A stretch of 64,000 nt of DNA from contig CANJCO010000001.1 of NCBI GenBank assembly GCA_947473045.1, forward strand, positions 186,001 to 250,000, given 5' to 3'. Of the stretch, positions 1 through 64,000 are shown piece by piece. The position numbers were made by a program, and so were the translations under genes. The notes under the pieces are model-generated. The model ran no database searches. It was not told the origin of the DNA and saw only the letters and a program-made list of their open reading frames with translations. Origin of the DNA: Myxococcales bacterium (GTDB lineage Bacteria > Myxococcota_A > Polyangia > Polyangiales > Polyangiaceae). The stretch's first letter is position 1, and each line of letters opens with the position of its first letter.

Positions 1-352
1 TGCTCGCGTCCCGAAACACGGCATGCTTTTGGTGCAGCTCGAGCCACGAGATCGCGAACAGGCTCTTCAGCAGCGACGGATGCTCGTGGTTTTCGTGCCA
101 GATGCTGTCGATCGCGGGCTGCAGCACCGCGTCGGCTGGGCGCTTGAAGAGCAGCTCGAACCAGCGCGCGTACTCGGTGCCCGCTCGGAAGTAGAAGCCC
201 TCATCGCGCGGAAATCCGAGGTCGCGCGCTGTGGCGAGCAGCCACGCAACGTAGCCGACGAGCAGCATGGCGCCCACGAGGTGATCGCGCGCTCCGACGG
301 GGCCGGAGGGCAGCATCGCGCGTACTTTTGTCATGATGCTTCGGTCGCTCAT
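1..352 (-). CDS. Glycosyltransferase-like membrane protein, N-terminal part (runs off the left edge)
   Basis: The frame starts at the ATG complementary to 350-352 and stays open to base 1, giving about 117 residues without a stop, so the 3' end is missing. The protein has a hydrophobic segment at about residues 28-45 (LVGAMLLVGYVAWLLATA), then DEGFYF and further on HENHEHPSL. An acidic residue just after the first helix followed by a His/Pro loop is typical of ArnT/PMT-type (GT-C) enzymes that use a polyprenyl-linked sugar. That family link is an inference from two motifs and topology. The start overlaps the stop of the upstream gene by ATGA, so the two are probably translationally coupled. 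Confidence 0.6.
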   Translation of the reverse strand, partial: MSDRSIMTKVRAMLPSGPVGARDHLVGAMLLVGYVAWLLATARDLGFPRDEGFYFRAGTEYARWFELLFKRPADAVLQPAIDSIWHENHEHPSLLKSLFAISWLELHQKHAVFRDAS

Positions 353-1380
353 CGGGTGTCGGCCTCGAAGCAGTACTGACGCGCGCTCGCGCTCTCGGAC
401 GAAATCTCGACGGTGAGCTCGCCGGTCTGCCCGTCGAGGTCGGCTGTGTCGGCCTCGAAGCCCTTCCAGCCGTCACCGTCGCGGTGCACGTAGCGCCCGA
501 GCACCCGCTCGCCCACTTTGAAGACGATCGTCACCGGCGTGCCCGTCCGATCACGCTCGGCGTGCACCGAGATGGCGTGATGGCCGTGGAGGGCGCGGCC
601 GAATTTTACCTCGTCGAACACCACGCGAACGGCGGCGTTGCCTCCCGGCGGCGGCGCGAAAAAGCACTGGTGCGGCACGTAATCGAGGTCGGGCAAAATC
701 GTCAGCGCCACGAAGCTGCCCCCCGCGCACATGAAGCGATCGGCGGCCACGCCCGGCCCGAACCCGATGTTGCCGGTCTGCGAGCTGCCGCGCTGGCGCG
801 CACACGCCGAAGCCCCCGCGCCGCCCTCTGTGCGAAATACACGCATCTTGCCGCTGGCCATGTGACGCACGAGGTCGTCCTTGAGCGCTACCGGCGCGGG
901 ATTGGCGAGCGTCGTCAGCTCGAAGGGACCCACCTTGCGGCGCTCCAGGGCCGCCCATCCCGCCAGATCGGTCGCGTGCTTGCCCCGCATCGAGACTTCG
1001 ATGGCGCGGGGGAAGCGGGAGGCGTCGGGGCGCGCCTCGCGTTCGATCGACAGCAGCTCGCGCCCCAGCTTCTGCCTCGCGAGCGGGTCGACCCAGTCGG
1101 GCGCGACCACGATGAGATCGCCCGGCCTTGACAGCGCCGTCAGCTCGCCCCGCAGCCGCGTCCAGTCCGCGTCGCTCGGCGCGCTCCGGGTTTGTACGAG
1201 GTGGAGCGCCAGCTCGACGAGTCCGAGCGCGGGCACCAGGGCGAACGCCCACTTCGCCGCCGCCCACCGGCCTGCGCGCGGCGCTGCGGAGGTCGTCACG
1301 GCGGCGATCGCGTCCGGCGCGCCAGCGTCCACCGGGACATTTTCGGAGCCGGCGTCTGTTTGCTCGGGGGCGTCGTTCAA
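349..1380 (-). CDS. Membrane-anchored protein of unknown function
   Basis: This 343-residue protein has a short acidic N-terminus, one transmembrane segment near residues 45-65 (WAFALVPALGLVELALHLV), and a long exported region containing six Cys. I recognise no catalytic motif. It lies directly upstream of, and overlaps by 4 bases, a glycosyltransferase-like gene on the same strand, so the two may act together in envelope glycan work. The ATG at 1380 lies about 60 bases from a divergent membrane-protein gene. Start choice is fairly secure because the hydrophobic segment would be lost with later starts. Confidence 0.6.
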   Translation of the reverse strand: MNDAPEQTDAGSENVPVDAGAPDAIAAVTTSAAPRAGRWAAAKWAFALVPALGLVELALHLVQTRSAPSDADWTRLRGELTALSRPGDLIVVAPDWVDPLARQKLGRELLSIEREARPDASRFPRAIEVSMRGKHATDLAGWAALERRKVGPFELTTLANPAPVALKDDLVRHMASGKMRVFRTEGGAGASACARQRGSSQTGNIGFGPGVAADRFMCAGGSFVALTILPDLDYVPHQCFFAPPPGGNAAVRVVFDEVKFGRALHGHHAISVHAERDRTGTPVTIVFKVGERVLGRYVHRDGDGWKGFEADTADLDGQTGELTVEISSESASARQYCFEADTR

Positions 1381-1440
1381 AGCCGCGGCAGCTTACATCG
1401 AACGCGCGGCATCCCCCACCCAGAACGCACTTCGTGTAAC

Positions 1441-2952
1441 GTGCGCGCCGTGCGCCGACCGCCGTGGCTGACCCTCGCCAACCTGTTTTATCTGGGTGTG
1501 GCCGTGCTTGCGTCCGCGCCCGCCTGGATCGTCAAGTACCCGCCGCTGCAGGACATGCCGTTTCACGCGGCCACGATCCGCGTGATTCACTCGTTTGGCG
1601 ACGCCACGTTCGGGTTCTCGCGGTTCTTCGATCTCAGCCTTTTTTCGACCCAGTACGTTCTTTACTACCTGCTCGGCAGCGGGCTTTCCTACGTAGTGGG
1701 CGTCAAGCTCGCCAACGTGCTGCTGATGAGCGCCTACCTCGGGGGCACCCCGCTGGCCATCCGCCAGCTGCTGCGCGCGATGGGCAAGGACGAGCGGCTG
1801 AGCATCCTCGTGGTTCCTGTGCTCGTGAACGTGATGTTCACGTTCGGGCTGATGCCGTTCGTGCTCGGCATCCCGTTTATTTTCCTCGGGCTCGCGGCGG
1901 CGCTCCGGCACTTCGAGCGACCGACGCGCCGAACGGCGATCGTGCTCGGGCTGCTGGCGCTCGCGCTGTTTTTCTCCCATGTTTTTGCCTTCTTCATGTT
2001 CGGCGTGGGCTTCGCGCTCATGTTCCCGTGGCCGCGGGTAGAGCGCTGGCTCGTGTCTGCGGCGCCGGTCGCGCCCGCCCTGCTGCTGGTGGTGTGGTGG
2101 ACGAAAACGAGCAAGGCGGGGCAGGCCTCGTTCGGCGCCCTGAAGGGCCCGCTCGAGCACGTCCCGTATGGCCAGGCGCTGTCGGGCGCCCAGCAGTGGA
2201 TGCTCGACGTATTCCGCGACGACACCGACGAAGTGGTCGTCATCGCTTTCGGCGTGCTCGTGGTCGCGATCGCGGGCCTGTCTTCGGGGTCGATCGACCG
2301 GAGCAAGCCCGCAGCGCGCTGGTACGGGCTGCTGCCCGCGCTGTGCGTCGCGCTGTATTTTCTCATGCCCGGCGACCTCGGGCCCGTGTGGCTGTTTGCG
2401 CAGCGATTTCCGTCCCTCGCCCTCATCTCGCTCGTGCCGGCGCTGCGCATGCCGTCGGGTGCGCGGGGTTGGGTGACGACCGCGGCCATGCTCGCCCTCG
2501 CCGCTCACGCCACCGTCAACACGTGCAAACACTTCATCGAGTTTCAGAACGAGGAGGTCGGCGACATCGACGCGGCGGTGGCCGCGATCGAGCCGGGCAA
2601 GCGCACCGCGGGCCTCATCTTCGACAGCGGGTCGCGCGTCATGAACTGGGCCCCGTTTCTGCACTACGTGTCGTGGGTGCAGGTCGAAAAAGGCGGGCTC
2701 GTACAGTTTTCGTACGCAGACTGGGCGCACTGGCCGTTTCATTACAAGCGCGGGCAGTTCCCGCCGCCCGGCACGGCGACCGACGCGCCCACCCGCAAGC
2801 GGTGGGAGTGGACGCCGGAGCAGGTTCCCATGAGCGAGCTGTATCCGTACTACGACTATGTTTTGGTGCGCGGCGCCGGATTTCGGCCGCCTCCGGGCAC
2901 GTTTCACAGCGTATTTCGCGGTGAGCGCTGGACGGTCTTCGCGCGCGACTGA
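1441..2952 (+). CDS. Polytopic membrane protein, possibly GT-C-like
   Basis: About 503 residues, most of them in hydrophobic helices, with roughly ten membrane segments followed by a soluble C-terminal part of about 130 residues. Early motifs such as YPPLQDMPFH after the first helix recall polyprenyl-phosphate sugar transferases, but no family signature is decisive. The reading frame is open well upstream, into the start of the divergent gene. The GTG at 1441 (or the one at 1450) is preferred because it directly precedes the first positively charged residues and helix and avoids overlap with the divergent gene. The neighbourhood of membrane glycosyltransferase-like genes supports a role in envelope glycans. 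Confidence 0.6.
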   Translation: MRAVRRPPWLTLANLFYLGVAVLASAPAWIVKYPPLQDMPFHAATIRVIHSFGDATFGFSRFFDLSLFSTQYVLYYLLGSGLSYVVGVKLANVLLMSAYLGGTPLAIRQLLRAMGKDERLSILVVPVLVNVMFTFGLMPFVLGIPFIFLGLAAALRHFERPTRRTAIVLGLLALALFFSHVFAFFMFGVGFALMFPWPRVERWLVSAAPVAPALLLVVWWTKTSKAGQASFGALKGPLEHVPYGQALSGAQQWMLDVFRDDTDEVVVIAFGVLVVAIAGLSSGSIDRSKPAARWYGLLPALCVALYFLMPGDLGPVWLFAQRFPSLALISLVPALRMPSGARGWVTTAAMLALAAHATVNTCKHFIEFQNEEVGDIDAAVAAIEPGKRTAGLIFDSGSRVMNWAPFLHYVSWVQVEKGGLVQFSYADWAHWPFHYKRGQFPPPGTATDAPTRKRWEWTPEQVPMSELYPYYDYVLVRGAGFRPPPGTFHSVFRGERWTVFARD

Positions 2953-3004
2953 GCGGCGCGTCGTAGACGGACGCGGAGCCTTGTATTAGGGTGCGCCGAC
3001 GCTC

Positions 3005-3409
3005 ATGGCTCAGGCAAAAACGATCACGAAGCGCGCGCTGGGTCCCGGCGATGCGGGGCCGACCGTCCTGTCGGCGAGCGTTCGCATCCGCGGCCGGCTC
3101 AGCGGTGAAGGCGACGTCACCGTCGAAGGCTCGATCGAAGGCGCAGTGAGCGTCTCGGGAGAGCTCTTCGTCGCCGAAGGCGCGACCGTCCTGTCGGCCG
3201 AAGCGCTTGAGGCCGGCTCAGCTACCATTGGCGGCCATGTCGAAGGCGGCATCAGCGCCGGCGGCGCCGTTCATCTCACGGCTTCATCCCGCGTTCGTGG
3301 AGACCTCAAGGGCTCCGAAGTCAGCATCGAGGAAGGCGCTGAGTTCGCCGGTCGAATCGACGCGATCTTCGATTTGCCCGCAGAGCTCGGCGGCGTCCGC
3401 GGTCGCTAG
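3005..3409 (+). CDS. Bactofilin (first of three)
   Basis: A 134-residue protein whose core is the bactofilin right-handed beta-helix, seen as regularly spaced Gly and short hydrophobic strands (VRIRGRLSGEGDVTVEGSIE). Bactofilins polymerise without nucleotide into cytoplasmic filaments that scaffold polar or chromosome-linked structures. It has an N-terminal basic tail and a short C-terminal tail. Two further bactofilins follow at once on the same strand, so this is the head of an operon. The arrangement resembles the bacNOP cluster of Myxococcus xanthus, but I cannot assign individual orthology. Confidence 0.9.
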   Translation: MAQAKTITKRALGPGDAGPTVLSASVRIRGRLSGEGDVTVEGSIEGAVSVSGELFVAEGATVLSAEALEAGSATIGGHVEGGISAGGAVHLTASSRVRGDLKGSEVSIEEGAEFAGRIDAIFDLPAELGGVRGR

Positions 3410-3440
3410 ACACACCCGTTTTTCAGGAGAACACAGACAC

Positions 3441-3755
3441 ATGGCGAGCACGGTCATCGGCGCAGGCATCACGATCGAGGGCGAGGTCGTCGCAGAAGAC
3501 GAGATCGTCGTGCAGGGCACCGTTCGCGGCAAGCTCCACGGCAAGGATCGGGTGTCGATCGAGGCTGGCGCCGTGGTCGAAGCCGATGTGGTCGCGGGCC
3601 CCCTTCAGGTGGCTGGCTCGCTCACGGGCAACGTCAGCTCGCACGACCGCGTTGATTTGCAGCCAGGCGCCCGCGTCATCGGCAACGTGAAAGCCACGCG
3701 CATCACGATCGCCGACGGCGCGCAGTTCAAGGGCAACGTGGACATGGACGTGTGA
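3441..3755 (+). CDS. Bactofilin (second of three)
   Basis: A 104-residue protein that is almost purely the bactofilin beta-helix, with short N- and C-terminal tails. The repeated strand pattern is clear in ITIEGEVVAEDEIVVQGTVR and the turns after it. The ATG at 3441 is chosen over an upstream in-frame start because AGGAG lies at 3426-3430 and the longer form would add a non-bactofilin leader inside the previous gene. It sits 31 bases after the first bactofilin and one base before the third, consistent with co-translation and possibly co-polymerisation. Confidence 0.92.
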   Translation: MASTVIGAGITIEGEVVAEDEIVVQGTVRGKLHGKDRVSIEAGAVVEADVVAGPLQVAGSLTGNVSSHDRVDLQPGARVIGNVKATRITIADGAQFKGNVDMDV

Positions 3756-3756
3756 G

Positions 3757-4380
3757 ATGACGACAGGAAAGTCAGTCATCGGGCCGGGCGCCCGCGTCAA
3801 AGGGCGCATTTTCGGCGACGAAGACCTCGACATCGAGGGTCGCGTCGAAGGCGAGGTTCAGGTCGGCGGCGACGTGCTCATCGAGGCCACCGGCCTCGTC
3901 GCGGCCAACGTCAGCGCGAGCGTTATCACCGTGCGCGGCGCGGTCAGGGGCGACCTCGTCGCGCGCGAAGCCGTGCGCCTCGAAGACGGCGCGCGCGTGG
4001 TGGGAGACCTCCGGGCCCCCCGCATCGCGATCGCGCCCGGTGCGCTGGTTCGCGGACATGTGCAGACCGGATCGGCGCCCGCCGAAACGCCCGCTGCTCG
4101 CCGGGTTGCGGCTGCGCCCGCGAGGGTCACGCCTGCGGCCCGGCCCGCGCCCGTGGCGCCGGTTCGCGCTGCCCCGCCCGCTGCCATGCCGGTTCGCGCT
4201 CCGGCGCCCGCGCCGAAGCCAGTGGTCGCGCCCGCGCCCGCGCTCGCGCCTGCCGTCGCGCTGAAGGCCCCGGCCCCTGCCTCCGCGCCGGCTGCGGTTG
4301 CTCCGAAGACCCCTCCGCCGCCCGTCGTGCCCGCCCTGAAGAAGGGCGCAAAGGGCGCGATGAACAAGAAAAAGGCCTGA
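3757..4380 (+). CDS. Bactofilin with Ala/Pro-rich C-terminal tail (third of three)
   Basis: The first 110 or so residues of this 207-residue protein form the bactofilin core. They are followed by about 90 residues of Ala/Pro/Val low-complexity sequence ending in a Lys-rich tip (KKGAKGAMNKKKA). In myxobacteria, bactofilins with long tails recruit partners, and the basic end here could bind an acidic partner or DNA; that is inference. The start is one base after the stop of the previous gene. pyrE begins one base after its stop, so all four genes are probably one transcript. Confidence 0.9.
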   Translation: MTTGKSVIGPGARVKGRIFGDEDLDIEGRVEGEVQVGGDVLIEATGLVAANVSASVITVRGAVRGDLVAREAVRLEDGARVVGDLRAPRIAIAPGALVRGHVQTGSAPAETPAARRVAAAPARVTPAARPAPVAPVRAAPPAAMPVRAPAPAPKPVVAPAPALAPAVALKAPAPASAPAAVAPKTPPPPVVPALKKGAKGAMNKKKA

Positions 4381-4381
4381 A

Positions 4382-4930
4382 TTGAGCGCGCGTGCCGAGC
4401 TCCTCGAGCTGCTCCGCGACCGGTCGTTTGCTCGCAAGCGCGTGGTGCTCGCCTCGGGAAAAGAGAGCGATTTCTTCATCGACTGCAAGCAGACGGTGCT
4501 CAGCGCCGCGGGCCACCGCGCATCGGGCGAAGTGATGCTCGAGGCGGTCGTGGCGATGGGGCCGTGTGATGCGGTCGCCGGGGTCGAGCTGGGCGGGTGT
4601 CCGCTCGCGAGCGCGGTGTCGCTCACGAGCTGCGCAAGCGGCTCTCCGCTCGATGCCATTTACGTTCGCAAAGAGGCCAAGGATCACGGCAGCAAGCGGC
4701 AGCTCGAAGGCGACGCGCACTTGCGCAAGGCCGCTCGCGTCACGCTGCTCGAAGACGTCGTGACCACAGGAGGCTCGACGCTCAAGGCCGTCGAGAAGCT
4801 CCGCGCAGCGGGCTACGACGTCGCGTTCGTGGTGGCGCTCGTCGACCGCCAGGAAGGTGGCCGCGAGGCGATCGAAGCGGCGGGCCTCGTCTTCACTTCG
4901 ATCTTCACGCGCGCTGATTTCATGGACTGA
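4382..4930 (+). CDS. pyrE: Orotate phosphoribosyltransferase
   Basis: A 182-residue enzyme that joins orotate to PRPP to make orotidine monophosphate in pyrimidine synthesis. The N-terminal FARKRVVLASGKESDFFIDCK is typical of PyrE, and the PRPP-binding loop appears as VTLLEDVVTTGGSTLKAVE. Length is close to the usual size. The start is a TTG one base after the bactofilin stop, because no ATG or GTG lies before the conserved N-terminal sequence. Position at the end of a cytoskeletal operon is unusual and says nothing direct about bactofilin function. Confidence 0.93.
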   Translation: MSARAELLELLRDRSFARKRVVLASGKESDFFIDCKQTVLSAAGHRASGEVMLEAVVAMGPCDAVAGVELGGCPLASAVSLTSCASGSPLDAIYVRKEAKDHGSKRQLEGDAHLRKAARVTLLEDVVTTGGSTLKAVEKLRAAGYDVAFVVALVDRQEGGREAIEAAGLVFTSIFTRADFMD

Positions 4931-5031
4931 GCTTCCGGCAGCCGCGCCGGGCTCGGCGTGGGCAGGGTCGCTCGTTTGCCGTCGCCAGCGCGAAAAGCGG
5001 GAGTACACTGGCGCCTTCCGAGGAGAGCTCC

Positions 5032-5880
5032 GTGCAAGGCAAGCGCATCGACATCTTGAGCGACTCGACGGGTGAGACGGCCGAGAAGGTCGTGCGCGCG
5101 GCGATGTTGCAGTTTCCCCATACGGGCGCGATCATCCGCCTTCACACGCGTATTCGCACGAAGGAAGCCGCGCGTCCGATCCTCGAGCACGCCGCACGCG
5201 AGGGCTCCCTCGTCGTGTTCACCGTGGTGAGCCCCGAGCTCCGCGAGTTCATCCACGCGTCGAGCTACGAGCTTAAAATCGAGGCGCTCGACCTCATCGG
5301 CTCGCTTATCGGCAAGCTTGGCACGTTCCTCGATCGCCAGCCGATCAACATGCCCAGCGCGATGCTCCCGCTGTCGGACGAGTATTTTCGGCGCATCGAG
5401 GCGGTCGAGTTCACCGTCAAGAGCGACGACGGCAAGGAGCCGCGCAACTTTCGCAAGGCCGACATTCTGCTGGTCGGCGTGAGTCGCACCTCGAAAACGC
5501 CGCTGTCGACGATTCTCGCGCAGCGTGGGCTCAAGGTCGCCAACCTGCCCATCGTGCTGGGCATTCACACGCCGCCCGAGCTCGAAGAGGCGCCCCAGGA
5601 TCGCGTCGTCGGGCTCACCATCGAGATCGGCCAGCTCGTCGAGATTCGCAAGGCGCGCCTCAAGCAGCTCGGCATGCCGGTCGACGCGGGCTACGGGCTC
5701 ATCGATCAGGTCAAGCAGGAGCTCGACTACGCACAGTCGATCTTTCGAGCGCATCCGAGCTGGCCCGTCATCGACGTGACCGGACGCGCCATCGAAGAGA
5801 CGGCCGTGATCGTGCTCGAATCGCTCAAGGAGCGCGACGACGCCGCGAAGCAGGCCCGCGCGAAGCTCGTCTCCGGCTGA
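5032..5880 (+). CDS. Pyruvate, phosphate dikinase / PEP synthase regulatory protein (DUF299)
   Basis: A 282-residue bifunctional kinase/phosphorylase that uses ADP to phosphorylate a Thr of PPDK or PEP synthase, switching it off, and removes the phosphate with Pi. It matches the family along its whole length: the N-terminal ILSDSTGETAEKV, a P-loop-like GVSRTSKT at residues 149-156, and the QRGLKVANLPIV segment. The start is GTG at 5032, preceded by GAGGAGAG at 5020-5027. Whether the target here is PPDK or PEP synthase cannot be told, since neither gene is in the window. Confidence 0.92.
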   Translation: MQGKRIDILSDSTGETAEKVVRAAMLQFPHTGAIIRLHTRIRTKEAARPILEHAAREGSLVVFTVVSPELREFIHASSYELKIEALDLIGSLIGKLGTFLDRQPINMPSAMLPLSDEYFRRIEAVEFTVKSDDGKEPRNFRKADILLVGVSRTSKTPLSTILAQRGLKVANLPIVLGIHTPPELEEAPQDRVVGLTIEIGQLVEIRKARLKQLGMPVDAGYGLIDQVKQELDYAQSIFRAHPSWPVIDVTGRAIEETAVIVLESLKERDDAAKQARAKLVSG

Positions 5881-5883
5881 GCT

Positions 5884-7293
5884 TCACGACTTGCCGAGTT
5901 TTCGCAGGCGCTCGCGCTCGAGCGCCGCCTTCGCGATAGCGTTGACCTCATCGCGCCCCATCTTGATGGTCTGATCGTCGAACGATATGGCCGCGGCTTC
6001 GGCCTCCGCGCGCCTGGCCTCGAGCCGCTCGATGTCTTCGGGGCTCAGGCGTTGCGTGCGGTCCGCGCTCCCTTCGCTGAAATCGGCAGGCGCGGGGGCC
6101 TGTAGCGCGCGCCTCGTCGTCGTGGCTCCGCCGTCGTCATCGGACATGACCTCGCCTGAATCGACGAAGCTGATCGCGACGCTTCTCGGAGCTTCGATGG
6201 GCAGCGGCGGCGGCCGGCCAACGCTCACCGCGCCGCGCGCGCCAGCGCCTTCGCCCGAACGACGCGCGTTGAGCTCGAGCAGGGCTTGCCGCAGCTCGGC
6301 TGCGCTCGCGAAACGCTCGTCGCGCGCCCGCGCCATCGCCCGGTGCACCACGCGCTCCAGCTGCGCCGAAACATGCGGCGCGACGCTTCGCAGCGGCGCC
6401 GGCGTTCCGGTCAGAATTTGCATCAGCAGGGCGTTGTAATTCGGTCCGGCGAACGGGCGTTTGCCCGCGAGCACCTCGTACATGACGACGCCGCACGCAT
6501 AGACATCGAGGCGGCCGTCGAGCTCGCGGTCGCCGCGGGCCTGCTCAGGGGCCATGTAGTAAGGCGTGCCCATCACCATGCCCGCCTTGGTGAGCGTCTC
6601 GTCGTCGAAGTCGTGTCGACCGCCGGGTGAGGTCAACATCTTCGAGACCCCGAAATCGAGCAGCTTCACGATCGACGGACACCCCGGGCGCTGCGACAGG
6701 AAGATGTTCTCGGGCTTGATGTCGCGGTGCAAAATGCCGCGCTCGTGCGCTGCGATCAGCCCTGACGCGACCTGCGCGAAAATGTCGACGCCCTCGGCCT
6801 GCTCCATGTGACCGAGCACGCCGGCCCGCGCCGAGAGCGTCTGACCCGACAGGCGCTCCATCACGATGTACGGGCTGCCATCGGGCAGCTCGCCCATGTC
6901 GAAGACTTCGCAAATGTTGGGGTGACCGATGCTACCGACCGCGCGCGCCTCCTGATGAAAGCGCTTTACGGTGACAGCCTTTTTGGCCTGCGCCGGATGC
7001 AGCACCTTGATGGCCACCATTCGCCGCATGCTCAGCTGCTCGGCCTCGAACACCGAGCCCATCCCGCCTTCGCCCATCAGCCCGCGAACCCGGTACTTGT
7101 TGTCGATCGTGGCGCCGATGAGCTCGGCGCGAGAACCTGGCCGGTTGGCGCCTACACTTGTGACCTCCGCCCCGCGCGGGATCACGAGCCCGGCGCCCGC
7201 AGGTGGCAAGGGCCTCCCCGTGAGCAGACACGTGGTCGTCCCCACGGGGTGGGGCCGGTTGCAGTGCGGGCACTGAAGAGCGCGCGTTGTCAT
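5884..7293 (-). CDS. Hanks-type Ser/Thr protein kinase with N-terminal Cys motif
   Basis: A 469-residue cytoplasmic kinase. Visible elements are the Gly-rich loop MGEGGMGSVF, the ATP-binding Lys at about 96 (VAIKVL), HRDIKPEN at 189-196 and DFG at 213-215, all intact, so it should be active. The N-terminus carries CPHC (Cys 8 and 11) and a further Cys at 22, which may be a small zinc ribbon. There is no transmembrane segment, unlike many myxobacterial kinases. The tail of about 130 residues after the kinase domain has no motif I know. ATG at 7293 is preferred to an upstream TTG at 7323. Confidence 0.88.
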   Translation of the reverse strand: MTTRALQCPHCNRPHPVGTTTCLLTGRPLPPAGAGLVIPRGAEVTSVGANRPGSRAELIGATIDNKYRVRGLMGEGGMGSVFEAEQLSMRRMVAIKVLHPAQAKKAVTVKRFHQEARAVGSIGHPNICEVFDMGELPDGSPYIVMERLSGQTLSARAGVLGHMEQAEGVDIFAQVASGLIAAHERGILHRDIKPENIFLSQRPGCPSIVKLLDFGVSKMLTSPGGRHDFDDETLTKAGMVMGTPYYMAPEQARGDRELDGRLDVYACGVVMYEVLAGKRPFAGPNYNALLMQILTGTPAPLRSVAPHVSAQLERVVHRAMARARDERFASAAELRQALLELNARRSGEGAGARGAVSVGRPPPLPIEAPRSVAISFVDSGEVMSDDDGGATTTRRALQAPAPADFSEGSADRTQRLSPEDIERLEARRAEAEAAAISFDDQTIKMGRDEVNAIAKAALERERLRKLGKS

Positions 7294-7436
7294 GGTCGTC
7301 CAGCGCGTGATCGTAGCGCACAAGAAGCCCGGCGTCGCACGATCGCCCTCGCCCGTTTCCGGCGGCGCTCACTTTCGCTATAAACCGCCATCGCTCGGGC
7401 GGCTCGCCCGGGCCTCGACCCAACGGAGTCCACACC

Positions 7437-8617
<1,181 letters not shown>

Positions 8618-8618
<1 letters not shown>

Positions 8619-9448
8619 TGCTTCGGCCGCGGGAGCTGTCGCGCGACCTCGCGCTCTTCGCTGCGAGGACGCCGACGCTCCCGCCGGCGACGCACACCAA
8701 CAGCTATGCGCTGGGCGCGCGCGAGGTGCTGCTCGTCGAGCCTGCCTCGCCTTACGACGACGAGCAGCGCGAGTGGCTGGCGTGGGTCGAAGGGCTGCGC
8801 TCGGCGGGACGCACGCCCGTCGGCATCCTCGCCACGCACCACCACGTGGACCACATCGGGGGCATCGAGGTGCTCGCGCGCGAGACGAAGCTGCCGCTGT
8901 GGATGCACGTGGCCACGGCCGCGCGCCTCGGTGGATGCACGCCAGGGCGGCTTCTGCGCGACGGCGACGAAATCATCCTGGGCGACGCGCGCTGGGTCGC
9001 GCTGCACACGCCCGGGCACGCGGCGGGTCACATATGCGTGTATCATGCAGACAGTGGCGCCATCGTGCTGGGCGACATGGTCGCCAGCGAGGGCACCATC
9101 GTCATCGCGACCGCAGATGGCGGCGATATGGCCACCTACCTCGAGCAGCTGCGACGTCTCGAAGCGCTCGCGCCGAAGCTGGGACTCCCCGCGCACGGCG
9201 AGCCGATCGACGATCCCTGCGCGACGTTCCGTCGCTATCTCGCCCACCGGCAGGCGCGTGAGGCCAAGGTCATCGCGGCGCTGCGCGCTTCGCCGCGCGC
9301 GACCGTAGAAGCGCTCGTGCCCTCGGCGTATGCAGACACGCCGGCGGAGGTTTGGCCGATCGCAGCGCTGAGCCTCGAGGCCCACCTCGCCAAGCTCGTG
9401 GCGGAGGGCGCAGCCGCCGAAGCGGGCGGTCACTACTGGATGAAGTAA
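8618..9448 (+). CDS. Metallo-beta-lactamase-fold hydrolase
   Basis: A 276-residue hydrolase with the metal-binding motif HxHxDH at His74-His79 (THHHVDH), the downstream GHAAGHICVYH metal ligand segment, a further Asp in VLGDMV, and a C-terminal helical domain like LACTB2 or glyoxalase-II relatives. The ATG at 8618 shares one base with the thiolase stop, which fixes the start and suggests co-expression. A thioester hydrolase role next to a thiolase is a reasonable guess but is not shown by the sequence. Its last 16 bases overlap the end of the convergent prepilin peptidase gene. Confidence 0.85.
9039..9049. repeat. TGYANNNTRCA site (TGTATCATGCA)
   Basis: Inside the MBL-fold hydrolase gene; read as GTG TAT CAT GCA, next to a rare ATA. 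Confidence 0.55.
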
Positions 9449-10383
9449 TACGCGCGGGCGATCTGCAAAATGCGATCTCCCAGAAACATGAACTCGGCGA
9501 TGGCGACGATGAGAAACGGGCCGAACGCGATGCGGGGCGGCGCGCCCTCGTCTTCGCCCAGGCCGATGGGGTCGTCGGCGAGCAGCTGCGCCGCCTCGGC
9601 GTCGCCCTCCGCCGCGGCCTTTTTCAGCTCTTCGCGATCGCGCGTCACACTCTCGGGCTCTTCGATCTTGCCCTTGGCGAGGTAGAGCGCGAGCGCGGCC
9701 AACGTGCCCTGGAGCGCGCCGGCCAAGAGCACGAACAGCGCGCCAAACCACCCGCCCCACACCCCAGCCAGCATGAGCAGCTTCGCGTCTCCCATGCCCA
9801 TGCCGGCCATGCCGCGCAGACGCTTGTAGATTACAATAAATGGCAGCCACACCCCGATAAATCCAAGGGCTCCGCCGAACAGCGCCACCGCGAAGGGCTC
9901 GCCGCGCAGCGGGCAGGTGAGCAGGCCGAGGGCGGTACCTCCCAGGGTGATCGAATCCGGGAGGTACATGTGCTCCCAGTCGATGAACGCCGCCGCGATG
10001 AGCCCCAGGATGAGCGCGAAATTGGCGGCGAAGCTGGCTCCCGCCACGAGGAGGCTGGTGCTGCCCGCCATGTGCGTGAGCAGCATGTCGACGACGGCCC
10101 AGCAGGCGAGCCCCCCCAGCAGCTCAACGATGGGGTAGCGGGGGCTCATCTTCGCGCCGCAGCATCGGGCCTTGCCGCGGAGGATGACGTACGACAGCAC
10201 CGGCAAGTTGTCGTACGGGGCGATTGGCTTGCCGCAGCCGGGGCAGTGCGACGGCGGGCGCACCACGCTCATGTCGCGCGGCAGGCGGTAAATCACCACG
10301 TTCAGAAAGCTGCCCCAGAGCATCCCGAAGGGCACGGCCAGAGCGCGCAGGGCGCCCGGCGGGAGATCTCGGAGCACCATCAT
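9433..10383 (-). CDS. pilD: Type IV prepilin peptidase (A24 family)
   Basis: A 316-residue polytopic membrane aspartic protease that cleaves and usually N-methylates type IV prepilins and type II secretion pseudopilins. The N-terminal GSFLNVVIYRLP and the zinc-like Cys set (CPGC at 47-50, CC at 74-75) are present. The last Cys pair is adjacent rather than the usual CxxC. The two catalytic Asp are Asp135 in FIDWE and Asp199 in GMGMGD. The loop between later helices is longer and more charged than usual, about 50 residues of Glu/Asp/Lys. The first of two adjacent ATGs is taken. Confidence 0.9.
   Translation of the reverse strand: MMVLRDLPPGALRALAVPFGMLWGSFLNVVIYRLPRDMSVVRPPSHCPGCGKPIAPYDNLPVLSYVILRGKARCCGAKMSPRYPIVELLGGLACWAVVDMLLTHMAGSTSLLVAGASFAANFALILGLIAAAFIDWEHMYLPDSITLGGTALGLLTCPLRGEPFAVALFGGALGFIGVWLPFIVIYKRLRGMAGMGMGDAKLLMLAGVWGGWFGALFVLLAGALQGTLAALALYLAKGKIEEPESVTRDREELKKAAAEGDAEAAQLLADDPIGLGEDEGAPPRIAFGPFLIVAIAEFMFLGDRILQIARAYYFIQ
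9825..9835. repeat. TGYANNNTRCA site (TGTAGATTACA)
   Basis: Inside the prepilin peptidase gene (minus); coding strand reads ATT GTA ATC TAC. Confidence 0.55.
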
Positions 10384-10498
10384 CGCTCGCCAGAGGTTAG
10401 CCGCCCGCGGGCAGGAAATCGATCGCGACGCGCGCTGGCGCCATGAAAGTGCCGCAGCGCGCAGCGATTGCTGGTAGACGCACCGCCGAGCCCGCCGC

Positions 10499-11104
10499 AT
10501 GATTCTTGAGCTGAACGCCGACCACCCCGAGCCGCGAAAGATCCGACGCGCGGTCGAAGCGCTCGAGGCCGGTGAGGTCATCGCCTATCCGACCGACACC
10601 GTGTACGGCCTCGGCTGCGACCTCATGAACAAAAAGGCGATCGACCGCCTTTACGCGATCAAGCAGATGGACCGCAGCCATCAGCTCGCGTTTATCTGCC
10701 ACGATTTGAGCGATATCGCGCGCTACGCCGTGGTCGAAAACCACCAGTACCGCGTGCTCAAGCGCTACCTGCCGGGGCCTTACTGCTTCATCCTCGAAGC
10801 CACGCGGGAGGTCCCGAAGCTCGTGCAGAGCAAGAAGAAGACGGTCGGCATTCGCGTGCCCAACCACGAGGTGATTCGGGCGATCGCGCGCGAGCTGGGC
10901 AGGCCGATCATCTCGACCACTGCGCAGAAGTCCGGCGAGGAGCCGCACGTCGATCCGCATGAAATCGAGCTCGCGTTTCGCGGGCTCGGGCTGACCCTCG
11001 ACGCGGGCGGGGGCGGAGTCGTGCCGACCACGATCATCGATTTGGTCGAGGTGCCTCCCGTGGTGATTCGCGAGGGCGCGGGCAGCATCGAAGACTTCGT
11101 CTGA
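10499..11104 (+). CDS. Sua5/YciO/YrdC-family protein (threonylcarbamoyl-AMP synthase-like)
   Basis: A 201-residue protein matching the family: VIAYPTDTVYGLGCD near residues 27-41, the KTVGIRVPNH block, and PIISTTAQKSGE. Family members make threonylcarbamoyl-AMP for the t6A modification of tRNA, or are YciO-type relatives of uncertain activity. The length without a C-terminal Sua5 domain and the spacing are closest to YciO. A second gene of this family elsewhere would be needed to decide. The ATG at 10499 stands well clear of the divergent prepilin peptidase start. Confidence 0.85.
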   Translation: MILELNADHPEPRKIRRAVEALEAGEVIAYPTDTVYGLGCDLMNKKAIDRLYAIKQMDRSHQLAFICHDLSDIARYAVVENHQYRVLKRYLPGPYCFILEATREVPKLVQSKKKTVGIRVPNHEVIRAIARELGRPIISTTAQKSGEEPHVDPHEIELAFRGLGLTLDAGGGGVVPTTIIDLVEVPPVVIREGAGSIEDFV

Positions 11105-11106
11105 GA

Positions 11107-11125
11107 TCGCGGCGCGGGGCCGCGA
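11107..11125. terminator. Weak hairpin between convergent genes
   Basis: TCGCGGC at 11107-11113 pairs with GCCGCGA at 11119-11125 around a 5-base loop, in the 34 bases between two convergent genes. There is no T-run on either side, so it is at best a Rho-assisted or weak terminator. Confidence 0.3.
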
Positions 11126-11138
11126 CCCGATCCGTCCG

Positions 11139-11933
11139 TCAGGGCGAGAGCACGCGCGCGCCTCCGCCGACGTCGAATGCAGCTCCCAGCGCGGCGTAGT
11201 GGGCCTCTTTCGACCAGCGAACGGCCTCGATCAGCGACGCGCCGGTGGCGAGCCGCCCTGCGATGAGCGACGCGAGCGTGCAGCCGCCCCCGTGCATTGG
11301 GCCGAGGGTGAGGCGCCTGCTGCGCAGCTCGATGGCCTCGTCGCCCGCGATCGCGAGCACGTCGACGGCGTCCCGGCCGGTGAGGTGTCCGCCTTTGATG
11401 AGCACGGCCTTCGCGCCGAGCTTCAGCAGCGCGCGCGCCGCTTCGTGCGCGGCCGGGAGTGAATCGACGCGCATCCCGAGCAGCGCCGCGGCCTCCGGCG
11501 CGTTGGCCGTAACGAGCGTGGCGCGCGGAATGAGATGTGTGCACAGTGCACGTGTTGCGCCCGCCGCGAGCAGCCTCCCGCGTCCGCGCGAGGGCATGAG
11601 CACCGGGTCGAGCACGAGCGGCAAGTCGAGGTTCGCGGCTGCGATCGCTGCGACCGCGCGCACGTTCGCGAGCGAGCCGAGGGCGCCGATTTTAATCGCT
11701 CGCACGCGCTGCGCTTTGAGCACGATTCGGGCCTGTGAGGCCACCAGCGCGGCCTTGACGTTGTGGGTGGCCACGAGCCCGTCGGTCGACTGCAGGGTGA
11801 GCACCGCAGCGACGCCGCACGCAAACGCGCCCGCGGCATGGGCGGCGCGGGCGTCTGCCAGCAGACCGGCGCCGCCGCCGGGATCGAGCCCGCCAATCGA
11901 AAGGACGCAGGGCAGGGACCTGGGCGACTTCAT
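11139..11933 (-). CDS. thiD: Hydroxymethylpyrimidine/phosphomethylpyrimidine kinase
   Basis: A 264-residue ribokinase-fold kinase that phosphorylates HMP and HMP-P in thiamine synthesis. The substrate end (VLSIGGLDPGGGAGLLAD), the LVLDPVLMPSRG segment and the anion-hole end (MHGGGCTLASLIAG) are all present. ATG at 11933 is chosen because the family signature starts within a few residues of it. The open frame extends much further upstream but without sequence that fits the family. No other thiamine gene and no obvious TPP riboswitch lies nearby. Confidence 0.92.
   Translation of the reverse strand: MKSPRSLPCVLSIGGLDPGGGAGLLADARAAHAAGAFACGVAAVLTLQSTDGLVATHNVKAALVASQARIVLKAQRVRAIKIGALGSLANVRAVAAIAAANLDLPLVLDPVLMPSRGRGRLLAAGATRALCTHLIPRATLVTANAPEAAALLGMRVDSLPAAHEAARALLKLGAKAVLIKGGHLTGRDAVDVLAIAGDEAIELRSRRLTLGPMHGGGCTLASLIAGRLATGASLIEAVRWSKEAHYAALGAAFDVGGGARVLSP
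11540..11550. repeat. TGYANNNTRCA site (TGCACAGTGCA)
   Basis: Inside thiD (minus); coding strand reads GCA CTG TGC ACA. Confidence 0.5.
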
Positions 11934-12012
11934 GGGTGAGCGTACCGTACCCCATCGGCGACGCGCGTCTGCGAGGTTGCGCGACGCGGGCCGCAGCGGG
12001 CATACTGACCGC

Positions 12013-12615
12013 ATGATTTCTTGCCGTATTGGCGCCGTAGCCGCGCTTTCTTTTGTACTCGCGGCCTGCGGAGACGCGACCGACGCCGATCTCTTCGGCT
12101 CGCCGCCTGCGAGCGGTGCGACCGACGCGTCTTCGGTGCCCGGTCGCGACGGCGCCGCGGTCGACGCGGGCGTGGATGGCGCGCGCGCCAATGACGCGGC
12201 CTCCGCCGACACGTCCGTTCCCGACACGTCCGTTCCCGACACGTCCGTTCCGGCGGCTCGCGTCGCTTGCGGAATGCAGCTGTCGTGCAACGTCCCGCCC
12301 GACGTGTGCTGCCGGAGCATCGTCAATCAGCAGTACCAGTACACATGCACGGGGAGCCCGAGCAAGTGCGCGAACCCGGGCGACGTGGTGATCGCCTGCG
12401 CGCAGCCCAAAGACTGCCCCAACGCCGGCGACGCCTGCTGCCTCGACATCAACCAGCAGAACTATCCGACGGCGACGAGCTGCAAGCCGAGCGCGCAGTG
12501 CCAGACGCAGATCGCGCGACCGCTGTGCGACCCGAACGCGCCGAACATCTGCCCAAACGGTTGGTCGTGCCAGCTCAGCTCGCAGACGCTGCCGGGCTAC
12601 TATTTCTGCCGCTGA
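12013..12615 (+). CDS. Cys-rich lipoprotein with a short tandem repeat
   Basis: A 200-residue protein with a lipoprotein signal ending FVLAAC (lipidated Cys19), a low-complexity Ala/Asp/Ser linker of about 60 residues, then a Cys-rich globular part with about 16 Cys, including CC pairs (VCCRS, ACCLD) spaced as in small disulphide-bonded domains. The linker holds three tandem copies of TSVPD. This lipid anchor, linker and Cys-rich plan is common among myxobacterial surface lipoproteins of unknown function. The ATG at 12013 is fixed by the signal peptide. Confidence 0.75.
   Translation: MISCRIGAVAALSFVLAACGDATDADLFGSPPASGATDASSVPGRDGAAVDAGVDGARANDAASADTSVPDTSVPDTSVPAARVACGMQLSCNVPPDVCCRSIVNQQYQYTCTGSPSKCANPGDVVIACAQPKDCPNAGDACCLDINQQNYPTATSCKPSAQCQTQIARPLCDPNAPNICPNGWSCQLSSQTLPGYYFCR
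12208..12252 (+). repeat. 15-bp tandem repeat, three copies
   Basis: GACACGTCCGTTCCC occurs three times head to tail at 12208, 12223 and 12238 (the last base differs in the third), keeping the frame and encoding DTSVP in a lipoprotein linker. Such repeats can change copy number by slippage. Confidence 0.9.
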
Positions 12616-12620
12616 GCCAA

Positions 12621-13685
12621 TCAGGCCTTCGCGTCCGGGAGGGCCTCTTCGGTGAAGGCCTTGAGCTCGGCCGTCACGCTGCGCAGGTACTGCTGCTTGA
12701 CGTGAAACGGCAGGAAAGCGCTCTTGAAGCCACTCGTGATGATCTGCTTCAGGTCGTCGAGGCCGAGGCCCATTTGGGTGTGGCACAACCACAGCTCGCG
12801 CGAGACTGAGGTGTCGGTCACGAGGCGGTTGTCGGTGTTGACCGTCACCCGCAGGCCGAGGTTCGCGTAGAGCTTGAGCGGGTGGGTCGCGAGGTCGCGC
12901 ACGGCCCCGGTCTGCACGTTCGACGACGGGCAGCATTCGAGCGGAATGCGGTGGTCGTTGAGGTAGTGGAGCAAATCGCCGTCTTCGCGCAGCCGGCACC
13001 CGTGGCCGATGCGGTGCGCGCCGCAGACGTGAACGGCCTGGGCGATCGACTCGGGCCCGTAGGCCTCGCCGGCGTGAATCGTGACGTTGATGTTGTTGTC
13101 GCGCACCAGCTGGAAGGCGTTTTTGTGGTGCTTGGCCGGGTGGTCGTATTCGGCGCCTGCGAGGTCGAAGCCGACGACGCCGCGATTTTTATAGGCCACG
13201 GCGAGCTCGGCCATCTCGAGCGAGCTCGCCGCCGAGACGTTGCGAATGCCGCAAATAATGAGGTTGCTCTCGATGCGGTGCTCCTTCTGAGCCGCCCGCA
13301 GGCCCGACAGAACAGCCTCGACCACGCGCGTCAGCGAAAGCCCACGCTGCGTGTGGAGCATGGGTGCGTAGCGCACTTCCATGTATCTTACATTTTCTTT
13401 GGCCGCGTCCTCGGCGAGCTCGTACGCGATGCGGGTGAGCGACTCTTCGGTCTGCATGACCCGCAGGGTCACGTCGAACGCCTTGAGGTATTCGACCAGC
13501 GTGCCGCAGTTTTTGCCGAGGTTCATGGCCTCGCGCAGGCCGTCCTCGTCGTAGGAAGGCAGCTCGACTTTTTGCTTGTCGGCCAGGTCGAGGATCGTCT
13601 TGAGGCGGAGCGAGCCGTCGAGGTGAACGTGGAGATCGGTCTTGGGGAGCTTCTCGATGAGCTCGAGGGGGATCGTCTTCGCCAT
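12621..13685 (-). CDS. add: Adenosine deaminase
   Basis: A 354-residue amidohydrolase-fold enzyme that converts adenosine to inosine. Metal ligands are in LHVHLDGS (His19, His21) near the N-terminus, with the IHAGEAYGP and HRIGHGCRL blocks and the late NTDNR. Length fits the family. ATG at 13685 is used because the TDLHVHLDG motif begins about 15 residues later, as normal; the frame upstream is open but runs into the next gene. Codons at 13380-13400 (AAT GTA AGA) are unusually A/T-rich for this gene and coincide with a palindrome noted separately. Confidence 0.9.
   Translation of the reverse strand: MAKTIPLELIEKLPKTDLHVHLDGSLRLKTILDLADKQKVELPSYDEDGLREAMNLGKNCGTLVEYLKAFDVTLRVMQTEESLTRIAYELAEDAAKENVRYMEVRYAPMLHTQRGLSLTRVVEAVLSGLRAAQKEHRIESNLIICGIRNVSAASSLEMAELAVAYKNRGVVGFDLAGAEYDHPAKHHKNAFQLVRDNNINVTIHAGEAYGPESIAQAVHVCGAHRIGHGCRLREDGDLLHYLNDHRIPLECCPSSNVQTGAVRDLATHPLKLYANLGLRVTVNTDNRLVTDTSVSRELWLCHTQMGLGLDDLKQIITSGFKSAFLPFHVKQQYLRSVTAELKAFTEEALPDAKA
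13382..13392. repeat. TGYANNNTRCA site (TGTATCTTACA)
   Basis: Inside add (minus); coding strand reads AAT GTA AGA TAC, including the rare AGA. Confidence 0.55.
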
Positions 13686-13717
13686 GGCGAAGCGTAACAC
13701 GATCACCGGTCGCGACG

Positions 13718-16540
13718 TCAGGGGGGCTGTGTCGTCGCCCCCGCGAGCTCGATGCGCTTCGACTCGGCGGCGTGGGCGTCGGCGTCGGCGCCGCGCCCGA
13801 GCGCCTTGAGTGACTGGGCGAGCAGCGCGTGGGCCGCCACCTGCTCGGCGGTCTTCGTCTTGCACAAGAGCGCGCTTTCGAGCTCGAACACAGCCCGCGC
13901 GTGCTCTCCGCCCTCCGCGAGGCCCTGAGCGTAGGCGATGTGCGTGCTGGCGCGGTGCACGTCGACGAACACCGCGGCCTCGCCGAATGTTCGCAGGTCC
14001 GCCCACGCCTTCGCCGTCACGAGGCGATCCATCAGCATGCGCCACACGTCGCGGTCGTGCGCGTCGAGCGGAGCGAGGCGCCGCAACACGGTGAGCGCGT
14101 CGTCGTCACGCTTGTCGCCCTTCGCGAGATCGTAGAGCCCCTTGAGCGGATCGGCCTGCGCGGGGTCGAACGCATACGCGGCCTCGAGGTGCGCGCGCAT
14201 GGCGACTTTGTCGTGCCTGGCCTCGGCGATGTCGGCGAGCAGCATGCGCACTTCGTAGCCGTCGGCCCCGAGCGCCTGAAGCGCCGCGAGGTGCTTGCCT
14301 GCGCGGTCCGCGTCCTTCTTTCCGAGGGCGATTTTTGCGGCGAGAAACTGCGCGCGTTTGCTCTGCGGACCAGCGCCGAGGGCGGCCTCGAGCGCCTTCA
14401 GGGCCTCGTCGACTTTTCGCTGATTGAGCAGGGCGAGCGCGAGGTCGACGTGGGCCTCGGGATCGCCCGGGCGCGCGGTCACGGCCTGCCGCGCCTCGGC
14501 CAGCTCGGGGGCGGCGTCGTCGAAGATGAACTGCCCATCGAACCGGGACAGGCGCTTGAGCTGCCATGCGCGGTACTGGCGGTCGTACTCGTCGTCGGCC
14601 ACGCCAAACGCCTGGGCGATCACCTGCTCGGTGCGCAGCCCCTGACCCCAAAGCTCCAGCGCGCGCACGATCGCGGGCATGCCGAAGCGCTCGGCTGTAA
14701 ACACGACCATCTGGCTCGATGCGTAGTACGCCGCGGTGACATCACCTGCGTCCTTGGCGTGAGAAAAGGCGCGGTTCATGTTCGCGGCGCCCGGCAGGCG
14801 GCCCCGCTTGAGCGCGCGGTACAGCTGCGGGTCGAGCTCACGCCGCCATTCCGGTCTCCGCGCCAGCGTCTCGTATTCGGACAGGCCTTCGGTAAACCAC
14901 CGCGGCACGTGGTTTTTCGACAGCTGAATCGCGAACACGTGACCGAGCTCATGCCAAACCACGTCGCCCCAGTTGAAGGGCTCGCTCGCCGGGCTCATCG
15001 CGGCGACCACCCGGCCGAAGCACACGCCTTGAATGCCGATGTTCGGAAGGCCGCTGGTGCGAACGCTGAACGGCTCACGCGCCGCGTACAGCTCGACCTG
15101 CACGGGCGTCGTCGGCACGAAGCCGTAGCGCGCCTTCATCGAAGCGAACGCTTCGCCAAGCAGCCTCGGAACGTAGCGCGAGAGCACCGCCTGTTCGGCT
15201 TTCGGGTAGCGCACTTTGAACGGGCCCGAGTCGACGAGGTCGTAGTCGAACGCGATCTGCTTTTCGTACAGGTTTAGTGTATTATACACATATACGTTGT
15301 ATTTGTCTTTGGCGAAGGCCTTGCGAAGCGAGTCGAGGCCGGCCGCCTCCGCCCCCCCGCGCGCCTGCATCATCCCGAGCTCGGCCCAGGCCTTCCCGTC
15401 CTCGGGATCGACCTTCACGGCCTCGGTCATCATGGTGATGATGTCGTCGTAGCGGTGCTCCCACTCGGCATAGTCGGCCACGATCGAGAAAAAACCGGAG
15501 CCCTGCGGGTTCTTCGACAGCGCCTCGGCGCGCGCGGCCTGATAGCCCGCAGGGTCGTCCGCCAGAAAGCGCGTCGCGGCCTTCATCGCGAGCAGCTCGA
15601 GGCTCGCCGGCTCGCTCGCCAGCCCCTCGGTCACGGCAGCGTCGGCCTGCGTGAGGTTCATGTCGCGCAAGGCGAGGCCTGCGCGCACGGCGTGCGCCCC
15701 CGCGTGCTTCGGGTTCGACACCAGGGCCTTGCCGATCAGTTTGTCGGCTGCGTCAAAGTCGTAGGACTGCGCGAGCTTGATGCGGGCCATCATCACGAGC
15801 GCGTCGGCGTCGCGCGGCGCGATCGCGAGGGCCTCCCTGGCGCGCTCCTCGGCCTTTCCCGGGTTGTATTTCTCGAGGAGCATTTCGGCGTCCCAGAGCT
15901 GGCGCCGCACGAGCGCAGGATTCGCCCGCTTGCTCTCCGACAACAGCTGCTCGCTGTTGTGCCAGGCGCGGAGCAAGTACGCGGCGCGCCCCGCGACCGC
16001 GAGTCCCACGGCGTCGTGGGCGTCGATGGCGTCTGCGTTGTAGTCGCCGATGATGTCCATGAGCGGGGCCTCGGCGAGCGCGCGCTTGCCCATCGCGATT
16101 CGGTATTCGCCGAGCAGAAGCTTCAGCTCGCGGCCGCCCGCCCCGGTCTCCGCCGCCGCCTGCTCGAGCATCGTGACCGCCTCGTCGCGCCTGCCGCCGC
16201 GAAACGCGATCTCGGCGCGCAGAGCGATCGACTCGGCCTTTCGGCTGGTGGCGACGAGCTGCGCGATGCGGAGCGCCTCAGCGTATTTTCCCTGAGCCAT
16301 GAACGTGCGCGCGAGGGCGACCTGGGCGGCGGGTTTGTCGGCACCCGCAATCGCCGACAGCTCCTTTTCGGCCCGTTCGAAGTCGCTGGTCGCCGCGGCG
16401 TCGACCGCTGCGGCGAGGCTTCCCGGCGCGGGGCTGCTGGGCATCGGCACGAGCGGCCCGCCGGCCGCGACGGCGGCTTCGGGGGGCATCACGAGGGCAA
16501 AGAGCACAGAGGCCAGGGTTGCGAGTTTTCGCGAGAGCAT
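13718..16540 (-). CDS. Exported TPR protein with an HExxH peptidase (MA-clan) domain
   Basis: A 940-residue protein with a signal peptide (ASVLFALVMPPEAAVAA). About 400 residues of TPR-like helical repeats are followed by a gluzincin-type peptidase centre, HELGH at residues 530-534 with a likely third zinc ligand, Glu551, in WFTEGLSEYE. More TPR-like repeats lead to the end. This fits the peptidase MA family, whose members are mostly uncharacterised envelope proteins. Its end lies 32 bases upstream of the adenosine deaminase start, on the same strand. A cluster of A/T-ending codons at about residues 416-424 sits just before the peptidase domain. Confidence 0.8.
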   Translation of the reverse strand: MLSRKLATLASVLFALVMPPEAAVAAGGPLVPMPSSPAPGSLAAAVDAAATSDFERAEKELSAIAGADKPAAQVALARTFMAQGKYAEALRIAQLVATSRKAESIALRAEIAFRGGRRDEAVTMLEQAAAETGAGGRELKLLLGEYRIAMGKRALAEAPLMDIIGDYNADAIDAHDAVGLAVAGRAAYLLRAWHNSEQLLSESKRANPALVRRQLWDAEMLLEKYNPGKAEERAREALAIAPRDADALVMMARIKLAQSYDFDAADKLIGKALVSNPKHAGAHAVRAGLALRDMNLTQADAAVTEGLASEPASLELLAMKAATRFLADDPAGYQAARAEALSKNPQGSGFFSIVADYAEWEHRYDDIITMMTEAVKVDPEDGKAWAELGMMQARGGAEAAGLDSLRKAFAKDKYNVYVYNTLNLYEKQIAFDYDLVDSGPFKVRYPKAEQAVLSRYVPRLLGEAFASMKARYGFVPTTPVQVELYAAREPFSVRTSGLPNIGIQGVCFGRVVAAMSPASEPFNWGDVVWHELGHVFAIQLSKNHVPRWFTEGLSEYETLARRPEWRRELDPQLYRALKRGRLPGAANMNRAFSHAKDAGDVTAAYYASSQMVVFTAERFGMPAIVRALELWGQGLRTEQVIAQAFGVADDEYDRQYRAWQLKRLSRFDGQFIFDDAAPELAEARQAVTARPGDPEAHVDLALALLNQRKVDEALKALEAALGAGPQSKRAQFLAAKIALGKKDADRAGKHLAALQALGADGYEVRMLLADIAEARHDKVAMRAHLEAAYAFDPAQADPLKGLYDLAKGDKRDDDALTVLRRLAPLDAHDRDVWRMLMDRLVTAKAWADLRTFGEAAVFVDVHRASTHIAYAQGLAEGGEHARAVFELESALLCKTKTAEQVAAHALLAQSLKALGRGADADAHAAESKRIELAGATTQPP
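15278..15288. repeat. TGYANNNTRCA site (TGTATTATACA)
   Basis: Inside the HExxH peptidase gene (minus), within the perfect palindrome GTGTATTATACAC at 15277-15289. Confidence 0.6.
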
Positions 16541-16604
16541 CGCGCCCGATCATAGACGATGGAGCGGCGCTGCGTCGGCGACACGCGGCGAATTCAGCGC
16601 CCGG

Positions 16605-17126
16605 CTAAAGCGCCTCTTCGTCTGCAAGACGCACGATCTGGCGCGTTTGCGGGTCGAACGCGAGCGTCATCAGGACCGCATCTTCATCGTCGGGGTAGTA
16701 ACGGCGCCGAAGGCCCGACATGTAGAACCCCGCGCCGCGGTAGAGCGCGATCGCGGCCGCGTTCGAGCGCCGCGCCTCGAGCAGCACGCGGACGACGGCG
16801 TGCTCGGCCGCGAAGGCGACAGCGCCTGCGACCAGCGCGCGCGCGTAGCCAAGTCTGCGGTGATCGGGGTGCGTGGCGACGTCGAGAATTTCGAGTTCAT
16901 CGACGATGTGCCACGCGAGCAGCACCGCCACGATCGGCGCGTCGGCCTCGCGTCGGGCCACCCACAGGCGCGACCACGGCCGCGCGAACTCTTCGCGGAG
17001 CTGGTCGAGATCGCGAGCCGTGTCGTGACCGTGCTCCGCGAACGCAGCCTGAAGGACGTCGCGCGCCGCCTCGAGATCGGCGGCCGCGATGCGCGACGTG
17101 ACGCAGCTTGAAGCGCGGGTCACCAT
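16605..17126 (-). CDS. rimI: Ribosomal protein S18 alanine N-acetyltransferase-like GNAT
   Basis: A 173-residue GNAT acetyltransferase. The acetyl-CoA loop is seen as VATHPDHRRLGYARAL, and the C-terminal YRGAGFYMSGLRRRYYPDDE matches the RimI pattern ending in a YY pair and an acidic stretch. RimI acetylates the N-terminal Ala of ribosomal protein S18; related GNATs acetylate other N-termini. The ATG at 17126 lies 7 bases after the stop of the CheA-like gene, so it is probably the last gene of the chemosensory operon, perhaps only by read-through. Confidence 0.8.
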   Translation of the reverse strand: MVTRASSCVTSRIAAADLEAARDVLQAAFAEHGHDTARDLDQLREEFARPWSRLWVARREADAPIVAVLLAWHIVDELEILDVATHPDHRRLGYARALVAGAVAFAAEHAVVRVLLEARRSNAAAIALYRGAGFYMSGLRRRYYPDDEDAVLMTLAFDPQTRQIVRLADEEAL

Positions 17127-17133
17127 GAGGCCG

Positions 17134-19176
17134 TCAACCCGCCGCTCCAGGCCGCTCGCTGCGCGACAGCGCCGTAACGCGTTGCAGCGCGCGGGCTCTG
17201 GGAGCGAGGCCGTACGCGTCGATGACCAGTCGCACGCTGCCGTCCCCGCCGACGATGCCTCCTGAAAACGGGCCCATCGATGCGACAAGCGGCGAGAGCG
17301 GGCGTATGAGCAAATCTTCGGTGGCGCCGACGCCGTCGATGGCGATTCGCGCGCCGGAGTCCGCGTCCGAGTCGAGCCTCAGCTCAAGGGTGAATCGGCC
17401 TCCGTGCGCGGTCGTGCCCCCGAGGCAAGCTGACAGGTGTGGTGCGGGCTCGGCGTCGCCTGGATCGCAGGCGGCGATTCGGGAGACCTGACTCGCCACC
17501 ACTGCGTACTGCTCGCCGCCCGCGTGAGCCCACAAGACGCGCGTCACTCCCGTATCGACGGGCACCTCGACGCTCGCGGTCAGGCCGCGCCCGAGGCGGG
17601 TCGAGAGCCGAATCGTGCCGGCGATGCGCTGGATGGCAGCCAGCGCGATGTCGAGTCCGAGTCCGCGTCCAGCAAGCCAGTCGGACGTCTCGCGCGTTGA
17701 AAAACCGGGGAAAAAAAGCAGCGCGAGAAGCGTGTCGTCGTCGGCGGCCCCGGCGATCGCGGGCGTGACCGTGCCTGCCGCTACCGCCCGTCGTCGAATT
17801 TCACCAACGTCGACCCCCGCCCCGTCGTCCTCGACGATGAGCTGAAGTCGGGCCAGGGTCTTGGTCGCGGCGATTCGAATCGCGCCGGTGGCCGGTTTTC
17901 CTGCCGCCAAACGTATCGCGGGCGCCTCGATGCCGTGCGCGACCGCGTTGCGCGCGAGCTGCAAGCAGGGATCGGCGAGCTGTTCGGCCAAGCGACGATC
18001 AATCGTCAGATGTCCGCCGGACGTCACCACCGCGACCTCACGCCCGCTGCGTCGCGCCTCAGCCACGACGGCCCGCGTAAGGCGCTCCAGCAAGGGCTCG
18101 ATGGGCGTCTGTCGCATGGTCGACAGCTCGGCGTTGGCGGCGAGCAGCGTGTCGCCGCTCTGCTGCTCGGCCGCGTGTGACCGAAGCGCCTCGGCTTCGA
18201 TCGACGCGCCGATGCGCGCGAGCGCCGACTCCGCGGACCGCACGCGCGCGAGCGCTGCCGCCGGTGCGCCCCACGGAACCGGGGGCCCGATCAGGCGCAG
18301 CGCTGTTCTCAGCTCCCGCCGCAGCTCGCGAAGCTCGGCCGCGAGTCGGGCGTCGTCCGCGGCACGCGCGCGTTTGCGCTGGCCCTCGGCGGCGAGGCGG
18401 GCGATGCGATCGAGCAGCCGATCGACGGCGGCGGCGGGCACCCGGTAGGTCGCGCCGTCGGCCGGTGCGCGCCCGTCGCGGCCGGCTTGATCGTGCAGGC
18501 TGAGGTCGCCTTCCGCGCCCGCCGCGCCGGTGATGGATCGTAGCAGCTGCAGGCCGCCTTGCGGATCGTTGAGAAGGCGCCCGAGAACGCCGCGCCATTT
18601 CGCGACCTCGTGCAAGGTCGCGGTGGCCTCCTCGCCGGTCCGCATCCCGCTGCGCAGGAGCTCTTCGAGCCCATGACAAAACCACGACATGGGCTCATCG
18701 CCCACCGCGCTCGCAGCGCCCTTGATCGTGTGGACCTGCCTGTAGATGTATTCTGCAGCTTCTACAGGGGCAACCGAACTTCCCAGCGCATCGTCGATGC
18801 GCGAGATGCGGTCGCTGAGCTCGGCGAGGTAGGGCGCTCGCATCTCGGGCTCTGTTGCGCAGGGCTCCAGATCGGTCGGTGGCTCGGGCCACGACGCGAC
18901 CGTTGCGCTCTGCCCCGCCGCGAGTCGCGCGCTCGCGGTGCGCACCAGCTCACGCGCGTCTGCGAGGGCTCCCGAGTCTCCGGAGCGCAGACGTCGATCG
19001 ACGCGCATCAGCGCACCGGCCAACTCGCGCTCGCCCGCGAGCGCCGCTGAGCCCCGGAGCGCCCCAACCGCGCGCGCCGCAGCGCTCGCGTCGTCGCGAC
19101 CCGCGGCGATGGCGGCCGCGTGGCGGTCGAGCTCTGCGATCAGGAGCGCGATCAGCTCGGGATCGCCCTGGGTCAC
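17134..19176 (-). CDS. cheA: CheA-type histidine kinase with a degenerate first Hpt domain
   Basis: A 680-residue chemosensory kinase. Residues 1-90 look like an Hpt helix bundle in which the phospho-His motif is replaced by GALRGSA (Gly38, Arg41). A second, intact Hpt has His149 in HTIKGAAS. After a dimerisation region comes the ATPase domain with N-box ARNAVAHGIE (about 408-417), G1 EDDGAGV and G2 GRGLGLDIA, then a CheW-like regulatory end (about 541-655). It overlaps the receptor gene upstream by 4 bases. No receiver domain is fused, so phosphate should pass to a separate regulator, most simply the PATAN protein encoded first in the operon. Confidence 0.88.
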   Translation of the reverse strand: MTQGDPELIALLIAELDRHAAAIAAGRDDASAAARAVGALRGSAALAGERELAGALMRVDRRLRSGDSGALADARELVRTASARLAAGQSATVASWPEPPTDLEPCATEPEMRAPYLAELSDRISRIDDALGSSVAPVEAAEYIYRQVHTIKGAASAVGDEPMSWFCHGLEELLRSGMRTGEEATATLHEVAKWRGVLGRLLNDPQGGLQLLRSITGAAGAEGDLSLHDQAGRDGRAPADGATYRVPAAAVDRLLDRIARLAAEGQRKRARAADDARLAAELRELRRELRTALRLIGPPVPWGAPAAALARVRSAESALARIGASIEAEALRSHAAEQQSGDTLLAANAELSTMRQTPIEPLLERLTRAVVAEARRSGREVAVVTSGGHLTIDRRLAEQLADPCLQLARNAVAHGIEAPAIRLAAGKPATGAIRIAATKTLARLQLIVEDDGAGVDVGEIRRRAVAAGTVTPAIAGAADDDTLLALLFFPGFSTRETSDWLAGRGLGLDIALAAIQRIAGTIRLSTRLGRGLTASVEVPVDTGVTRVLWAHAGGEQYAVVASQVSRIAACDPGDAEPAPHLSACLGGTTAHGGRFTLELRLDSDADSGARIAIDGVGATEDLLIRPLSPLVASMGPFSGGIVGGDGSVRLVIDAYGLAPRARALQRVTALSRSERPGAAG
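18747..18757. repeat. TGYANNNTRCA site (TGTATTCTGCA)
   Basis: Inside cheA (minus), flanked by an outer inverted repeat CCTGTAGA (18739-18746) / TCTACAGG (18761-18768). Confidence 0.6.
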
Positions 19177-19952
19177 TCGGAGACCTCGTCGTCCGCCTCG
19201 TCGAGGACCGCGCGCATCAGCGGCTCGAGGACCGGGCGCAGCGCACCGACGACGAGACCTCTCGGCGCCTTTCCGGACAGCGCGCCAAGCGCGATCACGA
19301 GCTGTCGCGCATGCTCGGTCGCGACGGCGACGGCCTGCACGGTCTCCCGATCGCTGCCCGTTGCTGTGCGCAGTCGGTCGGCCATTTCCATCAGCGCGCG
19401 CTCGCTCTCAAGGGCGTGGCTCGACGCGAGCGCGGCGTCGTGACCAATCTCGCTCGCGCCCGCGCGGGCCTCATCGAAGCGCGCGACGAGACTGCTTGCC
19501 TCGCGTGCGGCCTCACCGACCCCGGCGTTGCTCTCGAGCGTCACCTCGGCGCCGCGCTCCGCCAGGGTTGCCATCTCGTCACTGACGAGCGACAGCGAGC
19601 GCCCCGAGGTCTCGCCCAGCCGCGCACCCTCGAGTCCCGCGTTGAGCGCCACGAGACTGAGACGATCGAAAACTGCAGAAATCCGGGCGATCCCGCGCTC
19701 CAGCTCGGCGGTGCGCGCGCTGGCCGACCGCGCGAGCTCCGCGCTTGCTTCGAACGCGACCCGCTGCCGCGCGGCCGTAGCCTCGATGCGCTGCGCGGCC
19801 GCATTGGCCGCCTTCGCGTCGGACAGCGCCCTATCGTAACTTATCCAGAGCGCATTTTCATCGACGACGCCGCGCGGCGGAGATTTCTGCGCGGTCGAAG
19901 CGGTGCGGCGTAGGAGCCTGAGGAATCGGCTCGTCGAAGTGGATTGTGCCAT
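19173..19952 (-). CDS. Soluble, short methyl-accepting chemotaxis-like protein
   Basis: A 259-residue protein that is only a signalling coiled coil. There is no transmembrane helix, no ligand-binding domain and no HAMP. The hairpin tip region is recognisable at about residues 97-130 (LSLVALNAGLEGARLGE, then SLSLVSDEMATLAERG), which matches the CheA/CheW contact tip of receptors. The N-terminus is basic (FLRLLRRTAS) and could touch membrane or nucleic acid. It overlaps cheA by 4 bases and follows the CheW-like gene by 21. Input must come through a partner or an unfamiliar N-terminal segment. Confidence 0.8.
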   Translation of the reverse strand: MAQSTSTSRFLRLLRRTASTAQKSPPRGVVDENALWISYDRALSDAKAANAAAQRIEATAARQRVAFEASAELARSASARTAELERGIARISAVFDRLSLVALNAGLEGARLGETSGRSLSLVSDEMATLAERGAEVTLESNAGVGEAAREASSLVARFDEARAGASEIGHDAALASSHALESERALMEMADRLRTATGSDRETVQAVAVATEHARQLVIALGALSGKAPRGLVVGALRPVLEPLMRAVLDEADDEVSE

Positions 19953-19973
19953 GGGGCATGTGACGATACCCGC

Positions 19974-20369
19974 CTACGTCGCCGAGAGGGAGGCCCAGGA
20001 GGCAGCGCCCAGGCGTTCGTAAATCGCGGCGAGGTCGAACCGCTCGGCGCGCTCGCCCTTGTGTCGCACGCAGTCGAAAGCCGAGGGATCGGCGTCGAAG
20101 AGACCCGCGCGCAAATCGCTCGCACCCAGCAGCCCAATGCTGTCGCCGCGGTAGGCACACACCATCAGGACGCCGCGCGTCGGACCCATCTCGATGACCG
20201 CGATGATGTCTCCCGACTCATGCACGACGCCGAGGACGCCCGGGGGAGCACCCACGAGCGGCGAGATCGGAGGCAGCGCTGCGACGCGCAAAACCACCGA
20301 AGCGGGCAGGAACGCGAGGTGACCACTTGCCGCCCGAAATACGACCCCCGCGCGCCTCGGCGGGATCAC
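19974..20369 (-). CDS. CheW-like coupling protein
   Basis: About 131 residues with the CheW-fold pattern: an N-terminal strand pair (GVVFRAASGHLAFLPASVV), then VAALPPISPLVGAPPGVLGVV, followed by the usual strand IIAVIEMG. CheW bridges receptors and CheA. The start is taken as GTG at 20369, which overlaps the stop of the response regulator gene as GTGA; earlier in-frame codons encode no CheW sequence. The match is weaker than that of a canonical CheW, so its coupling role rests partly on the operon. Confidence 0.72.
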   Translation of the reverse strand: MIPPRRAGVVFRAASGHLAFLPASVVLRVAALPPISPLVGAPPGVLGVVHESGDIIAVIEMGPTRGVLMVCAYRGDSIGLLGASDLRAGLFDADPSAFDCVRHKGERAERFDLAAIYERLGAASWASLSAT

Positions 20370-21769
20370 GCGGCGCGTCGCCGCACGACGCGAGCGCCCA
20401 GCAGCTGCACCAGCACGCGGCACGCGTCGAAGCTCGACAGGTGGCTCGCTGCGACGACTTCGCGCACGGTGCGCGCGCCATCAACCGCGCCGACCACGCG
20501 CATTTCCTGACTCGTCAGCTTCTCGGCGCCGCTGGCCGCGTCGTCGCTGAGCAGCACGGCGTCGAAGCTGCCAATCTTCGCCTCGATGACGCGCCACTCA
20601 TCGACGCGGCGGAAGCCCTCCATGACGATGCCGGCCACCGAGGCGCCGAGGCGGGCGCGCGCGGCGACCGGGCCTTCGCGCTGCAACGAAAATTCGAAGT
20701 GTCCGTCGGGCCAGCGAAGGGCTTCATAAATCAGCTCGCTCGACTGCCGCAGCAGCGCCTCTTTCAACTGCTCTGCGTTGATCATGCCGCCCTGCAGGAG
20801 CTGCTCGCCAAGCAGCGTTTGCGCGGCGCTCGCAGCGTCGGCAGTCGGCGCGGACCGAACACCCGAGCCGCTGCTCGACTGGGCCGCCCCCACGAGCGCA
20901 CCGACCTGCTCCGCGGTCACGAGGCCGGCCTCAATCAGGTAGCGTCCGAGCTTGAACTCGTCGCCGACCCCGCGCGCCTCGGCGAGGTCGATCAACCCGC
21001 TTCGCATGGTCACGATGACCTCCGCGTGGGCGTTGCCGATCGACAGCCGCCCGCTCATCGACTCGAGCTGCAGCAATTGGAGTACGGCGCCGATCGGGAC
21101 GACCGCGAGCGACCCTGCAAGAACAGGCTTGGCGGAGCCGGCGAGCGCTGAGGTGAGGCGCGCGAGCCCCTCGTCGCCGATGCCGGTAGCGACGGCGTGC
21201 ATGACCGCAGCGTGATCGCCGATCGCCCCGCGTGGCAGTGCGACGAGCGCGTCCTTCACGACCGAAGCGAGCAGAGCGCCGAAGTCGCGCGTTCGCCGGG
21301 TGTTCGGTCCGACCGACGGCGGCGATGGCGACGACGCCGACTCGTCGAGGTCAGCGAGATCGAGCTGCGACGCGGACGGGGCCCATCCGCTCTTCGCGCG
21401 CCTCAGCGCGCCGTCGACCGCGCGGATCAGCGTTTGCGAGTCGAACGGCTTGGCGAGCGCGTCGACCGCCCCGGTCTGCAGCACGAAATGCTCGCGGATC
21501 TTGTCGGTCTTCGCGCTCATCAGAACCACGGGAAGCAGCTTGATGTCGGTCCGTGACTGCAGCGCGCGGCAGAACTGAAAGCCGTTCATCTTCGGCATCA
21601 CGAAATCGAGGAGCGCGAGATCGAACCCGCGCGCGTCCTCGGCGAGGATCTCGAGCGCCTGTACGCCGTCGGCCGCGGCCGCTGTCTCATAGCCGTGCCG
21701 CGTCAGCATCGCGCAGACGACCTTGCGGATGGTGGAGCTGTCATCGACGACGAGGATGCGATGGGCCAT
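20366..21769 (-). CDS. Response regulator with DUF4388 (PATAN) output region
   Basis: A 467-residue protein. Residues 1-120 are a receiver with acidic pocket Asp9/Asp10, phospho-acceptor Asp55 in LALLDFVMPKMNGF and Lys107 in ALAKPF, all intact. The rest contains a PATAN-type region (LAGSLAVVPIGAVLQLLQLE onward, with VTMRSGLIDLAEARG) and helical segments around LGRYLIEAGLVTAEQV and LLGEQLLQGGMINAEQLKEA. Such proteins give non-transcriptional outputs, often linked to motility. As first gene of the operon with CheW, receptor and CheA, it is the likely phosphate target. Confidence 0.85.
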   Translation of the reverse strand: MAHRILVVDDSSTIRKVVCAMLTRHGYETAAAADGVQALEILAEDARGFDLALLDFVMPKMNGFQFCRALQSRTDIKLLPVVLMSAKTDKIREHFVLQTGAVDALAKPFDSQTLIRAVDGALRRAKSGWAPSASQLDLADLDESASSPSPPSVGPNTRRTRDFGALLASVVKDALVALPRGAIGDHAAVMHAVATGIGDEGLARLTSALAGSAKPVLAGSLAVVPIGAVLQLLQLESMSGRLSIGNAHAEVIVTMRSGLIDLAEARGVGDEFKLGRYLIEAGLVTAEQVGALVGAAQSSSGSGVRSAPTADAASAAQTLLGEQLLQGGMINAEQLKEALLRQSSELIYEALRWPDGHFEFSLQREGPVAARARLGASVAGIVMEGFRRVDEWRVIEAKIGSFDAVLLSDDAASGAEKLTSQEMRVVGAVDGARTVREVVAASHLSSFDACRVLVQLLGARVVRRRAA

Positions 21770-21877
21770 GAGCTGAGCCGTAAAGTCTACCAGTCTCCGC
21801 GCCTCCGATGTCGCGCGAACATCACACCGCCGTTGCCACCTCGACCGTTGGACGCGGAAACCTGCTACGAAGGCGGC

Positions 21878-23206
21878 GTGGACCTGCTGATCCGTGGCGG
21901 AACCGTCGTGACGTGTGACGCCGGCGACCGCGTTGCGCCCGCCGACGTGCTCGTCTCCGGGGGGCGCATCGCGCAGATCGCCCCGCACGGAAGCATCGCT
22001 CCTCGCGGTCTGGTCCGCGTGCTCGACGCAACCGGTTGCGCCGTCGTGCCCGGGCTCGTGCAAGCGCATGTTCACCTGTGTCAGGTTCTGTTTCGCGGAA
22101 TGGCAGACGATCTGCCGCTCCTCGAGTGGCTGAAGCAGCGAATCTGGCCGCTCGAAGCGGCGCACGATGAGGCCTCGCTGACCGCGAGCGCCGAGCTCGG
22201 CCTGCTCGAAATGTCCCTCGCAGGCACCACCACCGTTCTCGACATGGGCACGGTCCACGGACACGACGCCGTGTTCGATGCGTGCCTGCGCAGCGGCCTG
22301 CGGGCCACTAGCGGCAAGGCGATGATGGACCAGGGCGACGGCGTTCCCGCGGGCCTTCGTGAGTCGACGCGCGAGAGCCTCGACGAGAGCGACAGGCTGC
22401 TGCGCGACTGGCGCGGAAAGGGCGGCGGCAGGCTCGATTACGCCTACGCGCCGCGCTTCATCCTTTCGTGCACCGAGGAGCTTTTTCGAGGCGTCGCCGC
22501 GCGCAGCGAGCAGTCGGGCGCACGCATCCACACGCACGCAGCGGAGCACGCCGGCGAGCGAGAGGCTGTGCGCGCGGCGCTCGGAGTCGATGACATCGCG
22601 GCGCTTCGGGCGTGGGGCGTCACCGGGCCGCGCACGGTGCTCGCGCACGGCGTGCAGCTAAGCGACGCTGAAGCCGCGCAGCTCGCGAGCGACCGAACCA
22701 GCATCGTGCACTGCCCAAGCGCGAACCTGAAGCTGGGCTCGGGCATCGCGCGCTTGGCCGATCTCGACTCGCTCGGCGTTCAGCTTGCGCTCGGTTGCGA
22801 CGGCGCACCGTGCAACAACAACCTCGACCCGTGGCAGGAGCTGCGTCACGCGGCGCTGCTCGCGAAGATCACGTCGGGAACCACGAGCTTTCCGGCCCGC
22901 AGGGCGCTGCGCCTCGCGACGATCGACGGCGCGCGGGCGCTCGGAAAAGACGCGCTCATCGGGTCGCTCGAAGTGGGCAAGCAGGCGGACATCGCTGTGG
23001 TGCGCCTCGACGCCCCACACGCAGAGCCGGGAGGCGACGTGTTTTCGCGGCTCGTTTATGCCTGCAAGGCGAGCGACGTCGAGCACGTTCTGGTCGCAGG
23101 CGAATTCGTGGTGCGTCATCGCGAGCACACGCGCCTCGACGCGGGGCACGTGCGCTCCCGCGCGCGCGAACTCGCCCGAAAAACGGCCGCCCGCGCCGGT
23201 TTGTAG
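21878..23206 (+). CDS. Amidohydrolase, MTA/SAH deaminase-like
   Basis: A 442-residue cytosolic amidohydrolase. It starts with the small beta-domain strand VDLLIRGGTVVTCD, then the metal site QAHVHLCQV, the HTHAAEHAGE His block, LAHGVQLSD, and the late GCDGAPCNNN carrying the catalytic Asp. The pattern fits 5-methylthioadenosine/S-adenosylhomocysteine deaminase and related guanine or chlorohydrolase enzymes; the exact substrate is open. GTG at 21878 is chosen because the family N-terminus begins there. An upstream ATG frame would overlap the divergent response regulator. Confidence 0.82.
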   Translation: MDLLIRGGTVVTCDAGDRVAPADVLVSGGRIAQIAPHGSIAPRGLVRVLDATGCAVVPGLVQAHVHLCQVLFRGMADDLPLLEWLKQRIWPLEAAHDEASLTASAELGLLEMSLAGTTTVLDMGTVHGHDAVFDACLRSGLRATSGKAMMDQGDGVPAGLRESTRESLDESDRLLRDWRGKGGGRLDYAYAPRFILSCTEELFRGVAARSEQSGARIHTHAAEHAGEREAVRAALGVDDIAALRAWGVTGPRTVLAHGVQLSDAEAAQLASDRTSIVHCPSANLKLGSGIARLADLDSLGVQLALGCDGAPCNNNLDPWQELRHAALLAKITSGTTSFPARRALRLATIDGARALGKDALIGSLEVGKQADIAVVRLDAPHAEPGGDVFSRLVYACKASDVEHVLVAGEFVVRHREHTRLDAGHVRSRARELARKTAARAGL

Positions 23207-23354
23207 CAGTCGTCCGCGCCGCGCCCCTGCGAAGTGTCCAACGCAGGCGCCAACGCGAAGCGCCGGCGTATTTGCTGTGCCGTAGCGGCGCGCTTGCGCA
23301 CGCCCCGAAACGAACAACAGCAGCCGGGGCGCAGCCGAAAGCCCTGCCGGCGCT

Positions 23355-25598
23355 TCACCCGAGCGCGCGCGTCTCGGTCTCTTCGATTTGCGCGAGCACA
23401 ACGGCGAGGGCCGATTTTGCGCGGTCGAGGGAGGCTTTGTCAGACTCCCATTTAGCGGTCGCCTTTTGGGCCCGCGCGCTCTCCGTCTCGAGACGCCCCT
23501 TCGAATCGACGAGGTCGGACACGAGCGCGTCGTTTTCGGTCTCCAATTTCGCAGCCCGTTCGCGCGAGGTGGTGAGGAGCTTGTCGAGCTCCTCGCGCGC
23601 CTGCTGCGCCGCGGCGAGCTGCTGCGCGAGATCGGCGATGCGCGCGTCGCTGGCGGCATCGCCCGCCGCTTTGCGCTCCGTCAGCTCGCGCAGGTCCGCC
23701 CGCAGGCTCGCGACCTCGCCTTCAAGCGCGGCGACTTTGGAGTCGCGATCCTGTTCAAGCGCGGCGACTTTGGAGTCGCGATCCTGTTCAAGCGCGGCGA
23801 CTCTGGAGTCGCGATCCTGTTCAAGCGCGGCGATTCTGGAGTCGCGATCCTGTTCGAGCGCGGCGACTTTGGAGTCGCGATCCTGTTCGAGCGCCGCGAC
23901 CTGCGCCTTGCGCGCGTCCTCGAGGTGACCCTCACGGTCGGTCAACGCCTGGTCTGCGGCGGCCTTGGCCTGCGCGGCCTGCGTCTCGTTGGCCGCGTGC
24001 GTTGCGGCTGCCTCGGCAGCGTGCTTCGCGGCGGCTTCGTCGGTCTGACGGGCATGCTCCGCGCGCGCTTTCGCGAGCTCGTCCTGCTGCGCGCGGTGCA
24101 GCGCCGCGAGCCTCGCGTCGCTCTCGGCCTTCAGCTCGGCCTCGCGCGAAGCGACGGCTTCCTGCTTGTCGCGCGCCGCCTGCGAAGCGGCTTCTGCGAG
24201 CCCGCTCGCGTGCTGACGGGCAGCTTCCTCCTGGGCGGCTCGGCTGGCGGCCTCGAGCTGTTCGAGGGCCGACTGAGCCTCGGAGCGCTCTCGCGCCACC
24301 ACCGCGTCATGCTCCTTCGAGAGTGCGCTCAGCGCGGCTTCGTGAGCCGCCGCGAGGTCTTTGGCGCGGCTCTTCGCTTCTTCGATTTCTTTCAGCTTTT
24401 CGTCGACGTCGCTCTGCACCTTCGCGAGCCGCGCTTTGAGATCTTCAGAGGCTTTCTTTGCCTGCTCTTTGTCGCGCGTCGCGTTGTCGAGTCGGTCTTT
24501 CGTATCTTCGAGCGCGCGCTCGGTCGCGATCACCCGATCGTCGACGTCGGCCTTGGCCCGCTCAAGCTCGAGCGTCTTGTCGCGCGCCTCAAAGACCTCG
24601 CGATCCTTCTTGGAGAGCGACTCCTTCAGCGAGAGCAGCTCCTTGTCTTTCTTGTTCAGCGCTTCGCGCAGATCGAGGAACTCGCGGCTCGAGATCGCCC
24701 CCTGCGCAGGAGCCCCGGACTTTGTCGCAGCCGTGAGCTTCGCACGCAAATCGTCGAGCTCGCGCTCCATCCTCTGCTGCTCGGCCTCGACCTTCGTGTC
24801 GAATTCGGCGCGCAGCTGGGTGGCCGTCTGGCGCGCGGCCGCGAGCTCGCGCTCGAGCTCTGCAAGCTTGCCGCTGTCGGCGGGCGGCGGCGCCGTCGGA
24901 CGCCGCGCGGCGCTCTTCGCGGCCTCGGCCGGCACCGCCGGGGAGGTCAATCGCCCGAATCCGCCCTCGATGAAGGCGTCGACGTCGGCATCGACCTCGC
25001 CGTGCTTCGGCTGCGGAGCGGCAGGGGCAACCGAGGCGCGCGCGGGAGCAGGCTGCGGCGCGGGGGTTTCGGCTGCCGGGGCACGCGCAGCGGCCGCGCG
25101 GAGGGGGGGCAGGCCCTGCAGGTCGGGCCGCGCGAACATCATTGTAGCTTCCTCCTCGACCTCGTCGGAGCCCATCTCGACTTCGTCGATCACGATGTCG
25201 GCCACGCTGGCGTCATCGCCTCCGCCAATCGCAACGAACGCGCGGATGTTCTGGAGCAGCTCGCCGAACGCGAGCGGCTTGTGCACGTACGCCTCGGCGC
25301 GCGTGCGCAGCTTCCGGTGCTGCTCAAACGTCTCCTCGCTCGACTCGCTCGACATGATGATGAGGGGCACGTCTTTGAGCGCGGGGTCCTTCTTGAGCTT
25401 GTTGCAAACGGAAAACCCGTTCATGCGCGGCAGCTCGATCGACAGCAGAATCAAGTCCGGCGGGTTGTCGGCTGCGGCTTGAAGCCCAGCGTTGCCGTCG
25501 TCGACGACCGACACCGCGCAGTCCAGCTTCGACAGCTCGGATCGGAGCTCCGCCGCAAACGAGGCGTCGCTCTCGAACACCAGAACTTTGGTCGTCAT
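23355..25598 (-). CDS. frzS: FrzS-like pseudo-receiver / long coiled-coil protein
   Basis: A 747-residue protein. Residues 1-120 are a receiver fold in which the phospho-acceptor Asp is Ser53 (LILLSIELPRMNGF), so it cannot be phosphorylated there. The segment EQHRKLRTRAEAYVHKP closely recalls the FrzS pseudo-receiver of Myxococcus. An Ala/Pro linker follows, then about 450 residues of heptad-rich coiled coil including five 11-residue repeats. FrzS moves between cell poles and works with MglA in type IV pilus-driven motility. ATG at 25598 is preferred, with AGGAG about 11 bases upstream. Confidence 0.82.
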   Translation of the reverse strand: MTTKVLVFESDASFAAELRSELSKLDCAVSVVDDGNAGLQAAADNPPDLILLSIELPRMNGFSVCNKLKKDPALKDVPLIIMSSESSEETFEQHRKLRTRAEAYVHKPLAFGELLQNIRAFVAIGGGDDASVADIVIDEVEMGSDEVEEEATMMFARPDLQGLPPLRAAAARAPAAETPAPQPAPARASVAPAAPQPKHGEVDADVDAFIEGGFGRLTSPAVPAEAAKSAARRPTAPPPADSGKLAELERELAAARQTATQLRAEFDTKVEAEQQRMERELDDLRAKLTAATKSGAPAQGAISSREFLDLREALNKKDKELLSLKESLSKKDREVFEARDKTLELERAKADVDDRVIATERALEDTKDRLDNATRDKEQAKKASEDLKARLAKVQSDVDEKLKEIEEAKSRAKDLAAAHEAALSALSKEHDAVVARERSEAQSALEQLEAASRAAQEEAARQHASGLAEAASQAARDKQEAVASREAELKAESDARLAALHRAQQDELAKARAEHARQTDEAAAKHAAEAAATHAANETQAAQAKAAADQALTDREGHLEDARKAQVAALEQDRDSKVAALEQDRDSRIAALEQDRDSRVAALEQDRDSKVAALEQDRDSKVAALEGEVASLRADLRELTERKAAGDAASDARIADLAQQLAAAQQAREELDKLLTTSRERAAKLETENDALVSDLVDSKGRLETESARAQKATAKWESDKASLDRAKSALAVVLAQIEETETRALG
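23721..23885 (-). repeat. 33-bp tandem repeat, five copies, inside the FrzS-like gene
   Basis: Five head-to-tail copies start at 23721, 23754, 23787, 23820 and 23853. They differ by one or two bases and encode VAALEQDRDSK or close variants. Eleven residues per unit (3-4-4) fits a coiled coil, so copy changes would lengthen the rod without breaking the frame. Confidence 0.95.
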
Positions 25599-25757
25599 GA
25601 AGGCGTCGGTCTCCTGCCGTGGGTGCGTGGGCGCTGCACGGAGCGCCATCTGGGTACGAGGGTTTCGGGCGCGCCGCGAGGCCGTGTCGTCCGCCCGCCG
25701 CGCAGGATACGGGTCGCCTCGAAACGGTGTCAAACGACGCGTGCGTCAAGCTGTACG

Positions 25758-26411
25758 TCAGTGGCCTTCGTCGCTCTTTTTCGTGCGCGCGGCTTTTTCG
25801 GCGAGGCCGCTGGTGCCGAGCCTCGAGGCGAGAACTGCGAGCACGTCGCGAAAGGGCACGTCTCTCGCACCAAGCCCTACCAGTAGGTGAAAGAGTACGT
25901 CCGCCGCCTCGGAGGCCACGCGCTCGTTCGTCTCTGAAACGATGGCCTCCGCCAGCTCGCCGGCCTCTTCGCGAATCTTCTCGCCGATCGCCGCCGGCCC
26001 CTGTTCGTAGAGGCTCCTCGTGTAGCTCTTGTGCGCGCTCGCGCCTTTGCGTGCTCGCAGCGTTGCCTCGAGGCGCCCGATCAGCGGATCGGCAGCCGCT
26101 TCGGCTCCGTCGAGGTCGCGAAAGAAGCATGACGTCTCGCCCGTGTGACAGCTCGGGCCGCTGGCAGTGGCGAGGTAGACAAGGCAATCCTCGTCGCAAT
26201 CAACGAGCACGCGCGAGACGGCGATTGCGTTGCCGCTGGTCGCGCCCTTTTCCCAGAGCTCGCCGCGCGAGCGGCTGAAAAATGTCGCGCGCCCTGTTTT
26301 GCGCGTCATCTCGACGGCGAGCGCGTTGGCGTACGCCACCATTCGAACGAGCCCGGTGAGCTCGTCCTGCACCACGACAGGCACGAGGCCCTTGTCATCG
26401 AAGCGAATCAC
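25758..26411 (-). CDS. hisI: Bifunctional phosphoribosyl-AMP cyclohydrolase / phosphoribosyl-ATP pyrophosphatase
   Basis: A 217-residue HisIE fusion catalysing the second and third steps of histidine synthesis. The cyclohydrolase half has VRMVAYANALAVEMT, FFSRSRGELWEKGATSGN and the metal/substrate motif CHTGETSCFF. From about residue 110 the pyrophosphatase half shows SYTRSLYEQGP, KIREEAGELAEAI and ASEAADVLFHLLV. Both domains look complete. No other his gene is adjacent in this window. Confidence 0.94.
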   Translation of the reverse strand: MIRFDDKGLVPVVVQDELTGLVRMVAYANALAVEMTRKTGRATFFSRSRGELWEKGATSGNAIAVSRVLVDCDEDCLVYLATASGPSCHTGETSCFFRDLDGAEAAADPLIGRLEATLRARKGASAHKSYTRSLYEQGPAAIGEKIREEAGELAEAIVSETNERVASEAADVLFHLLVGLGARDVPFRDVLAVLASRLGTSGLAEKAARTKKSDEGH

Positions 26412-26451
26412 GCGCCGCAGGATACGCGTTGCCGCGTGCTAAGACCACGCC

Positions 26452-27381
26452 GTGCGCCTACCTACACTCGCCTTCGCTACGCCCCGCAAATTGCCGAAGG
26501 CTCGCGATCTCGACGGCCGGGTCGTTGTGCTCGACCTCGCGTTTGCCTCCGAGGCATCCGGCGGCGGGTTCGACAAAATTACGCTGCCGCTCATCGATGG
26601 CCTCGGGCGCCGCCTCGCGATGTGGGTCGATCACCACGACCATCAGCGCCACGCCGACTACGCCGCCGATCCGCGCTTCGTCCTCGCGACCAAGGCGCAG
26701 CACGGAGCGTGCCCTGAGATGATCACGCCGGAGGTCGTCGCGCGCGCCGGGGCGGTCGATACCGTTGTCTGTCACGGTGACTTCGACGGCCTCTGTAGCG
26801 CTGCGAAATGGATTCGCGGCGGCCTGGAGCCCTACGCGGGCGCCGACGACGACGCGCGCGCGATCGACACACGAATCGGCGAGCCCGGACCTTCCGCCCG
26901 GCGCATCGACCGCGCGATTCGCGCTCGCTACAGCGACGTCGGACTCCTCGGCATCATTGTTCGCCACCTCGCGACCGGCCTCGCCGATGCTTCGCTCTGG
27001 GAGCCCATCGACCGCGCCGGTGCCGAGCTCGAAGTTCGCGAGCGCGAAACCCGAAAGCTCGCGGAAGCGTACGCCATCCTCCCGCTTTCGGGGCAGGTTG
27101 GGCCCCGCAACGCCGCTTGGCTCGACGCGTCTGCTTCGCACGGATCATACGACAAAACGCTGCTGCTTCTCATGGGACAGGAGCGCGCCGACATGGCGCT
27201 GCTCGTCGATCGCGACAACGTCTCGTTCGCCGCGCCTTTCAACAGTGGCTTCAATTTTCTTGAAGTGCTCGGCCTGTCGGGAGGCATGCCGACGCTCGTG
27301 TCTGTGCCCCGGGCGCGCCTTGTCGACGCCCTCGCGCGCCTCGGTGCGTCGCACGCGGACGCGGCTCGCCTCGTGGGGTAA
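26452..27381 (+). CDS. DHH-superfamily-like phosphoesterase with permuted motif order
   Basis: A 309-residue protein I cannot place in a named family. It contains an Asp-bearing strand (VVVLDLAF), then VDHHDH at about residues 59-64, and after that VVCHGDFDGLCSAA at about 105-118. These match motifs II, III and I of DHH phosphoesterases, but in the normal order the HxDxDG motif comes first. A circular permutation would explain it; chance resemblance is possible. The GTG at 26452 begins 40 bases from the divergent hisIE start. The C-terminal third is hydrophobic and Gly-rich, unlike the usual DHHA1 domain. Confidence 0.55.
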   Translation: MRLPTLAFATPRKLPKARDLDGRVVVLDLAFASEASGGGFDKITLPLIDGLGRRLAMWVDHHDHQRHADYAADPRFVLATKAQHGACPEMITPEVVARAGAVDTVVCHGDFDGLCSAAKWIRGGLEPYAGADDDARAIDTRIGEPGPSARRIDRAIRARYSDVGLLGIIVRHLATGLADASLWEPIDRAGAELEVRERETRKLAEAYAILPLSGQVGPRNAAWLDASASHGSYDKTLLLLMGQERADMALLVDRDNVSFAAPFNSGFNFLEVLGLSGGMPTLVSVPRARLVDALARLGASHADAARLVG

Positions 27382-27483
27382 CCGCCCCGCGCGGCCCTGG
27401 CATCAAACGCGTGCGCAAGCGGCGCGCGCGACCCGGAGGCTGACCGTGAAGTCGATGCGCTCGCCTGCTGCGGTCGTGCATCC

Positions 27484-27516
27484 GCAGGCGCTGCGCCCGC
27501 GCAGGCGCTGCGCCTG
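27484..27516 (+). repeat. Short direct repeat in the gap before the DUF2505-like gene
   Basis: GCAGGCGCTGCGCC occurs at 27484 and again at 27501; the second copy extends into a near-perfect palindrome (CAGGCGCTGCGCCTG, 27502-27516). The rest of the 181-base gap holds nothing I recognise. The hairpin loop would be too tight for a good terminator. Confidence 0.5.
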
Positions 27517-27562
27517 AAATAAAGGGGTCGCGTGCGGCCTCGCCTGTATTACTGTCGAATTT

Positions 27563-28069
27563 GTGCGCTTCGAGATTGCCCACGAGTTCGACGTACCGCT
27601 CGACGCGCTCGAGCTCGCCGTGCTGTCTCCCGACCTCTTTCTGCGCATGAGCCCGCGCCTCACCAGCATGGAAGAAGTCCGCCAGAAGAGGCACGCGCTT
27701 GACGCCGGCGTGCTCGATCGCGTGTGGGCCTATCAGGCCAACGTCAAGGTGCCCGTGTTCGCCCAGAAGGTGGTCACGCGCGAGATGCTCTCGTGGGAAG
27801 AGCAGAGCTCCTACACGCTCGCGACTCACTCGGCGTCGTGGGTGGTGGTGCCGCAGGTCAAGGCTGAGTGGCGAAAATACTTCCACGCGGCGGGGACCTA
27901 CCGGCTGCTGCCGCTCGCGAGCGGCCGCACGCGCCGGGTCGTCGAGGGCGAGCTGACGCTCAAGGTCCCGGTCGTCCAGTCGGTGGCGGAGCGGGCTATT
28001 TTGAGCGAGGTTCGCAAGACCTTCGAGGCCGAGGCCGAGACGCTGCGCGACCTCGCCACGCTGAGCTGA
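27563..28069 (+). CDS. DUF2505-like protein
   Basis: A 168-residue protein resembling DUF2505, a small domain of the SRPBCC/START-like hydrophobic-pocket type. The pattern includes FEIAHEFDVPLDALELAV at the start, a Trp/Tyr-rich middle (WRKYFHAAGTYRLLPL) and a final amphipathic helix. It has no signal peptide, so it is cytoplasmic, and its function is unknown. The start is GTG at 27563. It ends 16 bases before the SppA-like gene on the same strand and probably shares its transcript. Confidence 0.6.
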   Translation: MRFEIAHEFDVPLDALELAVLSPDLFLRMSPRLTSMEEVRQKRHALDAGVLDRVWAYQANVKVPVFAQKVVTREMLSWEEQSSYTLATHSASWVVVPQVKAEWRKYFHAAGTYRLLPLASGRTRRVVEGELTLKVPVVQSVAERAILSEVRKTFEAEAETLRDLATLS

Positions 28070-28075
28070 ACGTAC

Positions 28076-28080
28076 GGAGG
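28076..28080 (+). promoter_or_regulatory. Ribosome binding site that decides a GTG start
   Basis: GGAGG ends five bases before GTG at 28086. An ATG at 28084 overlaps it but is followed at once by a stop, so the GTG must be the start of the SppA-like gene. Confidence 0.8.
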
Positions 28081-28085
28081 CGAAT

Positions 28086-30626
28086 GTGAGGCGATCGCTT
28101 GTTTTGGTCCTCGCCGCACAGGTTTGCGCGGCGTCCGGTGTTGCTCCTCTCGCGCACGCAAGCGAGCCCATGCCCCGGCGGGCCGAGCGCGTTTTTTCGC
28201 CGGGTCGCAGCGCAGCGAGCGACGACAGCTCCGATTCCATCGCGCTAAACCCGGCCAATCTTGGGTTTTTGCCGGCGTACGAGGTGCGCTACGCGGGCGT
28301 GCGGTGCACCGGCACCCAAAAGGTGGGCTGCGGGCATGCGCTCGCCGTGGCGGCGCCCGTCGCGCTGGGCGTCTCCACCGGTTTGCGCGCCGACTACGTC
28401 GTGCCTCCGGTGGGCGCGGGCGCGGCCTACGGCGGCATCGACTACACGTGGCTGACGTGGGCCGTGGCGTACAGCCCCTCTCCATCGTGGTCGCTCGGCG
28501 CTTCGATTCAGCGCGCGCTCTCCACCAATCCACTCGTCGACGGTCTCGCGACGGCTTCGGTCGGGCTGTCCTTCCGCCCCGACCCCCACGTGGCGCTCTC
28601 CCTCCTCGCGCGCGACTTCACCCGGCCGACCCTCGCGCCGCTTCCCGGCGGCGAGCCGCTGCTCGACCGAAGCTACGTGTTCGCGGCTGCGCTGCGGCCC
28701 ACGGGGCGCCGCGCCTTCGAGCTTGGTCTCGACCTGAGGTACCTCGAGGGCTCGACGCAGGACGGCTCGGGTCAGTTCATCCCGCGCGCGAGCGTGGGCG
28801 TCGACGTGCCCGGCGTCGGGCGCGCACGGGGAGACGTCGAAATAGCCCATTTGCCGAGCGATGCGCGGCGCGGCGTGGTCGGCACGCTCGGTCTCGAGCT
28901 CGCGCTCGGGCGCGCGACCGTCGGCGCAGGCGCTCTTTTTGGCAGCGGGCTGGGCGCCTCTGCGACAGACGCCGAAGTCGGTGAGTTTATCACTGCTTCG
29001 TTCGCCGGAAACTACGCGCCGGGCATGCCCGCGGCAGCCCACGCGGTCTCGCTGCGGATCGAGCAAACGCCGGGCAGCAGAGGCCACGTCGCGCTGCTCA
29101 GAAAATTGTGGCGAATCAGCCTCGACCCGCAAATCTCAGGGGTTCGTCTCGACCTGCGCGCCGAACCGGCGAGCTCGTGGGCGCACGCCGAGGAGCTGGC
29201 CGACGCGCTGCGCGTGCTTCGTGCGCGCGGCAAAAAAACGGCCTGCAGCCTCGAAGATGCCGGAGGCCGGTCGCTGTACGTGTGCGCCAACGCCGACCGG
29301 ACGCTGATGAATCCAGCCGGAGGGCTGCGCTACTCGGGCATCAAATCGACGTATTTTTACCTTGCCGGCGCGCTCGACAAGCTGGGCGTCAAGGCTGAGT
29401 TTGTGCGGATCGGGGCGCACAAAAGCGCTCCCGAGCAGTTCACCAACGCGGCCGCCAGCGACGTGGCGCGCGCCGACCACGAGGACCTGCTGCGTGAGGT
29501 CGAGGCCGTGTTCGTGCGCAACGCGGCCGTCGGCCGTCGCATGAGCGAATCGCGCGTGCGCGAGGTGTCGCTGGCCGGGCCTTTCGTCGCGCAAGAAGCC
29601 AAAGACGCAGGATTCGTCGACGGATTTGCGTTCGACGACGAGCTCGACCGGGCGACGCGCGAGCTCGTTGGCAAGGGCACGCCGGTGGAGCGCTACGCCG
29701 ACGAAGTGCGCGCGCCGTCGGCCTTCGGCGTCCGCGACCACGTGGCGATGATCTACGTCGACGGCGACATGGTCGACGGCCGCTCCCAGGTAGTGCCGCT
29801 GCTGGGCATGAAGCTCGTCGGCTCCTACACGATGGCCGACACGTTTCGAGCCGCGCGCGAGGACGCCTCGATCAAGAGCGTCGTGGTCCGCATCGAGAGC
29901 CCCGGAGGCTCCTCGATGGCCGCTGACGTGATGTGGCGCGAGCTGTCGCTGCTGTCGGCGGCAAAGCCCGTCGTCGTGTCGATGGGATCGGTCGCTGCCA
30001 GCGGCGGCTATTACATCGCGTCGGCCGCGCGCGAAATTTACGCCCTGCCGCTCACGGTGACCGGGTCGATCGGCATCTTCTACGGCAAGGCCGATGCGAG
30101 CGGTCTCCTCGCACGGCTCGGCGTCACCACCGAGACGTACAAGACCACGCCCAGGGCCGATGCCGAGTCGATTTTTCGCGGGTTTTCGCCCGAAGAGCGC
30201 GTCGAGCTCGAGCGCAAGGTGGGTCAGTTCTACGACGTATTTTTGGGGCGCGTCTCTGAAGGCCGTCACCTCACGAGGCTCGAAGTGGACGCCGTGGGGC
30301 AGGGACGCGTGTGGACGGGTCAGCAGGCCCTCGAGCACAAACTCGTCGACAAACTGGGAGGTCTGCGGGAGGCCCTCGACGAGGCGAGAAAACTGGGAGG
30401 TCTCCCGGGAGACGCGCCCGTCGAAGAGCTTCCTGTGATCGAGGAGACGCTCCTCGAGCGGGTGCTCGCGTTGGGAGGTTCGCCCGCGGCACAAGGGGGG
30501 CAAGTGCTCCCGGTTCAGCTGCGTGACGCAGCCCGCGCCATAGCTCCCATGGCGATCTACGGAAACGGCGTGACGATGGCGCGGCTCGAGTTCGGCACGC
30601 TCGACGACGAGGGCGGCGGCGACTGA
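28086..30626 (+). CDS. sppA: SppA-type signal peptide peptidase with N-terminal barrel-like region
   Basis: An 846-residue protein with a cleavable signal peptide. Residues about 50-320 show alternating short strands rich in Gly and aromatic residues, like an outer-membrane beta-barrel. The rest matches the long (67K) SppA with two tandem clp-fold halves. The general-base Lys is Lys446 in RIGAHKSAPE and the nucleophile is Ser639 in SVAASGGYYIAS, both conserved. Typical SppA has one N-terminal membrane helix instead of the barrel. A 14-bp direct repeat (AAACTGGGAGGTCT at 30351 and 30390) encodes two LGGL turns near the C-terminus. Confidence 0.85.
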   Translation: MRRSLVLVLAAQVCAASGVAPLAHASEPMPRRAERVFSPGRSAASDDSSDSIALNPANLGFLPAYEVRYAGVRCTGTQKVGCGHALAVAAPVALGVSTGLRADYVVPPVGAGAAYGGIDYTWLTWAVAYSPSPSWSLGASIQRALSTNPLVDGLATASVGLSFRPDPHVALSLLARDFTRPTLAPLPGGEPLLDRSYVFAAALRPTGRRAFELGLDLRYLEGSTQDGSGQFIPRASVGVDVPGVGRARGDVEIAHLPSDARRGVVGTLGLELALGRATVGAGALFGSGLGASATDAEVGEFITASFAGNYAPGMPAAAHAVSLRIEQTPGSRGHVALLRKLWRISLDPQISGVRLDLRAEPASSWAHAEELADALRVLRARGKKTACSLEDAGGRSLYVCANADRTLMNPAGGLRYSGIKSTYFYLAGALDKLGVKAEFVRIGAHKSAPEQFTNAAASDVARADHEDLLREVEAVFVRNAAVGRRMSESRVREVSLAGPFVAQEAKDAGFVDGFAFDDELDRATRELVGKGTPVERYADEVRAPSAFGVRDHVAMIYVDGDMVDGRSQVVPLLGMKLVGSYTMADTFRAAREDASIKSVVVRIESPGGSSMAADVMWRELSLLSAAKPVVVSMGSVAASGGYYIASAAREIYALPLTVTGSIGIFYGKADASGLLARLGVTTETYKTTPRADAESIFRGFSPEERVELERKVGQFYDVFLGRVSEGRHLTRLEVDAVGQGRVWTGQQALEHKLVDKLGGLREALDEARKLGGLPGDAPVEELPVIEETLLERVLALGGSPAAQGGQVLPVQLRDAARAIAPMAIYGNGVTMARLEFGTLDDEGGGD

Positions 30627-30640
30627 CCGGGTGTCGCCGC

Positions 30641-31846
30641 TCAGGCTGCGCGCAGTGTGATGATCGCGATCGCGGGCGCGACGCCGAGGCGAATGGGCGG
30701 TCCCGTGGTGCCGAGGCCCGGGTGCACATAGAGCGTGCTCCGGCCCTTCTTGTAGAGCCCCAGGTGGTAATGGTGCGTGAGCCGGCTAAGCGACACGCGC
30801 TCGGGAAAAAACGGCAGGGCGATCTGGCCGCCGTGGGTGTGCCCGGAGAGCACGAGGTCGACGCCGCGTCTCTCGGCCTCGCGAAACCGCTCCGGATCGT
30901 GGGACAGTAGCAGCGCGGGCGTGCCTTCGGGCCGATCGCGCAGTGCCAGCGCCATGTCGTCGCGCTTCGTCCATGTGTCGTCGATCGCGGCGAGGTAGAT
31001 GGCCGCGTCGCCGCGCGTGAGCAGCGTGCCTGCGTTGCGCAGAACGTTCGCGCCGCGCGCGGTGATCAGCGATGCGAGCGGCTCGCCTTCGCCGAAGTAG
31101 TCGTGGTTGCCCATCGACACAAACGCCCCGTCGCGCGCGCGCAGTGCGCCCACGACCTCGGCGATGTCGTGATGAAATTCGATGCCGTTCGTGACCATGT
31201 CGCCCGTGACCACTGCCAGGTCGGGTTGCTCGCGATTGGCGGCTTCAACCCAGCGATGACCCCACGATTTCGGGGTGATCGCGCCGATGTGCAAATCGCT
31301 GAGCTGCGCGATGCGGTAGCCGTCGAACGCGGGGTCAAGACCACGAATCGTGATCTCGACGCGCTCGATCTCGAAGATGCGCCGACGCACGACGACGCCG
31401 TAGCCGCACACCACGACGCCGAGCCCGTACAGCCACATCAACCCGGCGCCGATCGACCCGCCGGCGGCGGCGCACGCGGGCACCACGATGAGCGACGGAA
31501 TCAGCGAAAACAGGCACGCCGTCCAGTGCACGTAGTACGGCTCATCGATGAGCAGCACATGCCAGCGCGGTTTGTGGTGATCGCTCATGCCGGTTCGTGC
31601 GCGCCCGAGAAACAGCCCGAGCCCCACCGTGAGCAGCGCCGCGCTCACCGCCCACGGATGGGGCGCTCCGAGCCTGCGCGCAAACTCGGCGGCGCCGATC
31701 GCCGGACCGATATGAGCCAGCGCCGTGACGCCCATGAGAATCCACAGAAATCGGGCCATGCGCGGCCTGTGGCCGATGGCGCGCGTCGCGGGTGGCGGCG
31801 GAGGCGGAACACTCTCAGCGGAGGGGTGGCTGCTACGGGTGGTCAT
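30641..31846 (-). CDS. Membrane-anchored metallophosphoesterase (YkuE/YaeI-like)
   Basis: A 401-residue protein. After a Pro-rich start come about four membrane helices, then a calcineurin-type phosphoesterase with the full motif set: QLSDLHIG, VTGDMVTNG, MGNHDYF, LLSHDPERF and SGHTHGGQ. Relatives act on phospholipids such as UDP-diacylglucosamine or have unknown substrates at the membrane. All metal ligands are present, so it should be active. It is convergent with the sppA-like gene, with only 14 bases between them, and follows the kinase gene on the same strand. Confidence 0.85.
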   Translation of the reverse strand: MTTRSSHPSAESVPPPPPPATRAIGHRPRMARFLWILMGVTALAHIGPAIGAAEFARRLGAPHPWAVSAALLTVGLGLFLGRARTGMSDHHKPRWHVLLIDEPYYVHWTACLFSLIPSLIVVPACAAAGGSIGAGLMWLYGLGVVVCGYGVVVRRRIFEIERVEITIRGLDPAFDGYRIAQLSDLHIGAITPKSWGHRWVEAANREQPDLAVVTGDMVTNGIEFHHDIAEVVGALRARDGAFVSMGNHDYFGEGEPLASLITARGANVLRNAGTLLTRGDAAIYLAAIDDTWTKRDDMALALRDRPEGTPALLLSHDPERFREAERRGVDLVLSGHTHGGQIALPFFPERVSLSRLTHHYHLGLYKKGRSTLYVHPGLGTTGPPIRLGVAPAIAIITLRAA

Positions 31847-31864
31847 GCGGATCGGCGGGACGCC

Positions 31865-33994
31865 TTACTGCAGCACGCCTTCGACCACCGCGCCATCGCT
31901 GCACACGGCACGCACCGTTCGCGTCCCTGCATGCAGCGCTACAATGTCGCCCGTGACCGGGAGCTCGCCGCTCATGCGAAGCCAAGCGTCTCCGCTGCGC
32001 CGCAAAATTCGGGTCTGCCGCGAGCCCGTCCACAAGCGGCCCGCGCTGCTGACGCAGAGGCACAGCAGATCGCGCGCGGTTTGTACCGCCTCGAGCCTGG
32101 GTCGCAGGTCCGCCGAGAGCTGGAGGGCGTGACCGCCGCTTCCGACGGTCGTCGCTCCCCCGTCGGACGTTGCGACGATCGCGTTCAAATCGCCCAGACA
32201 CAGCGCCCCAAGGTAGTTCGCGCCGCCGCTGTCGACGCCAACGAGGGCGCCCCGATCGCCGCACGCGATGAGCTGTCCCGAAACGGTCCGCGTTGCGGCG
32301 TGCAGACGGCTCACCGGCGGCGCGCCCAGCACGCGCGCGAGCGCGAGTTTGCTGTATTCTGCAACGATCGCTGCCGCGTCGGAGTGCGCGGTGCGGTCGA
32401 ACTGTCCGCGCGCCGGGTGCTCGCCTACGAGCGTAAAGGTCTCGTCCGAGTCGACGTGCGCGCCATGAAAAATCGCTTCGGAATCGGGGGCGTGCAGCTG
32501 CCTGTGGGCGCCCGTGGCGGACACGATCATCGCGAGCCCGCGGGCGCCAAAAAGCAGCAGTTCGCCGCTCGGCAGGGCTGTCACCCCGCGCACGTGCTCA
32601 GGGGTTAGCGCGGACGGCTGCGCGGCCGCCGTCCAGGCGCCGCGGTTCCAGCGCGCGAGGCCGGTCGGGCCCGCGGCGACGATCGTCTCGCCCGCGTCGA
32701 AGAACGTCGCGCCTGTTACGACGCCGGCCCGAATCGACGGAGTCGAGAGGCTCCAGCGCCACTGCTCGGTGGGCGCGGCTTCGGCGGACAGGCGGTGTTC
32801 CCCTGATCCCAGGCCCGGCCCCGTCGCCGGTACCGCAACCGCCGGCTCCGCCACGGCCGCCATGGGCGCGGTGCGCGCGTTGGCGCGGCCGATATGCGCG
32901 ACCGCATCCCGCCGCGCTGTGGTGAGCGATCGGGCTGTATTTTGGCTCATTGGCGAAGTCTCGGCCAGCGCGAGCGATGCCGGCGAGCGGGAAATCGTGG
33001 GCAGGGCCTCCGTCGCCGCGCGGAGCGGTCCTGCCAGTTCGCCGACCAACTCGCCGGCTGACGCGAAACGCTCGGCGGGGGAGGCCGACAGGGCCCTCGT
33101 CAGGGCGGCGTCGAGCTCCGTCACGCTCTGCGGCCGTGCTCTGAGCTCGGGGCACAGCGAGTCGAACGCTGACAGGAGCGTAGGCCTCGGCCCGTTGAGC
33201 ATTCTCGTGACGCAAAGCAGCGGATTTTCGCCTTCGCTGAACGGGAACGCCATCGTCGCCGTGAGCATCTCGAACGCGACCGCCGCCAGCGAAAACACGT
33301 CCGTGCGAGGCCCGACGCGCTCGTTTCCGTGTTCGTACTGCTCCGCAGGCGCATAGCCCACCGAAGCGCCTGCGAGGTTCGTCGTCCGGCCCGACGCAAG
33401 CTCCACGAGCTTCACGAGTCCGAAGTCGGTGATTTTCGCAACTTCGCCGCCCGCCTCGACTGCCAGCAGCACGTTCGACGGCTTGAGGTCGCGGTGAATC
33501 AGCTTGTGGGCGTGCACATGGTCGAGCGCATGTGCCATTTGGCGCAGGATTCTGCGGGCTCGCTCGGCGTGCATTCCCTCGCCCGGGCGCGCGTCGATCG
33601 CCTGGGCCAACGTAATGCCGTCGACGTATTCGAGCACAGTAAACGGAAGCGAGCACGTGCCGCCCGCTGGCGCCGGCACGAGCGCCGTCGCGTGGTCGAA
33701 GAAGCGCACGATGTACGGGTTCGGCGTGGCCTGCTGCGACAGCATGCGCAGCACAGAGGCCTCGCGCTCGAAGCGCTTCGCGCCCTCGTCCGAGAGGTGC
33801 GTCGGTCGCAACACTTTGACGATGACCACGACCCCGTCGGCGCTGTCGTAGTTCGCCGTGAACACCCACCCCTGGCCACCCTCTCCGATGCACTTCCGGA
33901 GAATGTACGTGGCGCCGCCGGAGCCATGGAGCTCCCTGCCGACGAGGCTGTCGCGCAAGGCGACGTGCAACACGTCCTGGGGGGTCATGGGCAT
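31865..33994 (-). CDS. Ser/Thr protein kinase with a propeller-like C-terminal half
   Basis: A 709-residue soluble protein. Residues about 25-330 form a Hanks kinase with GEGGQGWVF, Lys60 in VIVKVL, HRDLKPSN at 167-174 and DFG at 190-192. After a Ser/Ala-rich linker, residues about 415-709 show repeated units of about 45 residues with Gly-rich turns (for example VTALPSGELLLFGARGLAM), as in beta-propellers. Such repeats could bind a ligand or protein and control the kinase; no membrane segment is present. It lies immediately upstream of the metallophosphoesterase on the same strand. Two close starts exist (33994 and 33988). Confidence 0.85.
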   Translation of the reverse strand: MPMTPQDVLHVALRDSLVGRELHGSGGATYILRKCIGEGGQGWVFTANYDSADGVVVIVKVLRPTHLSDEGAKRFEREASVLRMLSQQATPNPYIVRFFDHATALVPAPAGGTCSLPFTVLEYVDGITLAQAIDARPGEGMHAERARRILRQMAHALDHVHAHKLIHRDLKPSNVLLAVEAGGEVAKITDFGLVKLVELASGRTTNLAGASVGYAPAEQYEHGNERVGPRTDVFSLAAVAFEMLTATMAFPFSEGENPLLCVTRMLNGPRPTLLSAFDSLCPELRARPQSVTELDAALTRALSASPAERFASAGELVGELAGPLRAATEALPTISRSPASLALAETSPMSQNTARSLTTARRDAVAHIGRANARTAPMAAVAEPAVAVPATGPGLGSGEHRLSAEAAPTEQWRWSLSTPSIRAGVVTGATFFDAGETIVAAGPTGLARWNRGAWTAAAQPSALTPEHVRGVTALPSGELLLFGARGLAMIVSATGAHRQLHAPDSEAIFHGAHVDSDETFTLVGEHPARGQFDRTAHSDAAAIVAEYSKLALARVLGAPPVSRLHAATRTVSGQLIACGDRGALVGVDSGGANYLGALCLGDLNAIVATSDGGATTVGSGGHALQLSADLRPRLEAVQTARDLLCLCVSSAGRLWTGSRQTRILRRSGDAWLRMSGELPVTGDIVALHAGTRTVRAVCSDGAVVEGVLQ
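32353..32363. repeat. TGYANNNTRCA site (TGTATTCTGCA)
   Basis: Inside the propeller-tailed kinase gene (minus); identical 11-mer to the cheA site although the proteins are unrelated. Confidence 0.6.
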
Positions 33995-34025
33995 TCGCGA
34001 TTCGTTTCGCGTTTCGACGGGAGCG

Positions 34026-34349
34026 TCAGCCCTCGAGCAGGGCGACGAGCTTTTCTTTGCTCGCGAGGCCGACGTGGTGCCCCGTCTTCTCGCCGCCCTT
34101 GAACACCATCACCGTGGGAACGCCCTTGATGCCGAATTTGCGGGCAATCGCGGGGCATTCATCGATGTCTAGCTTGGCAATCTTGTACTTGCCAACCGAC
34201 TCGTCGGCCAGCTTCTCGACGATGGGCGCGAGCTGTTTGCACGGGCCGCACCACGAGGCGGTGAAGTCGACGAGCACGGGCGAGGTGCTGTTGACGACCT
34301 CTTCGTCGAAGTTTGCGTCCGAGAGCGCGATTACGTTTTTGCCTGCCAT
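34026..34349 (-). CDS. trxA: Thioredoxin
   Basis: A 107-residue classical thioredoxin with the redox motif WCGPC, the preceding VLVDFTASWCGPC strand-helix, the cis-Pro segment GVPTVMVFKGG and a C-terminal helix. It reduces cytoplasmic disulphides with NADPH through thioredoxin reductase. The ATG at 34349 is set by the AGGAG at 34356-34360 and by the family N-terminus. It ends 32 bases from the kinase gene that follows on the same strand, so read-through into that gene is possible. Confidence 0.95.
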   Translation of the reverse strand: MAGKNVIALSDANFDEEVVNSTSPVLVDFTASWCGPCKQLAPIVEKLADESVGKYKIAKLDIDECPAIARKFGIKGVPTVMVFKGGEKTGHHVGLASKEKLVALLEG

Positions 34350-34355
34350 GAAAGT

Positions 34356-34360
34356 CTCCT
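34356..34360 (-). promoter_or_regulatory. Ribosome binding site of trxA
   Basis: AGGAG on the minus strand, six bases from the ATG at 34349, rules out the longer in-frame start at 34415. Confidence 0.75.
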
Positions 34361-34475
34361 GGGTGGGGTCGCGCCCGGTAGCGCAGTGACCAGAGCGGCA
34401 ACGTAACGCCGGCACGGGCGAAAATCCACGAGCGCTCGCCGATCTGCGATCGCGGTGACCCTGGCGCCGATTGCG

Positions 34476-35552
34476 TCAGCGATCGCGGCCGTCGATGACT
34501 TCGTCCGGCGCCGGCGTCGCGGCGTCGCCTGCCCGCGGGCTCGGCCGTGCCGATGGCGCCTGAGCGCCGAGACCGCGCCTGACCGCGCGCGCGATCTCCG
34601 GCGCGGATGCGGTTAGCGCGATTTGTACGGCGCTGCCGTGAGCGTCGATGCGCATGTCGTCGAGGGCGGCGCCAAGGCCGATGAGACGCACCCCGAGATC
34701 GCCCGCGACCGCCTTTCGTTTCCTCTCGAGAAAGTCGCGGAGCGCGCCGCAAGCTTCCGGGGTGTCGCAGACCGCGGTCGCGAGCAGGGCGTCTTTGCCA
34801 GCATCATCGCCGGCGCGCACCGACGCCGCGGCCTCGCGCACCGACAGCACGGCGTTGAACGTGGGGCCGCCGGGCTTCTGCCCCATGTCGACCTCATCGC
34901 GGAGCCTCGCGCGGAGCTCCGGGGGCAGAATCGCCGTGATGGTCAAAGCGGCGCCGCTGCCTCCCACGGCCTCGCGGAGCGCGGCGTGGCCATCTCTTTT
35001 TGTCGCAGCGCGGGCGCCCCGGCCATCGAACGCGCGCATCATTTCGCGCAGCCACGGCCCGCGGCCGATGAACAGCGGCGAGCCTTCCTTCAGCGCGATG
35101 CGCGCATTTTTTGAGCCTGATTTGTGGTCCTCGACGATCACGTAGCCGTCTTCGTCGTGCACGCTCGCGACTGCGCCGCGGGCCTCAAGCACACTGGTCG
35201 CGCACGTGACCATCTGCGCGCGCGAAAGATCGACGACCACCGCTACGCCGAAGTCGCCCGGCTCGCCGCCTTCAGGCACGGCGATCGCGGCTTCGCGAGC
35301 GTGGTCGAGCGGATCGAAGCCGCACGTCCGCGAGATGTCGTCGAGCTCGCCGCGCCCCACGAAGCCGAGCTCGGCCATCACCCCCGAGCGGCGTACGCGC
35401 TCGAGGTCGACCGTGATGACCAGAAACGACCCCTGGGGGACCGCATCGAACGCGCGCAGCGCAGGCCTCGGTGCGCCCGCAACGTAGCCTCCCGCGATGG
35501 CGGCCGCGCCGAGCAGAAGCAGCGCGATCAGGTTGCGGCGGCGCGTCGTCAC
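34476..35552 (-). CDS. Membrane-anchored exported protein of unknown function
   Basis: About 358 residues with one N-terminal membrane segment (LIALLLLGAAAIAGGYVAG) after three Arg, then a long exported region of mixed strands and helices. There is no motif I recognise. The pattern of repeated segments starting with Val-Asp and Leu-Ser-Arg-like strands suggests two similar halves, which I could not confirm. GTG at 35552 is chosen because it lies 4 bases after the stop of the kinase gene and just before the basic residues. Tight coupling to a membrane-bound kinase suggests it may be a sensor or target of that kinase. Confidence 0.6.
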   Translation of the reverse strand: MTTRRRNLIALLLLGAAAIAGGYVAGAPRPALRAFDAVPQGSFLVITVDLERVRRSGVMAELGFVGRGELDDISRTCGFDPLDHAREAAIAVPEGGEPGDFGVAVVVDLSRAQMVTCATSVLEARGAVASVHDEDGYVIVEDHKSGSKNARIALKEGSPLFIGRGPWLREMMRAFDGRGARAATKRDGHAALREAVGGSGAALTITAILPPELRARLRDEVDMGQKPGGPTFNAVLSVREAAASVRAGDDAGKDALLATAVCDTPEACGALRDFLERKRKAVAGDLGVRLIGLGAALDDMRIDAHGSAVQIALTASAPEIARAVRRGLGAQAPSARPSPRAGDAATPAPDEVIDGRDR

Positions 35553-35556
35553 CGCA

Positions 35557-36795
35557 TCAGACCAGCGACCGCACTGCAACCACGGTGACAGTGACGATCG
35601 CGACCAGCGAAAGTCCGATGGCCGCCAGCACGAGACCCGGGTTGCGGTCGAGGCGTCGCGCCACGCCGCGCATTGCGCGCTTGGTGAACGTCACGGGGCA
35701 CTGCACGGGGAAGGTCCCGTCGAGCGCCATGGCGAGCCGGTGGATGAACTCGCCGGCGTTCTGGTAGCGCTGGGCCGGGTCGCGTTGCAGCCCGCGCCTG
35801 AGGATGTGCAGGAGCTCGGCCGGGACGATTCCCTGCGCGGGATGCGTCGGGGCGGCGAGCACGTCCACGTCTTTCGTGGAGATGGTCGTGAGCACGCCCT
35901 CGAGTGTGGTCTGGCCGTGCAGGTAGTGCTGCAGCGAGAGCAACTCGTTGAAGAGCACGCAAGCTGAATAGAGGTCGCTGCGCTGGTCGATCGAGAGGTT
36001 TTCGCCGCGGGCTTGCTCGGGTGACATGTACGCGGGCGTGCCGACCAGGGCGCCTGAGCGGGTGGTGAACATGCGCGCGCGCAGCGAGTCGTTACCGGTG
36101 GGCGACTCGGCCGGGCCTGGGGCCGGGCGCTCCGGAGCGTCGACCGGCTTGGCCACGCCCCAATCCATCAGCACGACCTCGCCGTATTTTCCAATCATCA
36201 CGTTTGCAGGCTTGATGTCGCGATGAACGACGCCCTGCGCGTGGGCGTACTCGAGCGCTCGCAGCAGCGCGATCATGAGCTCGACTCTGCGTGTGAACGT
36301 GTATTGTGCATGCGTCTGCGGATCGCCCGCGGCGAGGCGCTCGATGATGGCCTCGAGGGTGTCTCCTTCGACGCGCTTCATCACAAAAAAGTAGCGGCCG
36401 CGCTCATCGACGCCGACGTCGTGAATCGGCACGATGTTGGGGTGTTCGAGCGAGCCGACCGTCTTGATCTCGTCGACGAAGCGCGCGAGGCTCGACGAGT
36501 CGCCCGCCAGATCTTTCCGGAGCAGCTTCACCGCCACCGATCGCCCGATGTCGTGGTCGAACGCCAGCGCGACCTCACCCATGCCGCCTTCGCCGAGCTG
36601 CGCGCCCATCTCGTAGCGGACGCGATCGGTCAGCAGCATGGCGCTTGCGGTGAACGTGGGCAGCACGGTGGTGCGCGCCGTTGATCGCGTCAGCGCCTGC
36701 GTCGGCGACCCCATCGACCCGGGGGCGGCGGCGAGCGTTGCTTCAAAGGCGGCGGACGGTGCGGCGAGCGTAGCGGCGTCTTCGATGATCGTCAT
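35557..36795 (-). CDS. Membrane-bound Ser/Thr protein kinase with DWG in place of DFG
   Basis: A 412-residue kinase with GEGGMGEVAL, Lys90 in VAVKLL, HRDIKPAN at 191-198 and a DWG (211-213) instead of DFG; the metal-binding Asp is kept. The activation-loop end VGTPAYMSPEQARGE is normal. The C-terminus carries one membrane segment (about 385-410) and almost nothing beyond it, so the kinase faces the cytoplasm without an exported sensor of its own. The downstream exported protein, 4 bases away, could supply that part. The N-terminal 55 residues are low-complexity Ala/Thr. Confidence 0.87.
   Translation of the reverse strand: MTIIEDAATLAAPSAAFEATLAAAPGSMGSPTQALTRSTARTTVLPTFTASAMLLTDRVRYEMGAQLGEGGMGEVALAFDHDIGRSVAVKLLRKDLAGDSSSLARFVDEIKTVGSLEHPNIVPIHDVGVDERGRYFFVMKRVEGDTLEAIIERLAAGDPQTHAQYTFTRRVELMIALLRALEYAHAQGVVHRDIKPANVMIGKYGEVVLMDWGVAKPVDAPERPAPGPAESPTGNDSLRARMFTTRSGALVGTPAYMSPEQARGENLSIDQRSDLYSACVLFNELLSLQHYLHGQTTLEGVLTTISTKDVDVLAAPTHPAQGIVPAELLHILRRGLQRDPAQRYQNAGEFIHRLAMALDGTFPVQCPVTFTKRAMRGVARRLDRNPGLVLAAIGLSLVAIVTVTVVAVRSLV
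36300..36310. repeat. TGYANNNTRCA site (TGTATTGTGCA)
   Basis: Inside the DWG kinase gene (minus); coding strand reads CAT GCA CAA TAC. Confidence 0.55.
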
Positions 36796-36892
36796 GATGT
36801 TTGGATCCTCTCACGATACGGGATCGGCGGGCGGCGCGCAGCCCGGAGTCACAGACTTTGCGGCGCCGGCGCGAGCGCCCTAAGCTTGGCAG

Positions 36893-37930
36893 ATGCAACG
36901 CTTGGCCATGGCCGCCCTGATTGTGTTGTCGTCGTGCGCGGAAAAGGTCGTCCGGCCCGCGGCGCTCGACGACGGCGCGCAAAACAACGGCGGCGGCTCG
37001 GGCACCTCCGCTCCAGCCGACGCGGGTCCGCGCGATTCCGGTGATTCCGGCGCGCAGCCGACCGTGCTCGCGTCCGGCCTCGACGCTCCCCGGGCGATCG
37101 CGGTCGGCGGCAGCGCGCTCTACTTTGCGCTCCCGGGCGCCACCGATGGCGGCGTCCTCGGCAGCATCGCGAGCGTCTCCAGGCAGGGCGGCGCGGTCGC
37201 GACGCTGGTGCCCGACGTCGACTCGCCGGTGGCCATCGCAGCCTCGCCGGCGGCGGTCTGCTTCTTGAGCCGGCCTGCCGTCGGCCTCGGCTCGGTGTAC
37301 TGCGCGCCTCTGCCGTCGGGGCCGGTGGTCACCATCGCCACGGGCGAAGAAGGGCTGAGCGCGATCGCGATCGATGGCAGCTACGTCTACTGGGCGAGCG
37401 CCCTCGCGGGCACGCTCGTGGAGCGCTCTTTGGTCACGGGCGGCGGGGTCGCGGTCGTGGCGACGGCCCCCGGCGCGTGCGCTCCCGCCGGCCTGGCGGT
37501 CGACTCAGGGTTTGTGTATTTTGCATGCAGTGGCGCGTCCGCCAATGTCTACGCGGCGCCCGCCGCGGGAGGCTCTGCGCTCCCCCTCGATGTGCCTGCG
37601 CTGGCAACGTGCGGCGACGTTGTCTCCGAGGGAAGTCGCGTGCTCGTCGCCCGCGAGGCCGGCTCGATTGTTTCGGTGCCGAAAGTCGGCGGCGCCTCAT
37701 CGCTGTTTGCTTCGAAACTCGGCGCGCCAGGCCACATGGCGCGCGACGCCGCGTATCTCTACTGGACGAGCCCCAGCGACGGAGTCGTCTACGCGAGGGC
37801 CACCGCGACCCCGGCCGGTGCGCCGCTGGCGATCGCCTCGGGTTTGACGGCGCCGCTCGGCATCGCGGTCGACGACGCGGTCTACTTCACGACCGCCTCA
37901 ACCGTGCAGCGCGCGCCGCTCGCGCAATAA
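36893..37930 (+). CDS. Lipoprotein with propeller-like repeats
   Basis: A 345-residue protein with a lipoprotein signal ending VLSSC (Cys15), an Asn/Gly/Asp-rich linker, and then six or so units of about 45 residues each built on the pattern IAIDGSYVYWAS or LAVDSGFVYFAC. This is the look of a beta-propeller surface lipoprotein of the kind abundant in myxobacteria (often with VYW/YW motifs). It may bind a partner or ligand outside the cell; nothing indicates an enzyme. It is divergent from the kinase operon and stands alone. Confidence 0.75.
   Translation: MQRLAMAALIVLSSCAEKVVRPAALDDGAQNNGGGSGTSAPADAGPRDSGDSGAQPTVLASGLDAPRAIAVGGSALYFALPGATDGGVLGSIASVSRQGGAVATLVPDVDSPVAIAASPAAVCFLSRPAVGLGSVYCAPLPSGPVVTIATGEEGLSAIAIDGSYVYWASALAGTLVERSLVTGGGVAVVATAPGACAPAGLAVDSGFVYFACSGASANVYAAPAAGGSALPLDVPALATCGDVVSEGSRVLVAREAGSIVSVPKVGGASSLFASKLGAPGHMARDAAYLYWTSPSDGVVYARATATPAGAPLAIASGLTAPLGIAVDDAVYFTTASTVQRAPLAQ
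37515..37525. repeat. TGYANNNTRCA site (TGTATTTTGCA)
   Basis: Inside the propeller-like lipoprotein gene (plus); reads TTT GTG TAT TTT GCA TGC. Confidence 0.55.
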
Positions 37931-38014
37931 ATCGCAGCGGGCGGGAATAAACGCAGCCCCGCGGCGCTTGCTTGCGCGCGTGCATCCTCACGATGGTGCA
38001 AATTGGCATGATCA

Positions 38015-38042
38015 TTGACAGGGCAAACCCTGCCGCTAGGAT
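38015..38042 (+). promoter_or_regulatory. Candidate sigma-70-type promoter for the Gld-like ABC operon
   Basis: A perfect TTGACA at 38015-38020 and TAGGAT at 38037-38042 with a 16-base spacer lie in the 209-base gap between the lipoprotein and the ABC operon, the longest gap in the window. The leader would be about 90 bases. The start codon at 38140 follows GGAGG at 38131-38135. Confidence 0.5.
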
Positions 38043-38139
38043 GCGCGCTCCGTAAATCCAGGCCCGTTTCACGGCGAGCCCATCCATTCTGCACTATCCC
38101 CCGCGGCGCCCTCGGCTGTGCGGTTCTCCCGGAGGTCGG

Positions 38140-39243
38140 ATGTCCACCGACGTCATGATTCACGTAAACGATCTGAGCAAGAACTTCGGCTCGTTTCGTG
38201 CGCTCGACAAAATTAGCTTCGACGTCCAAAGAGGCGAAATCGTTGGCTTTCTCGGCCCCAATGGCGCCGGAAAATCCACCACCATGCGCATCTTGACGTG
38301 CTTCATCGCTCCTTCGAGCGGCACGGCGCGCATCAAGGGCTACGACGTCTTCGACGACCCGCTTAGCGTTCGTCGCAGCCTCGGCTACCTGCCGCAGCGC
38401 GCGCCGCTCTATCTCGAGATGAGCGTCCTCGAATACCTCCGCTTCGCGGCCGACATCCGCCAGCTCGACCACGCGTCGTTCATGAAGAGCGCCAAAGACG
38501 TGGTGGAAGTGTGCGGTCTGGCTCAGGTGCTCGGCAAAGAAATTCGCCACCTGTCGCACGGCTACCGCCAGCGCGTCGGGCTCGCCCAGGCGCTCATTCA
38601 CGATCCGCCGATTCTCATCCTCGACGAGCCCACGAGCGACCTCGACCCGAACGAGAAGGCCGAGTTCCTCGAATACCTCAAGCATATCGGCAAAGACCGC
38701 ACGGTCATGCTCTCGACGCACAACCTGAGCGAAGTCGAATCGGCGTGCGCGCGGGCCATCATCGTGCGCAAGGGCCGAATCGTCGCCGACGGGCCTCTCG
38801 ATGAAATTCGCGCGAAGAGCGGCAAGGTTCGCTACGTCGTCTCCGTTCAGGAGTCGGCTGGCGCCATGCCCTACCGCGGCACCGGCACGCCCCCGACGCA
38901 GCACGCGGTCGAGGCCGCGCTGCGCTCGCTCCCCGGCGTAAGCACCGTGGTCGAGCTTCCGACCGATGAGCGCGTGCATTCCTACGCGCTGTCGACGGAT
39001 CGCAAAGAAGACCTTCGCCCCGAAATCTTCTCGCTTTGCGTGGGGAAGGGTTGGGTCCTGGTCGAGCTGCACCGTGACGCCCAGACGCTCGAAGACGTGT
39101 TCCGCAACCTCACCATCGGTGACGAATCGCGTAACCGTCGCCTCTCCGCCGTCGACGACGACGAGGAAGAAGGCGGCGACGACGATGACGCGTCGGATGG
39201 AGACGAGGGCGACGAAGACGAAGACGAAGAGGAGAAGGACTGA
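38140..39243 (+). CDS. ABC transporter ATPase (GldA-like) with an acidic tail
   Basis: A 367-residue ATPase. Walker A GPNGAGKST is at 39-47, the signature LSHGYRQR at 138-145, Walker B ILILDEP at 158-164 and the H-loop in LSTHNLSEVE. It resembles GldA/CcmA-type ATPases paired with ABC-2 permeases. The last 35 residues are almost all Asp and Glu, with some Gly and Lys, which is not part of the normal fold. It starts a four-gene run with a permease, a GldG-like protein and a DUF4340 protein, the common set in which the soluble parts contact the envelope. Confidence 0.9.
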   Translation: MSTDVMIHVNDLSKNFGSFRALDKISFDVQRGEIVGFLGPNGAGKSTTMRILTCFIAPSSGTARIKGYDVFDDPLSVRRSLGYLPQRAPLYLEMSVLEYLRFAADIRQLDHASFMKSAKDVVEVCGLAQVLGKEIRHLSHGYRQRVGLAQALIHDPPILILDEPTSDLDPNEKAEFLEYLKHIGKDRTVMLSTHNLSEVESACARAIIVRKGRIVADGPLDEIRAKSGKVRYVVSVQESAGAMPYRGTGTPPTQHAVEAALRSLPGVSTVVELPTDERVHSYALSTDRKEDLRPEIFSLCVGKGWVLVELHRDAQTLEDVFRNLTIGDESRNRRLSAVDDDEEEGGDDDDASDGDEGDEDEDEEEKD

Positions 39244-39246
39244 GCC

Positions 39247-40152
39247 ATGGCCACCAAGAAGAAGCCCGACGCCGAGGCTCGCGACGAAGAGCTCCGCTCG
39301 AAGAAGCGTGACGACGAAGAAGACGACGCCGCCGACGACGCCGACGAGGCCGAAGCGCCGCCTGCCGCCGCCGCGAAAATGGCCGCTCCCGACTCACCCC
39401 AGGGCGGCGCGATGTACTCGGTGCGCAATGTCGTGACGATCATGAAGCGCGAGTTTCGCGCCTATTTCGACTCGCTCGTCGCCTACGTGGTTGTCGGAGT
39501 GAGCATGCTGCTCCTCGGCCTGTACTTCTTCTTCTACCGAGGCGGATTTTGGCAGGTCGACCGCGCCACGATGGCGCCGCTGTTCGACATCATGCCCTTC
39601 GCGGTGTGCGTGATGACCCCCCTCGTCACCATGGGGGCGCTGGCCGAAGAGCGCCGCTCGGGCACCATCGAGCTGCTCATCACGATGCCGGTTCGTGACA
39701 GCGAAGTCGTGCTCGGAAAGTTCTTCGCCGCGCTCGGCATGTGCGGCATTTTGCTGCTCGCGTCGGTGGTTTATCCGCTCGCGATGTTCGTGTGGCCCTG
39801 GCACCTCGGACCGCTCGACTGGGGCCCGATTTACACGGGCTACCTCGGGCTTCTCCTCATGTCGGCCGCGGGCGTCGCGCTCGGGCTCTTCTTCTCGAGC
39901 ATCACCGAGAGCCAGATCATCGCCTTCTTCATGTCGGTGTTCTCGCTGCTGGTGCTCTACTCCATCGGCTACGTGGTCGAGGTCTGGCACAACTCCGCCG
40001 GCGACGTGATCAGCTTCGTCAGCTTCCAGACCCGCTATCTGCCCTTCGCGCGAGGCATCATCGACACCCGCGCCGTCGTCTACTTCTTGTCGATCGCCAT
40101 CTTTGGCTTACTGGCCGCCTTCCGCTCTCTCGAGAGCCGGAAGTGGTCCTGA
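39247..40152 (+). CDS. ABC-2 type permease (GldF-like) with a charged N-terminus
   Basis: A 301-residue membrane protein. The first 55 residues are highly charged and Ala-rich (DEELRSKKRDDEEDDAADD) and would lie in the cytoplasm. The remaining part has six helices with the ABC-2 pattern, including VRNVVTIMKREFRAYFDS before the first helix and LAEERRSGTIELLITMPV in the coupling region. It starts 3 bases after the ATPase stop. The oppositely placed charged tails of ATPase and permease could guide assembly; this is inference. Confidence 0.88.
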   Translation: MATKKKPDAEARDEELRSKKRDDEEDDAADDADEAEAPPAAAAKMAAPDSPQGGAMYSVRNVVTIMKREFRAYFDSLVAYVVVGVSMLLLGLYFFFYRGGFWQVDRATMAPLFDIMPFAVCVMTPLVTMGALAEERRSGTIELLITMPVRDSEVVLGKFFAALGMCGILLLASVVYPLAMFVWPWHLGPLDWGPIYTGYLGLLLMSAAGVALGLFFSSITESQIIAFFMSVFSLLVLYSIGYVVEVWHNSAGDVISFVSFQTRYLPFARGIIDTRAVVYFLSIAIFGLLAAFRSLESRKWS

Positions 40153-40170
40153 GAGCAGGAATCAAACACC

Positions 40171-42018
40171 ATGGCCATGGAACGCAAGACGAAGGCAGCG
40201 ACTGAGAGCCTTGTTCTCGTCATCATCATCGGGCTCATTCTCGTCGCCATCAACGCCCTGTCGGCGTTGGGCGTGTCGGCGAAGAAGGACCTCACCCGCA
40301 ACGAGCGCTTCACGCTCTCCAAGGGCAGCGGCAACCTCATCAAATCGATGAAGCAGAACCTCCAGGTCGACGCCTACGTCACCAAGGGTCTGCCCAAGCT
40401 CGACGCGTTCGTCCGCGACCTGCGCGATTTGCTCGAGGAATACAAAGCCAACTCGGGCGGCAAATTCGACTACCAGCTCATCGAAGCGAAAGACGACGAC
40501 CAGAAAAAGGCGGCCAAAGACGCCGGCCTCGTCGAGCAGCCCTTCGGCGAAGCGAGCGAAACCGAAGAAAAATCCGGTGCGGTCACGCAGGGCTACATGG
40601 GCCTCGTGATCAAGTACGGCACCGAGAAGGACGCCATCAAGTTCCTCTCGCCCGACCAGAGCACGGGCCTCGAGTTCTGGATCACCAACAAAGTCCGCGA
40701 AATTCGCGACCGCGGTGACGGCATCAAGCACAAAATCGGCGTCCTTTCGGGCCACGAAGAAATCAAGCTGAGCGAGGCGAACCTGGTGCCCGCGCAGGCC
40801 GGCAAGGCCTCGATGCAGGACATCATCACGCGCAACTTTCCGTTCTATTCGATTCAGGACGTAGACCTGAAGGGCGGCGACGCCGAGATCGACGACAGCC
40901 TCGACGGCCTGATCATCACGCAGCCGGGCAAAGACCTGACCGAAAAAGAGCTGCGCCGCATCGACCAGTTCGTCATGAAGGGCAAGAGCCTCGCGATGTT
41001 CACGAGCTTCGTGAACGTCAAAGAGCACGACGCCTCCATGAGCGCGTCGCTCAGCGCGCACGGTCTCGACAAGCTGCTCGACGGCTACGGCATCGAGATG
41101 CGCAAAGACGTGGTGCTCGATTTCGGCCGCAGCTTCCGCGTCAACATCATGACCCAGGGCGGCATGGCGAGCGCCAAGTTCCCGCAGATGGTCGACGTCA
41201 TCAACGACACGCAGTTCAAAGACGACGACGCGCTGCTCGACACGAGCTTCGCGGGCTTTTTCCGCATCGAAGAAATCGCGATGCCCTTCACGTCGTCTCT
41301 CGTTCTGCACAAGGACAAGCAGCCCGACGTCGAACCGAAGAGCTTCAAGGTTGTCGCCCGCTCGACGCCGTTTGCTATCCGAAAGACGGAAGATACCGTC
41401 GACCTCGGCGCATTCCAGGCCTGGAAGCCCAAGGGCGAGTGGCAACAGTTCAACCTGTCGGCCACGGTCGAAGGGCGCCTGAAGAGCGCGTTCCCCGCCG
41501 GTGACAAGCAGGGCGTCGAAGCGGCGGCCCAGGTCGCCACGGGCAAAGTGGCCCGCGTCTTCGTGGTGTCGTCCAGCCAGTTCCTCGCCAATCCCTTTGC
41601 GCGGGCCGGCAACGGTCAGGACATGCAGCAGTTCGGCATGGCCATGCCCATGGGCGGCGACGAGAAGCTGCTCCAGATCGCGAGCCCCTACGCACAGCAG
41701 GCGCTCACCAACACGATCCTCTCGTTCAAGAACACCCTCGACTGGCTGAGCGGTGACGTCGATCTTCTCGCAGTGAGCGCGAAGATCCTGAGCGAGCCGA
41801 CGCTCGTTTACGGCGACGTTCGCGCCCCCAAGTTCGATCCGAACGAGACCGAAGAGGACATCAAGCGCCGGGAGAAGAGCATCCGCGAGGCTCGCAAGAC
41901 CACGCAGAACACCATTCAGTGGTCGCTCATCCTGCTCGTACCGATTCTCTTTTCGCTCTACGGCGTCCTCCGCTGGAGGATGCGCATGGCGTCGCGTATG
42001 AACGCGCGGCTGGCCTGA
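40171..42018 (+). CDS. GldG-like ABC-system auxiliary protein
   Basis: A 615-residue protein of the GldG / ABC-type uncharacterised transport family. It has one membrane helix near the N-terminus (VLVIIIGLILVAINALSAL), a large exported part that starts with the typical DLTRNERFTLSKGS, and a final helix near residues 585-605 followed by a basic end. In Bacteroidota GldA-GldF-GldG support gliding; in other phyla the same set exists without that role. Here it lies between the permease and the DUF4340 gene with short gaps. Confidence 0.85.
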   Translation: MAMERKTKAATESLVLVIIIGLILVAINALSALGVSAKKDLTRNERFTLSKGSGNLIKSMKQNLQVDAYVTKGLPKLDAFVRDLRDLLEEYKANSGGKFDYQLIEAKDDDQKKAAKDAGLVEQPFGEASETEEKSGAVTQGYMGLVIKYGTEKDAIKFLSPDQSTGLEFWITNKVREIRDRGDGIKHKIGVLSGHEEIKLSEANLVPAQAGKASMQDIITRNFPFYSIQDVDLKGGDAEIDDSLDGLIITQPGKDLTEKELRRIDQFVMKGKSLAMFTSFVNVKEHDASMSASLSAHGLDKLLDGYGIEMRKDVVLDFGRSFRVNIMTQGGMASAKFPQMVDVINDTQFKDDDALLDTSFAGFFRIEEIAMPFTSSLVLHKDKQPDVEPKSFKVVARSTPFAIRKTEDTVDLGAFQAWKPKGEWQQFNLSATVEGRLKSAFPAGDKQGVEAAAQVATGKVARVFVVSSSQFLANPFARAGNGQDMQQFGMAMPMGGDEKLLQIASPYAQQALTNTILSFKNTLDWLSGDVDLLAVSAKILSEPTLVYGDVRAPKFDPNETEEDIKRREKSIREARKTTQNTIQWSLILLVPILFSLYGVLRWRMRMASRMNARLA

Positions 42019-42047
42019 ACGACACCTACGCTCCGGAGCGAAAATTC

Positions 42048-43136
42048 ATGGCATCTCGTGAAATGAAGATTGGCGTGGCGCTCGTCGTTTTGGCGGGCCT
42101 CGGCGTCGGCGTCTATTACCAGCAGAAAAAAGACGCGAAGATCGGCACGGAGCGCGCAGCTTCGGATGTGCCCGATTTCAAGGGCACCGACGACGTCGAC
42201 TCGATCGACATCACCACCGGCAAGGGCCAAATCGTCCTCGAAAAGAAGGGCGACAAGTGGGTGCTCACGAAGCCCGTATCGGCGGCGGCCAACCAGACCA
42301 ACGTCAAGAGCCTCCTCGACAACATGAAGGAGATCAAGCTCACCGAGCTCATCGCAAAGAGCCCCGACGACGCGCTCAAGAGCACCTACGAGCTCGACGT
42401 CGACCACGCGATGCACCTCGTGACCAAGAAGGCGGGCGAGAAGAAGCTCGACGCGACGTTCGGTAAGGGCGGAGGTCGCGGCAACATGGTCATGATCGCC
42501 GGCAAGTCCGACGTTTATGCCGCCACCGGCTATTCGGGCTTCTCCTACGCGAGAACCGCCAGCGACTTTCGCGACAAAGAAATGTTCAAGTTCGACGACG
42601 CCGGCGTGACCGGCGTGGTTGTCACGAACAAAAACGGCACCTTCGACCTCGCGAAGGCCGACAAATGGACGGGCAAGGTCAAAGACAAGGCGATCGAGCG
42701 CTTCGATGACGGCAAGGCCGCCGCGCTCGTGAACATCCTCAAGACCCTGTCGGCAGAAGACTTCGGCGACGGCAAGGCGCCCGCCGACACTGGCCTCGAC
42801 GCTCCTGAGGCCACGATCACCGTCGCCATGAAGGACGGCTCCCACACGCTGCGCATCGGCAAGCCCGCGGCTGGTCCGACGGCCCGCTACGCGCTGCGCG
42901 ACTCGGACACGACGATTTTCGTTGTGGGCAGCGCCGTGAGCGAATGGGCCACCGCAGACGTCGCGAAGCTTCAGAAGCCGCTCGACGGCGGCGCCGCCAA
43001 GGCCGAAGAAGGGCCCGGCGAGATGCCGCCCGGCATGATGGGAATGCCGCCCGGAATGGAAATGCCGCAGGGGATGCCGCCGGGAATGCCCCGCGGAATG
43101 CCCCCCGGAATGCGCAAGCCCCCGGGACATCCCTGA
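42048..43136 (+). CDS. DUF4340 protein with a Pro/Gly/Met tail
   Basis: A 362-residue protein with one N-terminal membrane helix (IGVALVVLAGLGVGVYY) and an exported DUF4340 region of repeated beta-alpha units (IVLEKKGDKWVLTKPV is typical). The last 45 residues consist of PPGM-like repeats (MPPGMMGMPPGMEMPQGMPP). DUF4340 proteins nearly always follow GldG-like genes, as here. The ATG at 42048 is chosen because the helix begins eight residues later and the longer frame would start inside gldG. A strong terminator begins directly after its stop. Confidence 0.85.
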   Translation: MASREMKIGVALVVLAGLGVGVYYQQKKDAKIGTERAASDVPDFKGTDDVDSIDITTGKGQIVLEKKGDKWVLTKPVSAAANQTNVKSLLDNMKEIKLTELIAKSPDDALKSTYELDVDHAMHLVTKKAGEKKLDATFGKGGGRGNMVMIAGKSDVYAATGYSGFSYARTASDFRDKEMFKFDDAGVTGVVVTNKNGTFDLAKADKWTGKVKDKAIERFDDGKAAALVNILKTLSAEDFGDGKAPADTGLDAPEATITVAMKDGSHTLRIGKPAAGPTARYALRDSDTTIFVVGSAVSEWATADVAKLQKPLDGGAAKAEEGPGEMPPGMMGMPPGMEMPQGMPPGMPRGMPPGMRKPPGHP

Positions 43137-43142
43137 AAAACC

Positions 43143-43179
43143 AGCAGCGCGGGCCTCTACGGAGGCCCGGCTGCTTTTG
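43143..43179. terminator. Bidirectional intrinsic terminator
   Basis: AGCAGC and GGGCCTC (43143-43148, 43151-43157) pair with GAGGCCC and GCTGCT (43162-43168, 43170-43175) around TACG. The stem is followed by TTTT on the plus strand and preceded by five A at about 43136-43140, which give a U-run on the minus strand. It can end both the ABC operon and the convergent efflux operon. Confidence 0.9.
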
Positions 43180-43184
43180 TCGGC

Positions 43185-44420
43185 CTATCTTCGAACGTCG
43201 ACCTCGGCGCCCACGCTCATTCCGGCGCGCAGCGGTTTGTCGGCGGGGGGGCTCAGGAGCTTGATGCGGACGGGCACGCGCTGGACGACCTTCGTGAAAT
43301 TCCCGGTCGCGTTGTCGGGAGGCAGCAGGCTGAACCGCGCGCCTGTGGCTTGCGCGATGCTGTCGATCTCGCCGCGAAAATGGGCCCCCGGGTACGCGTC
43401 GACGTCGATCGCCACCGACTGACCCACGTGCATTTTCGCCAGCTGGGTTTCTTTGTAGTTTGCAACTATCCACGCGCCTTCGAGGGGCACGACCATCACG
43501 ACGCTTTGGCCCGCCGCGAGCATCTGGCCTGGCGTCACCGATTTCTTCGACGCCACTCCGTCGCGCGGCGCGGAAATCTTCGTGTACGAAAGGTCGAGCG
43601 CGGCGAGGTCGCGCTGCGCCTGAGCCATGTCGACCCGCGCCCGCGCGACGAGCGAGCGTGCGCGCGAAGATGCGATCTGCGCGTCGACCGTGTTGCTCTG
43701 CCCGAGCCGGGCCTGCGCCTCGAGAATGCGCGCCTGCGCCTGCGACGTGTTCGCCTTCGCGAAGGCGAGGCGGGCCTTGGCGCTCGCGAGGTTGGCGTCC
43801 GCGGCGTCGAAGCCGGTTTGCGCCGAATCGAGCTGGGCTTTGGCGATGGCGCCGCTTTCATAGAGCTTGCGCGTTCGGTCGAGCTCGGTCAGCGACTGCG
43901 TGCGGTTGGCGGTCGCGGCGACGACGGTGGCGTCGGCCTGAGCGACCTCGTCGGCGTTCGAGGTGATGCCCACGTTCGCGCCTTGCAGCGACGCCTCGGC
44001 GACCGACTTCTGGCCCTTGACCGAGCTCTCCGTCACCTTCACGTCGCTGTCGGCCCCGTCGGCCTGCGCCTTCGCAGACGCCAGCTCTGCCTGCGCCTGC
44101 GCGAGCCTTGCCCTGGCTTGCGCGTCGTCGAGCTCTACGAGCACGTCGCCCGCCTTCACCGGCTGGTTGTCGCTGAAGTTCACCTTCGTGACGAGCCCGC
44201 CCACGCGCGCGGGGACGCTCACTACGTCGGCCTCGACCTGCGCGTCGTCGGTCGATTCGCGACCCGAGCTTGCGGCGTAGTAGCCGGCGATGATCACGCC
44301 TGCGGCAGCCAGAACGCCGAGCGCGATGACTCGCGGGCGTTTGCTCCCGCCGGCCTTGACCTCGGCGCTCTGCGGCGCGGCGTTTGCCTCGGAAGTCACG
44401 TTCGTCGTCGCCATTTTCAT
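43185..44420 (-). CDS. emrA: HlyD/EmrA-type membrane fusion protein
   Basis: A 411-residue periplasmic adaptor with one N-terminal helix (VIALGVLAAAGVIIAGYYA), a lipoyl half (VSVPARVGGLVTKVNFSDNQ), a long Ala/Gln-rich alpha-hairpin of about 160 residues, the second lipoyl half and a beta-barrel end. Adaptors of this type link an inner-membrane pump to an outer-membrane channel. It overlaps the pump gene by ATGA. No TolC-like gene is in the window, so an outer channel must come from elsewhere. The hairpin is longer than in E. coli EmrA, with extra Ala-rich repeats. Confidence 0.9.
   Translation of the reverse strand: MKMATTNVTSEANAAPQSAEVKAGGSKRPRVIALGVLAAAGVIIAGYYAASSGRESTDDAQVEADVVSVPARVGGLVTKVNFSDNQPVKAGDVLVELDDAQARARLAQAQAELASAKAQADGADSDVKVTESSVKGQKSVAEASLQGANVGITSNADEVAQADATVVAATANRTQSLTELDRTRKLYESGAIAKAQLDSAQTGFDAADANLASAKARLAFAKANTSQAQARILEAQARLGQSNTVDAQIASSRARSLVARARVDMAQAQRDLAALDLSYTKISAPRDGVASKKSVTPGQMLAAGQSVVMVVPLEGAWIVANYKETQLAKMHVGQSVAIDVDAYPGAHFRGEIDSIAQATGARFSLLPPDNATGNFTKVVQRVPVRIKLLSPPADKPLRAGMSVGAEVDVRR
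43454..43464. repeat. TGYANNNTRCA site (TGTAGTTTGCA)
   Basis: Inside emrA (minus); coding strand reads ATA GTT GCA AAC TAC, including the rare ATA. Confidence 0.55.
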
Positions 44421-46012
44421 ATCTCCACGGCCGCATGCTCCGCTGACGGAGCCTTCGACAAATCGGGGGTGTCCAGAAGTACGACGAAGGGAATCGCCGC
44501 GAAAAACAGCAGTCCGGCCAGGTAGAAGGCCTTCTCGAAGCCGAGCATCGCGGCCTGTCCCGACACCTGCATGTCAAGCATGTGAAGCGCTCGCGCCGTG
44601 GCGGTCGCGGCATCGACGCCGTCGCGTCCGAGGGCCCGCTGCATCGCGATGAGGCGTGCCTGCACTTCGGGATCGGTGACCGACAAGTGCGCGACAACCG
44701 CAGCGCGCGCCTGGTGGGAAAATCTGCCGAGCGCCGCTGCGAAGATGGCGACGCCGAAGCTGCCGCCGAGCTGCCGCACGAGGTTGTTGAGCCCGGTGGC
44801 GTCGCTCATCCGGCGTCGCTCGATGGTCGCGAGCGACACGGTTGAGAGCGGAATGAAGATGCACGCGAGCGCGACGCCCTGCAGGACCTGCGGAATGAGG
44901 ATCTGCGCCGGGCTCGTCTGAAGCGTAAAATGGCTCATTTGCAGGCAGGTGACGCCGCCGAGCCCGAGCCCGAACGCGATGACGAGCTTGGGTGAGATCT
45001 TGTTGTAGAGCGCGCCCACGATGGGAATGGTGACCAGCATGGTCAGCGACCGCGGCATCAGCGCGAGCCCGGTCTGCGTGGCGTTGTAACGCAGGAACTC
45101 CTGCATATAGAGCGGCAGCAGAAACAGCGATGAGAACAGCACCGCGCCGAGAATCGCGCCGATGGCCGTTCCGGTGGCGAACGAGCGGTTTTTGAGCACG
45201 CGCAAGTTCACGATCGGAGACTCGGTCTGGAGCTCGTGCACCACGAACATCAGCAGCGCGCCGACGCCGACGGTTGCGTACGCCACGTCGAGCTTCGACT
45301 CGAACCAGTCGTTCTGCTCACCCTGCTCGAGCAGCGTCTGGAGGGCGGCCAGGCCGAGCACGAGCAGTCCGAGTCCCGTCCAGTCGACCTTGCCCTTGAT
45401 GCGCTCGAAATAGGGCGGATCCTCAACGAAGTGCCACACCATCGCGAGGCCAAGCACCCCCACCGGGAGGTTGATGTAGAAGATCATGGGCCACGAGTAG
45501 TTGTCGACGATGTAGCCGCCGAGCGTCGGGCCGATCGCAGGGCCGATCATGATCGCGAAGGCATACAGCCCCATCGCCATGCCCTGCTCTTTGGGTGGAA
45601 ACGTCTCGCGCAGGATGGCCTGCTCGGTCGGCTGCAGGGCGCCGGCGCCCATGCCCTGCAAAATGCGGAAGAACACGAGCGGCCCGAGCGAGCGCGCCGT
45701 GCCGCAGAAAAGCGAGCCGAGCAGAAACAGCGCGAGGCCGAGCATGTAGATGCGCTTGCGGCCGAAGCGAGCCCCCAGCCACGCGGTGATCGGCATGACG
45801 ATCACGCTCGCGACCACGTAGCCGGTTGAAATCCACGTGATCTCCTCGACCGTCGCCGAGAGCGTGCCGCGCAACTGGGGGAGCGCGACGTTGACGATGG
45901 AGGTGTCGATCGTGCCCATGAGGGTGCCGAAGGTCACCGCCGCCGCGATCACCCACTTGTTCTTCTTCGCCGCAAGCGCGGGCGCTGCGCCCAAGGTGAC
46001 GGTCGCGCTCAT
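44417..46012 (-). CDS. emrB: DHA2-family drug efflux MFS transporter (EmrB-like)
   Basis: A 531-residue, 14-helix major facilitator pump. The DHA2 features are visible: MGTIDTSIVNVALPQL in helix 1, WISTGYVVASVIVMPITAWL, the motif GARFGRKRIYMLGL, RILQGMGAGALQPTEQAIL and a motif-C-like GPAIGPTLGGYIVDNYSW. It should export hydrophobic compounds by proton antiport with the adaptor encoded downstream. The start at 46012 overlaps the tetR stop (ATGA), so the whole unit is coupled. Confidence 0.93.
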   Translation of the reverse strand: MSATVTLGAAPALAAKKNKWVIAAAVTFGTLMGTIDTSIVNVALPQLRGTLSATVEEITWISTGYVVASVIVMPITAWLGARFGRKRIYMLGLALFLLGSLFCGTARSLGPLVFFRILQGMGAGALQPTEQAILRETFPPKEQGMAMGLYAFAIMIGPAIGPTLGGYIVDNYSWPMIFYINLPVGVLGLAMVWHFVEDPPYFERIKGKVDWTGLGLLVLGLAALQTLLEQGEQNDWFESKLDVAYATVGVGALLMFVVHELQTESPIVNLRVLKNRSFATGTAIGAILGAVLFSSLFLLPLYMQEFLRYNATQTGLALMPRSLTMLVTIPIVGALYNKISPKLVIAFGLGLGGVTCLQMSHFTLQTSPAQILIPQVLQGVALACIFIPLSTVSLATIERRRMSDATGLNNLVRQLGGSFGVAIFAAALGRFSHQARAAVVAHLSVTDPEVQARLIAMQRALGRDGVDAATATARALHMLDMQVSGQAAMLGFEKAFYLAGLLFFAAIPFVVLLDTPDLSKAPSAEHAAVEI

Positions 46013-46692
46013 GGCTGCCGGCTCCGCTTCGCTGCTGAGCCCTTCATGAAGACCTCGACGACATCGGCGGCGCGGTCTACGGCGCGCCCCTCGCCCGCGA
46101 GCAGGGCGTCTTGCGTCAGAGCGCGAAGCACGCCGACGAGCACGCGCCCGAGCAGAAGCGGGCCGAGGCGCGGTTGAAGTACGCCTTCGTCGATGCCCTC
46201 GGCCATCAGCGCGACGACCTCGCGACGGAGCCGATCGATCTGCCTCGGGCGGCGTCCTTTGAGCACCATCGCGCTCGCGCCGGAGCTTGGCCCGATCAGC
46301 CCGTAATCGATGACGACGGCGAAAAAAGGGCGGTGCGCGTCCTGATAGGCAAGGATGCGGCCGAGTCGGCCCTCGAGGCGCGCGCCGAATGACGGGCCGT
46401 CCCCCGGCGCTGCCGCGAAGCGCTCGACCAGCGCCGCGGTGTGCTCTTCGAGCAGGGCGAGCAGCACGTCTTCTTTTTGCTCGAAGTGATTGTAGACGGT
46501 GCCCACTCCGATGCGCGCGCGCTCGGCGATGTCTTGAATGCGGGCGGCGTGAAAGCCCCTCTCGAGAAATACGACGGCCGCGGCCTCGAGGATGGCGCGC
46601 TTGAAAACGGCCTTCGCTTCGTCGCGCGGGGCAACGAGCGCGGGACGCTTCGAGGAGGACTGGCGCGCAGGGCTCACACGGTGAACCATCAT
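46009..46692 (-). CDS. TetR-family repressor of the efflux operon
   Basis: A 227-residue regulator with a TetR-type helix-turn-helix (GFHAARIQDIAERARIGVGT then VYNHFEQKEDVLLAL) followed by a helical ligand-binding domain and a basic C-terminus. It is the first gene of the tetR-emrB-emrA unit and overlaps emrB, so it probably controls its own operon and releases it on binding a pump substrate. The operator should lie between 46692 and the divergent gene at 46779; I see no clear palindrome there. Confidence 0.9.
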   Translation of the reverse strand: MMVHRVSPARQSSSKRPALVAPRDEAKAVFKRAILEAAAVVFLERGFHAARIQDIAERARIGVGTVYNHFEQKEDVLLALLEEHTAALVERFAAAPGDGPSFGARLEGRLGRILAYQDAHRPFFAVVIDYGLIGPSSGASAMVLKGRRPRQIDRLRREVVALMAEGIDEGVLQPRLGPLLLGRVLVGVLRALTQDALLAGEGRAVDRAADVVEVFMKGSAAKRSRQP

Positions 46693-46778
46693 TCACCTTC
46701 CGAACTGAGTCAACGACGACGTCGCGCCCGCCCATGCGGGCGCCGCGTGAGGCGGTGGCCAAGCGCGCCGGGACCGCT

Positions 46779-47750
46779 ATGCTGCCGCCCGTGCGTTCCT
46801 TTGCCCTCGCCGCGTGCGGTTCGATCGTCCTTGCTTGCGGCGCATCGAGGCCAGCGCCGATCGCTTCGCCGGCGGCTGAAGCTGCGCATCCGCTCCGCGC
46901 CCCGCGGCGATTTCCGATCGCCTACGCGCTCGAAGGGCGACCGTTTCCGCTCCCGATCGCGCGGGTCACCGTCGCGGGCGTTCCCACCCTCGCGCTCGTT
47001 GACTCGGGTGCCAACAGTCACGTGATCGCCGGGTGGCTGGCGCGCAAGGCGGGGCTTTCGACCGTTGTCATGGGCGACATGGGCACCGACCACACGGGTA
47101 GCCCGATCGCGACGCGCCGTGCGCCGCGCGGGCAGATCGCCATCGAGTCGTGGGGCCCCCTGCCGGACGCGCCTGCGCTCGTCACCGAAGTGCCCGAGGC
47201 CGTCGCGCGGCTGGGCATAGGCGTGTTTCTGTCGCCGCAGCAGCTCGCGAGCGAGCGGTATCCGGTGCTCCTCGACCTCCGGGAACGCGAGCTAAGGGAG
47301 GCGCCCGATGAGGCTGATTTCAGGTCGATTTCGCGCGGAGCCAGCGCCCTCACTGCGCTGCCGGCGCGCGCGTGCATCGACGAAGAGAGCCCCTTGCTGG
47401 GGCGCGTCTTCGTCGTGCGCGGCAAAGTCCGCGGCGAGTCGGTCGACCTGCTGCTCGACACCGGCGCGCAGCACACCGACGTGCTCGCCTCTTCTGCCGC
47501 GGGCAAGGCGCTCGCGCCTCTGAGCGCCGCCGGAAGCGACGCCGTCTACGCCGCGAGCGGCAAAGTCTCGACGCGCACCGTGCAGCAGGCGAGCGTCGCG
47601 ATCGGCGAGGTCGCGGCCGTCGTCGACGTCGACATCATCGCCGGCCAGCAGGACCCCTTCTGTCCCCGCGACGGAGTGGTCGCGATGGACGTGCTTTCGC
47701 GCTGCGCGATGCTCTTCCGCGATCGTGATGTGCGTGTAGTCTGCAGATAA
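46779..47750 (+). CDS. Lipoprotein with two retropepsin-like aspartic protease halves
   Basis: About 323 residues. A lipoprotein signal ends IVLAC (Cys20). Two copies of an aspartic protease active-site motif follow: VDSGANS with Asp75 and LDTGAQH with Asp227, each preceded by a hydrophobic strand. Retropepsin-like bacterial enzymes usually carry one motif per chain and act as dimers, so this looks like a tandem single-chain version, in effect a pseudo-dimer anchored to the membrane. An additional in-frame GTG at 46791 is an alternative start. The gene ends 1 base from the convergent radical SAM gene. Confidence 0.75.
   Translation: MLPPVRSFALAACGSIVLACGASRPAPIASPAAEAAHPLRAPRRFPIAYALEGRPFPLPIARVTVAGVPTLALVDSGANSHVIAGWLARKAGLSTVVMGDMGTDHTGSPIATRRAPRGQIAIESWGPLPDAPALVTEVPEAVARLGIGVFLSPQQLASERYPVLLDLRERELREAPDEADFRSISRGASALTALPARACIDEESPLLGRVFVVRGKVRGESVDLLLDTGAQHTDVLASSAAGKALAPLSAAGSDAVYAASGKVSTRTVQQASVAIGEVAAVVDVDIIAGQQDPFCPRDGVVAMDVLSRCAMLFRDRDVRVVCR
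47735..47745. repeat. TGYANNNTRCA site (TGTAGTCTGCA)
   Basis: Covers the last codons of the retropepsin lipoprotein gene (GTA GTC TGC AGA, then TAA). Confidence 0.5.
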
Positions 47751-47751
47751 T

Positions 47752-49785
47752 TCAGGACACGATCTGCAGCCGAATGCGCTTGCCCGGGGCGGCCTTCGCG
47801 GCGCGCTCGGCGTCGCGCGCTTCGAGGGCCAGCGCGCTCTCGGGCAGGGTGACCGTGCCCAGCGCGTCCGGGAGCGGGAGCTCCTGATTTTTGGCGTAAA
47901 CGGGGTGCCGGCCCTGCTCGCGGTACCAGTCGGCGACCGAGGCGTTGGCCTTCATTTTCTCGATGACGTTTCGCCAGCCCACGCCCGTGTTGTAGGCGCA
48001 GAAGCTGATTTCTCCCATCTGCGTTCCGTAGGGGATGATGCACATTTCGGTGCGGCGGAAGTCGTAGTTGAACAGGTCCTGAAACCACATGCCCGCAACG
48101 AACAGCAGCCGCCACTCGAACTCGCCGGCGTCGCTCTCGTACTCGCCGATGGCCCCGCCCCGCGTGCCGGTCTGGCTGCGAAACTGACCCAGCAGGTCGG
48201 CGAACGTGTAGCCGGCGGGGGCCTCGTCGGGCTTGAAGTTTTTGAGCAACGCCAGCGCGACTTGCCCGAGCAGGACAGCCCTCGGCTGGTTGCCGTCGGT
48301 CACGTCGCCGACGTCGCGAAGCAGCTGGTCGAGGTCGAGAAAACGGCTGAGCGGCACCATCTCCTTGGTGCGCTTGTTGACGAACAGGATCGTGCCCATG
48401 CCGCAGTTGGGATGGCAGCCGCAGTTGAGCGCGCCAAACTCGGCGTTTTGGCTGAGCAGATCGGCCAGATCGCTGAGCGGACCCATCGCCGAGAGCGGGA
48501 ACCAGTCGCGCATGGGCTCGGTGGCGCCGGTCTGCTCCTTCACGTCGTGGGCGAGTTGGCTCAGCGTGTAGCGTTGACGCGCGCGGTCGTCGTCGGAGAT
48601 GTCCTCGTCACGCCCTGTGAAGCTCACCGGCTGAAAGCTCACGACCGTGATTTTGTCGGCGTTTTCGATCGCGAAGTCGATAATCGGACCGACCTGATCG
48701 TCGTTGACGCTGCCCACGACCGTGACCACGAGCACGACGTCGATGCCTGCAGCATGCAAGTTTTCGATGGCGCGCTGCTTCACGTCGAACAGGTTGCCGA
48801 CCTTGCGGTGGCTGTTGGCGAGGTTGGTGACGCCGTCGAACTGCAGGTAGGCGAGGCGGAGTCCGGCCGCTTTGGCCTGCACGCAAAGCTCGCGGCTCTG
48901 GGCGAACGCGATGCCGTTGGTTGCGCACTGCACGCAAAAATAACCGACGTCGCGGGCGTACTGGATGGCCTGCAAAAAGTGGGGTGACAGCGTGGGCTCT
49001 CCCCCCGAAAACTGCACGCTGAGCTGACGCCGCGGCTTGATCGAGAGCGAGTCGTCGAGGATCTGCCGCACTTCGTCCCAGCCGAGCTCGTGCACGTAGC
49101 CGACCTGGTTGGCGTCCATGAAGCACGGGTCGCACATCATGTTGCAGCGGTTGGTGAGGTCGACGGTGAGCACGCTGCCGCGCCCGTACTTCACGCTGCT
49201 CGTGCCGTGGTTGCGCAGCTTGCTCAGCGGCGCGAGAAAGTCGCGTCCGGGATACAGCTGCTCGATGCGCCCGGTAAACGCGGGGTCAACCGACATGACG
49301 TCTTCGAACCTGCCGTGCGTCGGGCAGTCTTTGACCATGAGCAGCTGCCCGTCGCGCTCGAGGATCGTGGCCCGGATCTCGCCCGGCTTGCCGTGGATGA
49401 GCGTGGAAATATCTTTGACGCCGCCTAGAATATCGGCGCGCACCTCACGAACGCACTTGGGGCAAAGCGAGTCGGTCGTGCGCGGCCATCCCAGCTCGGG
49501 AAAGGTCTTTTCGCGGCGCTTTTTCAGGGGCTCGGGCGCCCACTTCGGGTGCGGCGACGGGCGCTCGAAGCGCTGATTGTAGCGCTGCACGAGCGGCCAC
49601 GCGAGGCCTGCCGCGCTGGACGCGAGGCGCTCGCCCACGCGCACGAGGCGCTTCCAGCCGGTGTCGTCGGCGCCGGTTCGGGCTGGCCTCGGGGCCACGC
49701 GTTCGCCGGGCCGGTGGTCGGGGCGAGGCGCGCCGCTGGCGGTTGCGGGGTGCGGCGCAGGAATCGTGACGGAGGGCATGGCCAT
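47752..49785 (-). CDS. Radical SAM protein of the Tes/MJ0619 (COG1964) type
   Basis: A 677-residue radical SAM enzyme. After a low-complexity start come CPKC (Cys108, Cys111) and DCPTHG (Cys154), the usual N-terminal metal site of this family. Then follow the radical SAM motif CNMMCDPC (Cys214, 218, 221) in VLTVDLTNRCNMMCDP and GGEPT at 261-265. A later Cys cluster CGCHPNCGMG gives further cluster ligands. The archaeal member MJ0619 (Tes) couples lipid tails to make tetraether lipids; others were annotated as pterin methyltransferases. The match is by motif order only, so the substrate in this bacterium is open. Confidence 0.75.
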   Translation of the reverse strand: MAMPSVTIPAPHPATASGAPRPDHRPGERVAPRPARTGADDTGWKRLVRVGERLASSAAGLAWPLVQRYNQRFERPSPHPKWAPEPLKKRREKTFPELGWPRTTDSLCPKCVREVRADILGGVKDISTLIHGKPGEIRATILERDGQLLMVKDCPTHGRFEDVMSVDPAFTGRIEQLYPGRDFLAPLSKLRNHGTSSVKYGRGSVLTVDLTNRCNMMCDPCFMDANQVGYVHELGWDEVRQILDDSLSIKPRRQLSVQFSGGEPTLSPHFLQAIQYARDVGYFCVQCATNGIAFAQSRELCVQAKAAGLRLAYLQFDGVTNLANSHRKVGNLFDVKQRAIENLHAAGIDVVLVVTVVGSVNDDQVGPIIDFAIENADKITVVSFQPVSFTGRDEDISDDDRARQRYTLSQLAHDVKEQTGATEPMRDWFPLSAMGPLSDLADLLSQNAEFGALNCGCHPNCGMGTILFVNKRTKEMVPLSRFLDLDQLLRDVGDVTDGNQPRAVLLGQVALALLKNFKPDEAPAGYTFADLLGQFRSQTGTRGGAIGEYESDAGEFEWRLLFVAGMWFQDLFNYDFRRTEMCIIPYGTQMGEISFCAYNTGVGWRNVIEKMKANASVADWYREQGRHPVYAKNQELPLPDALGTVTLPESALALEARDAERAAKAAPGKRIRLQIVS
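48748..48758. repeat. TGYANNNTRCA site (TGCAGCATGCA)
   Basis: Inside the radical SAM gene (minus); coding strand reads TTG CAT GCT GCA. Confidence 0.5.
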
Positions 49786-49874
49786 GGGTGGGCCTGATTG
49801 TAGACGCAGCCCCTCCCGAGCGAAAGTGACGCGGGGTCCGACGGGCGGAGCGCTTTCGGCTACGGTTCGGCGCG

Positions 49875-51119
49875 ATGGAACGCACCGGGCCGAAGCGGGC
49901 GACAGCGTTACTCTTGATGCTCGCGTGCTGCGCGCGGTCTCCGCTGCCTGCGGCCGCGCCAGCGTCGGTCGCTACGCCGCGCGACCTCGCGCAGGACGAG
50001 GCTCGCGTGCTTCTGGCGTTGTCGCGGGGCGACGGCCGCTTCGCGCGGCGGGCGGGCGTGCGCCCGACGGAGGCCGAGCTGCACACCCAGGCGTTGGCCG
50101 CGATACTGGCCGAGGACACGAGCGCGCGCATGGAGGGCGATCGCCCCGATTTGTTCTCGTTCGACTTGCGCGAGCGCGCCATCGGCGAAGCCGCAGATTT
50201 GGCTGCGCAATACACGCATCTCCCGGGAGCGAACGCGCTCGAGGCCGCGCGCCTCACGGGACTGGTCGCGGAGGAGCGGAGTCGACTGGCTCACGAGCGC
50301 GCGCTGCCCTGGGGAGCGCCGACGCTCCTTCGCGGACTCGCCGAGACGTGGTCGGAAGGCGCCTCACCGGCAGAAGCAGAGGCGGCGGACGCGCGGCTCG
50401 CGGCGCGTCTCGGCCAAGTCGACGGCTCGCTCGCGGCGCTCACGCCCGAGCTGCGCGACGCGCTCGAGTCGTCGCTCGATCCGATCGAAGCGAAGCTGAG
50501 CTGGTCGATGCGGCGATCGCAGGGCGCGCTCGTGAAGCTGCGTGTGCGCCTCGCGGAGGCGACCCTGTCAGCCGATGGCCCGGTGGGCGCGGCGCTCACT
50601 CCCGAGGCTGAAAACAAGCTTCAAACGCTCTGCGAGGAGCTCGGCAAAGTAGCGGGCGACAGCGGCGGCGAGGCGCCCGCGCTTCCGCTCGCGGGCAGCG
50701 CTTGCCGGCTTTCGGGAGGCGGATCGGTTGTGGGCGCGCTCATCGCGCCGCCGGAGCGCACCGTCCTGTGCGGGCTGATCAAGGCGCTCGCGACCGGAGC
50801 GCCGAACGCTGCGCTCGTGGCTGCGTTTCACGATCGGCTTGTCGTCGCGCTGTGGGCGACGCGCATGGCTTCGGGGATGCCGGCGGGCGAGGCGATCGGG
50901 CGCCCACGGCCGCTCACGGCGATGAGTCCGGGCCTCGAAGCCGCGTGGACGCGCGAGGCGGCGCTGGACAGCGAAGCGGCGCAGGCCACAGCCAAGGCGA
51001 TCGCCTGGCTGTTCGCCAACGGCGTGAGCGAAGCTCCGGCGCGCGCCCGCGCATGGGACGCGCTCGGCGACGGGCCGGTCGACCTCGCGATAAACGCCCT
51101 TAAAATAGCCTTGCCATAG
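49875..51119 (+). CDS. Lipoprotein of unknown function
   Basis: A 414-residue protein with a lipoprotein signal ending LMLAC (Cys18, followed by a second Cys) and an otherwise almost wholly helical, Ala/Glu/Arg-rich body without a motif I know. It ends about 110 bases before the A2M gene on the same strand and might share its transcript. A weak inverted repeat (GCATCGA at 51141 with TCGATGC at 51160) lies in the gap but has no T-run. Position suggests an envelope role with A2M and PBP1C. Confidence 0.6.
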   Translation: MERTGPKRATALLLMLACCARSPLPAAAPASVATPRDLAQDEARVLLALSRGDGRFARRAGVRPTEAELHTQALAAILAEDTSARMEGDRPDLFSFDLRERAIGEAADLAAQYTHLPGANALEAARLTGLVAEERSRLAHERALPWGAPTLLRGLAETWSEGASPAEAEAADARLAARLGQVDGSLAALTPELRDALESSLDPIEAKLSWSMRRSQGALVKLRVRLAEATLSADGPVGAALTPEAENKLQTLCEELGKVAGDSGGEAPALPLAGSACRLSGGGSVVGALIAPPERTVLCGLIKALATGAPNAALVAAFHDRLVVALWATRMASGMPAGEAIGRPRPLTAMSPGLEAAWTREAALDSEAAQATAKAIAWLFANGVSEAPARARAWDALGDGPVDLAINALKIALP

Positions 51120-51232
51120 ATATTTTTCAAAAGCGGAAGCGCATCGATCCGGCGTGCGTTCGATGCTGCGGCGGCTGTAGTAACTTTCCCGGGCCGCCCG
51201 TTAAGGCAGCAACCGATGGAGACGCGACCTTG

Positions 51233-54200
51233 ATGAACCGAAGATTCGCTGGCCGACTTGCTCTGACCGCGCTGGTGGCGAGCTGCCTTCACGGCGCCCC
51301 TGCCGCGTCGCCGACCGCGACGCTCTCCATCGGCGACAGCGCCAACCAGCCGCGCGCGCGCTCTGCCTATGCCGTCGTGTTCGGAGGGCCGCAGGGCGTC
51401 GTCGCCAATCGGAGCGAGCCGGGCGTGACGCTGCTGTTCAATCGCGCGCTGCATTCTCTCGAGGATGAGAGCGCTGCCGATCGCCCTCCCGCGATCCCGG
51501 TGCGAACGGCGGCGGGTGACGTGGTGGAGGGCTCGTGGCGGTGGGTCGGCACGCGCGGCCTTCTGTTTACGCCGAACGCTGATTTGCCGGGGTCCACCGC
51601 GTTTGAAGTGACGGTCGCCAAAGACATCAAGTCGCTCGAAGGGGAGGCGCTCGCGAGCGAGTACAAGCTCGCGTTCTCGACGGAGCGGCCTCGCGTCTAC
51701 GCCCTGTCGCCCAGCGAAGGCGCGGCGACCCTCAGGCCCGACGCGTCGATCCGCGTCGACTTCAACCAGCGCATCGAACCCGAGGCGTTCGCGAAGGTCG
51801 GGCACTTGCTCGCGCGCGCTTCCGGCGCCGCGAAGGCGACCCCGCTTGCGTTTCATTCGCAGCACCCCAAGCTCGGCGAGCGGGCCGAGCGCACCCTGCT
51901 CGTCACGGCCGATGCGCCGTTGCCGCTCGACGCATCGATCGAGCTCGTGATCGACAAGGGGCTTCGCGGCGAGGGGCCGCTCGTCTCCGACGTGGCGACC
52001 AACCTGCACGTTCGTACCTATGGACCGATCGCCCTGGCCCACGTGCGCTGCCCGCGCGTCCGCGACGATGCGCTCGGGCGCTGTCAGGCGCACCGCGACA
52101 TCACCGTCGAGCTGTCGAACGCGGTGATGCCCGATGAGTTTCGCGCGCACCTGAAGCTGCCGAAGATTGCTCGCGTCGCCCCGCCAAAGCAGGCTCAAAA
52201 GCGCGCGCCCCGCGCCGAGTCGTCGCTCGAGCTGGCCGTCGACCCCGAGTTCGGAAAGCGGTACCGCTTCACCCTCACCGCCGGGTTGACCGACGTCTAC
52301 GGCCAGCGCCTCGCGAAAGACGTTCCGTTCGACGTCGACATCGAAGCGGCGTTTTCTCAGGGGCTGCCGGACGCCGCCGCCGGCTCAGACGAGCGCTCCG
52401 AGCCCGTCGCCCCAGAGCCTCCGCCGCCTCCGCCGCCGTCCGTGTCGTCGCGCGCGATCCCGCCGCTGACAGCCGAGCTCGGGATCTCGGGCTATGTCGT
52501 CGAAGCGGCCTCGCCCTCGCCCAGGAGACTCTCCGCCGCGCTCGTGAACGTGCCGACGTTCGGTCTGTTCACCGCGAAGGTTCAGCCGCGCGAAGCGGCC
52601 CAGGTCCTGCTGGGCACCGAGGCGGCGCCCGGGGGCTTCCTCGCGGGAGGCTACCGCTTCGCCTGGCAGTCGCCGCAGCCGGCAGCCAACACGCGCTTCG
52701 TCGAGTCGATCGACCTCGAAGCGCTCATGGGCCCCACGCGCCGCGGCGTCGGCCTCGTCGCGCTCGGCGTTCCCGGCAGCGATGAGCCCCGGGCCAGGCA
52801 GCTCGTCAACCTCACCGACCTCGCGATTACGGCTAAAATGAGCCGTTTCGGTGGCATCGTATGGGTCACCAGCCTGTCGACGGGCAAGCCGGTCGCCGGC
52901 GCTGAAGTCTCGGTCGGCGCGCTGAAAAGCGAGGCCCTCGCCACGTTCGTCACTGACGCGCATGGTGTCGTCACCATTCCCAAAGAGGCGCTCTCGCCGG
53001 TGCTGCTGACGCGCGACGCCTACGAGTGGCGCTCCGCTACGGTCGACACGGGCGGCGTGGTCTTCGCGAAGCTGGGCGACGACTGGACGTACGAGCGCCT
53101 CGAAAACGGGCAAAACTTCCGCCGCGCAGCCGGCGATGTCGACCTGGCGGCCTCCCGCGAGTGGCAGGCCGCAGTGTTCGCGGATCGCGGCGTTTACAGG
53201 CCCGGCGAGACGGTCAAGCTCGCGGCGGTCGTGCGCCAGGCGGACGCGCGCGGACTCACGATCGCCGAAGGGCGCGAGGTGCGCGTGCGCCTGAAAGATG
53301 CGCGCGACGAGTCGCTCTTCGACGGACGCGCGAAGCTCGGCGCGTTCGGCTCGTTTTCGATCGACGTGCCGATTCCGAAGAGCGCTCACCTCGGCGATGC
53401 CACGGCGAGCGTTGAGCTTCCAGGGCTGCGCGAGGCGCACTTCGACACCAACGTGCTCATCGCCGACTTCAAGGCGGTCGAGTTCAAGGTCTCGGTCTCG
53501 CCCGACAAGTCAGCCTACGTTCGCGGTGATTCGGCGCGCTTTTCGGTGCGCGGCGAGTACCTCTTTCAGGCGCCGATGACCAACGCGGCGGCGCACGTCA
53601 CCGCGGTGCGCGAGGTGACGGCGTTCACGCCGGCTAACACCGAAGGGTTCGTCACGAGCGACGAGGCGTTCACGTCCGACTACGGCGACAAGAGCGCGCG
53701 CGCCGGCTCGCTGCTCGAGGCCGACGCGACGCTCGATGCAGGGGGAAACTTCACGCAACCGCTCGACTTGACGATGCCCGGCCAGACCGCGGCCGAGCGC
53801 GTCGCGTTCGAGTCCGACGTCGAGGACTTCACGCGGCAGGTCGTCGCCGGATCGGCCTCTGTGCTCGTGCATCCGGCTGAGTTTTATGTCGGCGTGCGTC
53901 GTTCCGCCTCGCGCTTCGTGGCCGTGGGCGCCACGGTCGCTCCCGAAATCATCGCCGTGTCGCCCGAAGGCGCTCGGGTCCCGGGCAACAAAGTGCATGT
54001 AGAGCTCATGCAACGCACGTGGACAACGGTTGTAACCGACAGCCCGGGCGGAGACGGATCGCGGCGCTCGAAGGTCGAAGACGTCTTGTCCGATGCGTGC
54101 GACGCGGTCACGGCCGCCGGCCCGGCCTCTTGCGCGCTGCGCGTGCCCGCTGCGGGCTATTTCATCGTGCGCGCCACAGCCACCGATCGCCGCGGAAACA

Positions 54201-57181
54201 CCGTGCGCTCCAGCTTTTCGCTCTACGCGCTCTCCGACTCGCCCGACGTGGGCGCGCGCGCGCTGGGCTGGGCCGAGAGCGACGCGCGCGTCGTGAAGAT
54301 CGAGGCCGACAAGGCTGCGTATCAGCCGGGCGAGACGGCGAAGTTGCTGGTGCGAAGCCCGTTCAAAGAGGCCGAGGCGCTGGTCACAGTCGAGCGTGGC
54401 GGCGTGATGAGCACCCGGACGATGACGCTGCGCGGACCGATGCCCGTGGTCGAAGTTCCGATCGCGCACGACTACTTTCCCAACGTGTTCGTGTCGGTGC
54501 AGCTCGTGCGCGGCCGCGTTCAGGCGGCCCCCGCCAGCGGAGCCGACCTCGGCCGACCCGACTATCGCATCGGCTACTCCGAGCTCGCGGTGAGCGCGGA
54601 CTCGCATCGGCTCAAGGTCGAGGTGAAGTCGGCGAAGAAGGACTACCGGCCGGGCGACCAGCTCGAAGCCGACGTGGTCGTGCGCGACGCAACCGGAGCC
54701 CCGATGCGTGCAGACCTCACGTTTTATGCGGTCGACGAGGGCGTCCTCATGCTCACCGGCTACAAAACGCCCGATCCGCTGGCGGCCTTCACCAAGCGCC
54801 GATCGCTGGCCGTATTCGGCATGGACAGCCGCGACCATCTGGCGATGCTCAAGGCCTACAAAGTCGGAGAGCGCCTCGCGAACCTCGGCTATGAGCGGCT
54901 CAACGCAGACGGCGCGTCCTCGGACGACAAGGGCTCGTACGGCGGCGGCGGCGGCGACGGACCGGGCGCGGGCGGAAAGCGGCTCGACTTCCGCAACACA
55001 GCGTTCTTCGAGGCGGGGCGCGTGACCGCAGCCGACGGCTCCGCGCACTTTTCGTTCAAGCTCCCCGACAACCTCACTTCGTTTCGGTTGATGGCCGTAG
55101 CCTCTACGGCCGACCGCTTCGGTTCGGGCGAGAGCAGCGTCACCAGCTCCAAACGCCTCATGGCGCGCCCTGCGCTTCCGAGGGCCGTTCGCGTTGGCGA
55201 CAGCTTCGAGGCGAGCGTCGTGGTCAGCACCAAGGCGCTTGGCGCCGCAGCAGTCGACGTCGAAATCGCGTCGGGCTCGGCCGCGATCGCGATCGAAGGC
55301 GCGCGCGCGCAGCATGTGCAGCTGGCGGCCGACGGCAGCGCCACGGTTCGCTTCGCGGCCGTCGCGAAGGCGCCGGGGGAGGCCGCGCTCACGTTCAAGG
55401 TGCGCGGAGCGGGCGACTCCGACGAAGTGCAGATTACACGTAAAGTGGCGCTGCCGCTGCGCCTCGAAACTGTCGCGGCGTTCGGCGAGACGACGCGCGC
55501 CGCGGCGATCGCGCTGGGTGATCTGTCGAAGCTGCGCGGAGACGTGGGCTCGCTCGAGGTGCACCTGGCCTCGTCGGCGCTCGTGGGGCTGCAGTCGGCG
55601 TTCGAGCAGCTGTCGGACTATCCGTACGGCTGCACCGAGCAGCTCGCGAGTCGCATGCTGCCGCTCGTGGCGCTCACCGATCTGGCGAAATCCGCGGGCG
55701 TCCGTACTCCCGCCCGCGGCGACGCGGCGATCGACGCTGCGGTCAGCGAGCTGATCGCGCACCAGCAGGACAGCGGCGGCTTTGGCTACTGGAGCGACGA
55801 CGAGGCTGTGCCCTGGCTGTCGGCGTACGCAGTGCTCGCGCTCGATGCTGCCGGCAAACAGGGCACGTTCGTGCCGCGCAGCGCGCTCGACCGCGGAGTC
55901 GACTACCTTCGCGAACGACTCGCTGCGATGGCCCTTCCGCCGAAGGTGGCCGACGACGACGACCTCGGGAGCGCCGCGATCGCTCCGGAGAGCAAGGACG
56001 CCGAGGCGGAGCGGTACGCGCAGGCCGTCTTCATCGCCGACGTGCTGGCGACGCTCGGAACGGGCGATCCCGGGCTGCTCAGCCGCCTCTACGACTCCCG
56101 CGCGCAAAAGTCGCTCGCATCGCAGGCCATGCTGCTGCACGCGATGGCGCGGGCGCACCTGTCGAAGACGGAGCTTGAAGTGCTCGCCGCCGAGCTGACG
56201 GCAAGGCTGCGCGTGGACGCGAACGCGGCGTTCGCCGAGGAGACCGGCGCGCAGCTCGCGCCCATGCTCGACTCGCCGGTGCGCACGACGGCGCTCGCCC
56301 TGCGGGCGCTGCTCGCCGTCGATCCGAAGCGTCCGATCGCGTCGCGCCTCGCCAAGGGGCTGCTCGGCGCGCGGAAGACCGGCGCCTGGGGCTCCACACA
56401 GGACAACGCCTGGGCGCTCATGGCGCTCGATGACTATCGCAAAGCGCAGGAATCAGAGCCTGCGGCCTTCGACGCGGCTGTGTTTCTCGGCGAAGAAGCG
56501 ATCGGGTCAGCCTCGTTCCGCGACGGCTCGATCCACGACGAGCGCATCAGTCTGCTGCCGTCGAAGCTGCGCGCGCTGCGCGGCCCGCTCGGGTTCTCGG
56601 TCACCGGCAAGGGCACCCTCTTTTACTCGGCGGAGCTGCGCGGTGAGATCGCCGATCTGCCGCAGAAGCCGGTTGATCACGGCCTCTACGTGCAAAAGAC
56701 GATGCGGAGCCTGAAGCTGTCTGAGCTCGACGCCGCGATGCGCGTCATTCCGCGCACGACGAGCCTCACTGCGCGCGCCGGCGAGCTGGTCGTCGTCGAC
56801 CTCATCGTCGAATCGGCCGAGCCGCAGGAGCAGGTCGTCATCGTCGACCCGCTGCCGGCGGGGCTCGAGGCGATCGACTTCGATCTGCAGACTTCGGGGC
56901 GCTCGCGCGACGCGAGCCCGGGCACCGACGCAGCGCTCGCGAAGGGGGCCGAGAAGGCGCTCGGAATGGCGTTCCGGACGGCGCCTTTTCACCGGGAAAT
57001 GCGCGACGATCGCGTGCTCACGTTCGTGCCGCACGTGGCGCCCGGGCTGTACCACTTCCGCTACCTCGCGCGCGCCACGGTCGTGGGGCGCTTCGTGGTT
57101 CCGCCAACAAGTGCAGAATGCATGTATTCGCCCGAAGTGTTCGGTCGTACGCGGGCCTCGACCTACGAGATCGCGCGCTGA
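51233..57181 (+). CDS. Bacterial alpha-2-macroglobulin (YfaS/YfhM-like) lipoprotein with thioester
   Basis: A 1982-residue lipoprotein (signal ending LVASC, Cys18) with the modular macroglobulin plan: an N-terminal Ig-like region, MG domains including VYRPGETVKLAAVVRQ, a Gly-rich bait-like segment near residues 1230-1250, and the thioester motif YGCTEQLAS with Cys1467 and Gln1470 intact. A helical thioester domain and C-terminal receptor-binding-like domain follow. It should trap proteases that attack the periplasm. ATG at 51233 is used rather than the TTG just upstream. It shares one base (TGATG) with the PBP1C gene, the usual partner. Confidence 0.93.
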   Translation: MNRRFAGRLALTALVASCLHGAPAASPTATLSIGDSANQPRARSAYAVVFGGPQGVVANRSEPGVTLLFNRALHSLEDESAADRPPAIPVRTAAGDVVEGSWRWVGTRGLLFTPNADLPGSTAFEVTVAKDIKSLEGEALASEYKLAFSTERPRVYALSPSEGAATLRPDASIRVDFNQRIEPEAFAKVGHLLARASGAAKATPLAFHSQHPKLGERAERTLLVTADAPLPLDASIELVIDKGLRGEGPLVSDVATNLHVRTYGPIALAHVRCPRVRDDALGRCQAHRDITVELSNAVMPDEFRAHLKLPKIARVAPPKQAQKRAPRAESSLELAVDPEFGKRYRFTLTAGLTDVYGQRLAKDVPFDVDIEAAFSQGLPDAAAGSDERSEPVAPEPPPPPPPSVSSRAIPPLTAELGISGYVVEAASPSPRRLSAALVNVPTFGLFTAKVQPREAAQVLLGTEAAPGGFLAGGYRFAWQSPQPAANTRFVESIDLEALMGPTRRGVGLVALGVPGSDEPRARQLVNLTDLAITAKMSRFGGIVWVTSLSTGKPVAGAEVSVGALKSEALATFVTDAHGVVTIPKEALSPVLLTRDAYEWRSATVDTGGVVFAKLGDDWTYERLENGQNFRRAAGDVDLAASREWQAAVFADRGVYRPGETVKLAAVVRQADARGLTIAEGREVRVRLKDARDESLFDGRAKLGAFGSFSIDVPIPKSAHLGDATASVELPGLREAHFDTNVLIADFKAVEFKVSVSPDKSAYVRGDSARFSVRGEYLFQAPMTNAAAHVTAVREVTAFTPANTEGFVTSDEAFTSDYGDKSARAGSLLEADATLDAGGNFTQPLDLTMPGQTAAERVAFESDVEDFTRQVVAGSASVLVHPAEFYVGVRRSASRFVAVGATVAPEIIAVSPEGARVPGNKVHVELMQRTWTTVVTDSPGGDGSRRSKVEDVLSDACDAVTAAGPASCALRVPAAGYFIVRATATDRRGNTVRSSFSLYALSDSPDVGARALGWAESDARVVKIEADKAAYQPGETAKLLVRSPFKEAEALVTVERGGVMSTRTMTLRGPMPVVEVPIAHDYFPNVFVSVQLVRGRVQAAPASGADLGRPDYRIGYSELAVSADSHRLKVEVKSAKKDYRPGDQLEADVVVRDATGAPMRADLTFYAVDEGVLMLTGYKTPDPLAAFTKRRSLAVFGMDSRDHLAMLKAYKVGERLANLGYERLNADGASSDDKGSYGGGGGDGPGAGGKRLDFRNTAFFEAGRVTAADGSAHFSFKLPDNLTSFRLMAVASTADRFGSGESSVTSSKRLMARPALPRAVRVGDSFEASVVVSTKALGAAAVDVEIASGSAAIAIEGARAQHVQLAADGSATVRFAAVAKAPGEAALTFKVRGAGDSDEVQITRKVALPLRLETVAAFGETTRAAAIALGDLSKLRGDVGSLEVHLASSALVGLQSAFEQLSDYPYGCTEQLASRMLPLVALTDLAKSAGVRTPARGDAAIDAAVSELIAHQQDSGGFGYWSDDEAVPWLSAYAVLALDAAGKQGTFVPRSALDRGVDYLRERLAAMALPPKVADDDDLGSAAIAPESKDAEAERYAQAVFIADVLATLGTGDPGLLSRLYDSRAQKSLASQAMLLHAMARAHLSKTELEVLAAELTARLRVDANAAFAEETGAQLAPMLDSPVRTTALALRALLAVDPKRPIASRLAKGLLGARKTGAWGSTQDNAWALMALDDYRKAQESEPAAFDAAVFLGEEAIGSASFRDGSIHDERISLLPSKLRALRGPLGFSVTGKGTLFYSAELRGEIADLPQKPVDHGLYVQKTMRSLKLSELDAAMRVIPRTTSLTARAGELVVVDLIVESAEPQEQVVIVDPLPAGLEAIDFDLQTSGRSRDASPGTDAALAKGAEKALGMAFRTAPFHREMRDDRVLTFVPHVAPGLYHFRYLARATVVGRFVVPPTSAECMYSPEVFGRTRASTYEIAR
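55428..55438. repeat. TGYANNNTRCA site (TGCAGATTACA)
   Basis: Inside the A2M gene (plus); reads GTG CAG ATT ACA CGT AAA. Confidence 0.55.
57112..57122. repeat. TGYANNNTRCA site (TGCAGAATGCA)
   Basis: Near the end of the A2M gene (plus); reads AGT GCA GAA TGC ATG TAT. Confidence 0.55.
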
Positions 57182-59628
57182 TGACGGCGCGTCTCGTCGC
57201 GCTCGGATGGGCGCGTCGCCTCCGGGCGTGGGCGGACGCGCATCGCGCGGCGCTGGCGCTCGGGGCGTTGTCGATCGCCATCGCGCCAGTGGCGGCTGTC
57301 TATGTCACCTCATGGTTCTTGGACCTGCCACCCGAGCTGAGGCAAACGCACACGGGCGCCGTGCGCGTGCTCGACCGTGACGGGCGGCTGCTGCGAGAAG
57401 TGCGCGACAAAGATGGTGCGCGGTCGTCGTGGGTTTCCCGAAGCGACGCACAGGCCGTGGTGGGTGCCCTGCTCGCGACCGAAGATCGCCGCTTCGCGAG
57501 CCACAGGGGCATCGACTATCGAGCGGCGCTGCGCGCGATCGCGTCGAGCGTCGCCAGCGGGCGGCGCGTTTCGGGAGCGTCGACGCTCACGATGCAGCTC
57601 GCGCGCACGGTTCGGCCGCATCCCAGGACGCTGCGCGGAAAGTTCTTCGAGGCCGCCCTGGCGCTGCGCATCGAGCGCGCGCTCAGCAAAGACGAGATCG
57701 TTGAGCAATACATCAATCGCGTCGATTTCGGCCCAAACCTGCGCGGAATCGGCGCCGCGAGCCGCGCGTATTTCGACAAATCGCCGGCCGCGCTCTCCCT
57801 CGGCGAAGCCTCGGTGCTCGCCGGGGCGGTGCGAGGGCCGAGCTACTACGATCTGGCGAAGCACCCCGACCGCGCATCGCAGCGCCGCGCGCTCGTGCTC
57901 GCGCGAATGCGCAGCTACGGGCTCATCGACGAAGCGCAGGCGCTACGGGCCTCACGTGAGCCCATCGTGCTCCAGGCGCAGCGCCCGGTCTTCGGGGCTC
58001 CGCATTTTTCAGCCGCGCTGCTCGCCGGGCGCCTCGGCGCGACGGGGGACGTGTCGGGCGGCGTCGTCACGACCACGCTCGACAGCGAGCTGCAGCGCGC
58101 GGCCGAGCTCGCGACCGAGCGGGTCGTTGCGACGCTCGGCAGCAAGCACGTGACGGCTGCGAGCGTCGTCGCGCTCGACAACGCGTCGGGAGAAATTCTC
58201 GCCTACGTGGGCTCTCCGGATTTTTTCGATGAAGCCCGCGGCGGTCAGAACGACGGCGTGCTCGCGCTTCGGCAGCCGGGCTCTACGCTCAAGCCCTTCG
58301 TGTACGAGCTGGCGATGGAGCGGCTCGCCATGACGCCGGCGACGGTGCTCCCTGACATCGAGCTGCACTTGCAGACTCCCGGGGGCGATTTCTCACCGCG
58401 CGACTACGATCAGGGCTTCCGCGGCCCTGTTCGGCTCCGCGAGGCGCTCGGCAACTCGCTCAACATTCCGGCCGTCTACGCGGCCGAAAAGGTGGGGCTC
58501 GATCCGCTGCTCGCGCGGCTGCGCGAACTCGGCTTCGAGTTGCCGCAGGCGGCCGGATTTTACGGCGCGGCGCTGGCGCTCGGCGACGGCGAGGTCACGC
58601 TGCTCGCGCTCGCGAACGCGTACGCAACGCTCGCGCGCGGCGGGCTGCGCAAAGACCCGCGCGGGGTGCGTTCGTTCGAAGTGGGTGGCCGCGTGACGAC
58701 CCTCGCACAGCCGCCCGAGTCGCGCGTCATGGACGCCCTCGCCAGCGCGCGAATCACCGATGTGCTCGCCGACAAGCGGGCGCGTTGGGCCGCGTTTGGC
58801 GAAGGCAGCGTGCTCGAGCAACCGTTCGAGGCGGCAGGAAAAACAGGCACATCGAAGGGATACCGAGACAACTGGGCGGTCGGGTTTTCGCGCGCGGTCA
58901 CCGTGGCCGCGTGGGCGGGCAACTTCGACGGATCGCCGATGGACGACGTGAGCGGAGTCACCGGCGCGGGTCCGCTGCTCCACGAAGTGCTCGCCGCGGC
59001 GATGCGCGCCCGCGAGAGCCAGCCGCTCGCTGCCGAGGGCGCGCCCGCGTCGACGCTCGAACGCGTCGCGATTTGTCCGCTCTCCGGAATGCGCGTTGGA
59101 GCAGCCTGCCGCGATCACGTCTTCGAGCGTTTCACGCGCGACGAAGCGGCGGAGCTGCCGTTTTGCGACCTGCACGAAGAGGTCGCCATCGACGCGGCCA
59201 CGGGACGCCGCGCGGGATCGGGCGGCCATTGCGAGCGCGTCGTGCGTAAGACGTTCGAACGGTTCGCCCCCGAATATGCGTCGTGGGCGGCGGGCGCGAA
59301 TCGCCCGACGGCCCCCACCGGGTTTTCGCCTGATTGCCCCGACGAAGCAGCCGCGGCGCCGATCGGGCCCCTGTCGATTCGAGCTCCGCTGGCAGGCGCG
59401 CGCTTCGTGATCGATCCCGATCGCCCGCGCGACGTACAGCAGCTGCCCGTGTCGGTGGTCGCTCCCGCGGGCGCGCGCGAGGTCACCCTGCTCGTCGATG
59501 GAGCGCCGGTCTCGCGGGCGCAGCCGCCGTTCGACCTGCGCTGGCGGCTGCAGGTCGGCGATCACGTGCTGACGGCGCGGTCAGGCGAGCAATCGAGCCC
59601 GCCCGTGACCGTGCACGTCCGCGAGTAG
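57181..59628 (+). CDS. pbpC: Penicillin-binding protein 1C
   Basis: An 815-residue bifunctional PBP. After one N-terminal helix comes the GT51 glycosyltransferase (catalytic Glu101 in ATEDRRFASHRG; GASTLTMQLAR; a later KDEIVEQYINRVDFG). The transpeptidase has Ser368-Thr-Leu-Lys371 in GSTLKPFVYE, SLN in GNSLNIPAV and KTGT at 554-557. The end (about 715-815) is the BiPBP_C-type beta domain. PBP1C is thought to repair peptidoglycan after damage, with A2M guarding against proteases entering. The ATG at 57181 overlaps the A2M stop. Confidence 0.94.
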   Translation: MTARLVALGWARRLRAWADAHRAALALGALSIAIAPVAAVYVTSWFLDLPPELRQTHTGAVRVLDRDGRLLREVRDKDGARSSWVSRSDAQAVVGALLATEDRRFASHRGIDYRAALRAIASSVASGRRVSGASTLTMQLARTVRPHPRTLRGKFFEAALALRIERALSKDEIVEQYINRVDFGPNLRGIGAASRAYFDKSPAALSLGEASVLAGAVRGPSYYDLAKHPDRASQRRALVLARMRSYGLIDEAQALRASREPIVLQAQRPVFGAPHFSAALLAGRLGATGDVSGGVVTTTLDSELQRAAELATERVVATLGSKHVTAASVVALDNASGEILAYVGSPDFFDEARGGQNDGVLALRQPGSTLKPFVYELAMERLAMTPATVLPDIELHLQTPGGDFSPRDYDQGFRGPVRLREALGNSLNIPAVYAAEKVGLDPLLARLRELGFELPQAAGFYGAALALGDGEVTLLALANAYATLARGGLRKDPRGVRSFEVGGRVTTLAQPPESRVMDALASARITDVLADKRARWAAFGEGSVLEQPFEAAGKTGTSKGYRDNWAVGFSRAVTVAAWAGNFDGSPMDDVSGVTGAGPLLHEVLAAAMRARESQPLAAEGAPASTLERVAICPLSGMRVGAACRDHVFERFTRDEAAELPFCDLHEEVAIDAATGRRAGSGGHCERVVRKTFERFAPEYASWAAGANRPTAPTGFSPDCPDEAAAAPIGPLSIRAPLAGARFVIDPDRPRDVQQLPVSVVAPAGAREVTLLVDGAPVSRAQPPFDLRWRLQVGDHVLTARSGEQSSPPVTVHVRE

Positions 59629-59637
59629 CGCCGGCCG

Positions 59638-60561
59638 TCAGTTGTTCTTGAAGACGTCCATCACGTCGGCGAGGAGCTTGAGCGCCTCGTCGCGCGGACG
59701 CTGAAACGCGTTGCGTCCCATAATCGATCCGAACGCGCCGCCCCTGGCGAGCTCGGTGACCTCCGCGAGCAGCTCGGGCGTGCCCTTGGCCTCGCCGCCG
59801 GAGAAGATGATGATGCGCTTGCCATTGAATGCACTCTGCACGCAATGACGGGTGCGGTCGGCGAGCGTGTCGATTTTGATGCCGTATTTGTCGAAGATCT
59901 TCTTCGCCTCGGCCTGCTCGATGTGGGCCTTGGGGGGCTTGATCTTGATGACGTGCGCGCCGAGCTGCGCTGCGATCTGCGCGGCGTACGCGGCGACGTC
60001 GACGGCGGTCTCGCCGTCTTTCGAGACGCCCGCGCCGCGGGGATAGGCCCACAGCACCGTCGGCAAGCCCACCGCCTTGGCCTCCGCGATGAGCGCGCGG
60101 AGGTTTTCGTACATCGCGTTGCGCTGCCCCGAGCCCGGGTAAATCGTGTAGCCGATCGCCGCGCAGCCGAGCCGGAGCGCGTCGTTGACCGACGCGGTCT
60201 GTGCGCTGCACGGCTGCTCGATCTTGGCGAGCGAGTCGGAGTTGTTCACCTTCAAAATGAGCGGGATCTGGCCGGCGTAGCGATCGGCGACCGCCTCGAT
60301 GAAGCCCAGCGGGGCGGCGTACGCGTTGCAGCCCGCGTCGACCGCGAGCTGCGCGTGATAGTCGGGATCGTAGCCCAGGGGGTTGGGCTGAAACGACCGC
60401 GCGGGGCCGTGCTCGAAGCCCTGATCGACGGGCAGAATCACCATCTTGCCGGTGCCGCCGAGCGTGCCGTGGTTCAGCATGCGGGCGAGGTTGGCCTTGG
60501 TTCCGGGGTTGTCGGATCCGTACCAGGAGAGGATCTGCTTGACGCGATCTGTGAGGGCCAT
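59638..60561 (-). CDS. fbaB: Class I fructose-bisphosphate aldolase, archaeal/DhnA type
   Basis: A 307-residue aldolase of the DhnA/FbaB type. Characteristic parts are ILPVDQGFEHGPARSF, NAYAAPLGFIEAVADRY, VLWAYPRGAG, the Schiff-base region AHVIKIKPPKAHIEQ with the catalytic Lys, and FSGGEAKG / GGAFGSIMGRNAFQRP near the end. It interconverts fructose 1,6-bisphosphate with two triose phosphates. AAGGAG at 60569-60574 fixes the ATG at 60561. It is divergent from fructose-1,6-bisphosphatase, so the 140 bases between them probably hold shared control of gluconeogenesis. It is convergent with PBP1C. Confidence 0.93.
   Translation of the reverse strand: MALTDRVKQILSWYGSDNPGTKANLARMLNHGTLGGTGKMVILPVDQGFEHGPARSFQPNPLGYDPDYHAQLAVDAGCNAYAAPLGFIEAVADRYAGQIPLILKVNNSDSLAKIEQPCSAQTASVNDALRLGCAAIGYTIYPGSGQRNAMYENLRALIAEAKAVGLPTVLWAYPRGAGVSKDGETAVDVAAYAAQIAAQLGAHVIKIKPPKAHIEQAEAKKIFDKYGIKIDTLADRTRHCVQSAFNGKRIIIFSGGEAKGTPELLAEVTELARGGAFGSIMGRNAFQRPRDEALKLLADVMDVFKNN
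59830..59840. repeat. TGYANNNTRCA site (TGCACTCTGCA)
   Basis: Inside fbaB (minus); the palindrome extends outward as CATTG (59823-59827) and CAATG (59843-59847). Confidence 0.55.
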
Positions 60562-60568
60562 CGATGAG

Positions 60569-60574
60569 CTCCTT
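60569..60574 (-). promoter_or_regulatory. Ribosome binding site of fbaB
   Basis: AAGGAG on the minus strand, seven bases from ATG 60561, excludes the longer open frame reaching 60654. Confidence 0.75.
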
Positions 60575-60701
60575 GTGAAGGGGGAGCTACGGTAGCCGTA
60601 CACGCGCGAGGCGTGCAACCCGCGCCGAAAAAGCGTAACGCACAGATGCGTCACGAGCCTTGCCGCTTGATGCTCCCGCGCGGGCGGCTAATACCGCGTC
60701 C

Positions 60702-61733
60702 ATGTCTGACTCGAACTCCCACTTCCCGCCGCCGGTCGCTCCCGAGCGCGGCACGACGCTCCGCGATCACGTCCTCGCAGGCATGCGCGCAGCGCCCGGC
60801 GCGACGGGTGAGTTCACCTCCCTGCTCAGCCACATCTCGCTCGCGACCCGCATCATCCTGTCGCGGGTGCGTCAGGCGGGGCTCGCGAACATGCTCGGCT
60901 ACACCGGCGAGATCAACGTGCAGGGCGAGGCCGTTCAGAAGCTCGACGAGTTCGCCAACTCGGTGCTCATCAACGTGCTCGAGCGCAGCGGTCACTGCGG
61001 CATCATCGGCAGCGAGGAGCTCGACGCCGCGCGCACGGCGGGCCATCCCGGCAAGTACATCGTGCTTTTCGACCCGCTCGACGGCTCGAGCAACATCGAC
61101 GTCGTTTCGACCATCGGCACCATTTTCGCGGTGCTTCGCCGTGTTGACCCTACGTCGCCGCCGAGCTCGAGCGAGGCCCTTCGGCCCGGGCGCGACATCA
61201 TCGCCGCGGGCTACTGCCTCTACGGACCTTCGACGGTGATGGTGCTGACCACAGGGCAGGGCGTGAACATTTTTACGCTCGACCCTGACGTCGGCGAGTT
61301 CTTCCTCTCGCAGTCGAACGTCATGTGTCCGCCGCGAGGCTCGCTCTACTCCTGCAACGAAGGCAACTTCGCCCGCTGGACCGACGGCGTGAAGAACTGG
61401 TCGAACTGGATCAAGGGCGAAGACAAAGAAGAGGGCCGACCCTACGGCCACCGCTACGTCGGATCGCTCGTGGCCGATGCGCACCGAACCCTGCTCAAGG
61501 GCGGAATTTTTGCCTACCCCGCCGACAGCAAGAGCCCTGCCGGCAAGTTGCGGCTGCTCTACGAAGCCAACCCGATGGCGTTCATCTTCGAGCAGGCGGG
61601 CGGCGTCGCGACGACCGGCAGCGAGCGCATCCTCGACCTCGCTCCCACGGCGCTTCACCAGCGCACGCCGCTGGTGCTCGGGTCGCGCGACGACGTGAAA
61701 GACTACGTCGACTTTGCCGCCGGCAACCGCTGA
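60702..61733 (+). CDS. fbp: Fructose-1,6-bisphosphatase, class 1
   Basis: A 343-residue class 1 enzyme that removes the 1-phosphate in gluconeogenesis. Metal-binding FDPLDGSSNID is intact, with the preceding IIGSEELDA, the NWIKGEDKEEGRPYGHRYVG region around the substrate Tyr/Arg, and the C-terminal LLYEANPMAFIFEQAGG. The ATG at 60702 is preferred to one 42 bases upstream because the family does not have the extra leader. Divergent from fbaB with 140 bases between start codons. Confidence 0.95.
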   Translation: MSDSNSHFPPPVAPERGTTLRDHVLAGMRAAPGATGEFTSLLSHISLATRIILSRVRQAGLANMLGYTGEINVQGEAVQKLDEFANSVLINVLERSGHCGIIGSEELDAARTAGHPGKYIVLFDPLDGSSNIDVVSTIGTIFAVLRRVDPTSPPSSSEALRPGRDIIAAGYCLYGPSTVMVLTTGQGVNIFTLDPDVGEFFLSQSNVMCPPRGSLYSCNEGNFARWTDGVKNWSNWIKGEDKEEGRPYGHRYVGSLVADAHRTLLKGGIFAYPADSKSPAGKLRLLYEANPMAFIFEQAGGVATTGSERILDLAPTALHQRTPLVLGSRDDVKDYVDFAAGNR

Positions 61734-61744
61734 GCGGCGGCCTG

Positions 61745-62401
61745 TTAGACGCCGGTCGCGTCCGCGCTCCAGATGACCTTGTGCATCTGCAGCTGAACGC
61801 GCACCGGCAGGGCGTCTTCCATTACCCACGACACGAGCTCACGGGGCGAAAGCGCGCCGAAGACGGTGCTCGCGAGCAGGTGCGGAGTTCTTGAAGCCAG
61901 CCCGCGTGCGCGCACGACGTCGCGCATCCACTCGTAGTCGTGTCGGCTCGCGAGCACGAACTTGAGCTCGTCGCGCGCGCCAATGTGATCGAGGTTGCTC
62001 CAGCGGTTGCGGTGGCTCTCTCCCGACCCAGGGGCCTTGAGGTCCATGATTTTGTGCACCCGCGGATCGACTCGGGAAACGTCGGCCTCGCCGCTGGTCT
62101 CGATGAGCACGGTTCGGCCCGCGTCACACAGCTCGCGCAGCAGCGGCAGCGTGCCCGGCTGCAGCAGCGGCTCGCCGCCGGTCAGCTCGACGAGCGGCGT
62201 GCCGAGCGCCAGCGCCTGGGTGAGTACGTCGGCGCGCGCCATGCGGGTGCCGCCGTAAAATGCCTGCGGCGTGTCGCACCATGAGCAGCGAAGATTGCAG
62301 CCCGTGGTGCGTACGAAGGTGCACCTCAGACCGGCGAACGTAGATTCGCCCTGAATGCTGGCGTAAATCTCGTGGATGACGAGGCTGTCTTCTTTGGGCA
62401 A
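61745..62401 (-). CDS. queE: 7-carboxy-7-deazaguanine synthase
   Basis: A 218-residue radical SAM enzyme that contracts the pterin ring to form 7-carboxy-7-deazaguanine in queuosine or 7-deazaguanine DNA synthesis. It starts with YASIQGESTFAGLRCTFVRT, typical of QueE. The cluster motif CNLRCSWC has the normal spacing, and ELTGGEPLLQ follows. No other queuosine gene is beside it; 11 bases separate its end from the convergent fbp. It is smaller than some QueE but within range. Confidence 0.93.
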   Translation of the reverse strand: MPKEDSLVIHEIYASIQGESTFAGLRCTFVRTTGCNLRCSWCDTPQAFYGGTRMARADVLTQALALGTPLVELTGGEPLLQPGTLPLLRELCDAGRTVLIETSGEADVSRVDPRVHKIMDLKAPGSGESHRNRWSNLDHIGARDELKFVLASRHDYEWMRDVVRARGLASRTPHLLASTVFGALSPRELVSWVMEDALPVRVQLQMHKVIWSADATGV

Positions 62402-62428
62402 GGCGGCGCGCAGTATGGCAAACGCGGG

Positions 62429-63661
62429 TCAGCGCGTCACCTCGACTGGCACGCTCAGCTCGACGGAGCTTTCGAAGCGCGTTTTGCGCGTGTCGTAGAG
62501 CACGTGCGCCACGCAGTCCTGAACGCCGGGGGCGAGCGGCGGATTAAACAGTGCAGATTGCACGTATCCATCGTCGCCGACGCGCAAGGTGACCGTGGTG
62601 GAGACCGTCACGGTGACCCCTGCCGACTGAGGAGCGCCGTGCTGGCACGCGCGCACCACGTCTGCGACCGTCTGCGGGGTGCACAGGGGCGGCAACGCCG
62701 AGGCGGCGGGAGCCGTTGCGTCGCCCGCGCTGCCTCGCGCCACGTTGACCCTCCGCGAGGTGCCGATCGGGTCCGGGGCGAGCGCGGCGATTGTGGCCTG
62801 CGGCGCAGGCGGCGTGTCGCCGTCGAGCGACACCGCTGCTCGAACGGCCTCGGCAGCGTGCGCGATGCGCAGCGATCCGGACACGTCGTCGACGTCGAGC
62901 TCGACGTGCGCCGGCGCGGTCACCAGCTCGCCCAACGTCGAGCCGCGTTTCGGCGGCGCGCCGATCGACACGACACCCTCGCTCAGGTCGACGGTGACGT
63001 GATCGCCGCTCCTCGCGACGCGCAGGTGCGTGCCGTGCACGGCCACGCGCACGACGTTGCCGCGCGCGCTCGTCACGTCGACCGCGAATGCCTCTCCGCT
63101 CGGGACGGGGACGACCTGTGCTTCGGTCGCGCCGCGCTCGAGGGACACGATGAGCGGCGCGTCTGCCCGCGCGATCGTGACCGCGCTGCCCGGCTCGAGC
63201 AGCCAGCGAACCTTGCCCGCGCGCTCAAACACGCCCGTCGCACCAGCAGCCTCGACCCGTGCGCCCTGCGCGAGCGCACCGCCGCGAGCGACGGTCTGGC
63301 CGCCGACGCGAATCTCGCCGGTGCCACGGAGCGCGATCAACGCCCCTGCAGGCGCGGGCAGCGCGATCGCCGCGAGCGGCGCCTCGGGTGGCTCTGCGCG
63401 ACGGCTCACGAAAAACGCAAAACAAGCGGCCGCAGCAAGGGCCACTGCGGCAGAGAGCCAGACCACGTTGCCGCGACGCGCCCGGGCGGAAAGGCTGCTG
63501 TTTTCGCGGGCGATGCGGTCGGTCAGGCTGGCTTCGATCCGGTTCCAGTCGAGCTCGGGCGCAGGCGTCAGGCACAGGTCGTGAATCGACGCGCGCAGCG
63601 GCTCGCTCGGCCGATCGGCGTCGAGAACCTCGGCAGAAAGCGTGGTCTCGTCGCGGCTCAC
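62429..63661 (-). CDS. FecR-like membrane protein (probable anti-sigma partner)
   Basis: A 410-residue protein with a short cytoplasmic N-terminus, one membrane helix at about 67-86 (VVWLSAAVALAAAACFAFF), and an exported FecR-like region with the strand-rich core (AFAVDVTSARGNVVRVAVHGTH style repeats). The C-terminal 100 residues contain two Cys and end in a TonB/AgmX-like beta unit (VELSVPVEVTR). It starts by ATGA overlap at the stop of the ECF sigma gene, the usual order for a sigma/anti-sigma or FecR pair. The signal it senses is unknown. Confidence 0.78.
   Translation of the reverse strand: MSRDETTLSAEVLDADRPSEPLRASIHDLCLTPAPELDWNRIEASLTDRIARENSSLSARARRGNVVWLSAAVALAAAACFAFFVSRRAEPPEAPLAAIALPAPAGALIALRGTGEIRVGGQTVARGGALAQGARVEAAGATGVFERAGKVRWLLEPGSAVTIARADAPLIVSLERGATEAQVVPVPSGEAFAVDVTSARGNVVRVAVHGTHLRVARSGDHVTVDLSEGVVSIGAPPKRGSTLGELVTAPAHVELDVDDVSGSLRIAHAAEAVRAAVSLDGDTPPAPQATIAALAPDPIGTSRRVNVARGSAGDATAPAASALPPLCTPQTVADVVRACQHGAPQSAGVTVTVSTTVTLRVGDDGYVQSALFNPPLAPGVQDCVAHVLYDTRKTRFESSVELSVPVEVTR
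62552..62562. repeat. TGYANNNTRCA site (TGCAGATTGCA)
   Basis: Inside the FecR-like gene (minus); coding strand reads GTG CAA TCT GCA CTG TTT AAT. Confidence 0.55.
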
Positions 63662-64000
63662 TCGTGGCCTCCGTCTTTGGTGAACGTAACATTGAGCGCA
63701 GCCAGCGCGGGCTCCTGCGCGATCATCGCCTCGAGCTCGCGGCGCGCATAAAACAGGCGCGTTCGCACGGTGAGCACGGGCGCGCCGACGATCTCGGCGA
63801 TTTCCTGGGGCGAGACGCCTTCGAGCTCGTGCAGCACGAACACCGTCCGCTTTTTGTCGCCGAGTTTGTCGAGCAGGCGCAGAAACGCGCGCGTTCGAAG
63901 GCGGCGGTCGACTTCTTCGTCGGGCAGCAGGCTGCGATGGTCGGCCGACACGTCGGAAGGCAGCTCCTCCGAGAGCACCGGGCGGCTCTTGGCGGAGCGT
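63658..64000 (-). CDS. ECF-type RNA polymerase sigma factor, C-terminal part (runs off the right edge)
   Basis: About 113 residues are visible, open to the window edge, so the start and the sigma-2 region are missing. The visible part holds region 4 with the HTH GVSPQEIAEIVGAPVLTVRT followed by RLFYARRELE, the usual ECF end. Its GTG at 63978 is internal rather than the true start, because the frame continues upstream without a stop. It overlaps the FecR-like gene by 4 bases. Confidence 0.8.
   Translation of the reverse strand, partial: RSAKSRPVLSEELPSDVSADHRSLLPDEEVDRRLRTRAFLRLLDKLGDKKRTVFVLHELEGVSPQEIAEIVGAPVLTVRTRLFYARRELEAMIAQEPALAALNVTFTKDGGHE

Follow-up and report, generated by a model that had tools for sequence, protein, structure and literature searches.

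A tetraether-synthase-like radical SAM protein of the Polyangia belongs to a branch that lacks one metal cluster and may join the tails of membrane lipids

What does a relative of the archaeal tetraether synthase do in a myxobacterium? The gene that raises this question lies in a 64,000-nucleotide stretch of a Myxococcales genome, hereafter the window, where an open reading frame at 47752..49785 on the minus strand (P0001) starts with ATG, contains no internal stops and encodes 677 amino acids. The original prediction, made from the sequence, was that the product is a bacterial homologue of the tetraether synthase Tes (MJ0619) that might join lipid chains or else methylate a cofactor. The reading frame is a real, conserved gene, because orthologues at 59-82% identity were found in 60 of the 98 sampled genomes of its family, the Polyangiaceae, and because its codon-position GC is 0.66/0.45/0.88. 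The precise start codon is uncertain, and the first ~40 residues were modelled with a pLDDT of 26-38. A selenoprotein or readthrough gene was considered and rejected: a few stops were listed in relatives, yet the frames extracted for most of these were stop-free across the conserved core.

The gene is isolated, as had been noted originally. Its downstream neighbour (46734-47750, plus strand; aspartic-protease-like) is convergent with it and its upstream neighbour (49875-51119, plus strand; lipoprotein-like N-terminus) is divergent. When up to 10 kb on each side of 80 named loci was clustered by BLAST, no neighbour recurred beyond close relatives and no conserved neighbour tied the gene to lipid genes. 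Linked pterin biosynthesis genes were not found either, in line with the original remark that none lay nearby. Upstream of the radical SAM gene, at 51230-59628, a bacterial alpha-2-macroglobulin gene (1983 aa) and, after it, a penicillin-binding protein 1C-type gene make up the well-known A2M-PbpC pair. An ordinary efflux operon lies at 43185-46692, with genes for an HlyD/EmrA-like adaptor, an MFS pump and a TetR regulator in a row, and an ABC transporter ATPase with a GldG-like/ABC_transp_aux protein, resembling gliding-type ABC systems, is encoded at 38140-42018.

Pfam matches to the window protein were Radical_SAM (8.9e-16) and Zn_ribbon_HMPTM, the N-terminal ribbon of MJ0619 (1.4e-13). Of 18,950 NCBI families the best was Tes, NF045702 (337 bits, E 1.7e-100), the runner-up was TrsS, NF045646 (206 bits), and families outside the Tes and TrsS models scored at most 72 bits. 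Both leading scores are below the respective cut-offs, the curated equivalog cut-off of 450 bits for Tes and that of 490 bits for TrsS. The sole strong PDB match was MJ0619, also called GDGT-MAS (7tol, E 3.1e-70, residues 137-620), and MJ0619/Tes is the best characterised relative of the window protein, with 32% identity over 463 columns. The predicted homology to Tes was thus borne out by the sequence scores, as it was by the tree and the predicted fold given below. The match to the multi-cluster family held as homology but not as membership in Tes proper, given the score below 450 bits and the absence of ligands for the N-terminal [4Fe-4S] cluster. Judged from sequence, the window protein is a member of a discrete branch, which we call clade A.

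To place the metal sites, the window protein was aligned with MJ0619, whose residues are numbered here as by Lloyd et al. (PMC9433317); all features that follow are on the minus strand. The motifs named in the original prediction were confirmed. CPKC (codons 108-111, 49453..49464; C108/C111) is the first half of a rubredoxin-type Fe site (MJ0619 C9/C12), as judged from the motif and an alignment with bacterial Tes, and the CPTH of DCPTHG (codons 154-157, 49315..49326; C154/H157) is the second half (MJ0619 C33/H36). CNMMCDPC (codons 214-221, 49123..49146; C214/C218/C221) is the CX3CX2C motif of the radical SAM [4Fe-4S] cluster, and GGEPT is at 261-265. CGCHPNCG (455-462) belongs to the C-terminal auxiliary cluster; its segment CGCHPNC (codons 455-461, 48403..48423) holds the ligand C461 (= MJ0619 C338), plus C455 and C457. 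The remainder of the C-terminal cluster site is at codons 566-596 (47998..48090), with the labile Met566 (= Met439), C582 (= C455), Tyr586 (= Tyr459) and C596 (= C470). In the SAM-closing loop FQPVSFTGR (codons 384-392, 48610..48636), Gln268, Ser271, Thr273 and Arg275 of MJ0619 are conserved, and the SAM-contact residues of MJ0619 are kept throughout, Arg210 excepted. The exception among the clusters is the N-terminal one, where LRNHGTSSVKYGRG (codons 190-203, 49177..49218) stands in place of the [4Fe-4S] loop. The window protein therefore shares with MJ0619 (7TOL, 7TOM) the fold, the radical SAM core, the rubredoxin-type residues, a C-terminal [4Fe-4S] site with three Cys, the labile Met, Tyr459 and most SAM-contact residues, and differs from it in the N-terminal cluster, in a longer rubredoxin loop (42 residues rather than 20), in an N-terminal helix extension, in residues near the C-terminal cluster and in its bacterial host.

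Conservation was scored in 96 clade A sequences, 33 acidobacterial sequences of Tes proper and 26 TrsS-like sequences. Equivalents of the radical SAM ligands, C33/H36, C338/C455/C470, Met439 and Tyr459 were kept in 96/96 clade A sequences, and C111 was missing in one of the 96. Counterparts of MJ0619 C73/C77/C80/H83, the ligands of the N-terminal auxiliary cluster, were missing in all 96. The bacterial Tes proper (472-619 bits; 32-38% identity to the window protein), which has been suggested to account for brGDGT in Koribacter and Solibacter, has a C-terminal site like that of the window protein, but all 33 sequences retain the N-terminal cluster and, save for one truncated at the rubredoxin site, all the other sites named. 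The original prediction had counted a lack of the extra cluster ligands against itself, and such a lack was found at one of the three extra sites, the N-terminal [4Fe-4S]. The TrsS-like proteins (17-30% identity) have the HMPTM ribbon and the order of N-terminal and radical SAM domains in common with the window protein; their pattern is the opposite of that of clade A, in that the N-terminal cluster is kept and Met439 (4/26) and Tyr459 (7/26) are mostly absent.

Clade A also carries features of its own. Beside the C-terminal cluster, His440 of MJ0619 is replaced by Trp and His458 by Pro in 96/96 sequences, and Cys455 and Cys457 of the window protein are additional; outside clade A, the Cys455 of CGCHPNC was seen only in four Tes sequences (L217 and L219-L221). 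Because of these two replacements and the extra Cys455 at the C-terminal site, the chemistry or regiochemistry of clade A may differ from that of Tes. The rubredoxin loop is 42 residues long in 86/95 clade A sequences and 20 in 32/32 Tes sequences. The extension before the rubredoxin motif has a median length of 61 residues, against 15 in bacterial Tes, and includes a GWPR-like motif in 90/92 clade A and 0/31 Tes sequences. In the window protein this clade A-specific extension is predicted to contain a helix at codons 43-72 (49570..49659, minus strand), with a hydrophobic moment of 0.54 that was reached by 48 of 2000 shuffles; contact with the membrane is possible.

Two trees were made, a quick one of 77 sequences and a careful IQ-TREE analysis of 47 sequences from which the N-terminal-cluster columns had been removed; the archaeal sample was MJ0619 alone. 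Clade A plus Tes separated from the TrsS-like proteins with support of 100 in the 77-sequence tree and 100/100 by IQ-TREE, and clade A was one branch with full support in both. The family tree proposed as a check in the original prediction thus groups clade A with Tes and not with other radical SAM families. In the IQ-TREE analysis, clade A joined the four Cys455-bearing Tes sequences at 100/100 inside bacterial Tes, on a long stem branch of 1.35. Because it is nested in bacterial Tes, clade A appears to be a derived Tes lineage that lost the N-terminal cluster.

Structure prediction, the other check proposed, gave a whole-chain match to the MJ0619 fold. The AlphaFold2 model, built with 40 sequences, had a mean pLDDT of 78 and a pTM of 0.83 and was weak at residues 1-40, 222-228, 597-600 and the C-terminus. 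VIA-align matched it to 7tom with Z 40.3 and an rmsd of 2.8 A over 482/498 residues, the next match being MoaA at Z 19.4, and Foldseek put the two MJ0619 entries on top by 26 orders of magnitude. Other Foldseek matches (MoaA, viperin, SuiB, NifB) have only the radical SAM barrel in common with the window protein and were set aside.

The gene is no one-off but belongs to a large clade across Polyangia and Acidobacteriota. The Polyangiaceae orthologues scored at least 725 bits, and there were no scores from there down to ~112. In the window's phylum, 32/377 genomes had a match at 1e-35, all within the window's class, and no true Tes (>450 bits) was found among 116 genomes of relatives of the window genome. 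Named carriers include Sorangium cellulosum, Minicystis rosea, Polyangium fumosum and many Polyangia MAGs at 60-79% identity, and Acidobacteria at 54-62% (groups 1, 7 and 18, Bryobacterales, Blastocatellia, Pyrinomonadaceae). A Tes-like match was present in 189/346 Acidobacteriota genomes, 33/346 being above the Tes cut-off, and among the matches listed there was a gap between 350 and 472 bits. Clade A was found in 4/121 Gemmatimonadota genomes. The viral collection gave weak matches only (21-38% identity), and the plasmid collection gave only distant TrsS-like relatives, three of which were inspected. Two matches in the acidobacterial phylum search (L135 and L120; genomes G463 and G464) bear the titles 'Cyanobacteria bacterium' and 'Acidimicrobiia bacterium'; these NCBI titles are probably wrong. 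Many genomes of the Blastocatellia class (e.g. G460, G599, G748) carry two clade A copies, ~58% and ~52% identical to the window protein, which look like an old duplication and could split ester and ether substrates between them.

This distribution can be set beside that of a membrane-spanning fatty acid. Iso-diabolic acid consists of two iso-C15 chains joined tail to tail; it is dominant in many soil acidobacteria and is presumed to form the core of the branched tetraethers that serve as climate proxies. The acidobacterial subdivisions SD8/10/23 are negative for it. Published work has shown iso-diabolic acid in SDs 1, 3, 4 and 6 (PMC13274423), at 12-30% of the fatty acids in six Edaphobacter strains (PMC11354219), and in Pyrinomonas (PMC4644332); a 2022 paper described the condensing enzyme as 'still unknown' (PMC10087280). 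Most of the cultured acidobacteria studied contain the diacid as a major component, with brGDGTs minor or below detection (PMC13274423, PMC10087280). Clade A was near-universal in the classes where iso-diabolic acid is usual, namely in 146/151 genomes (97%) of the class of G458 (Bryobacterales; SD1/3; Terriglobia, going by record titles) and in 100/104 genomes (96%), often in two copies, of the class of G460 (Pyrinomonadaceae; SD4; Blastocatellia, likewise by title), a match at class level that comprises few independent lineages and that any near-universal gene of those classes would give equally. Solibacter usitatus makes brGDGT with iso-diabolic acid undetectable (PMC10087280). In the order of G458, clade A was present in 197/232 genomes, a Tes-grade match only in 15/232 and neither in 20/232, and S. 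usitatus may therefore lack clade A. For the Polyangia, no report of diabolic acid was found in the open literature searched, where lipid reports were absent either way.

We consider it rather probable that the clade A enzyme, a radical SAM protein of the Tes superfamily, forms C-C bonds and has bacterial non-isoprenoid acyl (or alkyl) glycerophospholipids as its substrates. The joining of lipid chains suggested in the original prediction is thus the best reading of the protein. We infer the substrate, the product and every chemical step, while homology, fold, ligand conservation, N-terminal cluster loss and distribution are observed. If the enzyme works as MJ0619 does, SAM would be cleaved at the radical SAM cluster, and the resulting 5'-deoxyadenosyl radical would abstract a hydrogen from the tail of a first lipid chain. 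The C-terminal [4Fe-4S] cluster (C461/C582/C596) would then hold the carbon radical in a C-S bond, Met566 being kept in reserve, until attack by a second radical, formed on another chain, yields a membrane-spanning diacid, e.g. (iso-)diabolic acid, at a cost of two SAM per bond. In MJ0619 the first carbon radical is parked on the C-terminal cluster, and the protein as purified carries two bacterial phosphatidic acids in its active-site tunnel, so acyl chains fit the MJ0619 fold (PMC9433317). The likely product would be iso-diabolic acid in acidobacteria and a diabolic- or iso-diabolic-type lipid in Polyangia.

Because it keeps the C-terminal cluster and is near-universal in the groups with iso-diabolic acid, clade A is a natural candidate for the iso-diabolic acid enzyme, and more broadly a good candidate for the enzyme making the membrane-spanning fatty acids of soil acidobacteria. 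Tentatively, we put forward the bolder possibility that Acidobacteria owe their iso-diabolic acid to clade A, the missing synthase being a Tes that gave up one of its four metal sites and switched from isoprenoid ethers to ester-bound acyl chains, and that membrane-spanning lipids, so far unreported, are made by mesophilic Polyangia (Sorangium, Polyangium, Minicystis and the window organism). Two genomic associations lend weak support to a lipid role. In three acidobacterial genomes (G537, G718, G581), clade A and true Tes genes are neighbours, ~0.2-6 kb apart. The window genome also encodes (G000:C11; L265 2419-6132, minus strand) a protein of 1238 aa that combines two BcrAD_BadFG domains with DUF2229, a make-up like that of the PlsA/Ger ether-lipid enzymes. 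The DUF2229 family was present in 85/98 sampled Polyangiaceae genomes, in 59/60 with clade A and 26/38 without it (p 3e-5, uncorrected for kinship); by genus the co-occurrence was 27/27 vs 16/21 (p 0.012, likewise uncorrected). DUF2229 proteins also serve other roles.

The same associations, together with the nesting of clade A in bacterial Tes, would suit a strict tetraether synthase, an enzyme that would make a branched GDGT from two glycerol diethers supplied by a PlsA/Ger-like reductase, the route suggested for S. usitatus. This seems unlikely. The window protein is below the Tes cut-off, the carriers G583, G457 and G458 have no DUF2229 protein, and in the three genomes with adjoining genes true Tes would already cover that step; moreover, it is the diacid that is a major component of most cultured strains studied, brGDGTs being minor or undetected. 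The absent N-terminal cluster, the His-to-Trp and His-to-Pro changes by the C-terminal cluster, the extra Cys455 and Cys457, and the long stem branch could instead point to another kind of radical chemistry on a lipid or some other hydrophobic compound, such as an intra-lipid cross-link, C-S bond formation, a desaturation, or a reaction on a hopanoid or wax. The ligands of the Tes mechanism and Met439/Tyr459 are nevertheless invariant in clade A, and we regard such a departure as quite improbable.

Far less probable is membership in the TrsS-like, (seleno)protein-linked radical SAM group, which is also abundant in Polyangia. TrsS was the second-best NCBIfam model and the N-terminal ribbon is held in common, but the score falls far short of the TrsS cut-off, the trees separate the two groups, the group has the converse residue pattern at the N-terminal cluster and Met439/Tyr459, and no methyltransferase partner lies beside the window gene. 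Methylation of a cofactor such as a pterin, formerly ascribed to MJ0619 as a class D methylase and an option in the original prediction, has in its favour the Zn_ribbon_HMPTM match. That role was not corroborated when tested for MJ0619, whose active site is a hydrophobic tunnel (PMC9433317), and a recurrent partner gene was absent in the 80 loci; we give this option hardly any credence.

Acyl-tail coupling, the reading we prefer for clade A, has also been proposed for another enzyme, the membrane-spanning lipid synthase Mss of Thermotoga and Bacillota, which would likewise couple fatty acyl chains tail to tail. T. maritima makes diabolic acid. Searched with the Tes model at 1e-40, its genome gave no match, and its Mss is therefore unlikely to be a clade A protein. 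Mss reportedly shares the catalytic architecture of Tes (PMC13274423), and it could be the iso-diabolic acid maker in acidobacteria.

Two papers (PMC8941075, PMC11868695) treat the bacterial 'Tes homologues' as one group; the present analysis divides them into true Tes and a much more common clade that lacks the N-terminal cluster. Zeng et al. suggested that brGDGT is made by bacterial Tes homologues, among them one of Edaphobacter aggregans at 32% identity; the relevant passages of their paper do not set clade A apart, and its main text makes no mention of myxobacteria (PMC8941075). The E. aggregans homologue may well be clade A. Clade A is thus a large, little-noticed branch of the Tes family, and as it follows the groups with iso-diabolic acid, it offers a single candidate gene for iso-diabolic acid formation. 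The split sharpens gene-based surveys of brGDGT sources, shows that a natural relative of Tes can do without one of the three extra metal sites, and, through the distribution of clade A, predicts membrane-spanning lipids in myxobacteria.

TrsS-like genes were seen alongside in several genomes. In Polyangiales they occur as tandem, multi-copy radical SAM genes, as in Sorangium So ce26 (G467:C1:6468148-6518719; L189-L191) and at L240, L241, L244 and L246. These tandem genes score ~190-300 bits to the TrsS and Tes models, below both cut-offs, and their products keep the N-terminal cluster and mostly lack Met439/Tyr459. On a Salinirubellus plasmid (L254, 4130-6408) and a Mycolicibacterium vanbaalenii plasmid (L255, 4151-6519), a radical SAM gene is followed directly by a methyltransferase gene, with peroxiredoxin, CcdA or DUF547 genes near; each looks like a TrsS/TrsM-type pair, one in a haloarchaeon and one in a mycobacterium.
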